This document shows, in pieces, positions 1 through 64,000 of a stretch of 64,000 nucleotides of DNA (positions are counted from its first letter, which is position 1; each line of letters starts with the position of its first letter). This DNA is from Terriglobales bacterium. Its GTDB lineage: Bacteria; Acidobacteriota; Terriglobia; Terriglobales; Acidobacteriaceae. The notes below the pieces were generated by a model that was not told the DNA's origin, made no database searches, and saw nothing but the letters and a program-made list of their open reading frames with translations. The stretch covers positions 1 through 64,000 of the forward strand of contig DASTZZ010000063.1 of the NCBI GenBank assembly GCA_035764005.1. Direction: 5' to 3'. A program made the position numbers and the translations under genes.

Positions 1-386
1 ACTTCAAGTCGCGTCTTTGCGCGCTCGATCAGGCGTAGAGCTTCTTCGCGGTTTGCGTTGGGGTCTTTGAGTTGTTCCTCTGCCATCTGCTGCTGGCGTT
101 TTGCTACTTCGACATCAATATCGGCAGCTTTCTCAGCGCGCTCGGCAAGAACCGTGACTTTGTCAGGCAGAACCTCGGCGAATCCCCAGTGCAACGCCAG
201 GCGTTCGATCTTTCCATCCGGACGTCGGTAGCTGAATTCGCCGCTTTTCAACTCTGTGATCAGAGGAGCGTGTCCGGGCAGAACGCCCAAGTAGCCCGAC
301 ATGCCGGGCACCTGGACTTCGGTTGCCTGATCGCTCACAAGCAAACGCTCAGGGGTGACGATTTCGATTTGTAGCGTGTCTGCCAT
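1..386 (-). CDS. atpC: ATP synthase epsilon subunit (3' part outside window)
   Basis: Reading the minus strand from an ATG at 386 gives a protein beginning MADTLQIEIVTPERLLVSDQ. It then shows the epsilon-subunit signature of a beta-sandwich (VPGMSGYLGVLPGHAPLITEL) followed by a helical end rich in Ala, Glu and Lys (RAEKAADIDVEVAKRQQQMAEE). It stays open to the window edge, so about 128 residues are visible; the family is usually 130-140 residues, so only the last few are missing. Epsilon is part of the F1 central stalk, couples rotation to catalysis and can inhibit ATP hydrolysis. It starts 3 bases after the atpD stop and is clearly the next gene of the same operon. Confidence 0.95.
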   Translation of the reverse strand, partial: MADTLQIEIVTPERLLVSDQATEVQVPGMSGYLGVLPGHAPLITELKSGEFSYRRPDGKIERLALHWGFAEVLPDKVTVLAERAEKAADIDVEVAKRQQQMAEEQLKDPNANREEALRLIERAKTRLE

Positions 387-389
387 TTT

Positions 390-2892
<2,503 letters not shown>

Positions 2893-2912
2893 TATTAGCT
2901 TCTAAGCTGTAC

Positions 2913-2981
2913 GTCAGTACCGCCTGCGGTAGCAGGTGGGTGTGTGTTGGTGACCCATCCGCTACCGCGGACGGTACTGAC
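2913..2981. repeat. REP-like palindrome between atpA and atpG
   Basis: Two 28-base arms face each other: the left arm begins GTCAGTACCG at 2913 and the right arm ends CGGTACTGAC at 2981. The inner parts also pair (CTGCGGTAGCAGGTGGG against CCCATCCGCTACCGCGG) with three or four mismatches and a loop of about 13 bases rich in TG. It begins 3 bases after the atpA stop codon. Related sequences occur at 12933-12974 and 13459-13522, so this is a dispersed family and not a one-off hairpin. In the mRNA it would form a strong stem inside the operon. Confidence 0.85.
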
Positions 2982-2984
2982 TCC

Positions 2985-4637
<1,653 letters not shown>

Positions 4638-4651
4638 CCTTTGCTGACAAG

Positions 4652-5191
4652 CTATAGATGGACGAGCTGCTCTCTCATCCTCTGCAACTGCCCGCGCACG
4701 GAGCCGTCATAAATTGTGCTGCCGACTTTCACAACCACCCCGCCCATGAGCTTGGGATCGAGAGCATAACGTACGCGCAGCCGCTTGCCGGTAACCTTCG
4801 TTACCTGGTCTTCTAAGCGACGCCTCTCTTCTGTGCCAAGCTCGCGCACGCTAACGATCTCAGCGTCGGCAATGCCAAGGCGTTCGTTGATCTGTTCGAT
4901 CGTGTTCTTTGCGATCTCACTATAGGCATGAATGCGTCGATTCGAGATCAGCACAGCAACAAAGTTCCGCACTTCGCGGGAAATGCCGAGCTTCTTCGCA
5001 ATTGCATCCAGCAAGCCGAGCTTCTGGTCGGAAGCAACGGACCGACTATCCCAAACCGTCCGCAGATCGGCGCTCTCGCCGAGCACGGTCCCAATCGATT
5101 CCAATTCGGAGCTCACGCGAGCGGCGTCGAGTCCGCGATCGACCACCACGTCGGCCATCGCACGTCCATAAATGCTGATGAAGGAAGCCAT
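4652..5191 (-). CDS. atpH: ATP synthase delta subunit
   Basis: The 179-residue product matches the delta (OSCP) subunit, which clamps the peripheral stalk to the top of F1. It shows the typical N-terminal helical domain (IYGRAMADVVVDRGLDAARV) and the C-terminal signature (RYALDPKLMGGVVVKVGSTIYDGSVRGQLQRM, quoted here only by its core GGVVVKVGSTIYDGSVRGQL). Length is normal for the family. It begins 2 bases after the atpF stop, so the two genes are probably translationally coupled. Confidence 0.96.
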   Translation of the reverse strand: MASFISIYGRAMADVVVDRGLDAARVSSELESIGTVLGESADLRTVWDSRSVASDQKLGLLDAIAKKLGISREVRNFVAVLISNRRIHAYSEIAKNTIEQINERLGIADAEIVSVRELGTEERRRLEDQVTKVTGKRLRVRYALDPKLMGGVVVKVGSTIYDGSVRGQLQRMREQLVHL

Positions 5192-5193
5192 CG

Positions 5194-6030
5194 TTAGCCG
5201 TTTCCGTTTCGGCGCGACTGCGAGCCGAGTTGCTCGGTGAAGTCCTCGACGAGCGATTTGTCTTCGCTGCTGTCGACGCGAATTCCTTTTTCCGCCATTG
5301 CTACGGCGAGTTCGACCGCATACTTCTGCAAATCGCGCCGAGCCGTGTTCGTGGCCTGGGTAACTTCGTGCTGGGCTGCATCCAGGATTTTCTGTTTTTC
5401 TTCAGCAATCGATGCGCGAATCCGTTCTTCTTCAGCCTTCGCTTCAGCGTCGGCGTGCTTCTGCATGTCAGCAATCTCGACGCTCATGCGTGAAAGACGC
5501 GATTCAATTTCCTGCAGCTTGAGCCGAGCCGCTTCGCTCGAACGCCGCGCCTCTTCCATCCCTTTTTGGATTTCCTGCGTGCGTCCGCGAAACATCGCAG
5601 GCAGGTTCGCTTTTAGGGCAAGAATGATGAGCACGGCGACAATGGCGAAGTTAATAACTACGCACAACCAGTAAGCACCTTCGAGCGGGAGTCCGGTGAT
5701 ATGAGAAATTCCCTGCACGGCAGGCGAGTACTTGAACGCTGCCTGCTCCTGATCCTCGGATTCGGCCGCACCGCTCTCATTTCCAACGCCGGATTCACCC
5801 GGAGTGCGCCCGGCAGCCTCGTTCGATGCGTGCGTTAGTTCCTGATTGGAATTTGCCGATTCCGGTGCAAAGGCCGACCCCGTTTTCGAACCTTCAGCGG
5901 GACGATTCGCTGGCGCGGGCTTTTGCGCGCGCGTAGCCGGTTTAGAGGCGGGAGCAGCCGTCTGCTGCGCAACTGCACTTAGGCACAAAGTGGCAAAGAA
6001 CGCGAGTATGAGGATGAGAGTGCGTTTCAT
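5194..6030 (-). CDS. atpF: ATP synthase b subunit with signal peptide and long N-terminal extension
   Basis: The last 160 residues or so are a normal peripheral-stalk b subunit: one membrane helix (YWLCVVINFAIVAVLIILAL), then a long charged coiled coil ending in LAVAMAEKGIRVDSSEDKSL. The first 115 residues are unusual. They begin with what looks like a cleavable signal peptide (MKRTLILILAFFATLCLSAVAQ) followed by a Pro/Ala/Ser/Glu-rich low-complexity stretch, giving 278 residues against the usual 155-185. If cleaved, the extension would face the periplasm, ahead of the true membrane anchor. The gene overlaps the preceding b' gene by 4 bases (ATGA), which fixes the start. Confidence 0.93.
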   Translation of the reverse strand: MKRTLILILAFFATLCLSAVAQQTAAPASKPATRAQKPAPANRPAEGSKTGSAFAPESANSNQELTHASNEAAGRTPGESGVGNESGAAESEDQEQAAFKYSPAVQGISHITGLPLEGAYWLCVVINFAIVAVLIILALKANLPAMFRGRTQEIQKGMEEARRSSEAARLKLQEIESRLSRMSVEIADMQKHADAEAKAEEERIRASIAEEKQKILDAAQHEVTQATNTARRDLQKYAVELAVAMAEKGIRVDSSEDKSLVEDFTEQLGSQSRRNGNG

Positions 6031-6506
6031 CCCCGGCCACCGACGGCGGGCTGCTTAGCTTCGGATCCGGCACGCAGGATGGAGCGGATGATCTCCTTAG
6101 CCAAATTGGAACTTTCAGCCTCGATGCGAACTTTCGCGATCTCGCTCTCTTTCTGGATTTGCGCACGAGCGCTGGCGATCATCGCCTCCGCGGCGCCACG
6201 AGCTTCGGAAACTGCCATGGTCTTCTCATCCAGCACCTGCTGGCGCCGGGTCTCCTGACTCTTGAAGACAGCCAGTCGAGCCTCACGGAGTTTCTGCTCG
6301 TATTCAGCCGTTTTGCGATCGGCGGCAGCCACATCGCTGCGGGCTTTTTCGGTTGCGCCCACGGTTTGACTGCGACGCTCGGAAAGCGCGTCAATGAGCG
6401 CGTTATGGACAATCACGCGATACAGAATCCATATGAGAACAAAGAGGATGATGGTCGGAATGGCGCCGAACGCAAGTTCGCCTAGTTGTCTGAGCGTCTC
6501 GTCCAT
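6027..6506 (-). CDS. atpF': ATP synthase b'-type subunit
   Basis: This 159-residue protein has a single N-terminal membrane helix (GAIPTIILFVLIWILYRVIV) and then a continuous Ala/Glu/Lys/Arg-rich coiled coil (ATEKARSDVAAADRKTAEYE). This is the layout of a b or b' subunit of the peripheral stalk. Having two different b-type genes in tandem predicts a heterodimeric stalk, as in cyanobacteria and several other phyla. It is the first gene of the cluster; upstream lies a non-coding gap and then a gene on the other strand. The a (atpB) and c (atpE) genes must therefore be elsewhere. Confidence 0.92.
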   Translation of the reverse strand: MDETLRQLGELAFGAIPTIILFVLIWILYRVIVHNALIDALSERRSQTVGATEKARSDVAAADRKTAEYEQKLREARLAVFKSQETRRQQVLDEKTMAVSEARGAAEAMIASARAQIQKESEIAKVRIEAESSNLAKEIIRSILRAGSEAKQPAVGGRG

Positions 6507-7016
6507 TAACTTGAGTGCTTATTGTCCCGCGGAGAAAGTGAATGACAACCTTCTAAGCTAACATTCGATTTTTCCGAGTGTCAAACTGCTGCAGGTACAA
6601 CTTTCGTGCACATTCCATAGCCGCTTCTGCCCGGAAATCCAGAGTTGCTGGGTGAAGATGGGGCGCGATTCATAGGGGTTCACCTTACTTTCTTAAGGCC
6701 TTTCCGGAAGCAAAGATTTCACGATTCAGGTCGAGGCCGTAATCCTCGGAAGGCGTTTACCTGAGCCCGACGTTTCGGTCACGATGCCGCCACGGGCTGC
6801 GGTCATTTCGTCGCATGATTCATTGCTTTTGATTGCGAACTGCTCCTATAATGTGGGCCATCCGTACCCGCCAAAATACCTCGCAAGAGGTCTGGCCCGG
6901 GGAGCGTCAGCCGGTCAGACCGGATGCCAGCCTTCGTGGCAATCGCCCCGCTCGGAACCATCAGGCGACATTCGGAACTGATCTCGAACGGAATCCAAGG
7001 AGTCTTTAAGCGCAAC
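6507..7016. other. Intergenic region between divergent atp operon and skp
   Basis: This 510-base gap separates two divergently transcribed units. The right half carries a good sigma-70-type promoter for the chaperone gene (6823-6852). The left half presumably holds the atp promoter reading to the left, but I see no strong -35/-10 pair. An upstream in-frame extension of the chaperone gene exists from 6924 but lacks a signal peptide and is not believed. No RNA gene was recognised. Confidence 0.6.
6823..6852 (+). promoter_or_regulatory. Probable sigma-70 promoter for skp
   Basis: A TTGCTT box at 6823-6828 and a perfect TATAAT box at 6847-6852 are separated by 18 bases. Transcription would start near 6860 and leave a leader of about 155 bases before the ATG at 7017. 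The boxes are read directly; promoter activity is inferred. Confidence 0.65.
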
Positions 7017-7712
7017 ATGACACGTAAGATTGTTTCAACTCTCTCCATCGCGGCCCTGCTCTCTGCTGGAGCCTTAGCTCAGGCAGCCGATACGAACGCA
7101 GCTCCGGCGGCCAGCACGACCACTAATTCCCTCGTGGCGGGTCCAACCAAAGTCGCCATCATCAACATTCAGGCGGCGATCGCCAACACCAACGAAGGCC
7201 AGCGCGATCTCGATGCACTGCAGAAGAAATTCGAACCCAAGCAGATCGAACTGAAGAGCCTCAGCGACGAAGTCGACAACCTCAAGAAGCAGCTCGCAGC
7301 CCAGACCAACGCTCTGAATGACGAGGAGCGCAACAAGCGTGTGCAGGCGATCGAGACCAAGCAAAAAACGCTGCAGCGCGATCTCGAAGACGCACAGAAC
7401 GATTACCAGACGCAGTCGAATGATATTGCGCAGCGCATCGGCACCAAATTGATGCAGTCGCTCGACGCGTACGCAAAACAGAATGGATATGCCGTGGTGA
7501 TCGACGTTTCGCAGCAGCAGAGCCCGGTGCTCTGGGCAGCGCAGTCGGTGGACATCACCAAGCCGGTGATTGAAGCCTATAACGCCGCTTCCGGCGTACC
7601 CGCGCCGCCGCCGGCAGCCAAGACAACGCCTTCGGCTCCGAGCGCCGCCGTGCGTCGTCCAGCAACAAGCCCTGCCACCAGGCCTGCGGCTCCCAGCTCG
7701 ACACCGAAATAA
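7017..7712 (+). CDS. skp: OmpH/Skp-family periplasmic chaperone
   Basis: Starting at the ATG at 7017 gives a clean signal peptide (MTRKIVSTLSIAALLSAGALAQA). AAGGAG lies 14 bases upstream; the longer reading frame from 6924 puts 31 odd residues in front and is rejected. The mature protein follows the OmpH/Skp pattern: a beta strand with KVAIINIQAAIANTNEGQRD, then a long coiled coil (KKFEPKQIELKSLSDEVDNL) and a closing YAVVIDVSQQQSPVLWAAQS segment with DITKPVIEAYN. Skp holds unfolded outer-membrane proteins in the periplasm on their way to the BAM complex. The last 40 residues are Pro/Ala/Thr-rich and look disordered. The 232-residue length exceeds that of classical Skp (about 160) mainly because of this tail. 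Confidence 0.9.
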   Translation: MTRKIVSTLSIAALLSAGALAQAADTNAAPAASTTTNSLVAGPTKVAIINIQAAIANTNEGQRDLDALQKKFEPKQIELKSLSDEVDNLKKQLAAQTNALNDEERNKRVQAIETKQKTLQRDLEDAQNDYQTQSNDIAQRIGTKLMQSLDAYAKQNGYAVVIDVSQQQSPVLWAAQSVDITKPVIEAYNAASGVPAPPPAAKTTPSAPSAAVRRPATSPATRPAAPSSTPK

Positions 7713-7736
7713 CTTAGATAGTTTCCACATTCCGCA

Positions 7737-7769
7737 AGGCCGCTCATCGTGAGCGGCCTTTTTATTTTT
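7737..7769 (+). terminator. Rho-independent terminator after skp
   Basis: The stem AGGCCGCTCA / TGAGCGGCCT with a three- to four-base loop (TCG) is followed by TTTTATTTTT. It lies 25 bases after the skp stop codon. Confidence 0.92.
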
Positions 7770-7831
7770 CCAAAACGGGAGGCAAACGCTGCGGCTGCGG
7801 TGTCAGTTTCTGTATCGTCCCAAAACGGGAG
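7770..7831. repeat. Two direct copies of CCAAAACGGGAG upstream of the TonB-like gene
   Basis: The 12-base string CCAAAACGGGAG occurs at 7770-7781 and again at 7820-7831, exactly 50 bases apart, just before the next start codon. The half-sites CCC and GGG give each copy weak dyad symmetry. A regulatory role is only a guess. Confidence 0.4.
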
Positions 7832-7846
7832 CGATGGAGGACGCCA

Positions 7847-8557
7847 ATGTTCGCCGAGAGCCTTCTCGAATCGTCGCCTCACATCGGCCATCGTGCCGGC
7901 TGGGCCAAACTCACTTCCCTTCTCCTGCAATGCATGGGCATCGCCCTAATTTTGGCCACTCCACTGTTTCATATTGAACGCCTGCAGGTACTTCCTCCGC
8001 CGCCTAGCATCAGGCTCATGAGCGTGCAACAACCGATCGTGACTACGAACACCACGAGCCTGAGTCGAGGGGATTCGTCGCCAGCCTCGTATACCATTCT
8101 GCAGCCGACGTCGATACCCAGGACGGTTGCACGCGGAGATGATCGCAACAACTCGAGAGCAGACGTGCCTGCGGTGGGGCCTCTCTGCGTAACCAATTGC
8201 GGAAGCGGACTACCGATTAGCAACATCCTCAACACTGACGGCTTCAATATTCCCAAGCCTCCACCGCCGACTCGTCCTCTTCACGTCTCAGAAATGCAGC
8301 TTGGGACACTAGTCCGGAAAGTTCTGCCGGAGTATCCGATGATTGCCAAGCAGATACATCAACAGGGTGCGGTGGTGCTCATGGCCACAATTGGGAAAAA
8401 CGGTCGAGTAGAACACGTGCAGCCGATCAGTGGTCCGCCACTCCTCATAGGTCCAGCGCAGCGAGCAGTTGAGCAGTGGCAGTATCGCCCTTACATCTTG
8501 AATCACGAGCCGGTCGAAGTACAGACGCAGATCACGGTGAACTTCGTTCTCAATTAG
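7847..8557 (+). CDS. TonB-family protein (C-terminal TonB domain)
   Basis: The 236-residue product has an N-terminal membrane anchor (LTSLLLQCMGIALILATPLF), a flexible Pro/Ser/Thr-rich middle part with PKPPPPTRP, and a C-terminal TonB-type domain. The domain is recognised by LVRKVLPEYPMIAKQIHQQG, VVLMATIGKNGRVEHVQPIS, AVEQWQYRPYILN and a closing QTQITVNFVLN. Such proteins span the periplasm and pass energy from ExbBD to outer-membrane receptors, or serve as periplasmic protein-interaction modules. No exbB or exbD is next to it. GGAGG at 7836-7840, six bases before the ATG, supports the start. A CxxxC pair (CVTNC) in the linker is unusual. Confidence 0.85.
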   Translation: MFAESLLESSPHIGHRAGWAKLTSLLLQCMGIALILATPLFHIERLQVLPPPPSIRLMSVQQPIVTTNTTSLSRGDSSPASYTILQPTSIPRTVARGDDRNNSRADVPAVGPLCVTNCGSGLPISNILNTDGFNIPKPPPPTRPLHVSEMQLGTLVRKVLPEYPMIAKQIHQQGAVVLMATIGKNGRVEHVQPISGPPLLIGPAQRAVEQWQYRPYILNHEPVEVQTQITVNFVLN

Positions 8558-8612
8558 GGAATCGGTTTTGAAAAAATCGACGCGCGCTCGCCCACACCCG
8601 GAGAGAAAAGTC

Positions 8613-8681
8613 TCGATTTAGTGATTCGATTTTTCAAATCACCAAATCACGAAATCGCGAAATCACGAAATGATCAAATCG
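8613..8681. repeat. 8-base tandem repeat (AATCACGA) forming a hairpin
   Basis: From 8637 the unit AATCACGA is repeated about five and a half times with small changes (AATCACCA, AATCACGA, AATCGCGA, AATCACGA, AATGATCA, AATCG). The stretch just before it (TCGATTTAGTGATTCGATTT, starting near 8613) is largely complementary to the repeats, so the whole block can fold into a long stem. It lies in a 287-base gap after the TonB-like gene and before the barrel protein. Confidence 0.7.
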
Positions 8682-8844
8682 TCCCCGTTCTCATTCTTTG
8701 GCTGATTCCCTCATTACGCCGGTAATCTATGTCCCCAATCTGAACTGACGTACTTTCAACGGTACTGACGGTCACTGCGGCTTCTTGGCTCGATCTCGCC
8801 CGCGTGCCTCTCAAATCTTCACTGCTTCTCTAAAGGGCTAAACT

Positions 8845-9642
8845 GTGCGAAACAAATTTGGTGTGGCGTTGCTCGTTGCGAGCTTCGCGATGTGCTCAGG
8901 CGCGTTTGCGTCGAGCGATTCCGGCCAGCCTGCTCCCGACTCGAACAGCGCCTCGACCGCTGCGGCGTCACAGAGACCGGAAGGTCCCAGCTTAAGTCAT
9001 CGTCCGGGCATCGGATTCAAGATGTCCCTACTCGGATTCGGTGCTGATTTCGCTGTGCCGGTTACGCAGCGCTCGAACGTGCGCTTTGGGTTCTCAGCAT
9101 TCAATTACAGCCGCGGTTTCGATAAGGACGGCGTGAGCTACTCGGGCAAGCTCGGACTCAACTCCGTGCAGGCTCTCTATGACATCTTTCCGTTTGGCGG
9201 CGGATTCCACCTCAGCCCGGGAGCGCTGCTTTACAACGGGAATCAGCTTAGCGGCAAGGCTACCGTTCCCGGCGGACAATCGTTCACTCTTGGCGGGACC
9301 GATTACATCAGCGATCCGACCAGCCCTCTTTCCGGAAATGGGAAGATGGCCTTCAGCAAGGCCGGGCCAATGTTCCTGCTTGGCTGGGGAAATCTGGCGC
9401 GCCGCAGCGAACGCCATTTCGGCATGACGTTCGACATCGGAGCGGTTTACCAGGGAGTGCCGCGAACGACGCTGAGCTTCGGCGGACGCGCTTGCGACTC
9501 GACTGGACTGAACTGCGCCGACGTGACCACCGATCCCACGTTCCAGAGCAACGTTCTTTCCGAGCAAGCGAAGATCAACCATTCGGCTTCGCCCGCCCGC
9601 TTTTTCCCGGTGATCTCCATGGGCTTCGGATACAAGTTCTAA
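8845..9642 (+). CDS. Secreted protein, probable outer-membrane beta-barrel
   Basis: The protein starts with GTG at 8845 and has a signal peptide (MRNKFGVALLVASFAMCSGAFA). After a Ser/Ala/Pro-rich linker come alternating hydrophobic strands typical of a small outer-membrane barrel (VRFGFSAFNYSRGF, LNSVQALYDIFPFGGGFHLSPG, HFGMTFDIGAVYQGV) and a final aromatic residue in VISMGFGYKF. The sequence is Gly/Phe/Tyr-rich. I do not recognise a named family, and the function is unknown. A strong terminator follows the gene, and neighbours on both sides seem independent, so it is probably monocistronic. Confidence 0.8.
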   Translation: MRNKFGVALLVASFAMCSGAFASSDSGQPAPDSNSASTAAASQRPEGPSLSHRPGIGFKMSLLGFGADFAVPVTQRSNVRFGFSAFNYSRGFDKDGVSYSGKLGLNSVQALYDIFPFGGGFHLSPGALLYNGNQLSGKATVPGGQSFTLGGTDYISDPTSPLSGNGKMAFSKAGPMFLLGWGNLARRSERHFGMTFDIGAVYQGVPRTTLSFGGRACDSTGLNCADVTTDPTFQSNVLSEQAKINHSASPARFFPVISMGFGYKF

Positions 9643-9666
9643 CTCCTGTTCGATTCAACTCTTCAG

Positions 9667-9693
9667 GGCCTCGACTTCGGTCGAGGCCTTTTA
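9667..9693 (+). terminator. Rho-independent terminator with TTCG tetraloop
   Basis: A nine-base-pair stem GGCCTCGAC / GTCGAGGCC closes a TTCG tetraloop and is followed by TTTTATT. It lies 24 bases after the barrel-protein stop codon. Confidence 0.93.
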
Positions 9694-9750
9694 TTGTTCC
9701 TTGGCTCGAATACGCTGGCATCTTGTGATTTATAAGTTACAATAGTCTCG

Positions 9751-10080
9751 ATGATCGACGTTCTCCGATACATCAACCCCGAAGAAAAGGACCTGTTTGG
9801 AGAATGGTTGAATCGATTGCGAGATGAGAAGGCGCGCGCCAGAGTAATGATTCGAATCGACCGAGTTGAGGTCGGTAATTTCCGCGATTGCAAGGCGCTT
9901 GGCAACGGACTTTACGAGCTCCGAGTTGATTGGGGTCCAGGTTATCGCGTCTATTTTGCACGCATCGGCAAAACTAGGGTGTTGCTTCTATGCGGGGGAG
10001 ATAAACGAACTCAGCCTAGTGACGTCGTGCGGGCACGTGAGTGTCTGGAGGACTACAAACGGAGGACAGCCAAGAGATGA
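9751..10080 (+). CDS. RelE/HigB-type toxin of a type II toxin-antitoxin pair
   Basis: The 109-residue basic protein fits the phage Gp49-like/HigB group of the RelE superfamily. Visible landmarks are WLNRLRDEKARARVMIRIDR, the VEVGNFRDCKALGNGLYELR segment, RVYFARIGKTRVLLLCGGDK and the C-terminal helix. Members usually cut mRNA on the ribosome. The toxin gene comes first and its stop overlaps the start of the antitoxin gene by the ATGA arrangement. This is the usual order for this group and makes the antitoxin dependent on toxin translation. No mobile element borders the pair. Confidence 0.9.
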   Translation: MIDVLRYINPEEKDLFGEWLNRLRDEKARARVMIRIDRVEVGNFRDCKALGNGLYELRVDWGPGYRVYFARIGKTRVLLLCGGDKRTQPSDVVRARECLEDYKRRTAKR

Positions 10081-10382
10081 AACACAAGCCCAGCATTTCC
10101 CACCATGAAGCTACCATCCGTGAGCTGCCAACAAATCCGCGATTTGCGGCTGAATATCTTCGGGCGGCTTTGGAAGAGAGCGACGATCCCAAGGTTCTGC
10201 TTATTGCTTTACGACGTATTGCCGAATCAAGGGGAGGCATTGCCAAGGTGGCTAAAGCCGCAGGCATCGAACGAGAGAGCCTGTATCGTGCGCTGTCACC
10301 CGAAGGAAACCCACGGCTTTCGACGCTGCTGGCTGTGACCAGGGCGGTCGGCTTGAGGCTTACCGTCGAGTTGGCAACGTAG
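10077..10382 (+). CDS. HigA-like antitoxin with helix-turn-helix
   Basis: The start is set at the ATG at 10077, which overlaps the toxin stop and has GGAGG at 10061-10065 upstream. A reading frame starting at 10041 would add 12 residues inside the toxin gene and is unlikely. The 101-residue product has the conserved pattern of addiction-module antidotes: an N-terminal region that holds the toxin (FAAEYLRAALEESDDPKVLL), then a DNA-binding domain (GGIAKVAKAAGIERESLYRA, LSPEGNPRLSTLLAVTRAVG). It should neutralise the toxin and repress the pair. Confidence 0.88.
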   Translation: MKHKPSISHHEATIRELPTNPRFAAEYLRAALEESDDPKVLLIALRRIAESRGGIAKVAKAAGIERESLYRALSPEGNPRLSTLLAVTRAVGLRLTVELAT

Positions 10383-10476
10383 CAGGGCGGATGATTCGCA
10401 CAAAATCGAGAACAGTGTTCTAATTTCTCCGCAGCGGCCACAGGCAGCCGGACTGAACTCAAGGAGGAAGTCTCTT

Positions 10477-10944
10477 ATGAAGAAACTGAATCTCATTCTC
10501 TCGCTCGCAGCAATGCTGATCTTCAGCGCTGCTGCTTTTGCCGCGACGCCGCAGGATGCGCAGAGCAGCCAGCAACCGAGTGCGCAATCGGGAACAGGAC
10601 ACGGTCATGGGGCGGGCGAAGGACACGGTCGCGGCATGATGATGAATTCCGATGAAATGCTCGACCACATGTCTAAGGAACTGAACCTGACCGACGATCA
10701 AAAAACCAAGATCAAACCGATCCTGGAAGAGCAGATGAAGCAAATGCAGGATGCTCGCGAGAGCACGTCAGGATCGCAGCAGGACCGTCGTGCCAAAATG
10801 AAACAGATTCACGAGAACACCATGAGCCAGATTCGTCCCATCCTCAATTCCGACCAGCAGAAGAAGCTTGAGGAGATGATGAGCCGTCGCGGCGAGCGTG
10901 GCGAGGGACATCAGCACAGCGGAGATACTTCGAACCCGCAGTAA
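10477..10944 (+). CDS. Spy/CpxP-like periplasmic protein (LTxxQ)
   Basis: The 155-residue protein has a signal peptide (MKKLNLILSLAAMLIFSAAAFA), a His/Gly-rich linker (GHGHGAGEGHGRGMMM) and an all-helical domain with the LTDDQ motif near residue 72 and a second related motif (LNSDQQKKLEEMM). LTxxQ proteins act as ATP-independent periplasmic chaperones or stress sensors. The His-rich linker suggests metal binding, but this is a guess. AAGGAGG a few bases before the ATG is a strong ribosome-binding site. No CpxA/R-like genes are adjacent. Confidence 0.82.
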   Translation: MKKLNLILSLAAMLIFSAAAFAATPQDAQSSQQPSAQSGTGHGHGAGEGHGRGMMMNSDEMLDHMSKELNLTDDQKTKIKPILEEQMKQMQDARESTSGSQQDRRAKMKQIHENTMSQIRPILNSDQQKKLEEMMSRRGERGEGHQHSGDTSNPQ

Positions 10945-10983
10945 CTAGGGTTCGGTCATCGCTTGAACTCAGTTCAACAGTGA

Positions 10984-11150
10984 ACTGTCATCCCTCGCGC
11001 CGCAGTGAATTGCCATTGCTGAAGATAATCTGGGTTTACGGCGCGGGGGATCTGTTGTTCTTAGAGACTGGAACACAAGCAGGTCCCCCGCGCAGCAAAA
11101 CCAAATTGTGGAAGATCTCAGTTGGTTCTAGCTGCGCGAGGGATGACAGT
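10984..11150. repeat. Nested inverted repeat, about 167 bases
   Basis: The outer arms are a perfect 17-base inverted pair: ACTGTCATCCCTCGCGC at 10984-11000 and its complement at 11134-11150. A second perfect 10-base pair lies inside: GCGCGGGGGA at 11041-11050 and TCCCCCGCGC at 11084-11093. The whole element sits between the Spy-like gene and recX. It has the shape of a small non-autonomous palindromic element, but no flanking target duplication is evident. Confidence 0.8.
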
Positions 11151-11172
11151 GACAATTAAGTAGCTTCTATTC

Positions 11173-11724
11173 ATGTCTTTCTCCAGCGGAAGAGCAAAGC
11201 GTAAGCTCAACGACGTTGAGCTCTACGACTATGCTGTGGCATCGCTCGCTCGCAAGATGCGCACGGTTGCCGAATTGAAGAGGCTTTTGCGCGCACGCGC
11301 CTCAAATGATGACGACGGCACTCTTGCCGTCGAAGCTGTGATCGCCAAACTCAAAGAGCAAAAGTATCTAAATGACTCTCGCTACGCCGCCGCATATTCC
11401 CAATACCGGCAAAGCAACGAGAAGTTCGGACGAAGGCGGGTGATCGCCGATCTCAAAGCAAAAGGTGTACACAGCGAGGTAATCGAGCGCGCGGTGAGTA
11501 GCGCCTACGAAGAGATAAATGAAGAGAAGCTCGCGCGGCAGTTTCTGGATCGCAAGCGTCTGCATAAGCCAGGGAACGAGCGCGAGTCTGCGCGCGTTTT
11601 CCGCATGCTTGTACGCGCGGGTTTTTCTACCAACATAATCTTCAAGGTGCTTAAACGCTGGGATATCGACGATGAGGTGCTTTCCGCTCTCGAATCCGAA
11701 ACGGAACCATCGAGCATCGATTAA
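11173..11724 (+). CDS. recX: RecX-family regulator of RecA
   Basis: The 183-residue product shows the three tandem three-helix repeats of RecX. The first includes LYDYAVASLARKMRTVAELK; the second LKEQKYLNDSRYAAAYSQYR with the conserved D-R-A-Y pattern and FGRRRVIADLKAKGVHSEVI; the third RVFRMLVRAGFSTNIIFKVL. RecX binds RecA filaments and limits strand exchange. No recA is adjacent. Length is typical (150-260). Confidence 0.9.
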   Translation: MSFSSGRAKRKLNDVELYDYAVASLARKMRTVAELKRLLRARASNDDDGTLAVEAVIAKLKEQKYLNDSRYAAAYSQYRQSNEKFGRRRVIADLKAKGVHSEVIERAVSSAYEEINEEKLARQFLDRKRLHKPGNERESARVFRMLVRAGFSTNIIFKVLKRWDIDDEVLSALESETEPSSID

Positions 11725-11858
11725 GGGCAACTGCCAGAGCCTCACATGCTCAATGGAAGGCTTTGATTACTGATGACTCACGCCTGGCAACTCCTTCCTT
11801 GACTTCATTTTCCCTGCAAGCTAAGTTCGGCAAATAAGCTCACACTGAGGACGAACGC

Positions 11859-12659
11859 TTGCCCAACCGACTGATCACCCTGACCACCGACTTCGGGTTA
11901 AACGACCACTTTGTGGGAACAATGAAGGGTGTGATTCTCAACATCAATCCGGAGGCGCAGATCGTCGATATCTGCAATTCTGTCCAATCATTCGATGTGC
12001 TCGACGGCGCGCTGGCCATTGCTCAAGCTGCATCCTACTTCCCTTCTGACACGGTGCACGTTGTAGTGGTCGATCCCGGAGTGGGAACGCAGCGGCGTCC
12101 GATCCTCGCTGTAAACGAGAAACATATCTTCATCGCTCCTGACAATGGCGTGCTCTCGCTGGTCTATGAGCGCTCGGAACGACTGAGCGTCCGTCATGTG
12201 ACCTCTGAGCATTACTTCCTGCAGCCGGTAAGCCAAACTTTTCACGGTCGCGACGTCTTTGCCGCCTGCGCGGGCTGGCTTAGTAAAGGCGTGGAAGTCG
12301 CGAAATTCGGCGAAGAGATTACTGACTACATCCGCTTCTCCGCTCCTAAACCGAAGTCTGTGAGCGAAAACAGCTTCAAAGGCGTGGTGCTGAAGACGGA
12401 CAAATTCGGGAATTTGATCACCAACATCACGCCAAAAGACATTCCGCAGCTCTTCGAACACACTCCACCGGCGTTTCGCATCGTAATCGGCAAAGCTGAA
12501 GTTACGAAGATCCGAAGCGCCTACGCCCAGGCTACGCCGGGGGAGATCTTCGGAATCCTGGGCAGCATGGGTTATCTGGAGATTTCTGCGAATCGTGCCG
12601 CCGCGAATCGACTTGCAGGTGCTGATAAGGGCAGCGATGTCTCCGTTGTCCTGGCCTAG
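11859..12659 (+). CDS. SAM hydrolase / hydroxide adenosyltransferase (DUF62)
   Basis: The 266-residue protein begins at TTG (11859) with PNRLITLTTDFGLNDHFVGT, the family hallmark. Further signatures are VVVVDPGVGT, APDNGVLSLV, TFHGRDVFAACAGWL and TDKFGNLITNI. The family includes fluorinase and chlorinase, but the common members split S-adenosylmethionine to adenosine and methionine using water. The chlorinase/fluorinase-specific loop is not evident, so SAM hydrolase is the best reading. A 77-residue gene follows after 9 bases and is probably co-transcribed. Confidence 0.88.
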   Translation: MPNRLITLTTDFGLNDHFVGTMKGVILNINPEAQIVDICNSVQSFDVLDGALAIAQAASYFPSDTVHVVVVDPGVGTQRRPILAVNEKHIFIAPDNGVLSLVYERSERLSVRHVTSEHYFLQPVSQTFHGRDVFAACAGWLSKGVEVAKFGEEITDYIRFSAPKPKSVSENSFKGVVLKTDKFGNLITNITPKDIPQLFEHTPPAFRIVIGKAEVTKIRSAYAQATPGEIFGILGSMGYLEISANRAAANRLAGADKGSDVSVVLA

Positions 12660-12668
12660 CAACGAAGC

Positions 12669-12902
12669 ATGAAACGAGTTCTGCACTTGATCTGGATTGC
12701 GACACGCGGACATCGGCTCGCACCGTGGCGGAGCCCATATCTGCGTTGGCGAATCGAGACCTACACCGGCATCAAGATGGACAAGATCGGCTTCCTCGAA
12801 TTCTGGACATTTCTCTGGCGCACCCGCCACGAGCTTGTACGCTTCCTGCAGTGGACTGCAACCATGGAAGATTACGCACGTCCCAAGCCTAAGAATCCGT
12901 AG
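12669..12902 (+). CDS. Small hypothetical protein, 77 residues
   Basis: The frame begins MKRVLHLIWIATRGHRLAPW and is rich in Trp and Arg. It starts 9 bases after the SAM-hydrolase stop codon and ends just before a repeat-rich gap. The first part could be an amphipathic membrane-surface helix. I do not recognise a family. Spacing, plus-strand direction and a sensible amino-acid makeup support a real gene, but the evidence is modest. Confidence 0.65.
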   Translation: MKRVLHLIWIATRGHRLAPWRSPYLRWRIETYTGIKMDKIGFLEFWTFLWRTRHELVRFLQWTATMEDYARPKPKNP

Positions 12903-12932
12903 CCATCAAAACTCAGGATATGTCGGCGGCTT

Positions 12933-12974
12933 GTGCGTCGGTACCGTCCGCGGTAGCGGATGGCTGCGTCGCAC
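12933..12974. repeat. REP-like palindrome, copy 2
   Basis: The core GGTACCGTCCGCGGTAGCGG followed by ATGG matches the complement of the right arm of the copy at 2913-2981. Short outer arms GTGCG / CGCAC flank it. It appears to be a half-length or degenerate member of the family. Confidence 0.65.
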
Positions 12975-13059
12975 GCGATCAGCATGGAGGATAGCGGGGC
13001 TTCGTCTCGCGCGACTATAACGTTCCGCATGACAGCGCGAACAGCCCGCGACGAGAATA

Positions 13060-13352
13060 CAGGCCTGAAGGGCCGAAAGAAGCGCAGCCCAGCGGCGTAA
13101 GCCCTGGGGAACCGGAGAAGACGGATTCGAGCCCTGAAAGGGCGGCACCCATTGAGACGCGGCCTATAATGCCCATTTCGGGACAGGATTGCCGCAATTG
13201 CTAAGATCGCAACTCACGCTGTTTCCAGCACGCGGCACATTCTTGCTTGTGAAATTACTCGGCTGTCGCCCTTACAGGGCTCAATTCGTTTGCAATCTTT
13301 ACCCAGGGCTTACGCCCCTGGGCTGCGCTTCTTTCGGCCCGTTGGGCCTGGC
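13060..13352. repeat. Long inverted repeat pair (about 95-base arms)
   Basis: The left arm (about 13060-13155) contains GGCCGAAAGAAGCGCAGCCC, GGCGTAAGCCCTGGG and GAGCCCTGAAAGGGCGGC in order. The right arm (about 13262-13352) carries the same blocks in reverse complement and in reverse order. The arms are separated by about 105 bases. By my recollection, sequences of this kind are common between acidobacterial genes. The long stem could act as a strong transcriptional barrier. Confidence 0.8.
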
Positions 13353-13458
13353 ATTCTCGTGCTCTTCTTCCCGTAATTGAGGATCGCGAAGCCTCAAATA
13401 TTTCGGTAGAGCCCAGTGCGACAAGCTACATATCCGGATGCGATACGACTGTTACTCA

Positions 13459-13522
13459 CCCATTCGGGGGTAGCGGAGGGCGTGTGTACCAGTGACCCAT
13501 CTGCTGCCGCAGACGGGACTTA
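13459..13522. repeat. REP-like palindrome, copy 3
   Basis: The element has arms CCCATTCGGGGGTAGCGGAG and ACCCATCTGCTGCCGCAGAC separated by a TG-rich loop (GTGTGTACCAGTG). The loop and right arm closely resemble those of the copy at 2913-2981 (GTGTGTTGGTGACCCATCCG). Arms have diverged with several mismatches. Confidence 0.65.
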
Positions 13523-13615
13523 CGCATGGGCGGACAACGCATTCGATGCGCCATCAGGCACTCAGTTGCGGGATCGCGTTAGACTAGCCAGTTTGCTCTA
13601 GCGGTTCCGCCACGG

Positions 13616-14455
13616 ATGACAGCCCTGCTCTTCACGATTATTGTGTGGGCCACCGGCATGCTCGCCGGTTTTCTTGGCGCACTCACTGGACTGGGCGGCG
13701 GAGTCGTCCTGGTTCCTGCCCTCGCTCTGCTATTTCATGTTGATATCAAGTACGCCATCGGCGCTTCGCTGGTATGCGTAATCGCAACTTCTTCCGGGGC
13801 AGCGGCTGCGTATGTCAAAGAGGGCTACTCCAATATTCGCATCGGAATGCTGCTGGAAATCGCAACCACTCTCGGCGCAATCCTCGGTGCGTTTTTAGCT
13901 ACGCGTGTCAGCACACATGCAATTGCAATCGTCTTTGGCTTAGTGCTTCTGCATGCGGCTTACCAGTCTCTTTTCGGGAAAAAGCAGGATACCTCTGCGC
14001 TCGTTCAGTCCGATTCTCTGGCGGCCAAACTAAAGCTGGCAGGAGATTATCCCGTGGGCGAGCAGCGACAGGCTTACGGGGTGCGCAATGTTCCCGCCGG
14101 CTTCAGTCTGATGTTTGGCGCGGGCGCGCTTTCGGGACTGCTTGGCATCGGTTCCGGCGCAGTAAAAGTCATTGCCATGGATCGAGCCATGCGCATTCCA
14201 TTCAAAGTTTCCACCACAACAAGTAATTTCATGATCGGCGTCACGGCGGCGGCAAGTGCGGGCGTTTATCTGGGACGCGGTTACATCGATCCTCGGCTTT
14301 CGATGCCGGTCGTTCTTGGAGTACTTGCCGGAGCATTCCTTGGAAGCAAGGTGTTGGTGAAGGCTCCGGTTCGAGCGTTGCGCGTGACCTTTGGCGTGAT
14401 CATTTTTCTGTTGGCGATCGAAATGATTTTCAACGGAGCTACAGGGAAGGTTTAG
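13616..14455 (+). CDS. TauE/SafE-family membrane transporter
   Basis: The 279-residue protein has about eight membrane segments in two homologous halves, each opening with the Gly-rich family motif: GFLGALTGLGGGVVLVPALA near residue 18 and GALSGLLGIGSGAVKVIAMD near residue 167. TauE/SafE proteins export sulfite, sulfoacetate or related organic anions; the substrate here cannot be told. It is followed after 5 bases by a DUF1634 gene, a frequent partner, so the two probably work as one transporter. Confidence 0.88.
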   Translation: MTALLFTIIVWATGMLAGFLGALTGLGGGVVLVPALALLFHVDIKYAIGASLVCVIATSSGAAAAYVKEGYSNIRIGMLLEIATTLGAILGAFLATRVSTHAIAIVFGLVLLHAAYQSLFGKKQDTSALVQSDSLAAKLKLAGDYPVGEQRQAYGVRNVPAGFSLMFGAGALSGLLGIGSGAVKVIAMDRAMRIPFKVSTTTSNFMIGVTAAASAGVYLGRGYIDPRLSMPVVLGVLAGAFLGSKVLVKAPVRALRVTFGVIIFLLAIEMIFNGATGKV

Positions 14456-14460
14456 TCGGC

Positions 14461-14826
14461 ATGACCGATGAGCGGCTGGAGATATTCATTGGCAATCTGC
14501 TGCGACTTGGCGTGCTGGTTTCAGCGGTCGTGGTTGCGATTGGGGGAGCACTCTACCTGGCGCAGCACGGCCATGAGATCGTGAACTATCAGACTTTCCG
14601 CAGTGAACTTCCCGAACTGCGAAACCTGCCGGGAATCTGCATCTCCGCCTTTCACCTGCGAAGCGATGGGATTATGCAGCTCGGCCTGGTGCTGTTGATT
14701 GCCACGCCAGTCGCCCGCGTCGCTCTCGCCGTGATCGGCTTTTATCTCGAACGCGATCGGCTTTACGTCATGGTGAGCCTGATTGTGCTTGCGATTCTGG
14801 CCTATAGCATGATGCATGCCGCGTAA
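14461..14826 (+). CDS. DUF1634 membrane protein, partner of TauE/SafE transporter
   Basis: The 121-residue protein has three membrane helices (LLRLGVLVSAVVVAIGGALY, IMQLGLVLLIATPVARVALA, LYVMVSLIVLAILAYSMMHA). The arrangement and the GIMQLGLVLLIATPVARV motif fit DUF1634. The family is typically encoded next to TauE/SafE transporters, as here, and may be an accessory subunit. Its biochemical role is unknown. Confidence 0.85.
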   Translation: MTDERLEIFIGNLLRLGVLVSAVVVAIGGALYLAQHGHEIVNYQTFRSELPELRNLPGICISAFHLRSDGIMQLGLVLLIATPVARVALAVIGFYLERDRLYVMVSLIVLAILAYSMMHAA

Positions 14827-14839
14827 GCAGACCGATTCT

Positions 14840-17245
<2,406 letters not shown>

Positions 17246-17486
17246 AAAGTCTGCAAGTCCATCGTTCAATGAGCAGTCATAATTCCATGACTACCCGGTC
17301 GTTCCAGGCTGTAGAGCATTGCAAAGACAAGCTGTTGGCGGGTTTTCGCGCAAAGTCGGAAGAGTCCAAGCTGACCAAAACCGGCGAGCCTGTTCGAAAA
17401 CGAACATTGTCCAGTTGTCAGGCGCGTCACCGGCGATTGAGGTTGAGGGATGGTCTTCGGCGCCGTGTCCTCAGCCGCTCGCCTGC

Positions 17487-17507
17487 GCACCGAACATAGT
17501 TCGGTGC
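17487..17507. promoter_or_regulatory. Perfect palindrome, possible operator
   Basis: Half-sites GCACCGAAC and GTTCGGTGC flank a three-base centre ATA. Perfect dyads of this length and spacing are typical of repressor operators. It lies about 240 bases upstream of the ADOP permease start and could control it; no adjacent regulator gene is present. A weak hairpin function is an alternative. Confidence 0.45.
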
Positions 17508-17578
17508 TATCACGAATCACAACTGAAAATCAAGATTTTTCTAACATGCCGCAGGACAGTTCCATTTCGGAACTGCTC

Positions 17579-17742
17579 TTACGCTGTTATTACGCTGTTA
17601 TCGCCATTTCTTTCGCTGCTCCGAAGAGCATCACAGAAAAAGCCGATTCCCGTAACTGCTTCGACTCGCGAGGGTTGCGCGCATTTATCGTCGTCCGCAT
17701 CCACGGTTTTTGAAAATTTTACGGTGTTAATTACGCTGTTAT
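17579..17742. repeat. Paired direct repeats TTACGCTGTTAT
   Basis: TTACGCTGTTAT occurs at 17579-17590 and 17590-17601 (overlapping by one base) and again at 17731-17742, preceded by the variant TTACGGTGTTAA at 17719-17730. Thus two tandem pairs stand about 140 bases apart. The spacing of 11-12 bases, about one helical turn, would suit a protein binding on one face of the DNA. Confidence 0.55.
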
Positions 17743-17793
17743 TTTTTTGAGTGAGATGTGACAGGAAAGTTTTGCGAGGAGGATTGAAACCAG

Positions 17794-17822
17794 AAAGAGG
17801 AGCGCATACAGCGCTCCTCTTT
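17794..17822 (-). terminator. Terminator after the OmpA-family gene
   Basis: AAAGAGGAGCGC and GCGCTCCTCTTT form a 12-base-pair stem with a five-base loop, 19 bases after the stop codon. The T-run on the minus strand is short (TTTCTGGTTTC), so efficiency is uncertain. Confidence 0.65.
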
Positions 17823-17841
17823 AATGAAGTACGGGTTTCGG

Positions 17842-19452
17842 TTATTGCTGCGCCGCGGGAGTTGTGGCGGTGGCTACATCACTGGTCGTCCCGATGGCGT
17901 CACCCGAGAGCACCAGCTCAACGCGACGGTTGTGCTGGCGTCCTTCCGCCGTGTCGTTCGAAGCCACAGGTTGCATGCTGCCAAAGCCGCGCGCGGTTAT
18001 CCCGCTCGCAGCGACGCCTTGAGTGACCAAGTAGTCCCGGACTGCTTCTGCACGCTGTTCTGAGAGCCGCTGGTTGAACTCATCGCTTCCCGTCGAATCG
18101 GTGTGGCCTTCAATCGCGACCTTCAAACTCGAGTATGCCAGCAGAATTCCCGAGACCCTGGCCAGACGCTCGCGCGCTTCTGGCTTCAGCTCATACTTGC
18201 CGGTCTCGAACAGGACGTCGCCCATGTTGGCGATTAAGCCGCGAGCCGTATCGTGCGTCTCCAGCACCGAATTGAGCTGTTGCAGGAGCTTCGCGCGCAA
18301 GTCGGCTTTGTCCTTTTCCGCTTGCTGACGCAGACGGTCGGCTTCGGCTGCTGCTGCGCGAGCTTTGTCCGCTTCGGCCGCGAGTTGCTGCTGTTGCGCT
18401 ACCGCTGCCTGGCGCGCAGCCTCCGCTTGTTGTTGCTGCTGCAGGGCCGCCTGACGTGCAGCTTCAGCCTCGGCCTTCGCCTGCTCGGCCTGCTGCGCGG
18501 CTTGCTCAGCTTCCTTGCGCATGCGCTCGGCTTCCGCACGATCCTGCTCCGCCTGCTGACGACGCAGCGCCTCCGCCTGAGCTTGTGCCTTGGCCTGCGC
18601 CTCACGGTCAGCCGCTTCGCGTGCCAAACGCTCTTCTTCCTGCTTCTTGAGCGACATCACGCGCGCGTCTTCGGCCGTCTGCGCCGCATCGCGAGCGAAC
18701 GTCGCAACCTGCGACTTCTGCTTCGTGCGATAAGCGTTCTCCGCCTGCTGCAGCGACTTCTCAGCGCTGGCCAACGCACTGGGAGCGTACTTGTCGGCAT
18801 TCGAATTGTGCGCGATTCTTACCGCATTACGCGCCTCAAAGAGCTCAAGCGGCGTCTTCGAATCGATTCCGAAAATGGCATCGTTGATACGAGCGTTGGT
18901 CGAGGAGTAGGCATCCCGTCCAAGCAACTCGTAGCTAAACTGGATCTGCTGCGCTAAGCCTGCGGTGTCGGTGCGTAGTACGTTCTCTGCAACAACCAAG
19001 CTGCCCGGCTGCGTTACGGCAAAGTAGGGCTCGGCAGTAACGACGAGTCCAAAAGTCTGAAGCTCGGTCGTAGCTTTCAGCTTCGCCTGATCGTGATCGA
19101 GCACGAGCTCGCCCATATTCACCGCGCGACCCTGCGGACTGATCGCCCACAGCACGTACGTCAAATACTCCATGCCGAACTTGTTTGCCGGCTCGAGCCC
19201 ATACATTTTGAGGTCAACTTCGACGCGACCCGTGCGGCTCTGAACTTTAGCTTCGCCCATCGCTGTGGACATGAGCTGAGTTCCCTGCATGTCAATCTTC
19301 GACGAGGAGCCATTGCGATAATTGATCGCCTTAATCTGATGCGAAACCGAGGCCGTTCCCGATTTGGGAGCGGACGATGCAGCGCTCGGATTCTGTCCGG
19401 CCGCGGTGATCGCCAGACCAAGCGCCAATCCAAAACTGATGAGTGGTTTCAT
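17842..19452 (-). CDS. OmpA-family peptidoglycan-binding protein with long coiled coil
   Basis: The ATG at 19452 gives a proper signal peptide (MKPLISFGLALGLAITAAGQ) and has GGAGAGGG just upstream; an upstream start at 19524 would bury the signal. The 536-residue protein has an N-terminal globular part of about 200 residues. Next comes an Ala/Gln/Glu-rich coiled coil of some 150 residues (AEAARQAALQQQQQAEAARQ), then a C-terminal OmpA domain with FETGKYELKPEARERLARVS, IEGHTDSTGSDEFNQRLSEQ and RGFGSMQPVASNDTAEGRQH-NRRVE. That domain binds diaminopimelate in peptidoglycan. It probably tethers the outer layer to the wall; no membrane barrel is visible. Confidence 0.9.
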   Translation of the reverse strand: MKPLISFGLALGLAITAAGQNPSAASSAPKSGTASVSHQIKAINYRNGSSSKIDMQGTQLMSTAMGEAKVQSRTGRVEVDLKMYGLEPANKFGMEYLTYVLWAISPQGRAVNMGELVLDHDQAKLKATTELQTFGLVVTAEPYFAVTQPGSLVVAENVLRTDTAGLAQQIQFSYELLGRDAYSSTNARINDAIFGIDSKTPLELFEARNAVRIAHNSNADKYAPSALASAEKSLQQAENAYRTKQKSQVATFARDAAQTAEDARVMSLKKQEEERLAREAADREAQAKAQAQAEALRRQQAEQDRAEAERMRKEAEQAAQQAEQAKAEAEAARQAALQQQQQAEAARQAAVAQQQQLAAEADKARAAAAEADRLRQQAEKDKADLRAKLLQQLNSVLETHDTARGLIANMGDVLFETGKYELKPEARERLARVSGILLAYSSLKVAIEGHTDSTGSDEFNQRLSEQRAEAVRDYLVTQGVAASGITARGFGSMQPVASNDTAEGRQHNRRVELVLSGDAIGTTSDVATATTPAAQQ

Positions 19453-19641
19453 AAACCCTCTCCGAAGGAAAGTTGTGGTGGAACGGGGGAGGGCGCCAAT
19501 TCGCCTAACCCATGGTATGCACAAGAGTTACAGCAGAGAACATCACCGGAGTGCTAGTCCCACCGTGTACCGAGGCCGCAGCGTTACTCTAGAAAAAAGC
19601 AGTTTCCAATGCCTGAAGCAGCTCAAAGTTCAAAGGTGAAG

Positions 19642-20136
19642 ATGATATCCGTCGATACACTGACGGAACACGACTGGCCCTCCGTTCGCCGTATCTACGA
19701 AGAAGGTATAGCCACGGGAGACGCAACCTTCGAGACATCTGCCCCAAATTGGCCCGAATGGGATGCAGCGCACCTGCGTAGCCCGCGTCTGGTTGCGCGT
19801 GGCGAAGACCAGGTGCTGGGCTGGGCGGCATTAAGCCCGGTCTCCCGTCGGCAAGTCTACGCAGGAGTCGCAGAAGTAAGCGTATATGTGGCCGCGGAGG
19901 CTCGCGGCCAGAAGATTGGGCAGCGCCTCCTGCGCGCGCTTGTGGAAGCCTCAGAACAATCGGGCATCTGGACACTCCAAGCCGGCATATTCCCGGAAAA
20001 CATCGCCAGCCTTGCGATGCACAAAGCCTGTGGCTTCACCAGCGTCGGCAAAAGAAAACGAATCGGACGCATGGACGGACGCTGGCGCGACACAATCCTC
20101 ATGGAACGGCGCAGCGACATTGTCGGTCTAGAGTAG
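19642..20136 (+). CDS. GNAT N-acetyltransferase, phosphinothricin/L-amino-acid type
   Basis: The ATG at 19642 gives 164 residues; AAAGG lies six bases upstream, and the family usually begins right at this point (ISVDTLTEHDWPSVRRIYEE). An alternative ATG at 19609 adds 11 residues. The signature GIATGDATFET and the acetyl-CoA loop (EARGQKIGQRLLRALVEASE) place it with the Pat/MnaT enzymes, which acetylate phosphinothricin, methionine sulfone or similar amino acids. The later landmarks (GIFPENIASLAMHKACGFTS, GKRKRIGRMDGRWRDTILME) are intact. It stands alone between convergent neighbours. Confidence 0.9.
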   Translation: MISVDTLTEHDWPSVRRIYEEGIATGDATFETSAPNWPEWDAAHLRSPRLVARGEDQVLGWAALSPVSRRQVYAGVAEVSVYVAAEARGQKIGQRLLRALVEASEQSGIWTLQAGIFPENIASLAMHKACGFTSVGKRKRIGRMDGRWRDTILMERRSDIVGLE

Positions 20137-20216
20137 GCTTTCTGCCGCACGGCGAAACCTGTTCTTCGAAAGATCGGGGGTGCAGGAAATGCGAGAACCA
20201 GCGGGCGTGTTCCGAA

Positions 20217-21047
20217 TCAGGAAATATATTCCTTGATGTATTCGTCAGTGCTTTCGGCGAGTTCCCGTCCGGTGCCGTCGAAGATCACTTTGCCATCTCG
20301 CAAAATCAGAAACGATGTGCTGGTGTTCACGTCAGAGTTCTTCACCTTCACCATCTGCCCTTTTTCCCGGTCGAAGCGGTGCGTGGCCATGGTAAAACCG
20401 TCTTGCAAGCGGTGCGTGACCATCAAGGCTGAGGTCTGATACACGTCGCGCTGCTTCACCAGGAGCTCGACGATCGTTGTCGAGGTGATCGGATCGAGGC
20501 CACCAGTAGGAGAATCGTAAAAAATGATTTCCGGCTGCGTGATGATGGCGCGCGCGATGGCAACGCGCCGACGCATGCCGCCGGAAAGCTGCGCGGGAAA
20601 TTTGTCGATGGTATGTTCGAGTTCCACGAAGCGCAGGGCTTCTTTCACACGCTCGCGGACTTCTTCGCGAGGCAGATGCTCTTCCATTAAACGAAAGGCG
20701 ACGTTCTCTTCTACTGTAAGTGAATCGAACAACGCGCTTTCCTGGAACACCATTCCAATCTTGCGCCGGAGTCCAAACAGTTGCTGCTCCGGCATCGAAG
20801 TGATTTCCTCTCCCAATACGGTAATCGTGCCGGCATCAGGCTTGAGAAGACCGAGGGCGAGCTTCAGCAGAACACTTTTGCCTGATCCAGCAACACCAAA
20901 GACAACCTTGGTTTCGCCGCGATGGAGTTGAAACGAGATGCCGCGTAAAACCAAATGCCGATCGAAGCCAACTTCGACGTCGTTGAAGTCCAGAACGACT
21001 TCGGTCGACGGCGGATGACCGTTAGTCGTTACCGTAACCGCTCCCAT
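20217..21047 (-). CDS. mlaF: ABC transporter ATPase, MlaF-like
   Basis: The product has the complete ABC set: Walker A GVAGSGKS, Q-loop VFQESALFDSLTVEENVAF, signature LSGGMRRRVAIARAI, Walker B EIIFYDSPTGGLDP and the switch histidine in VTHRL. The sequence around LFDSLTVEENVAFRL and SGGM is typical of the Mla/Ttg2A phospholipid transporters. It follows mlaE with a gap of a few bases. ATG at 21047 is preferred over GTG at 21059 because AAAGG lies in front of the former. The expected MCE-domain gene mlaD does not follow; the next gene is on the other strand. Confidence 0.9.
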   Translation of the reverse strand: MGAVTVTTNGHPPSTEVVLDFNDVEVGFDRHLVLRGISFQLHRGETKVVFGVAGSGKSVLLKLALGLLKPDAGTITVLGEEITSMPEQQLFGLRRKIGMVFQESALFDSLTVEENVAFRLMEEHLPREEVRERVKEALRFVELEHTIDKFPAQLSGGMRRRVAIARAIITQPEIIFYDSPTGGLDPITSTTIVELLVKQRDVYQTSALMVTHRLQDGFTMATHRFDREKGQMVKVKNSDVNTSTSFLILRDGKVIFDGTGRELAESTDEYIKEYIS

Positions 21048-21065
21048 CTCAGCGCGCACCTTTGG

Positions 21066-21845
21066 TCATCGGCCGAAGATCCCAATGAGTAGCTGGGTGA
21101 GAAAGAAGTCCACAATCAGGATCAAGACTGACGAGGCGACCATTGCTTGAGTGGTCGACCGTCCGACACCCTGTGTACCGCCTTTTGTCGAGACTCCGTA
21201 GTAGCACCCGACGGTGGCGATGATGAAGCCGAAGAAAAAAGGCTTGAGGAGCCCTTGGAAGACATCGGCAAATTGCAGCTGCTGATACGTACTCGTCCAG
21301 TATTGCTGAGTGGACAATCCCAGGCGACCGACCGCGACAATGAAGCCGCCGAACAATCCCATCAAGTCAGAGAGGATCGTGAGGAAAAACAGCATGATCA
21401 CGGTCGAGACCACCCGAGGCGTCACCAGCTTCTTGATGGGATCGGTGCCGAGCGCGCGCATCGCATCGATCTGCTCGGTCACCTTCATCGATCCCAACTC
21501 GCTCGCCATTCCGGTGGCCGCCCGCCCCGCGAGCATCAGGCTCGTGAGCACGGGCCCGATCTCCTTGATCATTGAGAACGAGACAAGTTGGCCGGTGAGC
21601 GATACAGATCCGAACTGCTGAAGAGTAGTAGAGGTCTGAAGCGCGAGCACCGCGCCGATTGAAAGTCCCGTGAGTCCCACAATGGGAAGAGAACCGAAGC
21701 CGATGAAGTCGGCCTGCAGAAGCATGTCGCTCAGGTAGCGTGGACGCCGCGCGAGATTGGCAACAGCCTCTCCGGCCAGGAGCGAATACTCCTGCACGGC
21801 CAGAACTCTTTCCTTAATGGCCTGCTCAGGCGAATTTCGGAACAT
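21066..21845 (-). CDS. mlaE: ABC transporter permease, MlaE-like
   Basis: The 259-residue membrane protein shows MlaE family signatures: GLTGLSIGAVLALQTSTTLQ, the EIGPVLTSLMLAGRAATGMA-SELGSMKVTEQIDAMRALG block containing the coupling region, and the C-terminal YYGVSTKGGTQGVGRSTTQA. With MlaF it would form the core of an inner-membrane lipid transporter that moves phospholipids between the inner and outer membranes. It lies downstream of the two-component pair but is separated by a palindromic repeat, so joint expression is possible but not certain. Confidence 0.92.
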   Translation of the reverse strand: MFRNSPEQAIKERVLAVQEYSLLAGEAVANLARRPRYLSDMLLQADFIGFGSLPIVGLTGLSIGAVLALQTSTTLQQFGSVSLTGQLVSFSMIKEIGPVLTSLMLAGRAATGMASELGSMKVTEQIDAMRALGTDPIKKLVTPRVVSTVIMLFFLTILSDLMGLFGGFIVAVGRLGLSTQQYWTSTYQQLQFADVFQGLLKPFFFGFIIATVGCYYGVSTKGGTQGVGRSTTQAMVASSVLILIVDFFLTQLLIGIFGR

Positions 21846-21849
21846 GGAA

Positions 21850-21948
21850 GGAACAGGTTACAGGGGAGAAAGGCAAAAGGGAACAGGGGACAGGGTTCGT
21901 CGATCAGACTTGCTTTTCCCCTGTTCCCTGTCTCCTGTAACCTGTTCC
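21850..21948. repeat. Inverted repeat between the sigma-54 regulator and mlaE
   Basis: GGAACAGGTTACAGG at 21850-21864 is matched perfectly by its complement at 21934-21948. Inner blocks rich in GGGAACAGGGGACAGGG and CCCCTGTTCCCTGTCTCC also pair. This near-complete hairpin of about 99 bases fills almost the whole gap between the two genes. Confidence 0.85.
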
Positions 21949-21952
21949 CTCT

Positions 21953-23398
21953 TTAAGCTTCTCTTCCCCGTTTTCTCACTTCGATATTCAATCGTTTGAT
22001 TTTCTGATTCAAAGTTGAAAGCGGAATGCGGAAGCGCTCGGCGGCTTCGGTTTGGTTCCAACCGCACTTTTCGAGCATGGTGACGATCACACGCCTCTCG
22101 CAGTCCTCCATGATGTCAAAGAGAGAGGCGTTGCTGGAGTCCGGGGTTAAGACGGGCATGGAGTTGTCACCGAGGATCGATTCAGGCAACAGATCGATTC
22201 CGATGTTGGTTCCTGACGAGAGAACGACGGCACGCTCGATCACGTTTTCCAACTCGCGTACATTCCCAGGCCAGGAGTAGTTCAGGAGCGGACGCATCGC
22301 TTCCGCCGTGAAATGGCGTGTCGGCAAGCCGTTCTCTTCGGAGAAGCGACTGAGAAAATGATTGACCAGCAGCGGAACGTCTTCCATGCGGTTGCGTAGC
22401 GGCGGCAGATTCACGCTGATGACGTTCAGGCGATAGTAGAGATCCTCGCGGAACTTCCCTTCCTTCACAAGTTGTTTGAGATCGACATTAGTGGCGGCGA
22501 TGATGCGGACATCGACTTGTACTTCCTGCACGCCGCCAAGATGCATGAACTTCCGGTCCTGCAGCACACGCAGAATCTTGGCCTGCGTATCGAGGCCCAT
22601 GGTTCCTATTTCATCGAGGAAGAGCGTGCCTTTATTCGCAATCTCGAATAGTCCCTTTTTGGAAGCGATTGCGCTGGTGAAGGCGCCTTTCACGTGGCCG
22701 AAGAGCGTCGATTCGAGAAGCTCGGTAGGCATCGAGCCTGTGTTCACCGGAACGAATGGACCATCTTTACGCGGGGAGTTCGCGTGAATGGCTTTCGCGA
22801 TCAGTTCCTTTCCGGTACCACTTTCACCCTGAACGAGCACAGTAGAGCGACTCGGAGCCACCTGTGCCACGAGGTCGAAAACCTTGAGCATCGCTTCGCT
22901 CTTGCCAATGATGTTCTCGAAGCTGTAGCGCTGTTTGAGAGCACGCTTGAGCTGACGGTTCTCTTCCTCGATGCGCAGACGCGAGATCGATGCGCGCACA
23001 TCTGCGAGGAGCTTCTCGTTATCCCAAGGCTTCTGGATGAAGTTGGTCGCTCCCGCCTGGATCGCCTTTACGGCGTTCTCGACCGTGCCATAGGCGGTGA
23101 TCATGATGACCGGCAGGCCGGGATCGCGGTCGCGGATTTCTTCGAGCACCTCAATCCCATTTCGGTCAGGAAGAGCAAAGTCGAGCAAAACGAGATCGCG
23201 CGGAGAAGCGGCGAGCATGGCCAAACCTTCTTCGGCGCTGCGGGCGGCTTCGACATTGTAGCCTTCGATCGCAAGCAGGGTTTCGAGCGATTCGCGGATC
23301 GCAGCTTCATCGTCGACGATCAGAATTGATCCGTTGGCGGATTCCACCTGATGCATATGTCGGCGCGCTAGGACTGCGGAGACGGCGGCTTCAGACAT
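21953..23398 (-). CDS. Sigma-54-dependent response regulator (NtrC/AtoC family)
   Basis: 481 residues: a receiver domain with phospho-acceptor Asp about residue 73 (LVLLDFALPDRNG) and Lys in IQKPW. Next is an AAA+ domain with Walker A GESGTGKE (191-198), Walker B GTLFLDEIG and the arginine-finger region; then a Fis-type helix-turn-helix (WNQTEAAERFRIPLSTLNQK). The sigma-54-contact loop reads GAFTSA (238-243) instead of GAFTGA. The gene overlaps the upstream sensor kinase gene by 8 bases and is surely its partner. It would activate sigma-54 promoters in answer to a membrane or cytoplasmic signal. Confidence 0.93.
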   Translation of the reverse strand: MSEAAVSAVLARRHMHQVESANGSILIVDDEAAIRESLETLLAIEGYNVEAARSAEEGLAMLAASPRDLVLLDFALPDRNGIEVLEEIRDRDPGLPVIMITAYGTVENAVKAIQAGATNFIQKPWDNEKLLADVRASISRLRIEEENRQLKRALKQRYSFENIIGKSEAMLKVFDLVAQVAPSRSTVLVQGESGTGKELIAKAIHANSPRKDGPFVPVNTGSMPTELLESTLFGHVKGAFTSAIASKKGLFEIANKGTLFLDEIGTMGLDTQAKILRVLQDRKFMHLGGVQEVQVDVRIIAATNVDLKQLVKEGKFREDLYYRLNVISVNLPPLRNRMEDVPLLVNHFLSRFSEENGLPTRHFTAEAMRPLLNYSWPGNVRELENVIERAVVLSSGTNIGIDLLPESILGDNSMPVLTPDSSNASLFDIMEDCERRVIVTMLEKCGWNQTEAAERFRIPLSTLNQKIKRLNIEVRKRGREA

Positions 23399-26222
23399 TG
23401 ACTGCCTTTCTCATCATAGGAAATTCGAGGGCGAACGTCGTGCCTTGGCCCTGGCGGCTGTTGACCTGAATCTTGCCGGCATGCTCTTGAATGATTCCGT
23501 AGGTCACGGAGAGGCCGAGCCCGGTTCCGCGTCGCTGTCCTTCACCGGCTTTCGTCTTCGTAGTGAAGAATGGATCGTAGATGCGGTTCAGATGCTCGGG
23601 AGCGATGCCGCTGCCGGTGTCAGACACCATAACGCGCACGCCATCTCCGTTTGAAGTGCTTACTCGCAGCGTGCCTCCATTCGGCATAGCGTCTTTGGCG
23701 TTGAGAAACAGATTCAGGAAGACTTGCTGCAGCTTGCCGCTGTTGCCCATGATGCTGGGTAGCTGACTGTAGAGTTCACTTTCGACGCGCACTCGGCTGG
23801 TCTTGAACTGGTGTTCGAGCAGAGTGAGCGTATCCTGTATGACTTTGTTGAGATCGAGAATCTGGAACTCGCTGCCGCTTGTGCGCGAGAAGTTCAGCAG
23901 GCTGTTGACTATCTCTGACGCGCGAAAGGTCTGCTGCGTGATCTTCTCAAGAATCGCCGAGCGCTTCTCGTCACCTTGCAGATGCTTGGCGAGCATTTGC
24001 GTGTAAGAGGAGATCACAGCGAGCGGCGTGTTGACCTCATGCGCGACTCCAGCGGCAAGCAAGCCAATCGAGGACATTTTTTCCGCCTGCGAGAGTTGGG
24101 ACTCAAGATCGAGCCGCTCGGTGATGTCATCCACGATGATGATTCGCCCGACAACTTCGAATTGCCGCGTTACGAGGGGTGCAATGGCGATGTTAGCGAC
24201 ACGAGTCTCGCCGGCAGGCGTCTCCAGGCGGAACTTGTAGAAGTTGTGAATGCCGGGCGATTGGCGGATGCGGTAATACTCCTGCACGAACTCAGCGGGA
24301 AAGAGATTGCTCAATGAGCGTCCGAGAGCCTGTGCTCGCGGTGTGGCATACATGACTTCCATCTGCGAGTTCCAGGACTCAACGCGGTCAGCGAGATCGA
24401 CCGCCAGCACACCAACACTGATTGATTCGACGATGTTTTCGTTGAATTCTTTCAAGCGTTCATAGGCAGCCGCTCTCTGTTGCAGGGAGGCGTAGAGCCG
24501 GGCATTCTGGATGGCGATGCCGATGTAACCGGAGAGCGTTTCGAGCAACTCGACATCTTCGCTGGAGAGATAGTCGCTGTCGACGGTCTTGCCCATACCC
24601 AGAATCGCGATCGTGCGATTCTGCACGCGACAGGGAATGTAGTAGTTCAGCTCTAGTTTCGCTATGGCTGCTTGCGCTGCCGGGCTGGCATTGAGAACGT
24701 TGTGCGTATTCTCGAAGAATAAATGCGCTGGCGAGCGCTGATCGGACAAGCGGCCGAGGAAATCTAAATCCAGATCGCCTGCTGAGCCGATTCCGAACGA
24801 CTTTGCTAAGAAGAATTTTTCCAGATCTTCCGCATTTTCACTCGCGAGGAAAACAGCAACGCGATCCACTCGCAACGTATGTGCAAGACGATCCACCACA
24901 GCAGAGAGCATGGCGCGCAGATCGGTCTCAGAATTCAAGTCACGCGCGAACTCGACGAGCGTGCGGCGATAGTCGTATTGCTTGCGGTAGAAGAGCCGAT
25001 CGAGACGGTGTTGGATACCGCGCTTGATCGGATCAAACAGTAACGCAGTGATTACGACGGCGACGATCAATCCCCACTCGCCGGCGTTGGGCAGCGAGGA
25101 GTGAACCTTTTCGGCAACGGCTCCGATGATCAAAAGATTCAGCAGCGTGATGATCGCCGTAGCCAACGTGTACGACATGCCGCGTTTGAAAATAAGATCT
25201 ACGTCCATCAAACGGTAGCGAATGATGGCGTAACCAAACGTCAGCGGCAGGAATACCAGCGAAAGAACCGAAATCTTCGTGAGTGCGCTCGGCTCCATTC
25301 CCATCAGGTAAGGAATCACGGAGAACAGCGTGTAAGGAGCGATGGCCAGAATGGTTCCGCGCGTCACCCACTTCATCTGCTGGCGCAGCAGAGGCGTGGT
25401 GATGCGTCGGTAGGTATCTACCAGCACGGCGGCCGAGAGCACGAACAGGCTCGAAAGGCAGATGATGTCAAGCCGATCCAGATTCCAGCGCAGCCGCTCA
25501 GTCGGCGCCAGTGTAGTGTTGGCGATTACGTAGGCACCAACTACCAGTAGTCCTGGGAGGTACAGCATTGGGATAAGCCAGCGATGCCGCTTTAGCCAGC
25601 TCTTGGGCTCAGGAAACGTGAGCGCGAAGTGCAGGAAGAGCGTTGGTTGCAGCATGCTGGCGACAACGCTCGACCAATAAACAATCCAATCAAACGCGTT
25701 CAGCTTGCCGGTGTAGTGGAAGGCGTAAAGAACGAACGAACTCAGGCAGAAGACAAAAAAGTGCGTGGATTTCGGAGCCGACCAGCGCCTGAGCAGAACA
25801 TAAAGGCCAATGCCGAGATAAATCAGTGCAATCAGCCGCAGGCCGATGTTCAGCGACTTATCTGCGGGGACGAGAATGACCGGCGCTTCGAGGCGCACAC
25901 CATTGCGGATTACGCCATATGTGGCTTTGGAATAAGTTCCAGTTTGGAACAGATTGCGTACGCGGGATGCGGCATTGCGCACCGGCTGCCCGTTGATGTC
26001 GGAGAGCTGATCGCCAGGCTTGATGCCCGCACGCTCGCCCGGCCCTTGTGGGTTCACACGCTGTGCGTAGAGATGTCCGCTGGTTTCCAGCCACCATATA
26101 CCGTCGTCAGGAATCAGGTACTCGCGCTCTTTCTGGAAGTTGATTGCACCGAAGACGACGCACGCGACCGTGCAGAGAGCCAGCACAACGGCTGCGGCAC
26201 GCAGTTGAGATTCCCTGGTCAT
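23391..26222 (-). CDS. Membrane sensor histidine kinase with PDZ, GAF and PAS domains
   Basis: The chosen start at 26222 gives MTRESQLRAAAVVLALCTVA, one helix entering a periplasmic PDZ-like domain (GPGERAGIKPGDQLSDINGQ). About eight membrane helices follow, then GAF (TDLRAMLSAVVDRLAHTLRV onward) and PAS domains. The catalytic core has the H-box GVAHEVNTPLAVISSYTQML, N-box FLNLFLNAKDAMPNGG, G-boxes DTGSGIAPEH and GTGLGLSVTYG. An upstream ATG at 26348 would add 42 unlikely residues; a TATAAT on this strand at 26351-26356 would put the transcript start downstream of it. It pairs with the sigma-54 regulator. The PDZ domain suggests sensing of peptides or protein tails. Confidence 0.9.
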   Translation of the reverse strand: MTRESQLRAAAVVLALCTVACVVFGAINFQKEREYLIPDDGIWWLETSGHLYAQRVNPQGPGERAGIKPGDQLSDINGQPVRNAASRVRNLFQTGTYSKATYGVIRNGVRLEAPVILVPADKSLNIGLRLIALIYLGIGLYVLLRRWSAPKSTHFFVFCLSSFVLYAFHYTGKLNAFDWIVYWSSVVASMLQPTLFLHFALTFPEPKSWLKRHRWLIPMLYLPGLLVVGAYVIANTTLAPTERLRWNLDRLDIICLSSLFVLSAAVLVDTYRRITTPLLRQQMKWVTRGTILAIAPYTLFSVIPYLMGMEPSALTKISVLSLVFLPLTFGYAIIRYRLMDVDLIFKRGMSYTLATAIITLLNLLIIGAVAEKVHSSLPNAGEWGLIVAVVITALLFDPIKRGIQHRLDRLFYRKQYDYRRTLVEFARDLNSETDLRAMLSAVVDRLAHTLRVDRVAVFLASENAEDLEKFFLAKSFGIGSAGDLDLDFLGRLSDQRSPAHLFFENTHNVLNASPAAQAAIAKLELNYYIPCRVQNRTIAILGMGKTVDSDYLSSEDVELLETLSGYIGIAIQNARLYASLQQRAAAYERLKEFNENIVESISVGVLAVDLADRVESWNSQMEVMYATPRAQALGRSLSNLFPAEFVQEYYRIRQSPGIHNFYKFRLETPAGETRVANIAIAPLVTRQFEVVGRIIIVDDITERLDLESQLSQAEKMSSIGLLAAGVAHEVNTPLAVISSYTQMLAKHLQGDEKRSAILEKITQQTFRASEIVNSLLNFSRTSGSEFQILDLNKVIQDTLTLLEHQFKTSRVRVESELYSQLPSIMGNSGKLQQVFLNLFLNAKDAMPNGGTLRVSTSNGDGVRVMVSDTGSGIAPEHLNRIYDPFFTTKTKAGEGQRRGTGLGLSVTYGIIQEHAGKIQVNSRQGQGTTFALEFPMMRKAVNV

Positions 26223-26502
26223 GTGCTGGTCCGGCAAGCGCAGGCGGACTACACGATTGCTTGCTTCTATCTCGTGAACTAGCAACTCTGGTGCCAACCG
26301 GTGGCCTCGGGCAGGGAATGTAAGTCCTAGGGGCTTAGAGACTTCCATTCATTATATTCCGGCAACCGTAAGTAGCCGTATGTTTTGTGGAACCAGTCTA
26401 TGAAAAAGCGTAGGCTACCGTAACCAACACGCGAGTACCTGCTTGCCCGAGACGTTTAAGGGGAATTTCGTACCTGTGAGATTGGGCACTCGTTTATGGA
26501 GT

Positions 26503-27708
26503 CTATCTGGGACTTTGATCTCCTCTGTGCTTTAGCTGCGGTTCAGGCGGATTTTGCTGGTTGTTCTGATCGTTCTCGAGGTTCTGATCTGTCGGGGTGA
26601 CCACAACCGGACGACCCGTCTCACGCTCGATAAGGGCCGGACTCTTACCGGAACGGCGCAGTAAGTCCTGCTCGGCGGCAATGCTGGCTTCTGCCTTGTT
26701 GTCGTTCTTATTGGCGACTTCGACCAATTTCTTACCTTCATCTTCCGGACGGCTCGCCAGTGTTACATGCTTCTCGTGATTGTCTGCTGCCTTCGCTTTT
26801 GCGTAGTAGTAGTCGGCAGACTCGCGGTCCCCGTTTAGTTCGGCAACGTATCCCATGTTGTTCAGTGCGAAGGCGTCGTTGGGATCGAGTTTGAAAGCCT
26901 GCTCGAAGTATTCGCGGGCTTTCTTCCGATCATTGGAATTCAGGGCAGAGACGCCACGCTGATTCAGGCGAGCGACCTTTGCCTCGGTCGAGTCTTCCTT
27001 CTTCAGCGCCGACTGAACTTTCCTGGCATTGGAAGCCGCGACTTTGCTGATAGCACGCCCTCGCCACGACTTGTTTACTGTGACAACTACTGGCTCGTCC
27101 GAGTTCGAATCTGCCGCGGCGCGGTAGTAGTTAACGGCCGATTCCAGCTCTCCCTCTTTTTCTTTCACGTATCCCATATTGTTCAGCGTGAAAGGATCGC
27201 GGGGATTCAGGCGGAGCGCCTTCTGCAAGGCCTCGTCCGCTTCAGCGACTCGATCTTTATTGAGAAGGCTGATGGCTTCGACGCTCAGCACGTTGAGTTG
27301 TACGTCTCCGGTCTGCGCATGACCGGCAACGGCCGCGACGGTTTTGCCCTTGAGATCGTCGTTGCTAGATTGATCGACTGTAGCCTGTGAATTCTGCTCC
27401 TGCGAAAGCTGATAAAAACGCTGTGCGCGATCGACATCTCCTTCGAGCTCGGACATGTAGCCAAGATTGTTGAGTGTGAAGGGATCGTTGGGGTCGATTA
27501 AATATGCCTTGTAGAAGAGCTTCTTCGCACGCTCATAATCGTGCTTCTCCACCGCCTTTACGCCGTCGCGATTCAGCGCCTGAACGGGGGTAGGCTTCGT
27601 GTGTTTGGGAATACTGATACGGAAAGATTTCTCTTCCGCAAACAGCAGAGACGTGAGGAGTAGCGATGAGAGCAGCAGTCGCAATAGAGCAGTTTTCACC
27701 AGGGTCAT
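26503..27708 (-). CDS. Secreted TPR protein with three repeated units
   Basis: A signal peptide (LLRLLLSSLLLTSLLFAEE) leads into 380 residues with three copies of a unit: ALNRDGVKAVEKHDYERAKK, then the conserved core DPNDPFTLNNLGYMSELEGD. The second and third cores read NPRDPFTLNNMGYVKEKEGE and DPNDAFALNNMGYVAELNGD. The repeats are far more alike than ordinary TPRs, which suggests recent internal duplication. The Asn/Gln/Pro-rich tail looks disordered. TPRs bind protein partners; nothing shows which one. It stands alone between non-coding gaps. Confidence 0.85.
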   Translation of the reverse strand: MTLVKTALLRLLLSSLLLTSLLFAEEKSFRISIPKHTKPTPVQALNRDGVKAVEKHDYERAKKLFYKAYLIDPNDPFTLNNLGYMSELEGDVDRAQRFYQLSQEQNSQATVDQSSNDDLKGKTVAAVAGHAQTGDVQLNVLSVEAISLLNKDRVAEADEALQKALRLNPRDPFTLNNMGYVKEKEGELESAVNYYRAAADSNSDEPVVVTVNKSWRGRAISKVAASNARKVQSALKKEDSTEAKVARLNQRGVSALNSNDRKKAREYFEQAFKLDPNDAFALNNMGYVAELNGDRESADYYYAKAKAADNHEKHVTLASRPEDEGKKLVEVANKNDNKAEASIAAEQDLLRRSGKSPALIERETGRPVVVTPTDQNLENDQNNQQNPPEPQLKHRGDQSPR

Positions 27709-28099
27709 AACCTCCGCGTCCAGCAGATAAGCGCAGCTCTGCCGGAGCAGTCAGTTATGTGAGTAGCAGCACTGGAGTTTGGGTTGCACGCTGATACCTC
27801 ATCGGTGGACGCCCCGACCATCGGTCGGAGGCGCGGGGCTTTCCAAGCCTCGCGTAGAGCAAAGGCCAACGTTGTTGCTCTAACGCTACCGATGCTGAAG
27901 GGAATCTTTTGGATCCTCTAGATCCTCGAAGGCACCGAAGAGCCACTTCGGAGCTATACGAGAACCTAGATCACCTTTTCATGCGCAGCCGCAAACTTTG
28001 CAGCTGCCCCACCGGCTACCGCCGGCGGTTCTGTTGCATCCAAGTTCATGAAGGAACAGAGCTGCTGCCCGGGCTCTGCCTCATTTTCTCGGAGAGGCG
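27709..28099. other. Divergent intergenic region, 391 bases
   Basis: It separates the TPR gene (leftward) from the DUF5666-like gene (rightward) and should hold both promoters. A hairpin CCGACC-ATC-GGTCGG lies at 27814-27828. I see no clear -35/-10 pair and no gene. GGAGAGG at 28091-28097 serves the next start codon. Confidence 0.5.
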
Positions 28100-29215
28100 A
28101 TGCTGCGTTTCTCATTCTTTAACTTTCTTCTAGTCTCAACGATTGCTTTTGCTCAACAACCGTCCGGAACTTCGGCATCCCCGGCTCCAGGCACGCACAT
28201 GGATCAATCGACGGTGCAGACCGTCGGCACGACTCCGAATGGAGCGGGCGCCGTGCGCGGCGCTCCACGTCCTTCGCCCGACGCAGGAACCGCTCTGCCC
28301 ACGGTCAGCTCCGGAGATTCTCTGGTTTCGAGCTCTCCGATGCCCGTCACCAAAACGCTGGGCGGAGGCGGATTGGTTGATCCCAGCGACGTGTCCGATA
28401 TCCTCGCGCCCAAACCGCTCGAGCCTAGCAAACTTTCGCTAATCGGCGGCACGGTGAAGAGCATCGACCAGATTCGTGATCGAATGAGTGTTCGCGTCTA
28501 TGACGCAAACACTATGAACGTGAAGTTCGATCAGCGAACCCACTTCTATCGCGATGGCAAAGAGACCACGCAAATGGCCGTAAAGAAAGGCGATCGCGTT
28601 TACCTCGATACGCAACTTTTCGAAGGCAAGGTCTTCGCGAAGAACGTCCACGTGCAGTCCAGCAGCAGCCCGGCCGATGCCAGCGGACAAATCATGAGCT
28701 TCGATCGGAGGAAAGGCGACATGATCGTGCAGGACACGCTTGCGGGAACGAGCGTGAGATTCCGTATCACACCGGAAACACGAATCAAGAGCGGGGATAT
28801 GCCGGGTACCCAGAGCTCACTCCGCCCGGGCGCGCTCATTGCTGTGAAGTTCTCGCCGCGTTCGCATGGCGCAATCGCCGATGAGGTTTCTGTCATCGCC
28901 GAGCCGGGAACCTCATTCACCTACTTCGGGCGCGTGACGCATCTCGATATTCGCACCGGAGAGCTCGACATCGAGAATCGCGCGGACGGCAAGATCTATG
29001 TGATCCATTTCGATCCATCGATGCGCATACCTCAGAATCTGCTGGTCGGAAGCACAGTCACGGTGGTTGCGAGATTTGAGGGCGAGACGTACACGGCGCA
29101 GAACATTCAGGTCAACGCCGGCCCGGATCAGGCGCTGGCTAGTCCGAACTCAGGGCAACCCCAGAATGGGAACTCCAGCATGAAGAAGCCGAGTCCGGAT
29201 GACGATCAGCAATGA
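28100..29215 (+). CDS. Secreted DUF5666-like protein
   Basis: The 371-residue protein has a signal peptide (MLRFSFFNFLLVSTIAFAQQ), a Pro/Ser/Thr/Gly-rich region to about residue 110, and then three related beta domains. Each has a G-x-V-x-x-I/L-D strand and a K-x-G-D/G-x-V closing strand: IGGTVKSIDQIRDRMSVRVY, ASGQIMSFDRRKGDMIVQDT, YFGRVTHLDIRTGELDIENR. This matches the OB-fold repeats called DUF5666. Function is unknown; such proteins are common in acidobacterial envelopes. The tail is Pro/Asn/Asp-rich. Confidence 0.8.
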   Translation: MLRFSFFNFLLVSTIAFAQQPSGTSASPAPGTHMDQSTVQTVGTTPNGAGAVRGAPRPSPDAGTALPTVSSGDSLVSSSPMPVTKTLGGGGLVDPSDVSDILAPKPLEPSKLSLIGGTVKSIDQIRDRMSVRVYDANTMNVKFDQRTHFYRDGKETTQMAVKKGDRVYLDTQLFEGKVFAKNVHVQSSSSPADASGQIMSFDRRKGDMIVQDTLAGTSVRFRITPETRIKSGDMPGTQSSLRPGALIAVKFSPRSHGAIADEVSVIAEPGTSFTYFGRVTHLDIRTGELDIENRADGKIYVIHFDPSMRIPQNLLVGSTVTVVARFEGETYTAQNIQVNAGPDQALASPNSGQPQNGNSSMKKPSPDDDQQ

Positions 29216-29344
29216 TCCTGCACTCGCGCATTTAGGCGTAGGTGTTGGATCGACAATCCAAAGAGCGTTGTAATTTCCGGCTGGAATTCCTCTCGACGCG
29301 TTCCCTGGAAAGCCCCTGACTTCTTCTGGGGAGTAATTCGATAG

Positions 29345-29899
<555 letters not shown>

Positions 29900-30008
29900 T
29901 AGGGGAGAGTAGCAAAGAAGAAACGGGCTGTCGGCTTTTCGGCTTCTAGCTACCGGGTTCCCGCTGAGTCCTTCTAGCGCTCGGGTCGTCTGCCCTTCAT
30001 AAACGGTA

Positions 30009-30044
30009 GTAGACGCTCTACATCCATGGGAGTAGGATATCTAC
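30009..30044. promoter_or_regulatory. Double dyad GTAG-N5-CTAC upstream of padR
   Basis: GTAGACGCTCTAC at 30009-30021 and GTAGGATATCTAC at 30032-30044 share the same symmetric half-sites GTAG and CTAC with a five-base centre. Their centres are 23 bases apart, about two helical turns. They lie 55-90 bases before the padR start, which fits PadR autorepression. Confidence 0.65.
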
Positions 30045-30099
30045 GTCTTTCAGCACCGTTGGAGACAACCAGACCCGTCCTCGGCCAGCTTGAACTCCG

Positions 30100-30444
30100 A
30101 TGAAGACGCGATATCAAAGTCGCATTGAGATACTGCAAGGGACTCTGGATCTTCTCATTCTGCAGACCCTGCAGTGGGGTCCCCAGCACGGATACGGAAT
30201 CAGCCAGGCGATTCGATTCAGGTCCGGCGAGTTGTTCGATGTGGAAACCGGATCGCTGTATCCAGCCCTTCACAGACTTGAGCGCAGCGGGTGGATCTCT
30301 TCCGAGTGGAAGACGTCAGAGAACAAGCAGCGCGTGAAGCAATATCGTCTGACCGCGGCCGGCAAAAGGCAGCTCGCACACGAACGATCTCGGTGGGAGA
30401 GACTGGCGTCCGCCATCGCCGGCATTCTCAGCCCGCAGGAGTGA
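30100..30444 (+). CDS. PadR-family transcriptional regulator
   Basis: The 114-residue protein is a typical short PadR repressor: GTLDLLILQTLQWGPQHGYG, ISQAIRFRSGELFDVETGSL, YPALHRLERSGWISSEWKTS and YRLTAAGKRQL are the winged-helix landmarks. It lies 3 bases upstream of the ADOP permease gene and is surely co-transcribed. A matched pair of 13-base dyads upstream (30009-30044) is a likely operator. Such pairs are the normal arrangement for ADOP permeases. Confidence 0.92.
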   Translation: MKTRYQSRIEILQGTLDLLILQTLQWGPQHGYGISQAIRFRSGELFDVETGSLYPALHRLERSGWISSEWKTSENKQRVKQYRLTAAGKRQLAHERSRWERLASAIAGILSPQE

Positions 30445-30447
30445 ACC

Positions 30448-33048
30448 ATGCGTTTCCCGAATTGGCACCGACAGGATGACGACCTCACGGAGGAACTGCG
30501 CAGCCATTTCGAGATGGCGGTGCAGGAGCGCATGGAACGCGGGCAATCGAGAGCGGAGGCGGAGGCGGCGGTGAGACGCGAGTTCGGGAACGAACTACTC
30601 GTGCGTGAGACAACACGCGAGCAATGGGGTTGCGTGTGGCTGGAACAGCTCGCGCAAGACCTGCGCTATGCATTTCGGATGCTGCGCCGGTCACCGGGCT
30701 TTACCGCGGTTGCAGTGCTTACGCTCGCCATCGGGATCGGGGCAAACACTGCGATTTTTAGCGTCGTTGATGGTGTGCTTTTGCAGCCGCTTCCCTATCC
30801 CGGAGCTAATCGCGTAGCGAAAGTATTCATGCATTTTTCGCCGCAGAACGCGCCGCACGGCCACATGTGCCAGGCGGATTTTTCCGACTGGAGCGCGCAG
30901 AACCACGCGTTTGAGCAGGTCGCGGCTTACGCCAACGGTCTGTATGACATCACCGGCATCGGCCCGCCCGAGCAGGCGCGCGGCGTGAGCGTCACCGCTG
31001 GATTTTTTCCCATCATGCGCGTGCCGCCATTGATCGGTCGAACGATCGTGAATGGCGAAGATTCGGCTTCGGCGCCCGAAGTCGTTGTCCTGGGTGAACG
31101 CTTATGGCGTACCCGGTTCGGCGCGAGCGCTGATGCTGTCGGCAAGGTGATCGAGATCAACGGTCAGAAGGCCACGGTCATCGGAGTAATGCCGGAGAGC
31201 TTTCGCTTCCCGCGCGAAGATGCCGAGATCTGGACGAATCTGCATCTGACGCCGCCGAAGGGCCGCTTCCCATTCTTTTTGACCGGCCTGGCGCGGCTTC
31301 GGCCTGGAGTTACCTGGAAGCAGGCGCAAGCCGAGGCGAACAAAATTGGTCGCACGATTGAGCTTGCCGGGAACGGGGAATACCGAAATCTGACGATGCC
31401 CGTCGTTCCCATCCGCGAGGAGCTGGTGGGAGATGTGCGCCTGCCGCTGCTGGTGATGTTTGCAGCCGTGGTTGCGGTGCTGCTGATCGCGAGTGTGAAT
31501 GTCGCCAACCTGCTGCTGGCTCGCTCGACGGCGCGCGCGCGTGAAATGGCGGTGCGCGTGAGCATGGGAGCGAGTCGCAGCCGGCTGGTTCGGCAATTGC
31601 TCACGGAAAACCTTGCGCTTTCACTTGCGGGCTGCGTCGTCGGAACTGGGTTGGCGTGGTATGCGGTGCGATTGCTGCGCGTGTTGAATCCGGGGAACCT
31701 GCCGCGCATCGACGCTGTCCGATTGAATGCGCCGGTGCTGGCGTTCGCCATCCTGATGGCAATTCTGACCGCGATCCTCTTTGGAGTTGGACCGGCCCTT
31801 GAGAGCGCGCGGACTGAACCGGTGCGCGCGTTGAAAGACGATGTCCGCGCTGGCAGCGGCAAAGGTCGAACGAGGGCGGCATTGGTCGTCGCTGAGATTG
31901 CCTTGTCGTTCGTGCTGCTGATCGTCGGGGGTCTGTTACTGCGCAGCTTCGAGCGCCTGCAGCGAGTCGATACGGGTATCGAGACTCCGCCTGATGAGGT
32001 GCTCACGATGCTCGTCTCGCCGAGTGCCACTCGCTACAAAGATGCGAAGGCACAACTTGCGATCCTCGATCGCCTGATGGAACGAGTACGAAAAGTTCCA
32101 GGTGTCGAGACGGCGGCATGGGCTGATTCGCGTCCTCCGAATTACTGGTCGAATGACGACACGTTCAACATCAAAGGCAAGCCCTACAATCACGAGGCGT
32201 TTCCGTCGTCGCCGATTCCGAACGTCTCTCCGCAGTATTTCAGCGCGCTCGGAATTCCGCTGATCCGCGGCAGGTATTTCGAGAATTCGGACGCGAACGA
32301 CCGCCCGAACGTTGCGGTGATCAGTCAGGAACTCGCGCGACGCTACTTCCCCGGCGAGGATCCGATCGGGCAGGAGATTGCGCCCAGCGAGCCGAATCCG
32401 AAGCAGCCGTGGTACCGGATCGTGGGAGTTGTCGGCGACGTGAAGTACGCCGGCATGGCAAGCGAGCCGGCGCCGGTGTGGTACGCGGCAGTAGCGCAGG
32501 GACCAGGATTGCCGATGTTCCTGATCGTGCGCTCTTCGCGCGAGGCGTCTGCATTGGGCGAGGAGATCGAACGCGCAATTCATTCCGTGGATCCTGATGT
32601 TGTGGTGACCTACCGTGAAACGCTCGCCACAGTGATGGGCAACGCAGTGGCGCAACCGCGCTTTCGCACGGCATTGCTTTCGTTGTTTGCTGTGATTGCG
32701 CTGGTACTGGCAAGTATCGGGACTTACGGCGTGATTGCTTACTCAGTGACGCAACGCACGCGCGAGATCGGCGTCCGCATAGCGCTTGGCGCTCGACCGG
32801 CGCAGGTGCTCGGCATGATTCTGCGTCAGGGAGCAGGCCTCAGCGTGCTGGGCATTCTGATCGGAGTGGCCGGCGCGCTGGCTGCGACGCGCGCGCTGTC
32901 ATCGTTGCTTTTTGCCACCAGTCCCACAGACGCGCTGACGTTCGCCGCGGTCATTGCCGTTCTGATTGTTGTTTCACTTTGGGCAAGTTACGTTCCCGCG
33001 AGAAGGGCAATGCGGGTAAATCCGGTGGAGGCGCTGCGTGGGGAGTGA
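30448..33048 (+). CDS. MacB-like ABC permease, ADOP type with PadR-linked N-terminal domain
   Basis: The 866-residue protein begins with a helical domain of about 75 residues ([40 protein letters not shown]) that is typical of ADOP permeases encoded beside PadR regulators. Two MacB/FtsX modules follow. Landmarks are [80 protein letters not shown] and the closing [17 protein letters not shown]. No ATPase is encoded nearby. AGGAG a few bases before the ATG supports the start. Substrate unknown. Confidence 0.92.
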
Positions 33049-33447
33049 CCAGGCGTGGTAGTTTCTTTTGGGCGATTACTGTTCGTCCTCGGCGCGTCCT
33101 TCGTAGCCTCCGTGTTCAGCGCAGTTTAGCAGCTCACGTTCCCTTAGTTTGCAGCTTCTCACCTTCGGTGGGCTTTCTGCTCGCCTTCATTTTCAATGGC
33201 ATCAACGTTAGGTGAATTTTTTTAAAAGCTGAAATACGCGACTAATCCTCTGCCGGTCAGAAACTTGTGCCCATTCAGGTATCCGGCCGCGCTGCCTTTT
33301 GTTCACGACTCGTGCATAACACCAGCGATACAGCGGCATCCCATTCGCAAAGCAAACTGTTACATCGTGTGAGTGGATGCGTCGCTTCGAGCGCGATAAG
33401 ACAAGTGTGCTTATAAACAAAATCAAATACAGAGGTGTAGTAAAGCA
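33049..33447. other. Intergenic region, 399 bases
   Basis: No gene, RNA or strong repeat was recognised. The right end should hold the promoter of the small secreted protein. Base composition falls to more AT-rich values near 33190-33450 than in the surrounding genes. Confidence 0.5.
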
Positions 33448-34023
33448 ATGAAGAGACGCAGTTTAATGGCCGTGCTCACAACATTGTTGCTGAGTACAGG
33501 AATGATCTTCGCGCAAGCGGGCGGCAATGGAAATCCTCACGGACAAACATCTCTCCCAGTACCTGTGACCGGAACGTTCACTGCTCCCACTTCGGGAGCG
33601 CTCAGCTCGCTCAGTGCCCTGGGCAGTGGAACTATGGCGGGTACGTTTAACATCAACCAGTTTGCCGTGCAGAACAATGCCCAGGGCCAACCGCAGTTGG
33701 TGGCCATCGGCAATTTGATAGCAACGCTCACCAATAGCTCCGGACAGTCTCAGACCACGGTGCTGAACAATGTTGTCGCGGCGGTCGATCCAACCGGCAC
33801 TTGTCCAATTCTCTCGCTCACGCTAGCGCCGCTCCATCTCGATCTGCTTGGGCTCGTCGTGGACATTCCCAATCCCGTCAATTTGAACATCGTTGCGCAA
33901 TCCGGACCCGGCAACCTGCTCGGCAATCTGCTCTGCGATGTGACCGGTCTGCTCAACGGCGGAGGTGCGTTGCAAACCATCGCCAACGACTTGAACCAGA
34001 TCCTGGCCGGACTGGGATTATAG
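33448..34023 (+). CDS. Small secreted protein with a repeated LDLLGL-type motif
   Basis: The 191-residue protein has a signal peptide (LMAVLTTLLLSTGMIFAQ) and a Gly/Asn-rich start. Its second half contains LTLAPLHLDLLGLVVDIPNP and GPGNLLGNLLCDVTGLLNGG, a pair of hydrophobic motifs. I have the impression that they occur in many secreted proteins of actinobacteria and acidobacteria, but I know no function. Two Cys residues (CPIL and LLCD) may form a disulfide. GAGGTG lies upstream of the ATG. Confidence 0.75.
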   Translation: MKRRSLMAVLTTLLLSTGMIFAQAGGNGNPHGQTSLPVPVTGTFTAPTSGALSSLSALGSGTMAGTFNINQFAVQNNAQGQPQLVAIGNLIATLTNSSGQSQTTVLNNVVAAVDPTGTCPILSLTLAPLHLDLLGLVVDIPNPVNLNIVAQSGPGNLLGNLLCDVTGLLNGGGALQTIANDLNQILAGLGL

Positions 34024-34088
34024 AGAGCGCAAACCAATCAAAGACCAACGTAGCTGAACAACTGGGAGATGGAACGTTCCTTTTTGGG

Positions 34089-34137
34089 AATCGATGAGGA
34101 GCGTTCCATTCCATTGAATCGATGAGGAGCGTTCCAT
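34089..34137. repeat. Tandem 28-base repeat in a convergent 3' region
   Basis: The 21-base string beginning AATCGATGAGGAGCGTTCCA is present without change at 34089-34109 and 34117-34137, giving a period of 28. A GGAACGTTCC palindrome lies just to the left (near 34072). The block lies between two convergent genes. Confidence 0.7.
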
Positions 34138-34169
34138 CCCATTATTGAAGGTCGCCGGGATAATCGGGG

Positions 34170-36284
34170 CTACCGCTTGGCTGCCATGGCTCCGTCCCAT
34201 ACAGGATGCTCTGCGAGCAGGGCGGCGGCGCCGTGGGCGCTGAGGGGTTTGGAAAAGTAGTAGCCCTGCCCATATTTGCAGCGGAGCTTTCTCAGGCTCT
34301 CGAGCTGCTCGGCGGTCTCCACTCCTTCGGCGATGACGTCGAGGCGCAGATTGTTCGCCATTGGCAGGATGGTGCGGGCGATCTCCATGCCCTCATTTCC
34401 TTCCCAGTCCATGCCGCTGATGAAGGAACGATCGATCTTCAGCGTGTCCAGCGGGAAGCGATGGAGATAGCTGAGCGAGGAGTATCCGGTGCCGAAATCG
34501 TCGATGGCCAGGCTGATTCCGAGAGATTTAATTTCTTCCAGCATTTTCACTGCGGCTGCAGGATCTCCCATGACCGTGCTCTCAGTAATCTCAAGCTTTA
34601 ATGTCTGCGCGGGAATGCGGAACTCCTCGAGCAGCAAGCGAATCTCTTCCACAAGATTGCGCTGGACAAACTGTTTTGCCGAGAGATTCACGCTGATGGT
34701 CAGTTGCGAATAACTTTCAAACTGCTTTCTCCATTCGGCCATTTGCCGGCAGGCTTCGCGCAGATTCCACCAACCGAGATCGCGGATGAGGCCCGTTTCC
34801 TCGGCGACGGAGATGAACTCATAGGGTCCAACCAAGCCGCGCGTGGGATGCTGCCAACGTAGTAAGGCCTCGAAGCCGACGATCTCGCCTGAAGCGAGCG
34901 AGACGATGGGTTGATAGTAGTTCTCGAACTCTTGTCGGTCGATCGCGCGGCGCAGATCGGTTTCGAGCTGCAGACGCGCCATCACGCTGGCACGCATGTC
35001 GGCATCGAAGACTTCGTATCTCGCTTTGCCCAGCGACTTCGCGCGATACATTGCAGTGTCGGCGTCGCGGAGGATTTCTTCCGGCTCCTCGTAGGACGAA
35101 TTGCTCAACGCGATGCCGATACTGACCGAAGTGAAGACCTCTTTTCCTCCAATGGTGAAAGGAGATGTGAGCGCCTTCATGAGCCGGTCGGCGGCCTTCT
35201 TCGCGTCGTTGGGATCTTTGAGATCCTCGAGCAGGACCGTAAATTCGTCGCCGCCAAGTCGGGCCATGGTGAAGCCTTGTCCGAAGCGCGCGACGGTGTC
35301 GCTTGAGCGCAGAGACTTTTCCAGGCGAGTGGAGACGCCGACCAGCAACTGATCGCCTGCGAGGTGGCCAAGGCTGTCGTTGATCATCTTGAATCCATCG
35401 AGATCAAAAAACAGCACGGCGAAGATCGAGTCTTTGCGGCGTTTGATGTGCTTGATCGCTCGTCCGAGGCGATCGATAAACAGGAGACGATTAGGAAGAC
35501 CAGTTAGCGGATCGGAAACTTTCGCTTCGGTGATGTCGGTCAGTGATCCCGCCATGCGCAGCGCCTTGCCGGCCACGTCGTGCACGGCCAGGCCGCGGCT
35601 CAGCACCCAGCGGAAGGTTCCGTCGCGATGGAGCATGCGATGCTCGCTTTCAAAATGCGGGGTAGAACGCTTTTGGTGCGCGGCGATTTCCTCAGCGACG
35701 CGGTCGCGATCGGCGTCGTGAATGCGTCCGAGCCATTCTTCGGGGCTCTCGCCGATTTCATGCTCCTGATATCCGAGCATCGACTTCCAACGCGCGGAGT
35801 AGTAGACGTTATTGGCAACCAGGTTCCAGTCCCAGAGGCCGTCATTGGCGCCCTGGGCGGCGAGCGCATAGCGCTGCTCGCTCTCTCTCAAAGCTTCTTG
35901 CGCGCGCTTGTGCGATAGCTGTGTTCCAATACGGGCCAAAGCGACGGGAAAATCGATGGGTTTAGTTACGTAGTCATTGGCCCCAAGATCGAGTGCCCGC
36001 ACAACGTCCTCGCTTTGGTCTTTTGCGGTGACCATGATGATGGGGAGCTCGATGGACGAATACGCGGCGCGGAGAGTCTTGAGGGCGTCGAGTCCGCTGA
36101 TCTCCGGCATCTCGATATCGAGCAAGACGAGATCGACAGCGTCTTTTTTCACCCGCTCGATGAGGTTTCGCGCATGCTCGGCTACGTCGATGACATAGCC
36201 TTTACGCGCGAGCCGGCGAGCCAGCATGTCGCGGTTCATTTCGTTGTCGTCGACGATGAGTAATCTGCTCTGCTCGGTTTTCAT
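34170..36284 (-). CDS. Response regulator with PAS, GGDEF and EAL domains
   Basis: 704 residues: receiver (Asp about 56, LVLLDIEMPEISG), PAS about 135-255, GGDEF about 256-425, EAL about 440-690. The cyclase motif LGGDEF is intact at 344-348. The usual inhibitory-site spacing RxxD-x5-GGDEF is broken: RSSD at 326-329 is followed by 14 residues because nine extra residues (FGQGFTMAR) lie between. The EAL side keeps EALLRW, NLSAKQF, EITES, DDFGTGYSSLSYL, KIDRSFI and AEGVET, so phosphodiesterase activity is likely. It ends an operon whose upstream genes encode a receptor, YfiR-like protein and hybrid kinase. It should set cyclic-di-GMP level. Confidence 0.93.
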   Translation of the reverse strand: MKTEQSRLLIVDDNEMNRDMLARRLARKGYVIDVAEHARNLIERVKKDAVDLVLLDIEMPEISGLDALKTLRAAYSSIELPIIMVTAKDQSEDVVRALDLGANDYVTKPIDFPVALARIGTQLSHKRAQEALRESEQRYALAAQGANDGLWDWNLVANNVYYSARWKSMLGYQEHEIGESPEEWLGRIHDADRDRVAEEIAAHQKRSTPHFESEHRMLHRDGTFRWVLSRGLAVHDVAGKALRMAGSLTDITEAKVSDPLTGLPNRLLFIDRLGRAIKHIKRRKDSIFAVLFFDLDGFKMINDSLGHLAGDQLLVGVSTRLEKSLRSSDTVARFGQGFTMARLGGDEFTVLLEDLKDPNDAKKAADRLMKALTSPFTIGGKEVFTSVSIGIALSNSSYEEPEEILRDADTAMYRAKSLGKARYEVFDADMRASVMARLQLETDLRRAIDRQEFENYYQPIVSLASGEIVGFEALLRWQHPTRGLVGPYEFISVAEETGLIRDLGWWNLREACRQMAEWRKQFESYSQLTISVNLSAKQFVQRNLVEEIRLLLEEFRIPAQTLKLEITESTVMGDPAAAVKMLEEIKSLGISLAIDDFGTGYSSLSYLHRFPLDTLKIDRSFISGMDWEGNEGMEIARTILPMANNLRLDVIAEGVETAEQLESLRKLRCKYGQGYYFSKPLSAHGAAALLAEHPVWDGAMAAKR

Positions 36285-36658
36285 GACACACTCTTCTCTA
36301 CGAGCAAGTGCTCGATCTTTTCGCTCAGACGTCCGAATTCCACCGGCTTGGTGTCGTAATCATCGCAGCCGATTTCAAATGCCTTCTGCCGGTCTGTGGA
36401 GAGCGCATGCGCGGTGAGTGCGATTACCGGTATCCCTTTAGTCTCCGGGTTGCTCTTCAGGAACTTTGTTACCTGCCAGCCATCCATTTTGGGAAGGCTG
36501 ATATCCATGAGGATCAAGTCGGGACTTTCCGAGCTCGCCAACTCAAGCCCCTGCTCGCCATCGTGGGCCATCACTACTGCATAGCCTTTTCTCTGCAGGC
36601 GGCGCGATAACATATCGCGGTTCATTTCGTTGTCTTCAACCAGCAGGATTTTTGGCAT
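36281..36658 (-). CDS. Single-domain response regulator (CheY-like)
   Basis: The ATG at 36658 gives MPKILLVEDNEMNRDMLSRR, a normal receiver start; a longer frame to 36796 overlaps the upstream gene. The 125-residue protein has acid pocket ED, phospho-acceptor Asp in LILMDISLPKMDG, Thr in IPVIALTAHA and Lys in YDTKPVEF. There is no output domain. Its stop overlaps the start of the GGDEF/EAL gene (ATGA). It is likely a phosphorelay link between the hybrid kinase and the GGDEF/EAL protein. Confidence 0.92.
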   Translation of the reverse strand: MPKILLVEDNEMNRDMLSRRLQRKGYAVVMAHDGEQGLELASSESPDLILMDISLPKMDGWQVTKFLKSNPETKGIPVIALTAHALSTDRQKAFEIGCDDYDTKPVEFGRLSEKIEHLLVEKSVS

Positions 36659-36668
36659 AACTACCCTC

Positions 36669-38702
36669 TCACGCCTTGGTGGGCGCGAATTCTTCGCGCT
36701 TTTCCATTGTGCGGTTACTTGAATTTCTGTTGGGAGACTTGGAAGAACGACCCGCGCGATATTTTTCGATGAGTACCGCGAGTCGCTCACGATCAAGCGG
36801 TTTTACTAAGTAGTTCGAAGCGCCCATGCTAAGCGCTAAAGATTCGTTGTCGATGATGGTCAACATAATGACAGGAATGCTGGAGAGCTCCGGATCTGTC
36901 TTAAGCTCGTGAAGCACTGACCATCCATCACGGTCGGGAAGGAGGACGTCGAGCGTGATGGCAAACGGCCGCATCCGCCTGGCCAGTTCGATTCCCTCTT
37001 CACCGCTGCCGGTCACCATTACGTTCAGCCCAAGCTTGCTTAAAGAGCGAGACATCAAGTCGCGACATGTCGCGTCGTCGTCGATCACGAGAATCGTGTC
37101 TTGATTGCTCGCGCCAGTCCGCTGTGGTTTTGCCGGCTCCAGGGTCGTTTCCGACAATGGGCTTTCTTGTCCCTCCGTCTTGACCTCAACTGGCAGCAGG
37201 ACCGTGAAGGTTGAGCCTTTGCCGGGCTCACTCTCCACATCAATGTGCCCGTTCATCATCTGCGCGAAACGGTGGCTGATCGCAAGGCCAAGACCCGTTC
37301 CGCCGTACTTGCGGGAGATCGACGTGTCGGCTTGAGCGAACTCCTGGAAAAGTTGTTTCCGCTGCTTCGGCGTAATACCAATTCCGGTGTCGCGAACCTC
37401 GAAACGAATCCAGTTCTGACCTTCGGCCGTGACAGGTTCAACATTCACTGATATTGTTCCCGATTCGGTAAACTTACACGCATTACTTACCAGATTGACC
37501 AGGATCTGGCGAACCTTGGTTACATCCGCTCGCATCGAGTCCACGCCATCCGCGATGCGGACGTTAATCTTGTTGGAATTCTTAGCGGCCGCCGGCTCGA
37601 GCGTCGTAACGATCTGGCGAATCATCGGCGGTACATCGAAGATTTCCAGGTGCAATGTCATCTTTCCCGCTTCGATCTTCGACAGATCAAGGACGTCGTT
37701 GATCAATGAAAGCAAGTGCTTGCCGGCTGTCTGAATCTTCTGCAGATCCTGAATTGCTTCGGTGTTGCCCGATTCGCGCGTTTCCTCTTCCAGCATTTCG
37801 CTGTAGCCGATGATCGCGTTTAACGGCGTACGCAGCTCATGGCTCATATTTGCCAGGAAAGCGCTCTTCGCTCGACTCGCCTCTTCAGCCGCGTGCTTAG
37901 CTTTGAGAAGCTCTTCTTGTGCCTGCTGTCGTTGAGCAACTTCCCTTTCGAGCTCTTCGGTTCTGGCATGCAACTGATCATTGGCATTCAGCAAGGCCGT
38001 GTCGCGCTGCTGAATTTCGGCGAGCATATTGTTGAAACCGTCCATTAACCTGCCGATTTCGTCGCCATATGGGTTCTCCGCACGTATTTCATAGTTCTTG
38101 TTCGCGGAAACGATCCTTATCGTGTCTTCGAGTTGCAGGATTGGCAGAGAAATCATTCGCTGCAGCTTCGAGGAGAGGAGCAACGCAAACAAACCCGATG
38201 CGAAAACGAAGATGAAGAAGATCAGAGCATAACGTTTGGCACGCCTTGACCACTCGCGCATATCAGATCGCAACAAGAGTGTGCCGACGTGCTCTCCGTT
38301 TAGGCTCACATCGTGAAGCACGTCAAAGTACCCGCCCTCGAAGTGGTAGCCTGCAAGAGACAGAATCGGCGGGACAACGGCCGGTGCAGCTTTGCCGCTG
38401 GGAATGTACTGCGCAAAGATCTTCCCGTCGGGCGTATACAACACTGCAGCAACGATGTCCTCCTTGGCCTTCAACGCGGCCAGGGTCGCAGTGGCTACAG
38501 GTTCATCCTTGAAGGCCATCGCGGCGGCGCTGTTATAACCAATAATTTGCGCCTGCGTTTCTAAATCCTGAGTAAGCAGATGGCGGAAGGAGATTAGATC
38601 GTAAGTAAGGAAACTCGCTGAAGAAAGCAGAAGAGCGACGCTGCTGGTCAGCATCGTGATCAACATCAACTTCCGCTTGATGGAGAGGTTCTGGAGTTTC
38701 AT
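36669..38702 (-). CDS. Hybrid histidine kinase with periplasmic sensor domain and HAMP
   Basis: 677 residues: first membrane helix about 11-33, a periplasmic domain of CHASE8-type look ([35 protein letters not shown]) to about 155, second helix 158-178, HAMP about 180-235, coiled coil, then the kinase core. The H-box is [20 protein letters not shown] with His 288; the ATPase has [30 protein letters not shown]-terminal receiver carries Asp in [13 protein letters not shown]. The gene overlaps the YfiR-like gene by 4 bases, which suggests that the periplasmic protein modulates this kinase, like YfiR does with YfiN. Confidence 0.93.
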
Positions 38703-39286
38703 TCCGTCTTCCTTCCATCACCCGGTTGCTGAATAACTTTCGCCAATACGAGTAGTCTGGAGCTGATATTGAGATCGGCTTCCTTTGCCGCATCTACGTT
38801 TACTTCGAAGCGGACTTTGTTCTGCTCCAGAGTCAGATTGATGATCCCGCCGCGATCGGCAAAACCGGGAATTTCGCTGATCGTAAGTATGGGAGTCCCT
38901 CTCGTTAACCGGATCGTGTCGGCTACGTGAGAGCCGAGCGACGAGCCGATAAAGAGAATGTGGCACTCCTTAACGTCAGCTGTGGGTTTCAATCTCTTGA
39001 TCAGGAATGGATGCCCGTTGACCTTCTTCCCTTCGAGGACTTTGTCAATGATCGGACCAAAGGGATCATTGCCGACGATCCCTATCACGATAGGAGAATC
39101 GGGCTGAGCGAACGCAGTCGCAGGCCATTCAACGAGCTTGGCGAAGTTATAAATGTAGCCGGCTTTGATCAGATACTCCGATGATGCTTCGCTGTCCTGT
39201 GCCCAGGCACATGAGACCTGGCCCAGCATCATCACCACCATAAAAATGATCAATCGCCGCACTGTCATGATCGCTCTATTCCGCAT
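38699..39286 (-). CDS. YfiR-like periplasmic regulatory protein
   Basis: The 195-residue secreted protein has a signal peptide ([19 protein letters not shown]) and YfiR (DUF4154) landmarks: [45 protein letters not shown] and [20 protein letters not shown] with KVRFEVN. In Pseudomonas, YfiR restrains the diguanylate cyclase YfiN in the periplasm. Here it lies between a TonB-dependent receptor and a hybrid kinase. ATG at 39286 lacks a clear ribosome-binding site; ATG at 39268 is a possible alternative. Confidence 0.9.
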
Positions 39287-39332
39287 TGGCGAAACTCTAT
39301 CGCCGAAAATGAATAACAGACTGCTTACTGCG

Positions 39333-41384
39333 TTAGTCGACTCTCCACGTAATTTGCCCGTATACGGTGCGCTTCACTTCTGTGGGAGCCGTGTTAATGA
39401 AGTCCGGCAGGAACTCCAGATGGCGATTGTTGAGCAGATTCTGGCTACCAATAGAGAGCTCCACGCCAGATCCCGCCTTCCAGCTCAGGTGCATATCGAG
39501 CGAGTTGTAGCTGGGAATACTCAAACCCGGCAGACTACCGACGTGACGCACGATGAAATCGTGCTCAAAATGCCTACCAAGGTCCAATGAAGACCGCAAG
39601 TACACTTGATTATGCGGGCTCGATCCTGCCGGGTTATCGGGAAGAGGATCAAGGCTGTTCGAATTCTTTCTAAGGCTCATCTGCAGATAGCTGTAAGAGC
39701 CAAGAAGCCGCCATTTAGGCACTACTCGCCAATCGCCGAAGATTTCTCCGCCGTAAGTGCCGCCGCCCATGTTGTTGGCTGCGTAGAACGGAACCAGAAC
39801 ATCGGTCGGAATTGGATTGCCTTCAATCGTAGGCTGACCCGGCTCTGCGGTTCTCAAATGGGAATATTGATTGTAGAAAGTGGCAACATCCGCTGAGAAG
39901 TTGCTCGAAACCTGCATGCGATATCCCAGCTCGTATGCCAGCAGGTCTTCTGATTTGAAATCATGATTTCCCAATATGGCGACGACCGCAGGCAAGGGAG
40001 CCGGATTGCCGGGACCGCCCGGCGGAATCACCTGAGAGTTCAATTGCAGACCCTCTTCTGTGATTGCGGGTGTGCGAACCGCTCGTGATACCGCAGTCCA
40101 TACCGATTGCGTCTTGGTCAGGTTCCACAACAGGCGCGCATTCGGTTCGACTTCAAACCCGGTGAATTGGTTATGTTCCAGTTTGCTGCCTAGCGTCAAA
40201 CGCAGACGCCGGTCGGCAAAGCTGATTTCATCTTGAGCAAAAGCACTGAATTGGTTGAGTGTAAGTTGGTTCGGTTCTATTGCAACTGTAAAGCTCGAAT
40301 CGTTGTTGTCGTTGATCGCGCGGTAACCAAGTCCCCACACCACTTCGTGGTTCGAACCAGGGTGGAACGAATGCTGGAAATCGATATCGAAGATATTCTG
40401 CCGATCAGAGAACAGAGAATCGTCGATGAGCTTGGTATGGTCGTAATACATCTGTAATGACATCGTCGAGGTCGCGAACGAGTGGTTCCAGCGTCCCAGA
40501 ATGTTTCCGCCGCTGAAGCTGCCTTGATTCGGGAAAGTGTCGCTAAACGGAGCTGTCAGGGCCGGGATAGTCAGAGTTTCGCCAAATTTGCTGCGATGGA
40601 CATCCCCTTGCAGGGTCAACGAGTCGGGTCCGGACGGCGACCAGTCAGTTCGGAAGCCGCCGCGCCAGGCGTCCCAATTGTCGTTAGCAGTAATATCTGT
40701 ACCCGGATAATTTGAAGGGCCAATATTGAAGTACTTGCCGTAAGCTCGATAGTAAGTATCTTTGTTGAGCTTTCCACCGTAACGAACGTTTGTTGCTCCC
40801 CGTTCTTCTGTTCCGCCGCCCGCAGTCACTACGGCCGACTGCGTCGACTGTGCCGACTTCGTAATGATGTTTATCACGCCATCAACCGCGTTCGCGCCCC
40901 ACAGTGTCGCTCCGGGGCCGCGGATGACTTCGATGCGATCAACATCCTCGAGCATCACGTCTTGAACGTTCCAATACACCCCCGAGAAGAGAGGCGTATA
41001 GACACTGCGGCCATCAATGAGCACCAACAGCTTGTTGTCGAAGCGTCCGTTGAATCCGCGCGAGGCGATTGCCCACTTGTTTTCGTCGATGCGGGCCACC
41101 TGAATTCCAGGCACCATTCGCAATGCTTCGGGTATGCTGGTCGCGCCGGAGCGACGGATGTCGTCTTGTGTGATTACGAACACAGCGGCTGCCGCGTCGG
41201 CTAGTTTCTGGCTCCTCTTGGAGACTGAGGTGACCTGCATATTCATGAGATCTTCCATGCTCATGGCGGTGACGTCAGGAAGATCGCTCTGCTGCGGCGC
41301 CGCAAACGTGCTGGTCGTAAACAGCAGCACAAGTGCAAGCACCTGTCTCATGAATCGAACGGTTTGGGGGTTGGCGGATGACAT
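39333..41384 (-). CDS. TonB-dependent outer-membrane receptor
   Basis: The 683-residue protein has a signal peptide (FMRQVLALVLLFTTSTFAAP), the sequence LMNMQVTSVSKRSQKLADAA, a plug domain (AAVFVITQDDIRRSGATSIP, GFNGRFDNKLLVLIDGRSVY, RIEVIRGPGATLWGANAVDG, VINIITK), then a beta-barrel that ends in TVYGQITWRVD. This type, with MSMEDLMNM near the start, is often found beside YfiR and signalling kinases in environmental bacteria, by my recollection. It may import or sense a ligand. Only 13 bases separate it from the methyltransferase gene upstream. Confidence 0.92.
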   Translation of the reverse strand: MSSANPQTVRFMRQVLALVLLFTTSTFAAPQQSDLPDVTAMSMEDLMNMQVTSVSKRSQKLADAAAAVFVITQDDIRRSGATSIPEALRMVPGIQVARIDENKWAIASRGFNGRFDNKLLVLIDGRSVYTPLFSGVYWNVQDVMLEDVDRIEVIRGPGATLWGANAVDGVINIITKSAQSTQSAVVTAGGGTEERGATNVRYGGKLNKDTYYRAYGKYFNIGPSNYPGTDITANDNWDAWRGGFRTDWSPSGPDSLTLQGDVHRSKFGETLTIPALTAPFSDTFPNQGSFSGGNILGRWNHSFATSTMSLQMYYDHTKLIDDSLFSDRQNIFDIDFQHSFHPGSNHEVVWGLGYRAINDNNDSSFTVAIEPNQLTLNQFSAFAQDEISFADRRLRLTLGSKLEHNQFTGFEVEPNARLLWNLTKTQSVWTAVSRAVRTPAITEEGLQLNSQVIPPGGPGNPAPLPAVVAILGNHDFKSEDLLAYELGYRMQVSSNFSADVATFYNQYSHLRTAEPGQPTIEGNPIPTDVLVPFYAANNMGGGTYGGEIFGDWRVVPKWRLLGSYSYLQMSLRKNSNSLDPLPDNPAGSSPHNQVYLRSSLDLGRHFEHDFIVRHVGSLPGLSIPSYNSLDMHLSWKAGSGVELSIGSQNLLNNRHLEFLPDFINTAPTEVKRTVYGQITWRVD

Positions 41385-41397
41385 AGTTACTGTCCCT

Positions 41398-42243
41398 TCA
41401 TGCTTTAATTGGGGCCTTTTGCGGGTACGACTCTAAAAATGGTTTCTCTCCGGTCACGGTAAACACATTGGAATAAGTGAGAGTGTCAGGTCGCGAAAGG
41501 TACTCGATGAATCTGTCAACCTGTTCCCGGGCTTTGCGTTCGCTTCCCAGGACATGAGTGATTTGGGGTAGAGCGATATCCAGTTTTAGCTTCCACTGTT
41601 CCAGAATTGCAGGAGAAGGTTCGCCGGCAATCAGGTGATAGCACTCCACCTGGACTTTCAGATTTTCGAGACCTGCGCGTTGCGCCAGACGAAAGAGTTT
41701 TCTACCTACGAATGGGTCAAAGCCAGTCTTGCCAAGGGTTCCGAGCACTTGCTCAAGAGCACTCTGGAGAGCGGGTTCTTCGGGATAATTCCACAAGAGC
41801 TGCCCGTCGAGATCCTGCAGTAAAACAGTGCCGCCTGGCCGGCAGACACGAACGATCTCATCCATTGCCTGCTCTTTCTTTTGTAAGTACTGAAAAAGCA
41901 TGCGGGAATAGACAAAATCGAAACTGTTCCGAGCAAACTGCATTTCATGAGCATCACCGCACACGAACTTCAGTTGTCGGTTGCCGGCATTCTTCTGCTT
42001 CGCGGCCTGCACGCGACTAGCACTGATATCAATTCCTGTTCCACGAATCGAGCGATCGAGCTTGGAAATTTCACCAAGCATTAATCCCGGGCCACAGCCT
42101 ACTGAAAGGACTTCAGAACCGGGAGCAACACGATCGGCTACATACTTATCCACCCATGCAACTGGATCCACTTTCATCTCGAGGCGCATCGCCTCGCGTG
42201 GATCATCCATGATGTAGTCAACTGCGTATGCGGTATTCGTCAT
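41398..42243 (-). CDS. SAM-dependent class I methyltransferase
   Basis: The ATG at 42243 overlaps the stop of the gene upstream (ATGA), so translation is coupled; a longer frame to 42405 is not needed. The 281-residue protein has the SAM-binding motif EVLSVGCGPGLMLGEISKLD, acidic GTGIDISASRV, VCGDAHEMQFARNSFDFVYS and the post-motif RVCRPGGTVLLQDLDG. The substrate is unknown; the C-terminal half (WNYPEEPALQSALEQVLG, VECYHLIAGEPSPAILEQWK) resembles small-molecule methyltransferases. It opens the signalling operon together with the gene upstream. Confidence 0.88.
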   Translation of the reverse strand: MTNTAYAVDYIMDDPREAMRLEMKVDPVAWVDKYVADRVAPGSEVLSVGCGPGLMLGEISKLDRSIRGTGIDISASRVQAAKQKNAGNRQLKFVCGDAHEMQFARNSFDFVYSRMLFQYLQKKEQAMDEIVRVCRPGGTVLLQDLDGQLLWNYPEEPALQSALEQVLGTLGKTGFDPFVGRKLFRLAQRAGLENLKVQVECYHLIAGEPSPAILEQWKLKLDIALPQITHVLGSERKAREQVDRFIEYLSRPDTLTYSNVFTVTGEKPFLESYPQKAPIKA

Positions 42244-43358
42244 TGGCGACTTCCCACAAGCGCTTCTCGCACGCTCTGTTTTTCCGCTCGCTGCAGCAAG
42301 CGCGAGTAGAAACCGTCGATATGGTGATAAAAGGCCGAGCACCCATCCTTTAGCCAAATTCCCTGGCAGTAATGGCGCAGGAACTCTGCTCCTAACTGAC
42401 GGCATGCCTGGGCCGAGTGATCGTCGGCGATCAACGGGATTTCTTCGAGTTCGAAGTCCTGATACGCACCAACAGCGGCGCGCAGCAGCGCACGTGCAAC
42501 AGCAGTAGTCTCAGTCTGGGAAACTTTATGACTGATCAGAAGATCGCAGCGATTCTCAAGGTAACTGAAATTCACTCCCAACGGTCCACGATAGGCGATG
42601 ACTGCCCCAAGAACTTCCTGAGTACGAGTTCGATATGCGAGCCAAACGTGTCTTGTCCTGCGAAGACCGACGCGACGATAGAGTTGATTGATACCGGCAA
42701 ACTCCACGTCTCCGGCCAAGCCCTCAGCAACGACATAGATTTGTCCACGGACGGCCGCGGCGAGTGCGCACAAAGTTGCCTTCTGCTGCCCTTCGTAGGC
42801 GGCGACATAGACGTCCGGGTTCGGGACATATGAGAGGGTGCGCGATAAGGCAAAGTAGCTGAGTCGCTGTACGGAGGAGCGAGCCGGACCCACCGCCTCG
42901 ACCACCGATCCAAATACCCGAGCGGGAAATCGATTTTGCGGACGAAACCAGTTCTGTCCAGAATCTTCGTTCCGGTTCGCCATGCTTGCGGCACCGGAGG
43001 CGAGCATCACCGCGCGCGAAGCGAAAGGATTGTTTTCACTGACCAAATGCTGCAGCGTCGAACCGCGCTGCGCAGTTCGCCACACCGTGAGCGACGCCGT
43101 GCCATGGTACGAATCACCAGCCGTGAGAACCGAGACGAGAGCATCCTCAGAGGCCAGCATGCGACGCCAGTTATCTTTTATCTTTGCAATGTGGGGGCGG
43201 AGACGTGCTGCTTTCTCCGGATATAGAAATCCTGAGCGCTCATACAGTTCAAACAGTTCCTCTACTGACAGGGCGTTCATCTGAACGCCATAGCCAGCAT
43301 AGACGTCGGAAATGTGCGAACTTGCATCTACGAGTTGATCTGGTACTGCTGTGGCCAT
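42240..43358 (-). CDS. Conserved-looking protein of unknown function, first gene of the signalling operon
   Basis: The 372-residue cytoplasmic protein begins MATAVPDQLVDASSHISDVY. Around residue 30 it has VEELFELYERSGFLYPEKAA and, later, WRRMLASEDALVSVLTAGD, a pattern that reminds me of GNAT acyltransferase folds; the C-terminal IADDHSAQACRQLGAEFLRH fits a second such fold. I cannot assign a family and see no acetyl-CoA loop clearly. There is no signal peptide or membrane helix. It is translationally coupled to the methyltransferase by a 4-base overlap. Confidence 0.75.
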   Translation of the reverse strand: MATAVPDQLVDASSHISDVYAGYGVQMNALSVEELFELYERSGFLYPEKAARLRPHIAKIKDNWRRMLASEDALVSVLTAGDSYHGTASLTVWRTAQRGSTLQHLVSENNPFASRAVMLASGAASMANRNEDSGQNWFRPQNRFPARVFGSVVEAVGPARSSVQRLSYFALSRTLSYVPNPDVYVAAYEGQQKATLCALAAAVRGQIYVVAEGLAGDVEFAGINQLYRRVGLRRTRHVWLAYRTRTQEVLGAVIAYRGPLGVNFSYLENRCDLLISHKVSQTETTAVARALLRAAVGAYQDFELEEIPLIADDHSAQACRQLGAEFLRHYCQGIWLKDGCSAFYHHIDGFYSRLLQRAEKQSVREALVGSRQ

Positions 43359-43864
43359 CCTCGAAGTCTCCCCAACTCTCCGCGCCGCTGAGCCAATCCG
43401 TTCATTTCCGACGCAGGCAGCCTAGGCGTTGACACCAACCAGGGCAGCCGAATCGAGGGGAGGGCTCCGAGTCTCATCGGCAACACGGATGCATTTACCG
43501 TCGGGTCATCGTCTCAAAGTCACTCATGGCAAACAAGTTACGAAGGTAAGAAATTGTCCGCAGACGCCCCATATTTATTGAGCGAGTCACGTACCGTAGC
43601 GTTCGAGGGCGGCCTGGTCGAGGTCTCTGCGAAGACGCTTACGTTTATGGGTGCCTGCGCATTACCCGAGTACTCGTTTCATTTGGCGCCGGGTAACTTC
43701 TCCGCTTCCGGAGGTAACGCGGAGGGAATGCGGTGAGATCACAAGGACTTGCCACTAACAACGTGCAGATTCAATTAAAAAGCGGAATTTTCCCGAGCCG
43801 TGCCTTGGGGCTCGGAATCGCTCCTGGGAGGAATACAACAGGGCTGCCCTGTCGAGGGCAGGTG
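43359..43864. other. Intergenic region, 506 bases, upstream of the signalling operon
   Basis: This gap should hold the promoter of the operon beginning at 43358 and the 3' end of the PilZ gene. Two hairpins occur just after the PilZ stop: CTGCCCT-GTCG-AGGGCAG at 43844-43861 and CCGAGCC/GGCTCGG at about 43794-43816. Either may end PilZ transcription. A 60-codon frame at 43554-43736 (TTG start) is not convincing. Confidence 0.55.
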
Positions 43865-44554
43865 TTAACGCCAAGAAAGAGCCGGAGATTCAGCTTCTCT
43901 CTCTCGCAACCACGCCTTCAGAGCTCTGTCGGAGTCGCCGGTTACACTCGTAAATTCAGCTCCAACTGTCGTACCTTTTGTCCATGCCACGGTCGCACCG
44001 ATTTCGAGTCTCTGGCTCATTCCGGGGAGAACAAACGCAAGCTGCAACGTCTTGTTCACCGGGATACCATTGCAGTCAAGGCACGCTCCTCGAGCACTCA
44101 GGTCAATCATTTTGACGCGCGCAGCTTGTCCGTTGCAGAACACTTCCGCAACTAGATCGACTGGATGACGACAATAACGGCGCTTTTCATGCATGATCAG
44201 TGCGCGCGCCGAATTAAGCGCTTGCCTCAATTCGGGCAAGAGCTGCGCAGACTTGGAAATGAAGAAGTTCACACCTGAAATCTTGGACAGAGCCGCTCGG
44301 TGCGCATCGTCAGCAAGCGCCAGAACGATGGCATAGCGATTGAATTTTTCAGCTCTCAGCTTCGTTATCACATCCGAAAACTTCGCCGGATCACAGATGT
44401 CGAGCAAAATACATTCAACCTTGCCGCGTGAAATTACACGATCAAAGCTCGTAATCTCACAACACTGACAGGCAATACTGGCCTCGTACAGCACTGGCTT
44501 TATCTCGCTGCGCAGAATCAGGTCGTCGGATACGAGTAGGGCTGTGGCCTGCAT
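43865..44554 (-). CDS. PilZ-domain protein with receiver-like N-terminal domain
   Basis: 229 residues. The first about 115 form a receiver-like fold with Asp in CILLDICDPAKF and Lys/Ser in FFISKSAQLLPEL, but it lacks the acidic pair near the start (LVSDD is partial), so phosphorylation is doubtful. The rest is a PilZ domain: the c-di-GMP motif RRYCRHPVDL with DLSARGACLDC (D/N-x-S-x-x-G pattern), and GAEFTS. PilZ proteins bind cyclic-di-GMP and relay it to motility or polysaccharide machinery. It stands between the signalling operon and the polysaccharide cluster. Confidence 0.88.
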   Translation of the reverse strand: MQATALLVSDDLILRSEIKPVLYEASIACQCCEITSFDRVISRGKVECILLDICDPAKFSDVITKLRAEKFNRYAIVLALADDAHRAALSKISGVNFFISKSAQLLPELRQALNSARALIMHEKRRYCRHPVDLVAEVFCNGQAARVKMIDLSARGACLDCNGIPVNKTLQLAFVLPGMSQRLEIGATVAWTKGTTVGAEFTSVTGDSDRALKAWLREREAESPALSWR

Positions 44555-44882
44555 AATGCGCGCCTGCTTTGCTATCCAAAAGGTACATCGAGAATCCGGT
44601 ACGCGTGTAATTCATCAGCTCGAAAATTACATTCGAACTCAGGCGGAGGTTACGGGAGTAATCCTGAGCGAATCTGCAAATCAGCTCAGGATCGTTGACC
44701 GATCAAAAAAGCAGCCCTTATCCCGTCGTTCAGCTTATGTGCTTCACATCCTTGGCAGGCGAATCCCCTATTTCCCCGTACGGGGTTATTTCCGATGGTA
44801 GTAGGGTGTTCAGTCAATCGATGTAACCCATTGGAACTAATACTGTGACCCTCGGTCGGCACTTCCGGCCAGGAGTCTTGAT
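44555..44882. other. Divergent intergenic region with a CCCCGTACGGGG palindrome
   Basis: The 328-base gap separates the PilZ gene (leftward) from the first GH99-like gene (rightward) and should contain both promoters. A perfect 12-base palindrome CCCCGTACGGGG lies at 44774-44785, about 100 bases before the GH99-like start. No gene or known riboswitch was recognised. AGGAG at 44871-44875 is the ribosome-binding site of the next gene. Confidence 0.55.
44774..44785. promoter_or_regulatory. Perfect palindrome, possible operator of the polysaccharide cluster
   Basis: CCCCGTACGGGG is a perfect 12-base palindrome embedded in CCTATTTCCCCGTACGGGGT and lies upstream of the first gene of the cluster. 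A regulator site is plausible; none of the regulators encoded here is known to bind such a sequence. Confidence 0.4.
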
Positions 44883-46220
44883 TTGCGTTTATGGGTAATC
44901 GGGAAGGCAGCAGCTATTTTCGTCCTGGGTATCTGGCTCACCGGCTGTGGGTCGGGAGCGGCTTCTAACGCGCTTTCCTCCCCAAATACAACATCATCGA
45001 CCACCGATTCCAGCAGTTCTGGCTCTTCGACTACTCCGACAGTGGGCCTCCCAACCCCCACCACCACGCTTGCTGTTGAAACTGGGAACAACACGAGCAC
45101 AGCCGACACATTTGTCGGCACTACCAACGGCAATATCGCTGCCGGCAATGTTTCCAAGGCGCCAATACGCTCGTTGTTGTATGCAGGTTCGGCCACGAAG
45201 ATTTACGCAAATTGGGTGCCGTGGTGGGGAAATGCGAGTCACATCAATGTCGGCTACTCATCTGGCGATCCAAACGAACTTCAGCGCCAGGTGACTGATA
45301 TGGTGAGTCGCGGTATCGACGGGGTGATTGTCGATTGGTACTCAGCAGCATCCCTCGATCAACCTACGCAAGGACTGATGAAAGAGGTGGAGCAGCATCC
45401 CGGTTTTCAGTTCGCGCTGATGCCGGATTCGGGGGCGTACACCGGCGTAGCCGATCCTACAGCCAAACTCATCGCCGACCTCAATTATGCGGCGAGCACG
45501 TACTTTACCTCGCCCAACTATATGCGCCTGAACGGAAAGCCCGTCGTGTTTCCTTTTGGTCTTGAGACATTTCCCATAGATTGGAACGCGGTGCTTGCCG
45601 GCGTGCAGGGTGGACCTGCTTTCATCTTTCGCAATGTGAGCGGCTTTAGCGCAACAGGATCCAGCGGCGCTTATGCATGGGGTCCGGATCAGCCGCCAGC
45701 GTATGAGGACTACTTCTATTCCAATGCTCTGGCGCTAAATAAGCCCACCTACGGTTTCGTAAGCAAAGGCTTCAACGACTCCCTTGCTGCGTGGGGGCAA
45801 AATCGTTTTCTTGATCAGCAGTGCGGCCAAGAGTGGCTGAATACCTTCGCCATGGCGAATAAGTACTATTCATCCTCCCAGCCCCTTCCTTACATGCAGG
45901 TTGTCACGTGGAACGATTACGAAGAAGGGACCGCGATCGAGACTGGGATCGACAACTGTCTCAGCGTTTCGGCACAGGTCAGCGGCTCGACGCTCGCCTG
46001 GAGCATCAACGGCCAGGAAAACACAATAGACCACTACACCATTTTTGTTTCCCAAGACGGTACCAATCTCAGCAGCCTAGGCGATGTTCCTGCCGGGACG
46101 CGCACGCTGGATTTGTCTCGATTTAAGTTTCAGCATGCTGCATACACGTTCTACGTGAAAGCAGTTGGCAAACCATCGTTGCGCAATCAGATCTCCAACG
46201 CAGTCTCTTATCGGCCTTGA
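44883..46220 (+). CDS. GH99/GH71-like lipoprotein
   Basis: The TTG at 44883 has AGGAG seven bases upstream. The protein starts with a lipoprotein signal ending LTGCGSG, then about 75 Ser/Thr-rich residues. The catalytic-type domain shows YANWVPWWGNASHINVGYSS, RGIDGVIVDWYS and MQVVTWNDYEEGTAIETGID. The WND/E-x-x-E-G motif with nearby acidic residues resembles GH99 (endo-alpha-mannanase/mannosidase) and GH71 (alpha-1,3-glucanase) enzymes. A C-terminal fibronectin-like domain (DHYTIFVSQDGTNLSSLGDV) follows. A shorter paralogue lies at 59528-60532. It probably acts on a polysaccharide at the outer membrane. Confidence 0.85.
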   Translation: MRLWVIGKAAAIFVLGIWLTGCGSGAASNALSSPNTTSSTTDSSSSGSSTTPTVGLPTPTTTLAVETGNNTSTADTFVGTTNGNIAAGNVSKAPIRSLLYAGSATKIYANWVPWWGNASHINVGYSSGDPNELQRQVTDMVSRGIDGVIVDWYSAASLDQPTQGLMKEVEQHPGFQFALMPDSGAYTGVADPTAKLIADLNYAASTYFTSPNYMRLNGKPVVFPFGLETFPIDWNAVLAGVQGGPAFIFRNVSGFSATGSSGAYAWGPDQPPAYEDYFYSNALALNKPTYGFVSKGFNDSLAAWGQNRFLDQQCGQEWLNTFAMANKYYSSSQPLPYMQVVTWNDYEEGTAIETGIDNCLSVSAQVSGSTLAWSINGQENTIDHYTIFVSQDGTNLSSLGDVPAGTRTLDLSRFKFQHAAYTFYVKAVGKPSLRNQISNAVSYRP

Positions 46221-46263
46221 AGGCCGGGGGAGATGCGCGTTGACAACCAACTTTAGCGGAACC

Positions 46264-46285
46264 GTGCCCTCCGTTGGGAGGGCAC
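46264..46285. terminator. Hairpin between convergent genes
   Basis: GTGCCCTCC-GTTG-GGAGGGCAC is a nine-base-pair stem with a four-base loop between the GH99-like gene and the convergent GT4 gene. No good T-run follows on either strand, so it may be a weak bidirectional terminator. Confidence 0.5.
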
Positions 46286-46341
46286 ATCCTGTTTCGCATC
46301 GGAATCTTTGCGGAGAGAGGCGCAGATCGATTCTTGAACCG

Positions 46342-47589
46342 CTAATCGAATGCCTGCGCCGTGGTGTCTGACTCAGAAGGAGCGACGCCTGGGGATCGGA
46401 CTACGGCAGGTTCCGCGAACCCGCGTGTTCGACTGTTCTTTCGCATGCTGTTCCTGAAGAGCTCAAGATAGCCTTGGACAATGAAGGGTAACGTCATGCG
46501 CTCTGCCGCGTGATAATTTCTGCGGGACATTTCTTCTAGACGCGAGCGCGAATTGAGCAGGTCGACGACGCTATCAACAAAAGAAGAGCTGTTGTTTGCA
46601 TCGTAGAACTGAATTGCCAGTCCCTCTTGTTCCCCCATCTCACGGAACTCGGGTAGATCAGCGCAGACAATCGGCACCCCGTACTCGGCTGCCTGATGAG
46701 CAACTCCGCTCGATCCGGTCGAGGAAGAATACGGCATCAGCAACAGAGAGGTAGTCCGGAATAGCTCTGGAATCTGCTCTTCAGGAATGTATCCAGCAAA
46801 CTCGATGCGGGAATCATGTCGATACTTCTGCGCGATGGATTCGATGTATCCCGGAGTGATGGGATGATCGCAGCCCGCTACGATCAGTTTTGCATTGGGA
46901 ATTTTAGCGGCAATCTGAGGAAAGGTGTCCATTAGCATCTCAAGGCGCTTGTAGGTACCCCAGTGTCCGAGTGCGAGAAGGCGGTGTTCCGGATTGCCGC
47001 GTCGTTCCATAGTAGGTGGCTCGGGACGCGAGCAGAAGATGCCATGTGGACTGAAATAAGCATTTTTAGCTTTGTACTTCTCGACTAAGGTTCTCCGATA
47101 ACCTGGCAAAAGAACGGTCACGGAATCTGCCTGAAGCAGCGCCTTAGTTGCCGCCCACCCGGCGAGTCGATAGAGAAATTGGTTGCGCACACCCGCGTCC
47201 TCGAGGTTTACGTGGTCCATCAGGTGATGCAAAGTGATGTGAGTCTGATATCCAGCGGTACGTACGAGCGCTGGCGCGAGCAAACCCGAAAATGCCGCGG
47301 CTGGATTTAGTTGATTCCCAAACGTTGCAAACAAAAGATTGAACCAGACTACGTCCGGCTTGAGCTCGCGAACCTTGGCAAGAATTCGAAACGGGTTGGA
47401 AAGGCTGTTGAACTGCCAGGTGCGGACTACATTGAATCCGTCAAGTTCCCGAACTGGGCCTTGCTGCTCGTCGGCCAGAACTGTGATGCTGTTCGAAGCA
47501 TCGTCTTTAACCGTTCTGACGATGTGAAACGCATATTCATTCAGCATTCTCTCGCTTGGAGGAAAGGTGCTCACGTAACAGATTTTCAT
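46342..47589 (-). CDS. GT4-family glycosyltransferase
   Basis: The 415-residue protein has the GT-B fold: N-terminal MKICYVSTFPPSERMLNEYA, middle LLALGHWGTYKRLEMLMDTF (nucleotide-sugar loop region) and the C-terminal EX7E-type motif in SSGVAHQAAEYGVPIVCADL-PEFREMGE. GT4 enzymes use NDP-sugars with retention of configuration. It is cytoplasmic, with no membrane helix, so it may extend a lipid-linked or exopolysaccharide chain. Its neighbour upstream on the same strand is the TPR/barrel protein, 50 bases away, and the two could be one operon. Confidence 0.9.
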   Translation of the reverse strand: MKICYVSTFPPSERMLNEYAFHIVRTVKDDASNSITVLADEQQGPVRELDGFNVVRTWQFNSLSNPFRILAKVRELKPDVVWFNLLFATFGNQLNPAAAFSGLLAPALVRTAGYQTHITLHHLMDHVNLEDAGVRNQFLYRLAGWAATKALLQADSVTVLLPGYRRTLVEKYKAKNAYFSPHGIFCSRPEPPTMERRGNPEHRLLALGHWGTYKRLEMLMDTFPQIAAKIPNAKLIVAGCDHPITPGYIESIAQKYRHDSRIEFAGYIPEEQIPELFRTTSLLLMPYSSSTGSSGVAHQAAEYGVPIVCADLPEFREMGEQEGLAIQFYDANNSSSFVDSVVDLLNSRSRLEEMSRRNYHAAERMTLPFIVQGYLELFRNSMRKNSRTRGFAEPAVVRSPGVAPSESDTTAQAFD

Positions 47590-47639
47590 CGAGTCCCCAG
47601 GTTCGGTTGGTATTTTCCTAATTCCACATTAGTGCCGCG

Positions 47640-50600
47640 CTAAAACAAACTGATTCGAAATACGGGCACAATCGTGTTGTGCGCTCCTGCTCCAAAGTCA
47701 TAAAAACTCTGGGTGCGAACTCCGATTGAGAAGCGCAGCGGATAATCCACTGTCGTATCCGGTAATACTGCATCTCTCCCACGCCATGGTTTGGTATATG
47801 AAAGAAGAAATCCGCCTTCGACATTGTCGTAGTTATGCATTCCAAACCCGCGCGTCATAGCAAAGGAGCCGTCAAAACTCCAACGGCTGTTACGCCGATA
47901 TTCCACTTCCAGCGATGGTCGCACCGCCTGCGCGATTGCGTAAGTTGTGTCTTGCACTCGCCAGGACCTGATGAGTTCCGCGAGGCCGGTTGCTTTCCAG
48001 TTCCTACTGAATGTGTGTTCAATTCCGCCATATGCATTGGTCGAGAAGTATTCGCGGATACTTGGATGAAGTTGCAGGTCGCGTATGCCGTAACCGGTAA
48101 TCAGAGCAGTTTTTCCCCATGGCCGGCCAACACGGAAGCGCAGATGCGCGGCATCGTCCTTGGAACTATCGGGCTGGAGAGTAAACGGGCCAGCTTCATG
48201 AATCAGATCGCCGCTGACTTCCAGCCAATTGGAAATTGGGCTCGTCGTCAGATAGACGAACTGACGAAAGAGATCCTGATTTAATTCAGTAGGAGAGGCT
48301 TTGTCCCGGCGAACGGTGAACTGCAACCCGGCGCTAAGATGCAGTTTTGTCGACCCGATGTGCAGCACTGGATTCAAGGTCGAGTTGAAGGTGGTGTCGT
48401 AGGTGTCGCGATTCAGAATCGTGTTGGCGCTCGGGAAAGAAACCTCGCCGCGTGCGTTTCGCTCTTCGACAATGCCCGTGATCAGTGGGAATGCCTCAGG
48501 TTGCGCGCGAAAGTATGCGGTACTGCGACTCTCGTACGAGTAACGCGGCGTTGGGAGCTGACTGGGATTGGAGACGCCGAACATCCGAGCGTCAAGCTGA
48601 TAGATGGTTGCATCCTCGAAGATCGGCGAGAATGACGAATCGGATATTACGTTGAATCCTCCCTTTACCGGCAGTCCCGCTTGTGCGGCCACATCCAATT
48701 CATCGCGGCGAACCGTTTCGTCATCGGCCACCAGAGCTGAAGCTCGGCTCATCGCGGAGAGCGCCATCGCGCTGTTCCCTTCCTGGCGGAAGACATTCGC
48801 CATGGCCAGCTGATAGTCATAGTTTTCTTGCAGGTCTGCGGGATTGCCGAGCGCCAGCAACTGTGATTTTGCTTTTTGTGTGAGTCCTTCGGCGAGATAC
48901 GTGTTCGCCACACCCACGGCTATGACGCGAGCGTCGGCGCCGGCATTTTCGGCCGCTTTATAGAGGCGGCGCGAAGTATCGAAATCATGCATGCTTAGCA
49001 GCAGACTCGCGGCTTGAGCGAACTGCTCGGCTGTGATCGGCTGTGTGTCGCCAATCCGAGCTTCGGCTAAACCGAGACCGAGTTGCTGGCGTGCTTCCTC
49101 GAAGCGCCCGTCTATCACGAAGAGTTCAGCGAGCCCCAATCGGATCGAGAAGCGATCAGCATCGGGTAAATCAAGAGCGTGTTGAAAGCGCTCGAGAGCA
49201 GCATCGCGATCGCCCAGCGAGAGTAGAGCTCCGGCTGTTGCTTGCAATACAGACGAGTCTTCCGCACCTTCCTGTTCCGCGGCGGACACATACTGGTACG
49301 TCAGCTCGCGGTTTCGCAGGTGCGCGTAGGTATTGGCAAGCTGCGCGTACAGGAATGGATCCTCAGGGGACGCAGCCAGCGCTTCCTTGTATTCATCCGC
49401 CGCGTCGTTGTAACGATGCTCGTGGAAAAGGACATCGGCGAGTGCGAGGTGAAGGGTCTGATCTGTGGGAGCGAGCTTCAGCGCCGCCCGATATTCGTCA
49501 GCGGCTCTGCCGAAAAGCTGCTGCTGGCGATAAGCCCCCGCCATCGCCAGGTGTGTGGGAGCAGAATCTCCCATTAGCTGGCGCGCTTTTTCGGCGTGAT
49601 CGAGTGTCAGTTTGGGACGTCGCAGCTCGAGATAGGAAAACGCAATGCCCAAATGGGCTACGCCATCATTCGGCGATAACTTCAGCGCACGATTGAAGTC
49701 CTCTGCTGCCTGTTCGGCATTCTGCATGTCGTTGAGCACATAGCCGCGGTTCACATAGGCTTCTACCATTTGGGGATCGCGCTGCATCGCACGCGTGAAA
49801 TCGTCGATGGCTTGAGGAAGCAGTTCGCGGTGTTTTTTCACGTACCCTGAAAGCAAAGGGAAATTAGCTTCCTTTGGCAATATGACTTCGTATTTCGAAG
49901 TGAGCTGCAGCAGTTCGTCATAACGCCCGAGGTTATAAAGGTCATACCCGAGATAGACTGCAGCATCGCGATCGTTAGGCAGGAACTGAATCACTTTGCG
50001 GCCGATGGCCGCCGATTCTTCGTACTTGCCCGTCCACGTCAGATAGCGCTCACGTTCGCGCATCACGTGGGGTTCGTCGTTCATGGCTCCGACCGCTCGG
50101 TTAAGCCAAGCGCCTGCGAGATCCAATCTGTGCCACTCGATTCCGTTGTTAGCTCCTCCAGCCACGATGAGCGCCATGCCGGGCGACAATTTGTACGCGG
50201 TTTCGTAATTGCTCTCTGCAGCTTCATACTTTCGTTCCGCTACGTAGAGATCGCCGAGCGCTAGGTAAGGCTCGTAATCTTTGGGATACAGCGATGCCAC
50301 TCGATTGAAGTACCGCTCGGCCTCACGATTCTCTCGGAAATCTCGGGCAAGATAGCCCAGAGACATCATGGCGTATCTGTTTTTGCCGTCCACTTTTAGG
50401 ACTGCCGCGAACATTTGCCGAGCATCCGTCTTGCGATCAATCCGCCAGAGGAGCGCTGCATAGCCCAGCAGGATTTGGGAATTTTTGGGAGCGAGTACGA
50501 GTGCCTCCTTGTAATCGTGTTCGGCGCCGGCAGCCTCGCCGCGACCAGCCTGTATGGCCGCACGCAGCCGCAGAAACTCGGGGCGATCAGCTCCCTGGAT

Positions 50601-51848
50601 GTCCAATTTCAAAATGGAATTCCATGCCAGGTCCATTTGCTGTTTGCGGGAGGGGTCGTCCTTCGCGCTCTCGTACAAATTGGCGAGACTCATCCGCAGT
50701 TCCAGCGGATATAAGGGGCCTTCCGGCACCGATTCGGGAAGATTGGCGAGAGCAAGCTCATACTCGTGCATGGCTTCCATATCCCGTCCCTGGGTTCTCG
50801 CAATCTCGGCGCGAATGGCGTGGAGGCGGTAGTGATTGGGATTGAGCCGGGCTACGCGGTCCAAGTAACGAGTCGCCGTCTCAATTTTGTCTAGAGCAAG
50901 CCAGGCTGATGCCGTTTCCAGTTGATAATGAACGTTCTTCGGGTCGGCGTCGGCAGCGAGAGAGTACGTTTGCGCGGATTTTAGGTTGTCACCGCTTAGT
51001 TGGTACGTCCACGCAAGTTCGGCGATCAGGTCAGCACTCTTATTTGGAATTGCGGAGAGCGCCTGTATGGCAGCGGGATAGTTCCTGGCTTCACGATAGT
51101 ATGCGGCAAACGCGCGAGCGACCTCCGGTGAGCCCGCCGCATGCGATTTCGCTCGCTCGAGCATGGCGCGCGCGCCATCAGGCTTTTTCAGACGCATGAA
51201 TGCGGTAGCAGTCAGAATTTCGGTACGCGGCGACTGATGCATTGACTCCGCGCGCCGCAGAAAAGAAAGTGCTTGCTCGCCATCCCCGGACTGCAGGAAC
51301 AATTCGCCGGCCATCAATAGCTCGTTCTCCCGCTTGGGAGCGGCAGCTAGAATCCGCACAAGCAGCCTCTTGGCTTCCTCGGTATTGCCGGCTTTGATAT
51401 AGGTCTGCGCCAAACCGGAAAGTCCGTCGATAGATCCAGGTTGAAGCTGAAGGCCGTGATTGTAGGCGTCAATGGAAAGCTGCGTGCGTTCGGCAAGCCG
51501 CGCTGCATATCCCAACAGGAACCAGGAGTTGGGATCACGCGAAGAAGAATTCGCCGCCTGCTGCGCAAAAAAAAGTGCTTCGGAAAAATTTCCCGATTTG
51601 AGCGCTTGACCCGCCGCGCGAGTCTCTCGGGCTACGCCGATATTCGATCCCCATCCGAAAACCGTATTGGCAGTCGAATTCGCGCCGCTAGAACGAGACG
51701 CGGAGCGGGGCACAGATGCCTTGGGAGCTTTCGGGCTCAGTTCTACTCGTTGTCCGTCAATTTCGACCGTCTGCGCATGCGCGAACGAAACCAGCAGCAT
51801 CAGCGTGCCGGGGAGCAGAAGCAAGCGACAACAAAATCTTAAAATCAT
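47640..51848 (-). CDS. Giant TPR protein with C-terminal outer-membrane beta-barrel, polysaccharide exporter candidate
   Basis: The ATG at 51848 gives a signal peptide (MILRFCCRLLLLPGTLMLLV onward to AHAQ); a longer frame to 51881 is less good. The 1,402-residue protein has about 20 TPR units between residues 80 and 1070 (such as LFFAQQAANSSSRDPNSWFL, RALKLSPNDGVAHLGIAFSY, EYRAALKLAPTDQTLHLALA). The last 300 residues are beta-rich, with LNPVLHIGSTKLHLSAGLQF and a final Phe, in the manner of a 16- to 18-stranded barrel. This plan matches BcsC, PgaA and PelB, which guide polysaccharide through the periplasm and outer membrane. Sequence identity to a specific one is not claimed. Confidence 0.88.
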   Translation of the reverse strand: MILRFCCRLLLLPGTLMLLVSFAHAQTVEIDGQRVELSPKAPKASVPRSASRSSGANSTANTVFGWGSNIGVARETRAAGQALKSGNFSEALFFAQQAANSSSRDPNSWFLLGYAARLAERTQLSIDAYNHGLQLQPGSIDGLSGLAQTYIKAGNTEEAKRLLVRILAAAPKRENELLMAGELFLQSGDGEQALSFLRRAESMHQSPRTEILTATAFMRLKKPDGARAMLERAKSHAAGSPEVARAFAAYYREARNYPAAIQALSAIPNKSADLIAELAWTYQLSGDNLKSAQTYSLAADADPKNVHYQLETASAWLALDKIETATRYLDRVARLNPNHYRLHAIRAEIARTQGRDMEAMHEYELALANLPESVPEGPLYPLELRMSLANLYESAKDDPSRKQQMDLAWNSILKLDIQGADRPEFLRLRAAIQAGRGEAAGAEHDYKEALVLAPKNSQILLGYAALLWRIDRKTDARQMFAAVLKVDGKNRYAMMSLGYLARDFRENREAERYFNRVASLYPKDYEPYLALGDLYVAERKYEAAESNYETAYKLSPGMALIVAGGANNGIEWHRLDLAGAWLNRAVGAMNDEPHVMRERERYLTWTGKYEESAAIGRKVIQFLPNDRDAAVYLGYDLYNLGRYDELLQLTSKYEVILPKEANFPLLSGYVKKHRELLPQAIDDFTRAMQRDPQMVEAYVNRGYVLNDMQNAEQAAEDFNRALKLSPNDGVAHLGIAFSYLELRRPKLTLDHAEKARQLMGDSAPTHLAMAGAYRQQQLFGRAADEYRAALKLAPTDQTLHLALADVLFHEHRYNDAADEYKEALAASPEDPFLYAQLANTYAHLRNRELTYQYVSAAEQEGAEDSSVLQATAGALLSLGDRDAALERFQHALDLPDADRFSIRLGLAELFVIDGRFEEARQQLGLGLAEARIGDTQPITAEQFAQAASLLLSMHDFDTSRRLYKAAENAGADARVIAVGVANTYLAEGLTQKAKSQLLALGNPADLQENYDYQLAMANVFRQEGNSAMALSAMSRASALVADDETVRRDELDVAAQAGLPVKGGFNVISDSSFSPIFEDATIYQLDARMFGVSNPSQLPTPRYSYESRSTAYFRAQPEAFPLITGIVEERNARGEVSFPSANTILNRDTYDTTFNSTLNPVLHIGSTKLHLSAGLQFTVRRDKASPTELNQDLFRQFVYLTTSPISNWLEVSGDLIHEAGPFTLQPDSSKDDAAHLRFRVGRPWGKTALITGYGIRDLQLHPSIREYFSTNAYGGIEHTFSRNWKATGLAELIRSWRVQDTTYAIAQAVRPSLEVEYRRNSRWSFDGSFAMTRGFGMHNYDNVEGGFLLSYTKPWRGRDAVLPDTTVDYPLRFSIGVRTQSFYDFGAGAHNTIVPVFRISLF

Positions 51849-52041
51849 GGATGCTGCAAGCGTTGTGCACGCGAGAGACACTCAGTCTCACAATCAAAGA
51901 TGCCGATTTCGCCAAGCTGGTCGTCTGAACTGCTGGATTTGTGGGGGTGAGAAAGCCGATTTCCAAGACACCGGCTGGTGTCACGATAGCGTCACATCTT
52001 CTTTCCTTCGATGGGTTTGAAGGAGTTCGTGTGTTTTTGCA

Positions 52042-55008
52042 GTGAAACTTGATGGCGCATTGCAAGACAACTCAGGCCAGCAGTTCGGGAATCGAAAATT
52101 CGTGGCCCACTCCATTCAAATTCCTCGTGAGAGTCGTTCTCATGCCTACGTTGAAGACCCGGCGACTCTCAGTAGCCACGCCAAGCCAATTCCGCTCGCG
52201 TTTATTCTTCTTGCGGCTGTGGCCGTCCATCTCCCGTTAATTCTGATGGAGCTGCCGCTTCGGTCGTATGACGCGAATTACCACATCTTTTTCGCAGCCC
52301 ATTATGCCCGGCACTGGTTCGATCCTTGGAACACACATTGGTATGCGGGATTCTCACAGACGATGTATCCTCCGCTGCCGCACCAGTGGATCGCACTGTT
52401 CTCGCATGTCCTCGGCTTAAATCTCGCGTACCTGGCAGTGCAGTTCGTCATCATTTTGCTAGTTCCGGTCGGTGTTTATCGCTATTCGAAGCTTTGGGTA
52501 AACGAGCGGGCAGCCAGCTTTGCTGCTTTAGGCAGCGTCTTTCTCGGTTCCCTCTCGTTTCTCGTGTATCAGGCGGGACAACTTTCAACTACCGCTTCTG
52601 CGGCGCTGTATCTGAATGCAATTCCCTACCTGTATTTTTGGATTCGGCGTGGCAGCGTCCCATCACTGCTGAAGGGACTCACAGTGGGCGCAGCTGCGGC
52701 TGCGGCGCACCACATAACACTAGTTTTGGGCTCGCCTTTGTTTGCGATTCCCGTGATCTGGTTGGCTGTTGTCGACGGTCAGACTGATGCGGCCCCGGGG
52801 CAAAGGGCATCGGCAAGAGTGGTGATCGTGCGTGCCGTCGTCTTCGCCGTACTCGCCATGATCCTGATCGGCATTGTGCTGTATCCGTTTTTCGCCGCAG
52901 TCCTGCACAATCCCGTCAAGCAGGTGCCGATCTTCCACCAGAGCCGGTTGAACTACTTGCTCAATCCCGAATGGGGAATTAATTACTTCATCATCCCTTA
53001 TGGCGCGCTGATCCTCGCCCTCCCGTGGACCTTTTATTACGGATCAACACGGCGCCGGCTGCGTCCACTGTTCGTTGGTTTCTGGCTTACTTTAATTCTC
53101 AGTCTTGGCGGCACGACTCCATTGCCCAAATTAGTGCTCGGCAGACTGTTCGAAATTCTCACGTATGAGCGATTCACGCTTTGGGGCTGCGTAATGGCGC
53201 TTCCCTTCGCCGGGCTGGCGGCGGAGGCGCTCATCGATAAGTACAGACGTAAGGCGATGATTGCGCTGTTCTCTGCAGCTGCGGCGACCTGCGCCATGGC
53301 GGTGGCCTGGACAACGTTCCATCCGATCGCGGCCGGAACAGCTTTCGATGTGCAGCCGGTGATTGACTTTCTCAATCGCGAAAACCATAGCGAGTTCCGG
53401 TACATCACCCTCGGATTTGGACAGGAGATGTCACGCGTCAACACCTACGCGAAAGCAGAAACAGTGGACGGAGATTACAACTCGGCGCGTCTGCTGCCGG
53501 AATTAACAAGCTACGGAGGAGCGCAACTTAACAGCGCGAAATATTTCGGAACCGCCGGCATGAACTCACTGCTGGCGATACTTAAACATGCAGATAGATA
53601 TGGGCTGCGCTTTATCTTCGTGCGCGATCGCTGGTATGAGCCGTTGTTGTCATTCGCCGGCTGGCGCCCGACCGAAGAATACGACAATGGATTGATAACG
53701 CTTTGGTCGAAGGATGATGTGCCCCCGGCAAAGCCGGTGATCATCGATCCGAAGGCGATTCCTACAAGCCTGCAGGGAATCTTATGGGGCACTCTGCCGG
53801 TAGGGTGCAGCTTTCTCGCCATCATTTTGATCGTCATGCTGCCTGAGCGCGCTAAGACCCCCGTCGTATTCACGCTCGAAGAAGATACCTACGCTGGCGC
53901 GCGGCGCCGCGCCAGATTATCCCCCGTGTTCGGAGCACTTTTTGTGGTGTTTACGTTCGGAGCGCTGGCATCCGGCCTTGTACATTCCGGATCTGGGAAC
54001 GAGAATTCGCCCGACTCAGTTACGCATCAGCTGATAACCGCTGTACAAGCTCGAAACTACGAAGCCGCGTATAACTTCGTCGCCAACAAGTCAGAGGTTA
54101 CCGAGCAGCAGTTCGCCACTGATCTGAGCGGCGATAACAACGATCTGTTGAACTGGGCAACATTGCAATCGGCAGACACCGAAGTTCTCCATCAGAGTGA
54201 TAACGATGCGGCAGTTCGCGCCTCTTTAACCTGGTCCACTCCAGTAGGACCGTTTCACGAGCTTCGCGATCTGAAGCTGGTGCGCAATGATGGTCAGTGG
54301 CGCGTTAAGTGGCAGCCAAACCCGGCTAAGAGCGCACCGCCACAAGTAATCCCGATTACCAACTTGCAATGGGAGGTGATTCGTAGAGGTCCCCGAGACG
54401 ATTGGGGCACGCAGGAGGCCGATGCACCCCGCGTGCGCGTGATTGCGATGAACACCGCCGAATATGAAGGATCTGCAGTGGTGATGGGCGAGATCGAAAA
54501 TGAAGATACTGTTCCGTCATTCGTCTCAGTGGAGGCAAAGCTGTTCGGAGATAACGACAAGCTTCTTGGTGAGGAGAGCAGTTTCGATAAGATCAATCAT
54601 GTCCTCCTTCCCAAAGCGGTCTCACCATTCCGCATTGACTTTCCTGGAGTTTCGCTGCAGCAAGTGAAAAACATTCGTATGCGGACTGGCTCGCTGCTGA
54701 TCTCCACCAGCGCAGACCCGACGATTGGAGTCACGAATCAGCGGATCACGACCAACTCGACCGGACAACCTGTGTTGACGGGAGATCTCGTGAACGAAGG
54801 TGGCCGCATCATCAACGTGCCACATCTAATACTCACAACCTACGATGACAATGGAAAGCTGTTTTGGGTAAGCGATGCATATGTTCCCCACGCTTTGTTG
54901 CCGCAGGTTCCAATGCCCGTCAGCATCCCACTGCGAAGTGATGCGCCGAGAGACCTTTCGAACTATCGCATCATTGCAAACTACTTCATCAGCAGGCGGT
55001 TCCAATGA
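52042..55008 (+). CDS. Large membrane protein, GT-C / PTPS-related type, with periplasmic C-terminus
   Basis: 988 residues: after about 50 polar residues come roughly ten membrane helices up to residue 620. The first periplasmic loop contains RSYDANYHIFFAAHYARHWF, followed by PWNTHWYAGFSQTMYPPLPH. An acidic residue in this loop, between helices 1 and 2, is the mark of GT-C glycosyltransferases; the sequence also resembles the PTPS_related membrane family. The last 350 residues lie outside the membrane and include NTF2-like (LITAVQARNYEAAYNFVANK) and FxLYD-like (YEGSAVVMGEIENEDTVPSF) stretches. The GTG start has no good ribosome-binding site, so the start is uncertain. It overlaps the next gene by 4 bases. 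Confidence 0.8.
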   Translation: MKLDGALQDNSGQQFGNRKFVAHSIQIPRESRSHAYVEDPATLSSHAKPIPLAFILLAAVAVHLPLILMELPLRSYDANYHIFFAAHYARHWFDPWNTHWYAGFSQTMYPPLPHQWIALFSHVLGLNLAYLAVQFVIILLVPVGVYRYSKLWVNERAASFAALGSVFLGSLSFLVYQAGQLSTTASAALYLNAIPYLYFWIRRGSVPSLLKGLTVGAAAAAAHHITLVLGSPLFAIPVIWLAVVDGQTDAAPGQRASARVVIVRAVVFAVLAMILIGIVLYPFFAAVLHNPVKQVPIFHQSRLNYLLNPEWGINYFIIPYGALILALPWTFYYGSTRRRLRPLFVGFWLTLILSLGGTTPLPKLVLGRLFEILTYERFTLWGCVMALPFAGLAAEALIDKYRRKAMIALFSAAAATCAMAVAWTTFHPIAAGTAFDVQPVIDFLNRENHSEFRYITLGFGQEMSRVNTYAKAETVDGDYNSARLLPELTSYGGAQLNSAKYFGTAGMNSLLAILKHADRYGLRFIFVRDRWYEPLLSFAGWRPTEEYDNGLITLWSKDDVPPAKPVIIDPKAIPTSLQGILWGTLPVGCSFLAIILIVMLPERAKTPVVFTLEEDTYAGARRRARLSPVFGALFVVFTFGALASGLVHSGSGNENSPDSVTHQLITAVQARNYEAAYNFVANKSEVTEQQFATDLSGDNNDLLNWATLQSADTEVLHQSDNDAAVRASLTWSTPVGPFHELRDLKLVRNDGQWRVKWQPNPAKSAPPQVIPITNLQWEVIRRGPRDDWGTQEADAPRVRVIAMNTAEYEGSAVVMGEIENEDTVPSFVSVEAKLFGDNDKLLGEESSFDKINHVLLPKAVSPFRIDFPGVSLQQVKNIRMRTGSLLISTSADPTIGVTNQRITTNSTGQPVLTGDLVNEGGRIINVPHLILTTYDDNGKLFWVSDAYVPHALLPQVPMPVSIPLRSDAPRDLSNYRIIANYFISRRFQ

Positions 55009-55871
55009 GAAAGCTAAGAACCGCCCTTCTCGCCTGCATTGTCGGAACTGCCAACTGGGCTTTGGCGGCGGACATGATTGTTCCTCAACGAGCTGTCGCC
55101 GGCGACAAGATTTCAATCGAAACCTCTGGAAGTGGCGACGCGACCGCTCTCCTCGTCGCACCCAGCCATCTCGTCTCAAAATCGATCGTTCTGGGAAGAA
55201 CCTTCGAGCTTGCCGGCGATGACCTCGCCGATGCAGGCGAGTACACGTTAATACTGACAAGCGGCGCTGGAGAAATCGCGAAAAAGTTTTTCGTCTCACC
55301 CGGTCCGCCTGCCCATCTGAGCTTTGTCACACATCCTTCGCGCGCTCCTGTTGCCCAGAAATCCGGTATCACGGGAGCCGTGTATGCATTTGATAGTTAT
55401 GACAATCTAATCTCGCAGTCTTTGGTCGTAGATTTCAAGCTGTCAGGAGCTCAAGCAGGAACGATTGACCGTCAAGCATCAAGCCGTAGCGGTGTTGCCT
55501 CTGTCAGTCTGGATTCTCCCGCAAAGGAAGGACTCCTCAGGTTTGAGGCGGCCACCGGAGGGGTGCGAACCACTCGCGTCGTGAGAGTCGTCGCCGATGA
55601 GCCGTGCACGTTGCAAATCCACGCCGAGCCGCTCAACAGCGGGAGGATCAGGGTCCAGACTGCCCCGGTGAAAGACTGTTCAGGCAACCTCGTTCCCGAC
55701 GGCACTGTCGTCACATTTACTGGATGGGATAAGCAAGGCCGCACCACCGTCGACGTGAGTGTGAAAAAAGGAATCGCGCAGGTCGACTTACCCGCCAGCG
55801 GCGAGGTTCGAATCTCAGCCGCTTCCGGTGTAGCACTGGGGAAAGAAATTCGATTGAGGGCCGCACCGTGA
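55005..55871 (+). CDS. Secreted protein with Ig-like (Big-type) domains
   Basis: The 288-residue protein has a signal peptide (LRTALLACIVGTANWALAAD) and two or three beta-sandwich regions: IVPQRAVAGDKISIETSGSG, ISQSLVVDFKLSGAQAGTID and VPDGTVVTFTGWDKQGRTTV. The last two resemble bacterial Ig-like (invasin-type Big_1) repeats, including a DxxGNLVPDGTVVTF pattern. It starts inside the end of the membrane-protein gene (ATGA overlap), so the two probably function together in the periplasm. No catalytic motif is visible. Confidence 0.8.
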   Translation: MRKLRTALLACIVGTANWALAADMIVPQRAVAGDKISIETSGSGDATALLVAPSHLVSKSIVLGRTFELAGDDLADAGEYTLILTSGAGEIAKKFFVSPGPPAHLSFVTHPSRAPVAQKSGITGAVYAFDSYDNLISQSLVVDFKLSGAQAGTIDRQASSRSGVASVSLDSPAKEGLLRFEAATGGVRTTRVVRVVADEPCTLQIHAEPLNSGRIRVQTAPVKDCSGNLVPDGTVVTFTGWDKQGRTTVDVSVKKGIAQVDLPASGEVRISAASGVALGKEIRLRAAP

Positions 55872-56380
55872 TTTGTTTTCGCCACGCGCGCACAAAAGTT
55901 CTTCTACTAGTAAGCATCGTTTGCGCCGGGGCTCCTGCTGTTTGTGCGCCAAGTGTGGAGCTCTCGATAAGCGGCGCCGGGCCGCGACAATTGGAGCCCA
56001 CCTTACAGCAGTCGATCCCTAGAGATTATGTGAAGGCATGGCAAGTTTTATCCATGGCTCTCGAAGAGAGAGATCCAAAGCTGCTTGACCAATACTGGGT
56101 GGGCGTTGCCCATGACAAATTCCGGCGATTGGTCGATGACGAGTCGCAGACCGGGATTCAGATCCGTTACAGAGACATATCCCACAAGCTGCAAGCAGTC
56201 TTTTATCCCTCCGACGGCGCCGCCCTTCTTTTGTATGACAACGTGCAGCTCGAGATGAAGGTCCTGCGTTCAAGCCGGGTAATTCACACCGGGAAAATCA
56301 ACAAACGCTACTTGATTCTGATGACTCCTGCCCAAGATCGCTGGGTAGTGCGCGTATTGCAGGAAGTTCCACTTTCCTGA
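55868..56380 (+). CDS. Secreted protein of unknown function, 170 residues
   Basis: The GTG at 55868 overlaps the previous stop (GTGA). The product has a signal peptide (KVLLLVSIVCAGAPAVCA), then an alpha/beta domain: RDYVKAWQVLSMALEERDPK, LLDQYWVGVAHDKFRRLVDD, VFYPSDGAALLLYDNVQLEM and RWVVRVLQEVPLS. The pattern suggests an NTF2/SnoaL-like or DUF-type periplasmic fold, but I do not recognise a family. Third member of the translationally coupled trio with the 988-residue membrane protein. Confidence 0.78.
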   Translation: MICFRHARTKVLLLVSIVCAGAPAVCAPSVELSISGAGPRQLEPTLQQSIPRDYVKAWQVLSMALEERDPKLLDQYWVGVAHDKFRRLVDDESQTGIQIRYRDISHKLQAVFYPSDGAALLLYDNVQLEMKVLRSSRVIHTGKINKRYLILMTPAQDRWVVRVLQEVPLS

Positions 56381-56638
56381 TTGTCAGCGCCCTGGTTTCG
56401 CTCACAAACATCTGCCTGCCGACACCTGAAATACCACCTTAGCCGCGAAAACGTTGCAAACTGGTAACACTTTTCTGCGCCCAGCGATTACTCATATGGC
56501 AACATTCGCGAGTTCCTCCAGCATCCACAACATCATCCCCTGTGCTGCTGGAAGGCGCAATCCGGCGGGACAGGTGGTAAGCATTCAGGTATGTGGAATG
56601 CTGCGCGCTTAGAGGAACAATTGGGAGGAAGGGATTTC

Positions 56639-57700
56639 ATGATCTCTGTTGTCGTTCCTATCTACAACGAGCAAGAGACCATTGTTGCGCTTCACCAGGC
56701 CATGCAGGAGGCCATGAATTCCATTGGCCAAGAGTGGGAAGTCGTATATGTGAATGACGGCAGCGAAGATAATTCTCTGTTTTTGCTGCGCCAACAGCAA
56801 ACTCTCGATCCTCATGTTGTGATCGTAGATCTCTCCCGAAATTGGGGGCATCAGGGAGCACTATCGGCGGGTCTGCAGGTCGCCAGAGGTGATGCGATTG
56901 TTACCATGGACGGAGACTTGCAAGACCATCCCTCAGTCATTCCTCGCATGATCGAGTGCTGGTACGCCGGCGCGCAGGTTGTACTCGCTGAGCGGAGATC
57001 ACGACGAGAGGCTGGAATCAAACAGTTCTTGTATCCGCTGTTCTACAAGCTGCTTGGCAAAATCGCAGATTGCCCAATTCCGATGAACTCAGGCATTTTC
57101 GGCCTGATTGATCGCAAGGTAGCCGACCAGATCCTTTCCATGCCGGAGCGCAATCGTTACCTGCCCGGACTGAAGACGTTCGTGGGCTTCCGAACTGAGA
57201 CGATTTATTACGATCGCCTCGCCCGACACGCTGGAGTTGCGAAATACACATGGAAAAAACTGCTTCGGTACGCCTTCGATGCTATTTACAGCTTCAGCTG
57301 TAAGCCTCTGCAGTTAGCGTTGATCAGTGGAACTCTCCTGCTCGTGCTTGCCAGCGGTGTTGGCGCTGCCCTGCTACTCGCATGCTTCTCATCCACCATG
57401 CGAACGCAATCGTGGTTTGAGTATGCAATCGTTTTGACGGTCTTCATGTTTGTGGCAGGTCTCCAACTCACCTGCACTGGCTTCGTAGGGGAATACATTG
57501 GCAGAATCTATGACGAAGTTCGAGCGCGGCCTCTTTTTGTAATCAACAACATTTTGCGCAGCTCATCGGCCGACACTCCCTATCTTGTGCGGGAATACGC
57601 TCCAATAGCTGTCCAGAAATCTGTTATGCCGGAGACCGCGACACAACCGAGCGCCGCTGCTCCGGCTGCGAGCGTTGTTACGACTCCCGCTGCAGCGTAG
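56639..57700 (+). CDS. GT2 glycosyltransferase, polyprenyl-phosphate type
   Basis: The ATG at 56639 lies just after GGGAGGAAGGG; an upstream ATG at 56591 adds 16 unlikely residues. The 353-residue protein shows the GT-A fold: VVPIYNEQETIVALHQAM, YVNDGSEDNS, DLSRNWGHQGALSAGLQVAR, then the DXD motif DGDLQD. Two C-terminal helices (PLQLALISGTLLLVLASGVG, FEYAIVLTVFMFVAGLQLTC) anchor it. The layout is that of DPM/ArnC/GtrB enzymes that transfer a sugar from UDP/GDP-sugar to polyprenyl phosphate. The lipid-linked sugar could feed the GT-C-like membrane protein. The last 30 residues are Ala/Thr-rich. Confidence 0.9.
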   Translation: MISVVVPIYNEQETIVALHQAMQEAMNSIGQEWEVVYVNDGSEDNSLFLLRQQQTLDPHVVIVDLSRNWGHQGALSAGLQVARGDAIVTMDGDLQDHPSVIPRMIECWYAGAQVVLAERRSRREAGIKQFLYPLFYKLLGKIADCPIPMNSGIFGLIDRKVADQILSMPERNRYLPGLKTFVGFRTETIYYDRLARHAGVAKYTWKKLLRYAFDAIYSFSCKPLQLALISGTLLLVLASGVGAALLLACFSSTMRTQSWFEYAIVLTVFMFVAGLQLTCTGFVGEYIGRIYDEVRARPLFVINNILRSSSADTPYLVREYAPIAVQKSVMPETATQPSAAAPAASVVTTPAAA

Positions 57701-58017
57701 AGGCCTTGCGTACGTTCCAATGTAGGAATGCTAGAGCCCGAACTCATTGCTTCGTACAGAGGTCTGGCAAAGCGGCCGGAATTGCAGATCTGATGCTCGA
57801 CCATAGGCGCATTCGCGACAACGCCACATATCCTCGCTGAAGCACTTGTGCTGGTTCTTGAATTCTCTCATCGCCTGTGCCACAACGGTCTTCAATCGTG
57901 GAGCTTGGAAACATTTCGCCTGAAGCAAACGGTGGCAACACAGGATGTTTACAAAAGCATCAACATTAGGCAGAGCGGCTGCTGGACACGATTACACATC
58001 ACGCTGCAGGTCAACAA
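57701..58017. other. Intergenic region, 317 bases
   Basis: The gap between the GT2 and UDP-glucose dehydrogenase genes has no recognised gene, RNA or strong repeat. Short minus-strand frames have no sensible product. It may contain the promoter of the dehydrogenase gene. Confidence 0.5.
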
Positions 58018-59460
58018 ATGCGCATAACGGTAGTAGGGTCTGGATATGTGGGACTGGTTGCGGGAGCTTGTTTTGCCGAAATTGGGCACGATGTCATCCT
58101 GGTCGACAACGATCTCGGCAAACTCGCGGAGCTGAAAAACGGTAATGTTCCGATTCACGAGAACTCGCTTCCAGAGCTGATCACTACTCATTCGGGAACG
58201 CGCCTTTCGTTTACCGATGATTTGCCTGCGGCGGTTTCCGCTTCCAAGGCGATTTTTATTGCCGTCGGCACTCCTCCAACCGAGGACGGGAATGCTGATC
58301 TTTCCTACATAGAGCAAGTGGCCTGCGGGATCGCCGGCGCTATCGATGAATACAAAGTAATCGTCGAGAAGAGCACCGTGCCGGTTTACACGAATGAATG
58401 GGTTCGTCGTGTGATGGTGTTAAACGGTGCTCCTCATGAGCTGTTTGATGTTGCTTCAAATCCGGAATTCCTGCGAGAAGGGACGGCTGTGAGAGATTTC
58501 CTGTTCCCCGATCGCATCGTTATCGGCGCTGATTCTCCACGCGCTCAAAGAGTGCTTCAAGAGATCTATTTCCCTCTTACGTCCGGAAGATATTATGAAA
58601 GCCCGACGGCGCGGCTCCATTCTGGGAATGGCAACCCATCGCCACGATTGATCGCAACGAGCGCCAAGAGCGCAGAACTGATCAAGCATGCCTCGAATGC
58701 ATTTCTGGCGATGAAGATCTCATTTGTGAATGCGGTTGCTAACGTTTGCGAGCACGTTGGGGCAGATATCGAACAAGTTGTGCAAGGGGTTGGCAGCGAC
58801 TCGCGCATTGGAAAACGCTTTTTGCGCCCCGGAATCGGCTACGGCGGCTCGTGCTTCCCGAAAGACATCTCCGCCTTTCAGGCGGTGGCGGCTGAAAGCG
58901 GATATGACTTCCGTCTTCTTGAGGAGGTCCGCACCATCAATGAGACTCAGCGGAAGCGTTTTCTACGAAAAGTACGAAGGGCTTTGTGGAATCTGAAAGG
59001 CAAGCGTCTCGCAGTTCTCGGCCTGGCGTTCAAGGGCGGAACAGACGACATCCGTGAGTCCCCTGCGGTTAACATTGTCCAATCATTGTTGCGCGAAGGC
59101 TGCACGATCGCCGCGTACGACCCAGCCGCAATGGAGCGCGCCAAAACAATGCTGCGTGGGGCGATTCGCTTCGCTGAAGACGCTTACGATGCGGCCCATG
59201 GCGCCGACGCCCTGTTGATTCTCACTGATTGGGAGCAATTCGCAGAATTAAACCTGGATCGCTTGAAGAAAGAGCTTCGCTTTCCTGTCATCATTGACGG
59301 ACGCAATCTCTACTCTCCCGATAAGATGGGTAAGGCCGGATTTGTTTATTCAAGCATTGGCCGACCCGATGCGTTCCCAATGACGCTAACCCATCGTCTC
59401 TCAAGGACAGCTGCCTCCTTCTACGGCTCCGGCGCTGATGCAGTTGAGTACGCGAGTTAG
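58018..59460 (+). CDS. ugd: UDP-glucose 6-dehydrogenase
   Basis: The 480-residue protein converts UDP-glucose to UDP-glucuronate with NAD. Landmarks: Rossmann start MRITVVGSGYVGLVAGACFA; AIFIAVGTPPTEDGNADLSY; catalytic-site EKSTVPV; SNPEFLREGTAVRDFLFPDR; the nucleophile Cys in GYGGSCFPKDISAF; and GLAFKGGTDDIRESPAVNIV in the UDP-binding domain. The length is about 30 residues above the usual 430-450, mainly at the C-terminus. Its product is a common precursor of acidic exopolysaccharides, which fits the neighbouring glycosyltransferases. Confidence 0.95.
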   Translation: MRITVVGSGYVGLVAGACFAEIGHDVILVDNDLGKLAELKNGNVPIHENSLPELITTHSGTRLSFTDDLPAAVSASKAIFIAVGTPPTEDGNADLSYIEQVACGIAGAIDEYKVIVEKSTVPVYTNEWVRRVMVLNGAPHELFDVASNPEFLREGTAVRDFLFPDRIVIGADSPRAQRVLQEIYFPLTSGRYYESPTARLHSGNGNPSPRLIATSAKSAELIKHASNAFLAMKISFVNAVANVCEHVGADIEQVVQGVGSDSRIGKRFLRPGIGYGGSCFPKDISAFQAVAAESGYDFRLLEEVRTINETQRKRFLRKVRRALWNLKGKRLAVLGLAFKGGTDDIRESPAVNIVQSLLREGCTIAAYDPAAMERAKTMLRGAIRFAEDAYDAAHGADALLILTDWEQFAELNLDRLKKELRFPVIIDGRNLYSPDKMGKAGFVYSSIGRPDAFPMTLTHRLSRTAASFYGSGADAVEYAS

Positions 59461-59527
59461 CAACAGCTATCCTCAATCATGAACGAGGATGCGGCCTTCT
59501 TGGTTTTCTGATACCTGGAGTCCTGGT

Positions 59528-60532
59528 GTGCGGCCTCTCTATCCACTCATAATCGCGACGACGATCCTGCTACTGGGCGGTTGTGGCCGCTACAGTATCC
59601 ATAAGGCAATCCGTCAAAGTATTTCCAGCGCAGAACAAACCACGACCGTGCTGGCTGTTTATCAGCCCTGGTTTGGTTCACCGGAGCATATCAATGTAGG
59701 TTACTCGTCCAGCGATGTTTCGGTATTGCAGAAGCAGATAAAGCAAGCGAAGGAGTTTGGAATCGACGCCTTTGTCGTCGATTGGTATGGCAATAACAGG
59801 AAAGACTTTGATAGTAACTACGCTTTGTTACAAGAAACAGCGGCCAATACAGACTTTAAGGTCGCTCTGATGTATGACGAGCCCAAGGGCGATCCCGAGG
59901 ACTCGACACAGCAGGCGATCGTCGCTTTCGATTACGCGTACGACAAATACATCGGACCAAAGGCCGCGAACGCGCATGCCTATCTGCTCTACAACGGACA
60001 TCCCATCATCTTTATTTGGCCAAACAGCACACGCACAGATTGGAAGATCGTCCGCCGGCACGTGGAGCAGTGGGAAGTCCCACCACTCCTTATCATGCGT
60101 TTTGATACCGCCAAAGATCCACAAGCTTTCGATGGATTCTACGCTTGGGTGGATACCGGTAAGGAAGGCTGGTCGCCGGATGGAAGGAATTGGGGCAAGG
60201 AGTACTTAGACCGTTTCTATAAGACGATGAACCGTGACTACCCGAACAAAATTATCGTCACAGGTGCCTGGGCTGGATTCGACGATTCCAAAGCGCACTG
60301 GGGAACGCACAGAAAAATCGATACTCGCTGTGGAAAGACATTTCAGGATACTCTCACCGAGTTTCACCGCAACGTCAGTCCAGAGCACCCGATCCCGTTT
60401 CTACTGATCGAAACGTGGAACGACTATGAGGAAGGCACGGCAATTGAACGTGGAATCGGCCATTGCGTATCCGAGTCGGCCGTGACTGCAGGTCGAGTCG
60501 ATTCCCGCTTTGCGCAAAGGCCATCCTCCTGA
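59528..60532 (+). CDS. GH99/GH71-like lipoprotein, second copy
   Basis: The GTG at 59528 has GGAG seven bases upstream and gives a lipoprotein signal with lipobox LLGGC; an ATG at 59489 would add 13 residues ahead of it. The 334-residue product shows the same pattern as the protein at 44883: YQPWFGSPEHINVGYSSSDV, FGIDAFVVDWYGNNRKDF, ALMYDEPKGDPED and IETWNDYEEGTAIERGIGHC. It lacks the Ser/Thr linker and the C-terminal fibronectin-like domain of the longer copy. It may cut, transfer or modify the polymer made by the cluster, on the periplasmic or outer-membrane face. Confidence 0.85.
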   Translation: MRPLYPLIIATTILLLGGCGRYSIHKAIRQSISSAEQTTTVLAVYQPWFGSPEHINVGYSSSDVSVLQKQIKQAKEFGIDAFVVDWYGNNRKDFDSNYALLQETAANTDFKVALMYDEPKGDPEDSTQQAIVAFDYAYDKYIGPKAANAHAYLLYNGHPIIFIWPNSTRTDWKIVRRHVEQWEVPPLLIMRFDTAKDPQAFDGFYAWVDTGKEGWSPDGRNWGKEYLDRFYKTMNRDYPNKIIVTGAWAGFDDSKAHWGTHRKIDTRCGKTFQDTLTEFHRNVSPEHPIPFLLIETWNDYEEGTAIERGIGHCVSESAVTAGRVDSRFAQRPSS

Positions 60533-60602
60533 TGTGCTGTGGCACCGACTCCGAGCCGAAATCGCCAGGCGGAGCAAATCTTGCCTCCTCTTGATGCCGT
60601 AG

Positions 60603-62975
<2,373 letters not shown>

Positions 62976-63068
62976 AGCATTTTCTGAGTTAGTGTGATCT
63001 ATCTTGGTTTTGTGCTACGAGTTCTGCCGGACTCATGATGGTCCTTTCGCCGACGCTTTCAGCCACTT

Positions 63069-63242
63069 TCATCCTGAAGCGCTTCTTTTGCGCGAAGGAT
63101 CTCCCGGAATGTGTCGGACTGAGTTGCGCTTTCCTGGCTCTCGGCCAATGAAGACAAAGGTTTTCTGGTGAGAGCCAAGCCACAGCATTTCAGCCTCAAG
63201 CACCGCGGGAGATCCTTCGGCCAAAAGCGGCCTTCAGGATGA
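63069..63242. repeat. Inverted repeat after katG, about 37-base arms
   Basis: The left arm at 63069-63106 begins TCATCCTGAAGCGCTT and ends GAAGGATCTCCCG. The right arm at 63206-63242 is its imperfect complement (CGGGAGATCCTTC onward to TTCAGGATGA). A shorter inner pair GGCTCTC/GAGAGCC lies between them. The TCATCCTGAAG core is, by my recollection, common between genes in acidobacteria. Confidence 0.8.
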
Positions 63243-63502
63243 CAGGTGATTGAGAGCGTCCCATGATCGACCTCATTCATTCGAGTAAAAACTCGTGCTC
63301 GATATGAACCAGCGGTCTACACCAACCCTGAAAATGCGCTAAGCAACAAATAGCAGCAAACGCATAGCCTGATTGGCGTACCTCAGCTCATCTCACTGGA
63401 AAGGTAACGCCATTCAGGCTGTGGCTTTGCTTTGTTGCGTTCTGTCGTGCCATTCTTCGGGTCCCTTCGGCGAGAACCCAGTCCTTCCCGTGCGAAGACA
63501 AC

Positions 63503-63530
63503 AACCCCGGAGCATGGCTGCCCCGGGGTT
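63503..63530 (-). terminator. Terminator of the leftward receptor gene
   Basis: AACCCCGG and CCGGGGTT form an eight-base-pair stem with a 12-base loop, 11 bases after the receptor stop. The T-run on the minus strand is interrupted (TTGTTGTCTTC). Confidence 0.65.
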
Positions 63531-63541
63531 CCTAACGGTAA

Positions 63542-64000
63542 TTAGAAAGAGTAACGCAGCAGGAATTGCATCACTCGCCGGCCTAAGTCGCCACCCTGGA
63601 CCGCAGTGAAGTTGGAGAAGTTATCCGGAGGGTTGCCTTGATTGGGATCCAGCGGAATACCGAAGCCGCTGCGGCTCGAATCGAAAGCACCCATGCTTTG
63701 ATGATTCAGGATGTTGAAGACCTCCCAGCGGAACTGCAATTCGTGGCTCTCGGGAATTTTGGCCGTGAGTCCATTCAAGTGGAAGGTTTTGCCGAGTCCC
63801 ATGTCGATGTTGTAGTAGCCGGGAACGCGGAACACATTACGTTCACCAGTCTCGCCCGGATACGGATTCCGGAAATGGGTAAACGCAAACTGCTCATTGC
63901 AGCCGAACAGTTTGGGAGTGCCATCCACTGGCCGCGTCGGACAGCTGTTGAAATCGGCGGTCCTGACTGCATTGCTCTGGACTTCCCAATTGGTCGCCCA
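63542..64000 (-). CDS. Oar-like TonB-dependent receptor, C-terminal part (5' end outside window)
   Basis: The minus-strand frame stays open to the window edge, giving 153 residues. It includes RNVFRVPGYYNIDMGLGKTF, the ELQFRWEVFNILNHQSMGAF motif and the end GRRVMQFLLRYSF. FRWEVFNILNH followed by a closing Arg-x-x-Gln-F...RYSF is the signature of the last barrel strands of the large acidobacterial receptors with a carboxypeptidase-regulatory N-terminal domain. Such proteins are usually about 1,000-1,200 residues, so most of the gene lies outside. A GTG at 63928 is only an internal codon. Confidence 0.9.
   Translation of the reverse strand, partial: WATNWEVQSNAVRTADFNSCPTRPVDGTPKLFGCNEQFAFTHFRNPYPGETGERNVFRVPGYYNIDMGLGKTFHLNGLTAKIPESHELQFRWEVFNILNHQSMGAFDSSRSGFGIPLDPNQGNPPDNFSNFTAVQGGDLGRRVMQFLLRYSF

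Follow-up and report, generated by a model that had tools for sequence, protein, structure and literature searches.

A TPR-barrel protein of Acidobacteriota, a candidate polysaccharide exporter encoded beside a GT-C enzyme

The window, the 64,000-nucleotide stretch of DNA from a soil acidobacterium analysed here, carries on its minus strand (47640-51848) a gene for a TPR-barrel protein, designated F, which is a candidate polysaccharide exporter. F has the predicted architecture of known polysaccharide exporters, and its gene is consistently linked to that of a membrane enzyme of the GT-C type (c1). We consider it slightly more probable than the alternatives combined that F is an outer-membrane exporter serving a lipid-linked GT-C/flippase pathway, which would combine synthase-type export with Wzx-type assembly. 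The more specific reading, a TPR-barrel pore serving a polymer built periplasmically by an STT3/ArnT-like GT-C enzyme from flipped, lipid-linked units and polyprenyl-phosphate sugars, with no synthase, OPX protein or copolymerase, is put forward tentatively, as falling a little short of an even chance.

The reading frame of F spans 47640-51881 (minus strand) from a GTG codon and 47640-51848 from an ATG, the latter encoding 1,402 aa. Inspection of the translation by eye indicates a Sec signal peptide (residues 1-25, 51774-51848) with the boundary AHA/Q, and Q26 is kept in at least 95% of the aligned proteins (38 full-length). A periplasmic TPR scaffold follows (about residues 79-1057, 48678-51614), delimited by a TPR profile scan and Pfam and, for its last helices, by the structural model. 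The C-terminal part (about residues 1059-1402, 47643-48674) is a predicted barrel ending in Phe, supported by AlphaFold2, Foldseek and VIA-align; the AlphaFold2 model has 16 long strands there, counted from the element list, with a mean pLDDT of 88.9. Pfam matched nine stretches to TPR_19 and eight to TPR_16, and no family over the barrel region. A first count of seven TPR stretches was too narrow and was superseded by an iterated profile, which finds 20 positive-scoring units in the window protein and 17 to 22 in each of the 38 full-length proteins that include it; register gaps suggest further degenerate units. The sequence-only reading, which had described a TPR-barrel protein of 1,400 residues with about 20 TPR units, is confirmed, and its figure for the TPR units is fair. 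The terminal Phe is present in 38/38 proteins and in 51/54 of a second, overlapping set, the remaining three running off contig ends. F is not a chance reading frame, because the same genome encodes a full-length paralogue (46% identical) and the 38 proteins align with few gaps relative to the window residues. F is thus predicted to share the organization of the exporter class treated in parts of PMC12141448 and PMC9601211, in which a TPR scaffold precedes a C-terminal outer-membrane barrel of 16 to 18 strands. A promoter scan was uninformative (0 sites versus 3.1 expected), and PHROGs gave no match to the F barrel or to c1.

Divergent from F is a gene for a 988-aa membrane protein (52042-55008, plus strand), in which the domains indicate a fusion of c1 to a periplasmic part, c2, with a weak NTF2-like match and an FxLYD domain. 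The aligned and modelled portion of c1 (52150-53907, plus strand; model pLDDT 89.6) is predicted to adopt a multi-pass GT-C fold, with the best structural match reaching Z 21.4 over 447 residues. Its fold is closest to STT3/AglB, and PMT also matches; of the top 28 Foldseek rows, 27 are GT-C enzymes and the remaining one is a translocon chain, presumably STT3. Although the predicted fold is the same as that of STT3/AglB/PglB, ArnT and PMT, identity in the structural alignments is only about 8 to 14%. Asp41, which follows helix 16-32 and is found in 37/37 sequences, is a candidate for the catalytic Asp that GT-C enzymes carry in the first periplasmic loop. Two sets of loci, which overlap and are not independent, were compared: the window together with 40 other loci (set 1), and 54 loci (set 2). 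Of the 41 set-1 loci, the window alone shows c1 fused to c2, and the idea of a sequence error was dropped because the genome of the closest relative carries the same fusion (1,020 aa). The c1 gene is the first gene upstream of F in 33 of 36 loci and adjoins F in the remaining three. In the closest relative the two genes lie on different contigs, and at one further locus (L195) c1-c2-c4-c5 and flippase genes are present but F is missing.

The other neighbours are largely genes of glycan metabolism. Directly downstream of F is a GT4 glycosyltransferase gene (46342-47589, minus strand; Pfam Glyco_trans_1_4, E 7.9e-17). Counting ORFs of at least 130 aa, GT4 is the first downstream gene in 23 of the 41 loci, and this first gene encodes a GT4, a MOP protein or a hexapeptide nucleotidyltransferase in all 41. 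In the window, a gene for a GH71/GH99-like lipoprotein faces the GT4 gene (44883-46220, plus strand; Pfam GH71, E 1.9e-5, below the cut-off), and the closest relative (L099) also has a GH99-like gene pointing towards F-GT4. On the c1 side, all on the plus strand, are genes for a secreted Ig-like protein, c4 (55005-55871; Big_1/Invasin_D3 below the cut-off), and a small secreted protein without a Pfam family, c5 (55868-56380), each present in 27/34 loci with upstream sequence of at least 5 kb for c4 and at least 6 kb for c5. These are followed by a GT2 of the polyprenyl-phosphate-sugar type (PgfS/ArnC-like; 56591-57700; NCBIfam PgfS 232 bits, cut-off 500) that has no QxxRW motif, a UDP-glucose/GDP-mannose dehydrogenase (58018-59460; Pfam E 1e-58), a homologue of which (79.8% identical) lies within the closest relative's c1-c2 block, and a GH99-like lipoprotein (59489-60532; Pfam GH99, E 1.3e-9, over the cut-off; lipobox recognised in the sequence). 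A MOP flippase gene occurs on the same strand no more than seven genes downstream in 23 of the 37 loci that extend 5 kb or more, and the flippase of the relatives is Wzx-like (Polysacc_synt, E 1.5e-8). No member of the flippase cluster was found within the 64-kb window; at least one is encoded in this genome, beside the F paralogue on contig C65.

Of 100 genomes from its taxonomic family, 49 carry F, and in these searches F was confined to Acidobacteriota; its absence elsewhere is not proven by them, because across the phylum no more than five candidates per genome were scored with the barrel profile in the rows listed, and the scan of named genomes used a single peptide pattern. Culturable carriers include Acidipila rosea DSM 103428 (L149) and Acidobacterium sp. 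S8 (L138). Within the same 100 family genomes, 47 have both F and c1, two have F only, one has c1 only and 50 have neither. In a 396-genome sample of the phylum, six genomes have F, and these are also the six with a strong c1 match in a 297-genome sample; one more genome, outside the family, has a weak c1 match. The BcsC model PF05420 matched in 11 of 199 genomes of the phylum, and the nine BcsC-bearing genomes of the family in that search are all without F. Mutual exclusion is not claimed, because just two F-bearing genomes were among the genomes listed.

BLAST searches (E 1e-3) against the ORFs of the 41 and 54 overlapping loci found no match to the E. coli proteins BcsA (793-residue part), BcsB and BcsZ, to NfrB, PgaA or PgaB, or to OPX/Wzz-like (L194) or Wzy-like queries. 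PgaC queries matched only GT2 proteins at the loci, and QxxRW was present in 0/32. Poly_export was detected in 58 of 60 genomes, and by eye none of the matches listed lies within 30 kb of F. Processive synthase, OPX and Wzz genes were thus not detected at these loci, and a synthase may lie elsewhere in the genome. The earlier observation that the usual partners are missing stands for BcsA/B/Z, PgaB/C and NfrB, but the cluster is not partnerless, as it has a different conserved set, unrecognised in that observation, composed of the GT-C enzyme, GT4, a flippase in many relatives, the polyprenyl-phosphate-type GT2 and GH99-like proteins. We judge it unlikely that F is an ordinary synthase-dependent exporter working for a processive GT2 synthase whose gene lies elsewhere in the genome, with c1, GT4 and the flippase producing another glycan encoded next to it. 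This would agree with the assignment of described TPR-barrel exporters to synthase pathways in the relevant parts of PMC12141448, PMC9601211, PMC8669472 and PMC9603273, and a PgaC-like GT2 is present in this genome. That enzyme, however, belongs to a separate pgaABC-like operon with its own PgaA over the cut-off, an operon that was set aside as the system of F because it has its own pore. Moreover, one of 60 family genomes has a PgaA over the cut-off, against the 49 of 100 with F, and the discordance of F and c1 in only 3 of 100 genomes is hard to reconcile with unrelated pathways.

The likeness of c1 to STT3/AglB and PMT raises a further alternative, in which c1 would act as an oligosaccharyltransferase or a protein O-glycosyltransferase, and F would export or display a (glyco)protein much as Slam-type TPR barrels do. 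The Slam TPR model of Pfam does match F (5e-5, below the cut-off), and the secreted Ig-like c4 would be a possible substrate. No Slam barrel model was reported on F, however, and the F model has 16 strands, whereas the Slam barrel has 14. Most of the neighbours that could be named are sugar-polymer genes, and in another genome a copy of c1 fused to GT4 adjoins OPX and Wzz/kinase-like genes. We regard this alternative as rather unlikely, slightly more so than a synthase encoded elsewhere.

The fold of F does not by itself settle its function. The top two Foldseek matches of the F model in the PDB are BcsC (E 1.8e-9 and 1.1e-7), but with TM-scores of only about 0.4; ranks 3 to 9 are general porins, PelB is at rank 10 (target TM 0.57) and PgaA at rank 21 (target TM 0.61). 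In VIA-align, PelB scores highest among the exporters (Z 17.6 for 334 residues spanning TPR and barrel), with the porins CymA (Z 18.4) and OmpG (Z 18.0) on a level with the exporters. These matches and the 16-strand model agree with the layout like that of BcsC, PgaA and PelB first noticed in the sequence. The PelB-like fold of barrel and TPR part is nevertheless common to other exporters and porins, and the barrel alone is no proof of polysaccharide export, because porins score equally and BcsC reaches a TM-score of only about 0.4. Among sequence models, PF05420 (BCSC_C) did not match F, and TIGR03939 (PgaA), whose cut-off is 366.65 bits, reached 95.9 bits, in stretches within profile positions 66-497 of 800. 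The F barrel profile (A1, 38 sequences) had no hit among PDB sequences up to E 10. The hhalign values of the F barrel ranged from 0.1 to 7.7% overall: all were below 8% against the single E. coli PgaA, BcsC and NfrA barrels and the PgaA of the same genome, with 7.7% against a 10-sequence BcsC_C alignment and 0.2% against the single E. coli NfrA sequence. These failures are weak negatives on deep ancestry, because the control comparison of BcsC with PgaA was equally blind (0.3%). Pfam, NCBIfam and hhalign thus place the barrel inside neither the BcsC nor the PgaA family, so that the placement named in advance as refuting the earlier observation did not occur. As judged by profiles, F is a sequence family of its own, placed in none of BcsC, PgaA and NfrA, with PelB compared by fold.

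It is improbable that F belongs to the BcsC, PgaA, PelB or NfrA family and has simply diverged until sequence similarity was lost. It shares architecture and strand number with these proteins, as described in parts of PMC12141448 and PMC8669472, and the missing sequence similarity says little against common descent, because the profiles of BcsC and PgaA also fail to match each other. No family model places F, however; the Bcs, PgaB and NfrB partners are missing at the loci, and the models for BcsC and PgaA detect other genes, in the phylum and in this genome. That F is a TPR-bearing uptake porin is very improbable: CymA and OmpG are level with PelB, BcsC and PgaA in VIA-align and secreted glycosidase-like proteins are encoded nearby, but the linked genes are mostly assembly genes and we know of no uptake porin that carries a TPR scaffold this long (about 950 residues).

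We hypothesize the following route for export by F in a lipid-linked pathway. GT4 would assemble a lipid-linked sugar unit, which the Wzx-like MOP protein would flip, so that the polymer would not be the product of a processive inner-membrane synthase. At the periplasmic face, c1 may polymerise the unit or decorate it with polyprenyl-phosphate sugars, and the GT2 could make the polyprenyl-phosphate-carried sugars used by c1. The TPR superhelix of F would extend into the periplasm and guide the polymer to the 16-strand barrel, the putative exit pore. The c2 part (fused to c1 here), c4 and c5 may act as periplasmic helpers, and the GH99-like lipoproteins may trim the product, as BcsZ, PelA and PgaB do in other systems. 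Polymer export, the direction of transport, the donor and acceptor of c1 and the identity of the polymer are what we infer here.

Published overviews (PMC9601211 and PMC9603273, in part) assign TPR-barrel exporters to inner-membrane synthase systems, and OPX translocons to Wzx/Wzy or ABC pathways. The F locus departs from this published pairing in that a full TPR-barrel, with no OPX gene at the locus, is accompanied by a GT-C enzyme and, among relatives, often by a flippase; no report of such a system was found in the open-licence PMC literature. If the proposal is true, export logics would be interchangeable parts. It would also provide a genetic handle on the exopolysaccharides of soil acidobacteria, described as scarcely characterised in part of PMC9693552 (2022). 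The F gene itself occurs in roughly half of the genomes sampled from one acidobacterial family.

Among known exporters, PelB, BcsC and PgaA have 16-strand barrels, and PelB has a long TPR scaffold (PMC12141448, in part). TPR length is therefore no mark of a new exporter branch, as had been suggested for F. BcsC, the cellulose exporter of E. coli, shares the TPR scaffold and C-terminal 16-strand barrel with F, but F differs in missing the BCSC_C model and in its loci, which match no BcsA (part), BcsB or BcsZ. PgaA, the PNAG exporter, is likewise similar in architecture and fold, but F falls far below its TIGR03939 cut-off and a PgaA that exceeds it is encoded elsewhere in the genome. PelB, the Pel exporter of Pseudomonas aeruginosa, resembles F in both its long scaffold and its barrel. 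In the Pel pathway PelG is a MOP-type protein and PelF a GT4, and in many relatives the F locus similarly brings a MOP-type protein and a GT4 together. The flippase of the F loci, however, matches Polysacc_synt with no PelG model reported, no Pel-specific model was reported for GT4 or the other neighbours examined, and a GT-C enzyme is added. NfrA of the E. coli NGR system, a proposed glycan exporter with TPR and a 16-strand barrel (PMC8669472, in part), shares this layout with F, but its hhalign comparison was negative against the one sequence used and no NfrB match was found at the loci. The F loci resemble Wzx/Wzy pathways in their predicted periplasm-facing GT-C-type enzyme and, in many relatives, in a MOP flippase. 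Parts of PMC9601211 and PMC9603273 describe EpsX/EpsY and WzpX/S/B of Myxococcus as composite OPX/beta-barrel translocons with a PgaA- or AlgE-like barrel. Compared with Wza and these OPX translocons, the F locus has no OPX or Wzz match, and the F barrel bears a TPR scaffold of its own.

The candidate exporter F is encoded by an intact reading frame at 47640-51848 (-), giving 1,402 aa from the ATG chosen in the sequence-only reading, and begins with a signal peptide that is cleavable in appearance. A TPR stretch (approximately residues 79-1057) is followed by a barrel with a terminal Phe. The roughly 20 TPR units claimed in the sequence-only reading were borne out by an iterated profile, which returned 20 positive-scoring repeats in F and 17 to 22 per protein across 38 proteins including the window copy. 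Pfam assigned TPR and other helical-repeat families, together with a chance-level match to TetR_C_20 (E 0.04), and no Pfam family was found for the barrel. The NCBIfam matches were of TPR type and included PrsT, PgaA, and BcsC, every one below its cut-off.

Using a 38-sequence barrel profile of the F family as the query, hhalign gave 0.1-0.2% against the single Escherichia coli PgaA, BcsC, and NfrA barrels, 1.0% against the PgaA of the same genome, and 7.7% against a BcsC alignment. The control comparison of BcsC with PgaA (0.3%) likewise gave no mutual detection, so the low scores of F indicate separate sequence families rather than separate origins. At the level of sequence, this shows F to be a family of its own; a BcsC model found no match in the window's genome. 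F is present in 49 of the 100 genomes sampled from the taxonomic family and, with few candidates scored per genome, in 6 of 396 genomes of a phylum sample, all from that same family. A single scan of named genomes yielded 54 F loci, whose titles all give Acidobacteriota or a genus of that phylum. In a FastTree phylogeny of 39 proteins, the window copy pairs with that of L099 (support, 1.0), apart from the second full-length copy in its own genome (L039, contig C65; 46% identity), which has its own c1, c4, c5, nucleotidyltransferase, STAS-type protein, and flippase. Three metagenome-derived contigs (L101, L123, and L134) carry the F gene as two ORFs, which may reflect decay or assembly error.

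Residues 860-1402 of F, aligned with 48 relatives from named contigs, were modeled (pLDDT 88.9) as five TPR hairpins, a linking helix, and 16 long strands. A 16-strand barrel is described as common to PelB, BcsC, and PgaA in PMC12141448. BcsC took the top two Foldseek ranks (9b8a, E 1.8e-9, TM about 0.4; 9b8h), with general porins third to ninth, PelB (9h80) 10th, AlgE 16th, and PgaA (4y25) 21st. In VIA-align, PelB reached Z 17.6 over 334 residues covering TPR and barrel, followed by BcsC (Z 17.0) and PgaA (Z 16.8); the porins CymA (Z 18.4) and OmpG (Z 18.0) are level with these exporters, which counts against an export role. Since porins score on par, the fold is that of a barrel of 16 strands to which a TPR arm is attached, and the model points to an exporter likeness carried by arm and barrel together, not by the barrel alone.

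Gene order was compared across 41 loci (40 fetched loci and the window), with ORFs clustered and those under 130 aa left out of order counts. Directly downstream of F lies a GT4 glycosyltransferase (23/41; 46342-47589 (-) in the window), a MOP-family flippase (14/41), or a hexapeptide nucleotidyltransferase (4/41). The divergent membrane protein gene c1 comes first upstream in 33 of the 36 loci whose upstream sequence reaches at least 3 kb; among the exceptions, L039 has an intervening ORF and c1 was missed by ORF picking in L070 and L072, and a separate search found it beside F in all three. Genes c2 (periplasmic), c4 (Ig-like secreted; 27/34 loci), and c5 (small secreted; 27/34) come after c1. 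Other members are a GH99-like protein (19/41), the nucleotidyltransferase-like c11 (14/41), and a PgfS/ArnC-like GT2 (9/41). The order was kept in an overlapping second set of 54 named loci where contigs were long enough, except at L099. This closest relative shares the window's c1-c2 fusion; there the fusion is grouped with c4, c5, GT2, and UDP-glucose dehydrogenase on a different contig from F-GT4, so the linkage is breakable with both parts retained. Flippases (for example, at L044 5913-7973 and L042 3931-5238) fall into two length classes, 371-453 and 669-694 aa, the long form having a C-terminal domain that by eye looks like k17, which is otherwise a gene of its own. Some members of the family carry a large phospholipase-C/phosphoesterase-like protein after F-GT4 (L073 12790-15903). 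In the window, a c-di-GMP style block (34170-44554; GGDEF-EAL response regulator, hybrid kinase, YfiR-like, TonB-receptor plug, and PilZ proteins) lies about 3-18 kb from F, and a Peroxidase-family protein (60690-62975) adjoins the polysaccharide block.

The c1 model (pLDDT 89.6) matched STT3, AglB, AftD, AftA, ArnT, DPY19, PglB, and Pmt4 in Foldseek, with 27 such GT-C enzymes and one translocon chain in the top 28 rows, and aligned with yeast oligosaccharyltransferase chain A at Z 21.4 over 447 residues. By predicted fold, c1 is a GT-C enzyme; Pfam reported PTPS_related and DUF6541 and nothing else. GT-C enzymes typically use an Asp in the loop after the first membrane helix, and Asp41 of c1, a candidate for this role just past that helix, is present in 37/37 sequences. 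Across the same 100 genomes, c1 and F occurred together in 47 and were both absent from 50; F stood alone in two (G057 and G058, both at contig ends) and c1 in one (G037, 53% complete).

The simplest account is a polysaccharide that a GT4, a flippase, and a GT-C enzyme would assemble from lipid-linked units and that would leave through the TPR-barrel pore of F. Against this account, clustering found no flippase gene among the window ORFs. Two loci also count against it. In G040 (L194 8285-11293), a second c1 forms a 1,002-aa fusion with a GT4 domain, close to OPX, weakly Wzy-like, and Wzz/kinase-like genes, the last with AAA_31 over cut-off and Wzz and GNVR below; independently of F, this links such enzymes to polysaccharide assembly, and it shows c1 not to be confined to TPR-barrels. 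In G023 (L195 5713-15546), c1-c2-c4-c5 without F faces nucleotidyltransferase, flippase, k17, k15, and kinase-like genes. A synthase may also lie elsewhere in the genome, outside the loci, which counts against the GT4, flippase, and GT-C route. At the 41 and 54 loci, BLAST (E 1e-3) found no match for BcsB, BcsZ, BcsA (part), NfrB, PgaA, or PgaB, nor for a related genome's OPX, Wzz-like, and Wzy-like proteins. PgaC queries matched 32 GT2 proteins of two kinds, PgfS/ArnC-like and polyprenyl-phosphate-sugar-synthase-like, both below NCBIfam cut-offs, and the processive QxxRW motif occurred in 0/32. On another contig of the window's genome (C8), L201 (9574-14951) contains a pgaABC-like operon: its PgaA is the sole one over cut-off in 60 family genomes, and PgaB- and PgaC-like genes come next. 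This operon may have been gained horizontally or may stem from contig contamination. Poly_export (OPX) genes occur in 58 of 60 family genomes, with none within 30 kb of F among the matches listed, read by eye.

If the polymer is assembled from lipid-linked units and leaves through F, family membership would allow guesses at its chemistry: uronic acid from the dehydrogenase in the block, and alpha-linkages from the GH99/GH71-like lipoproteins. PMC9601211 and PMC9603273 describe TPR-barrels as the exporters of synthase pathways and OPX proteins as those of the Wzx/Wzy and ABC routes; composites of OPX protein and barrel stand between the two schemes. Set against this published split, the F pathway, if true, would be a further mixed arrangement.
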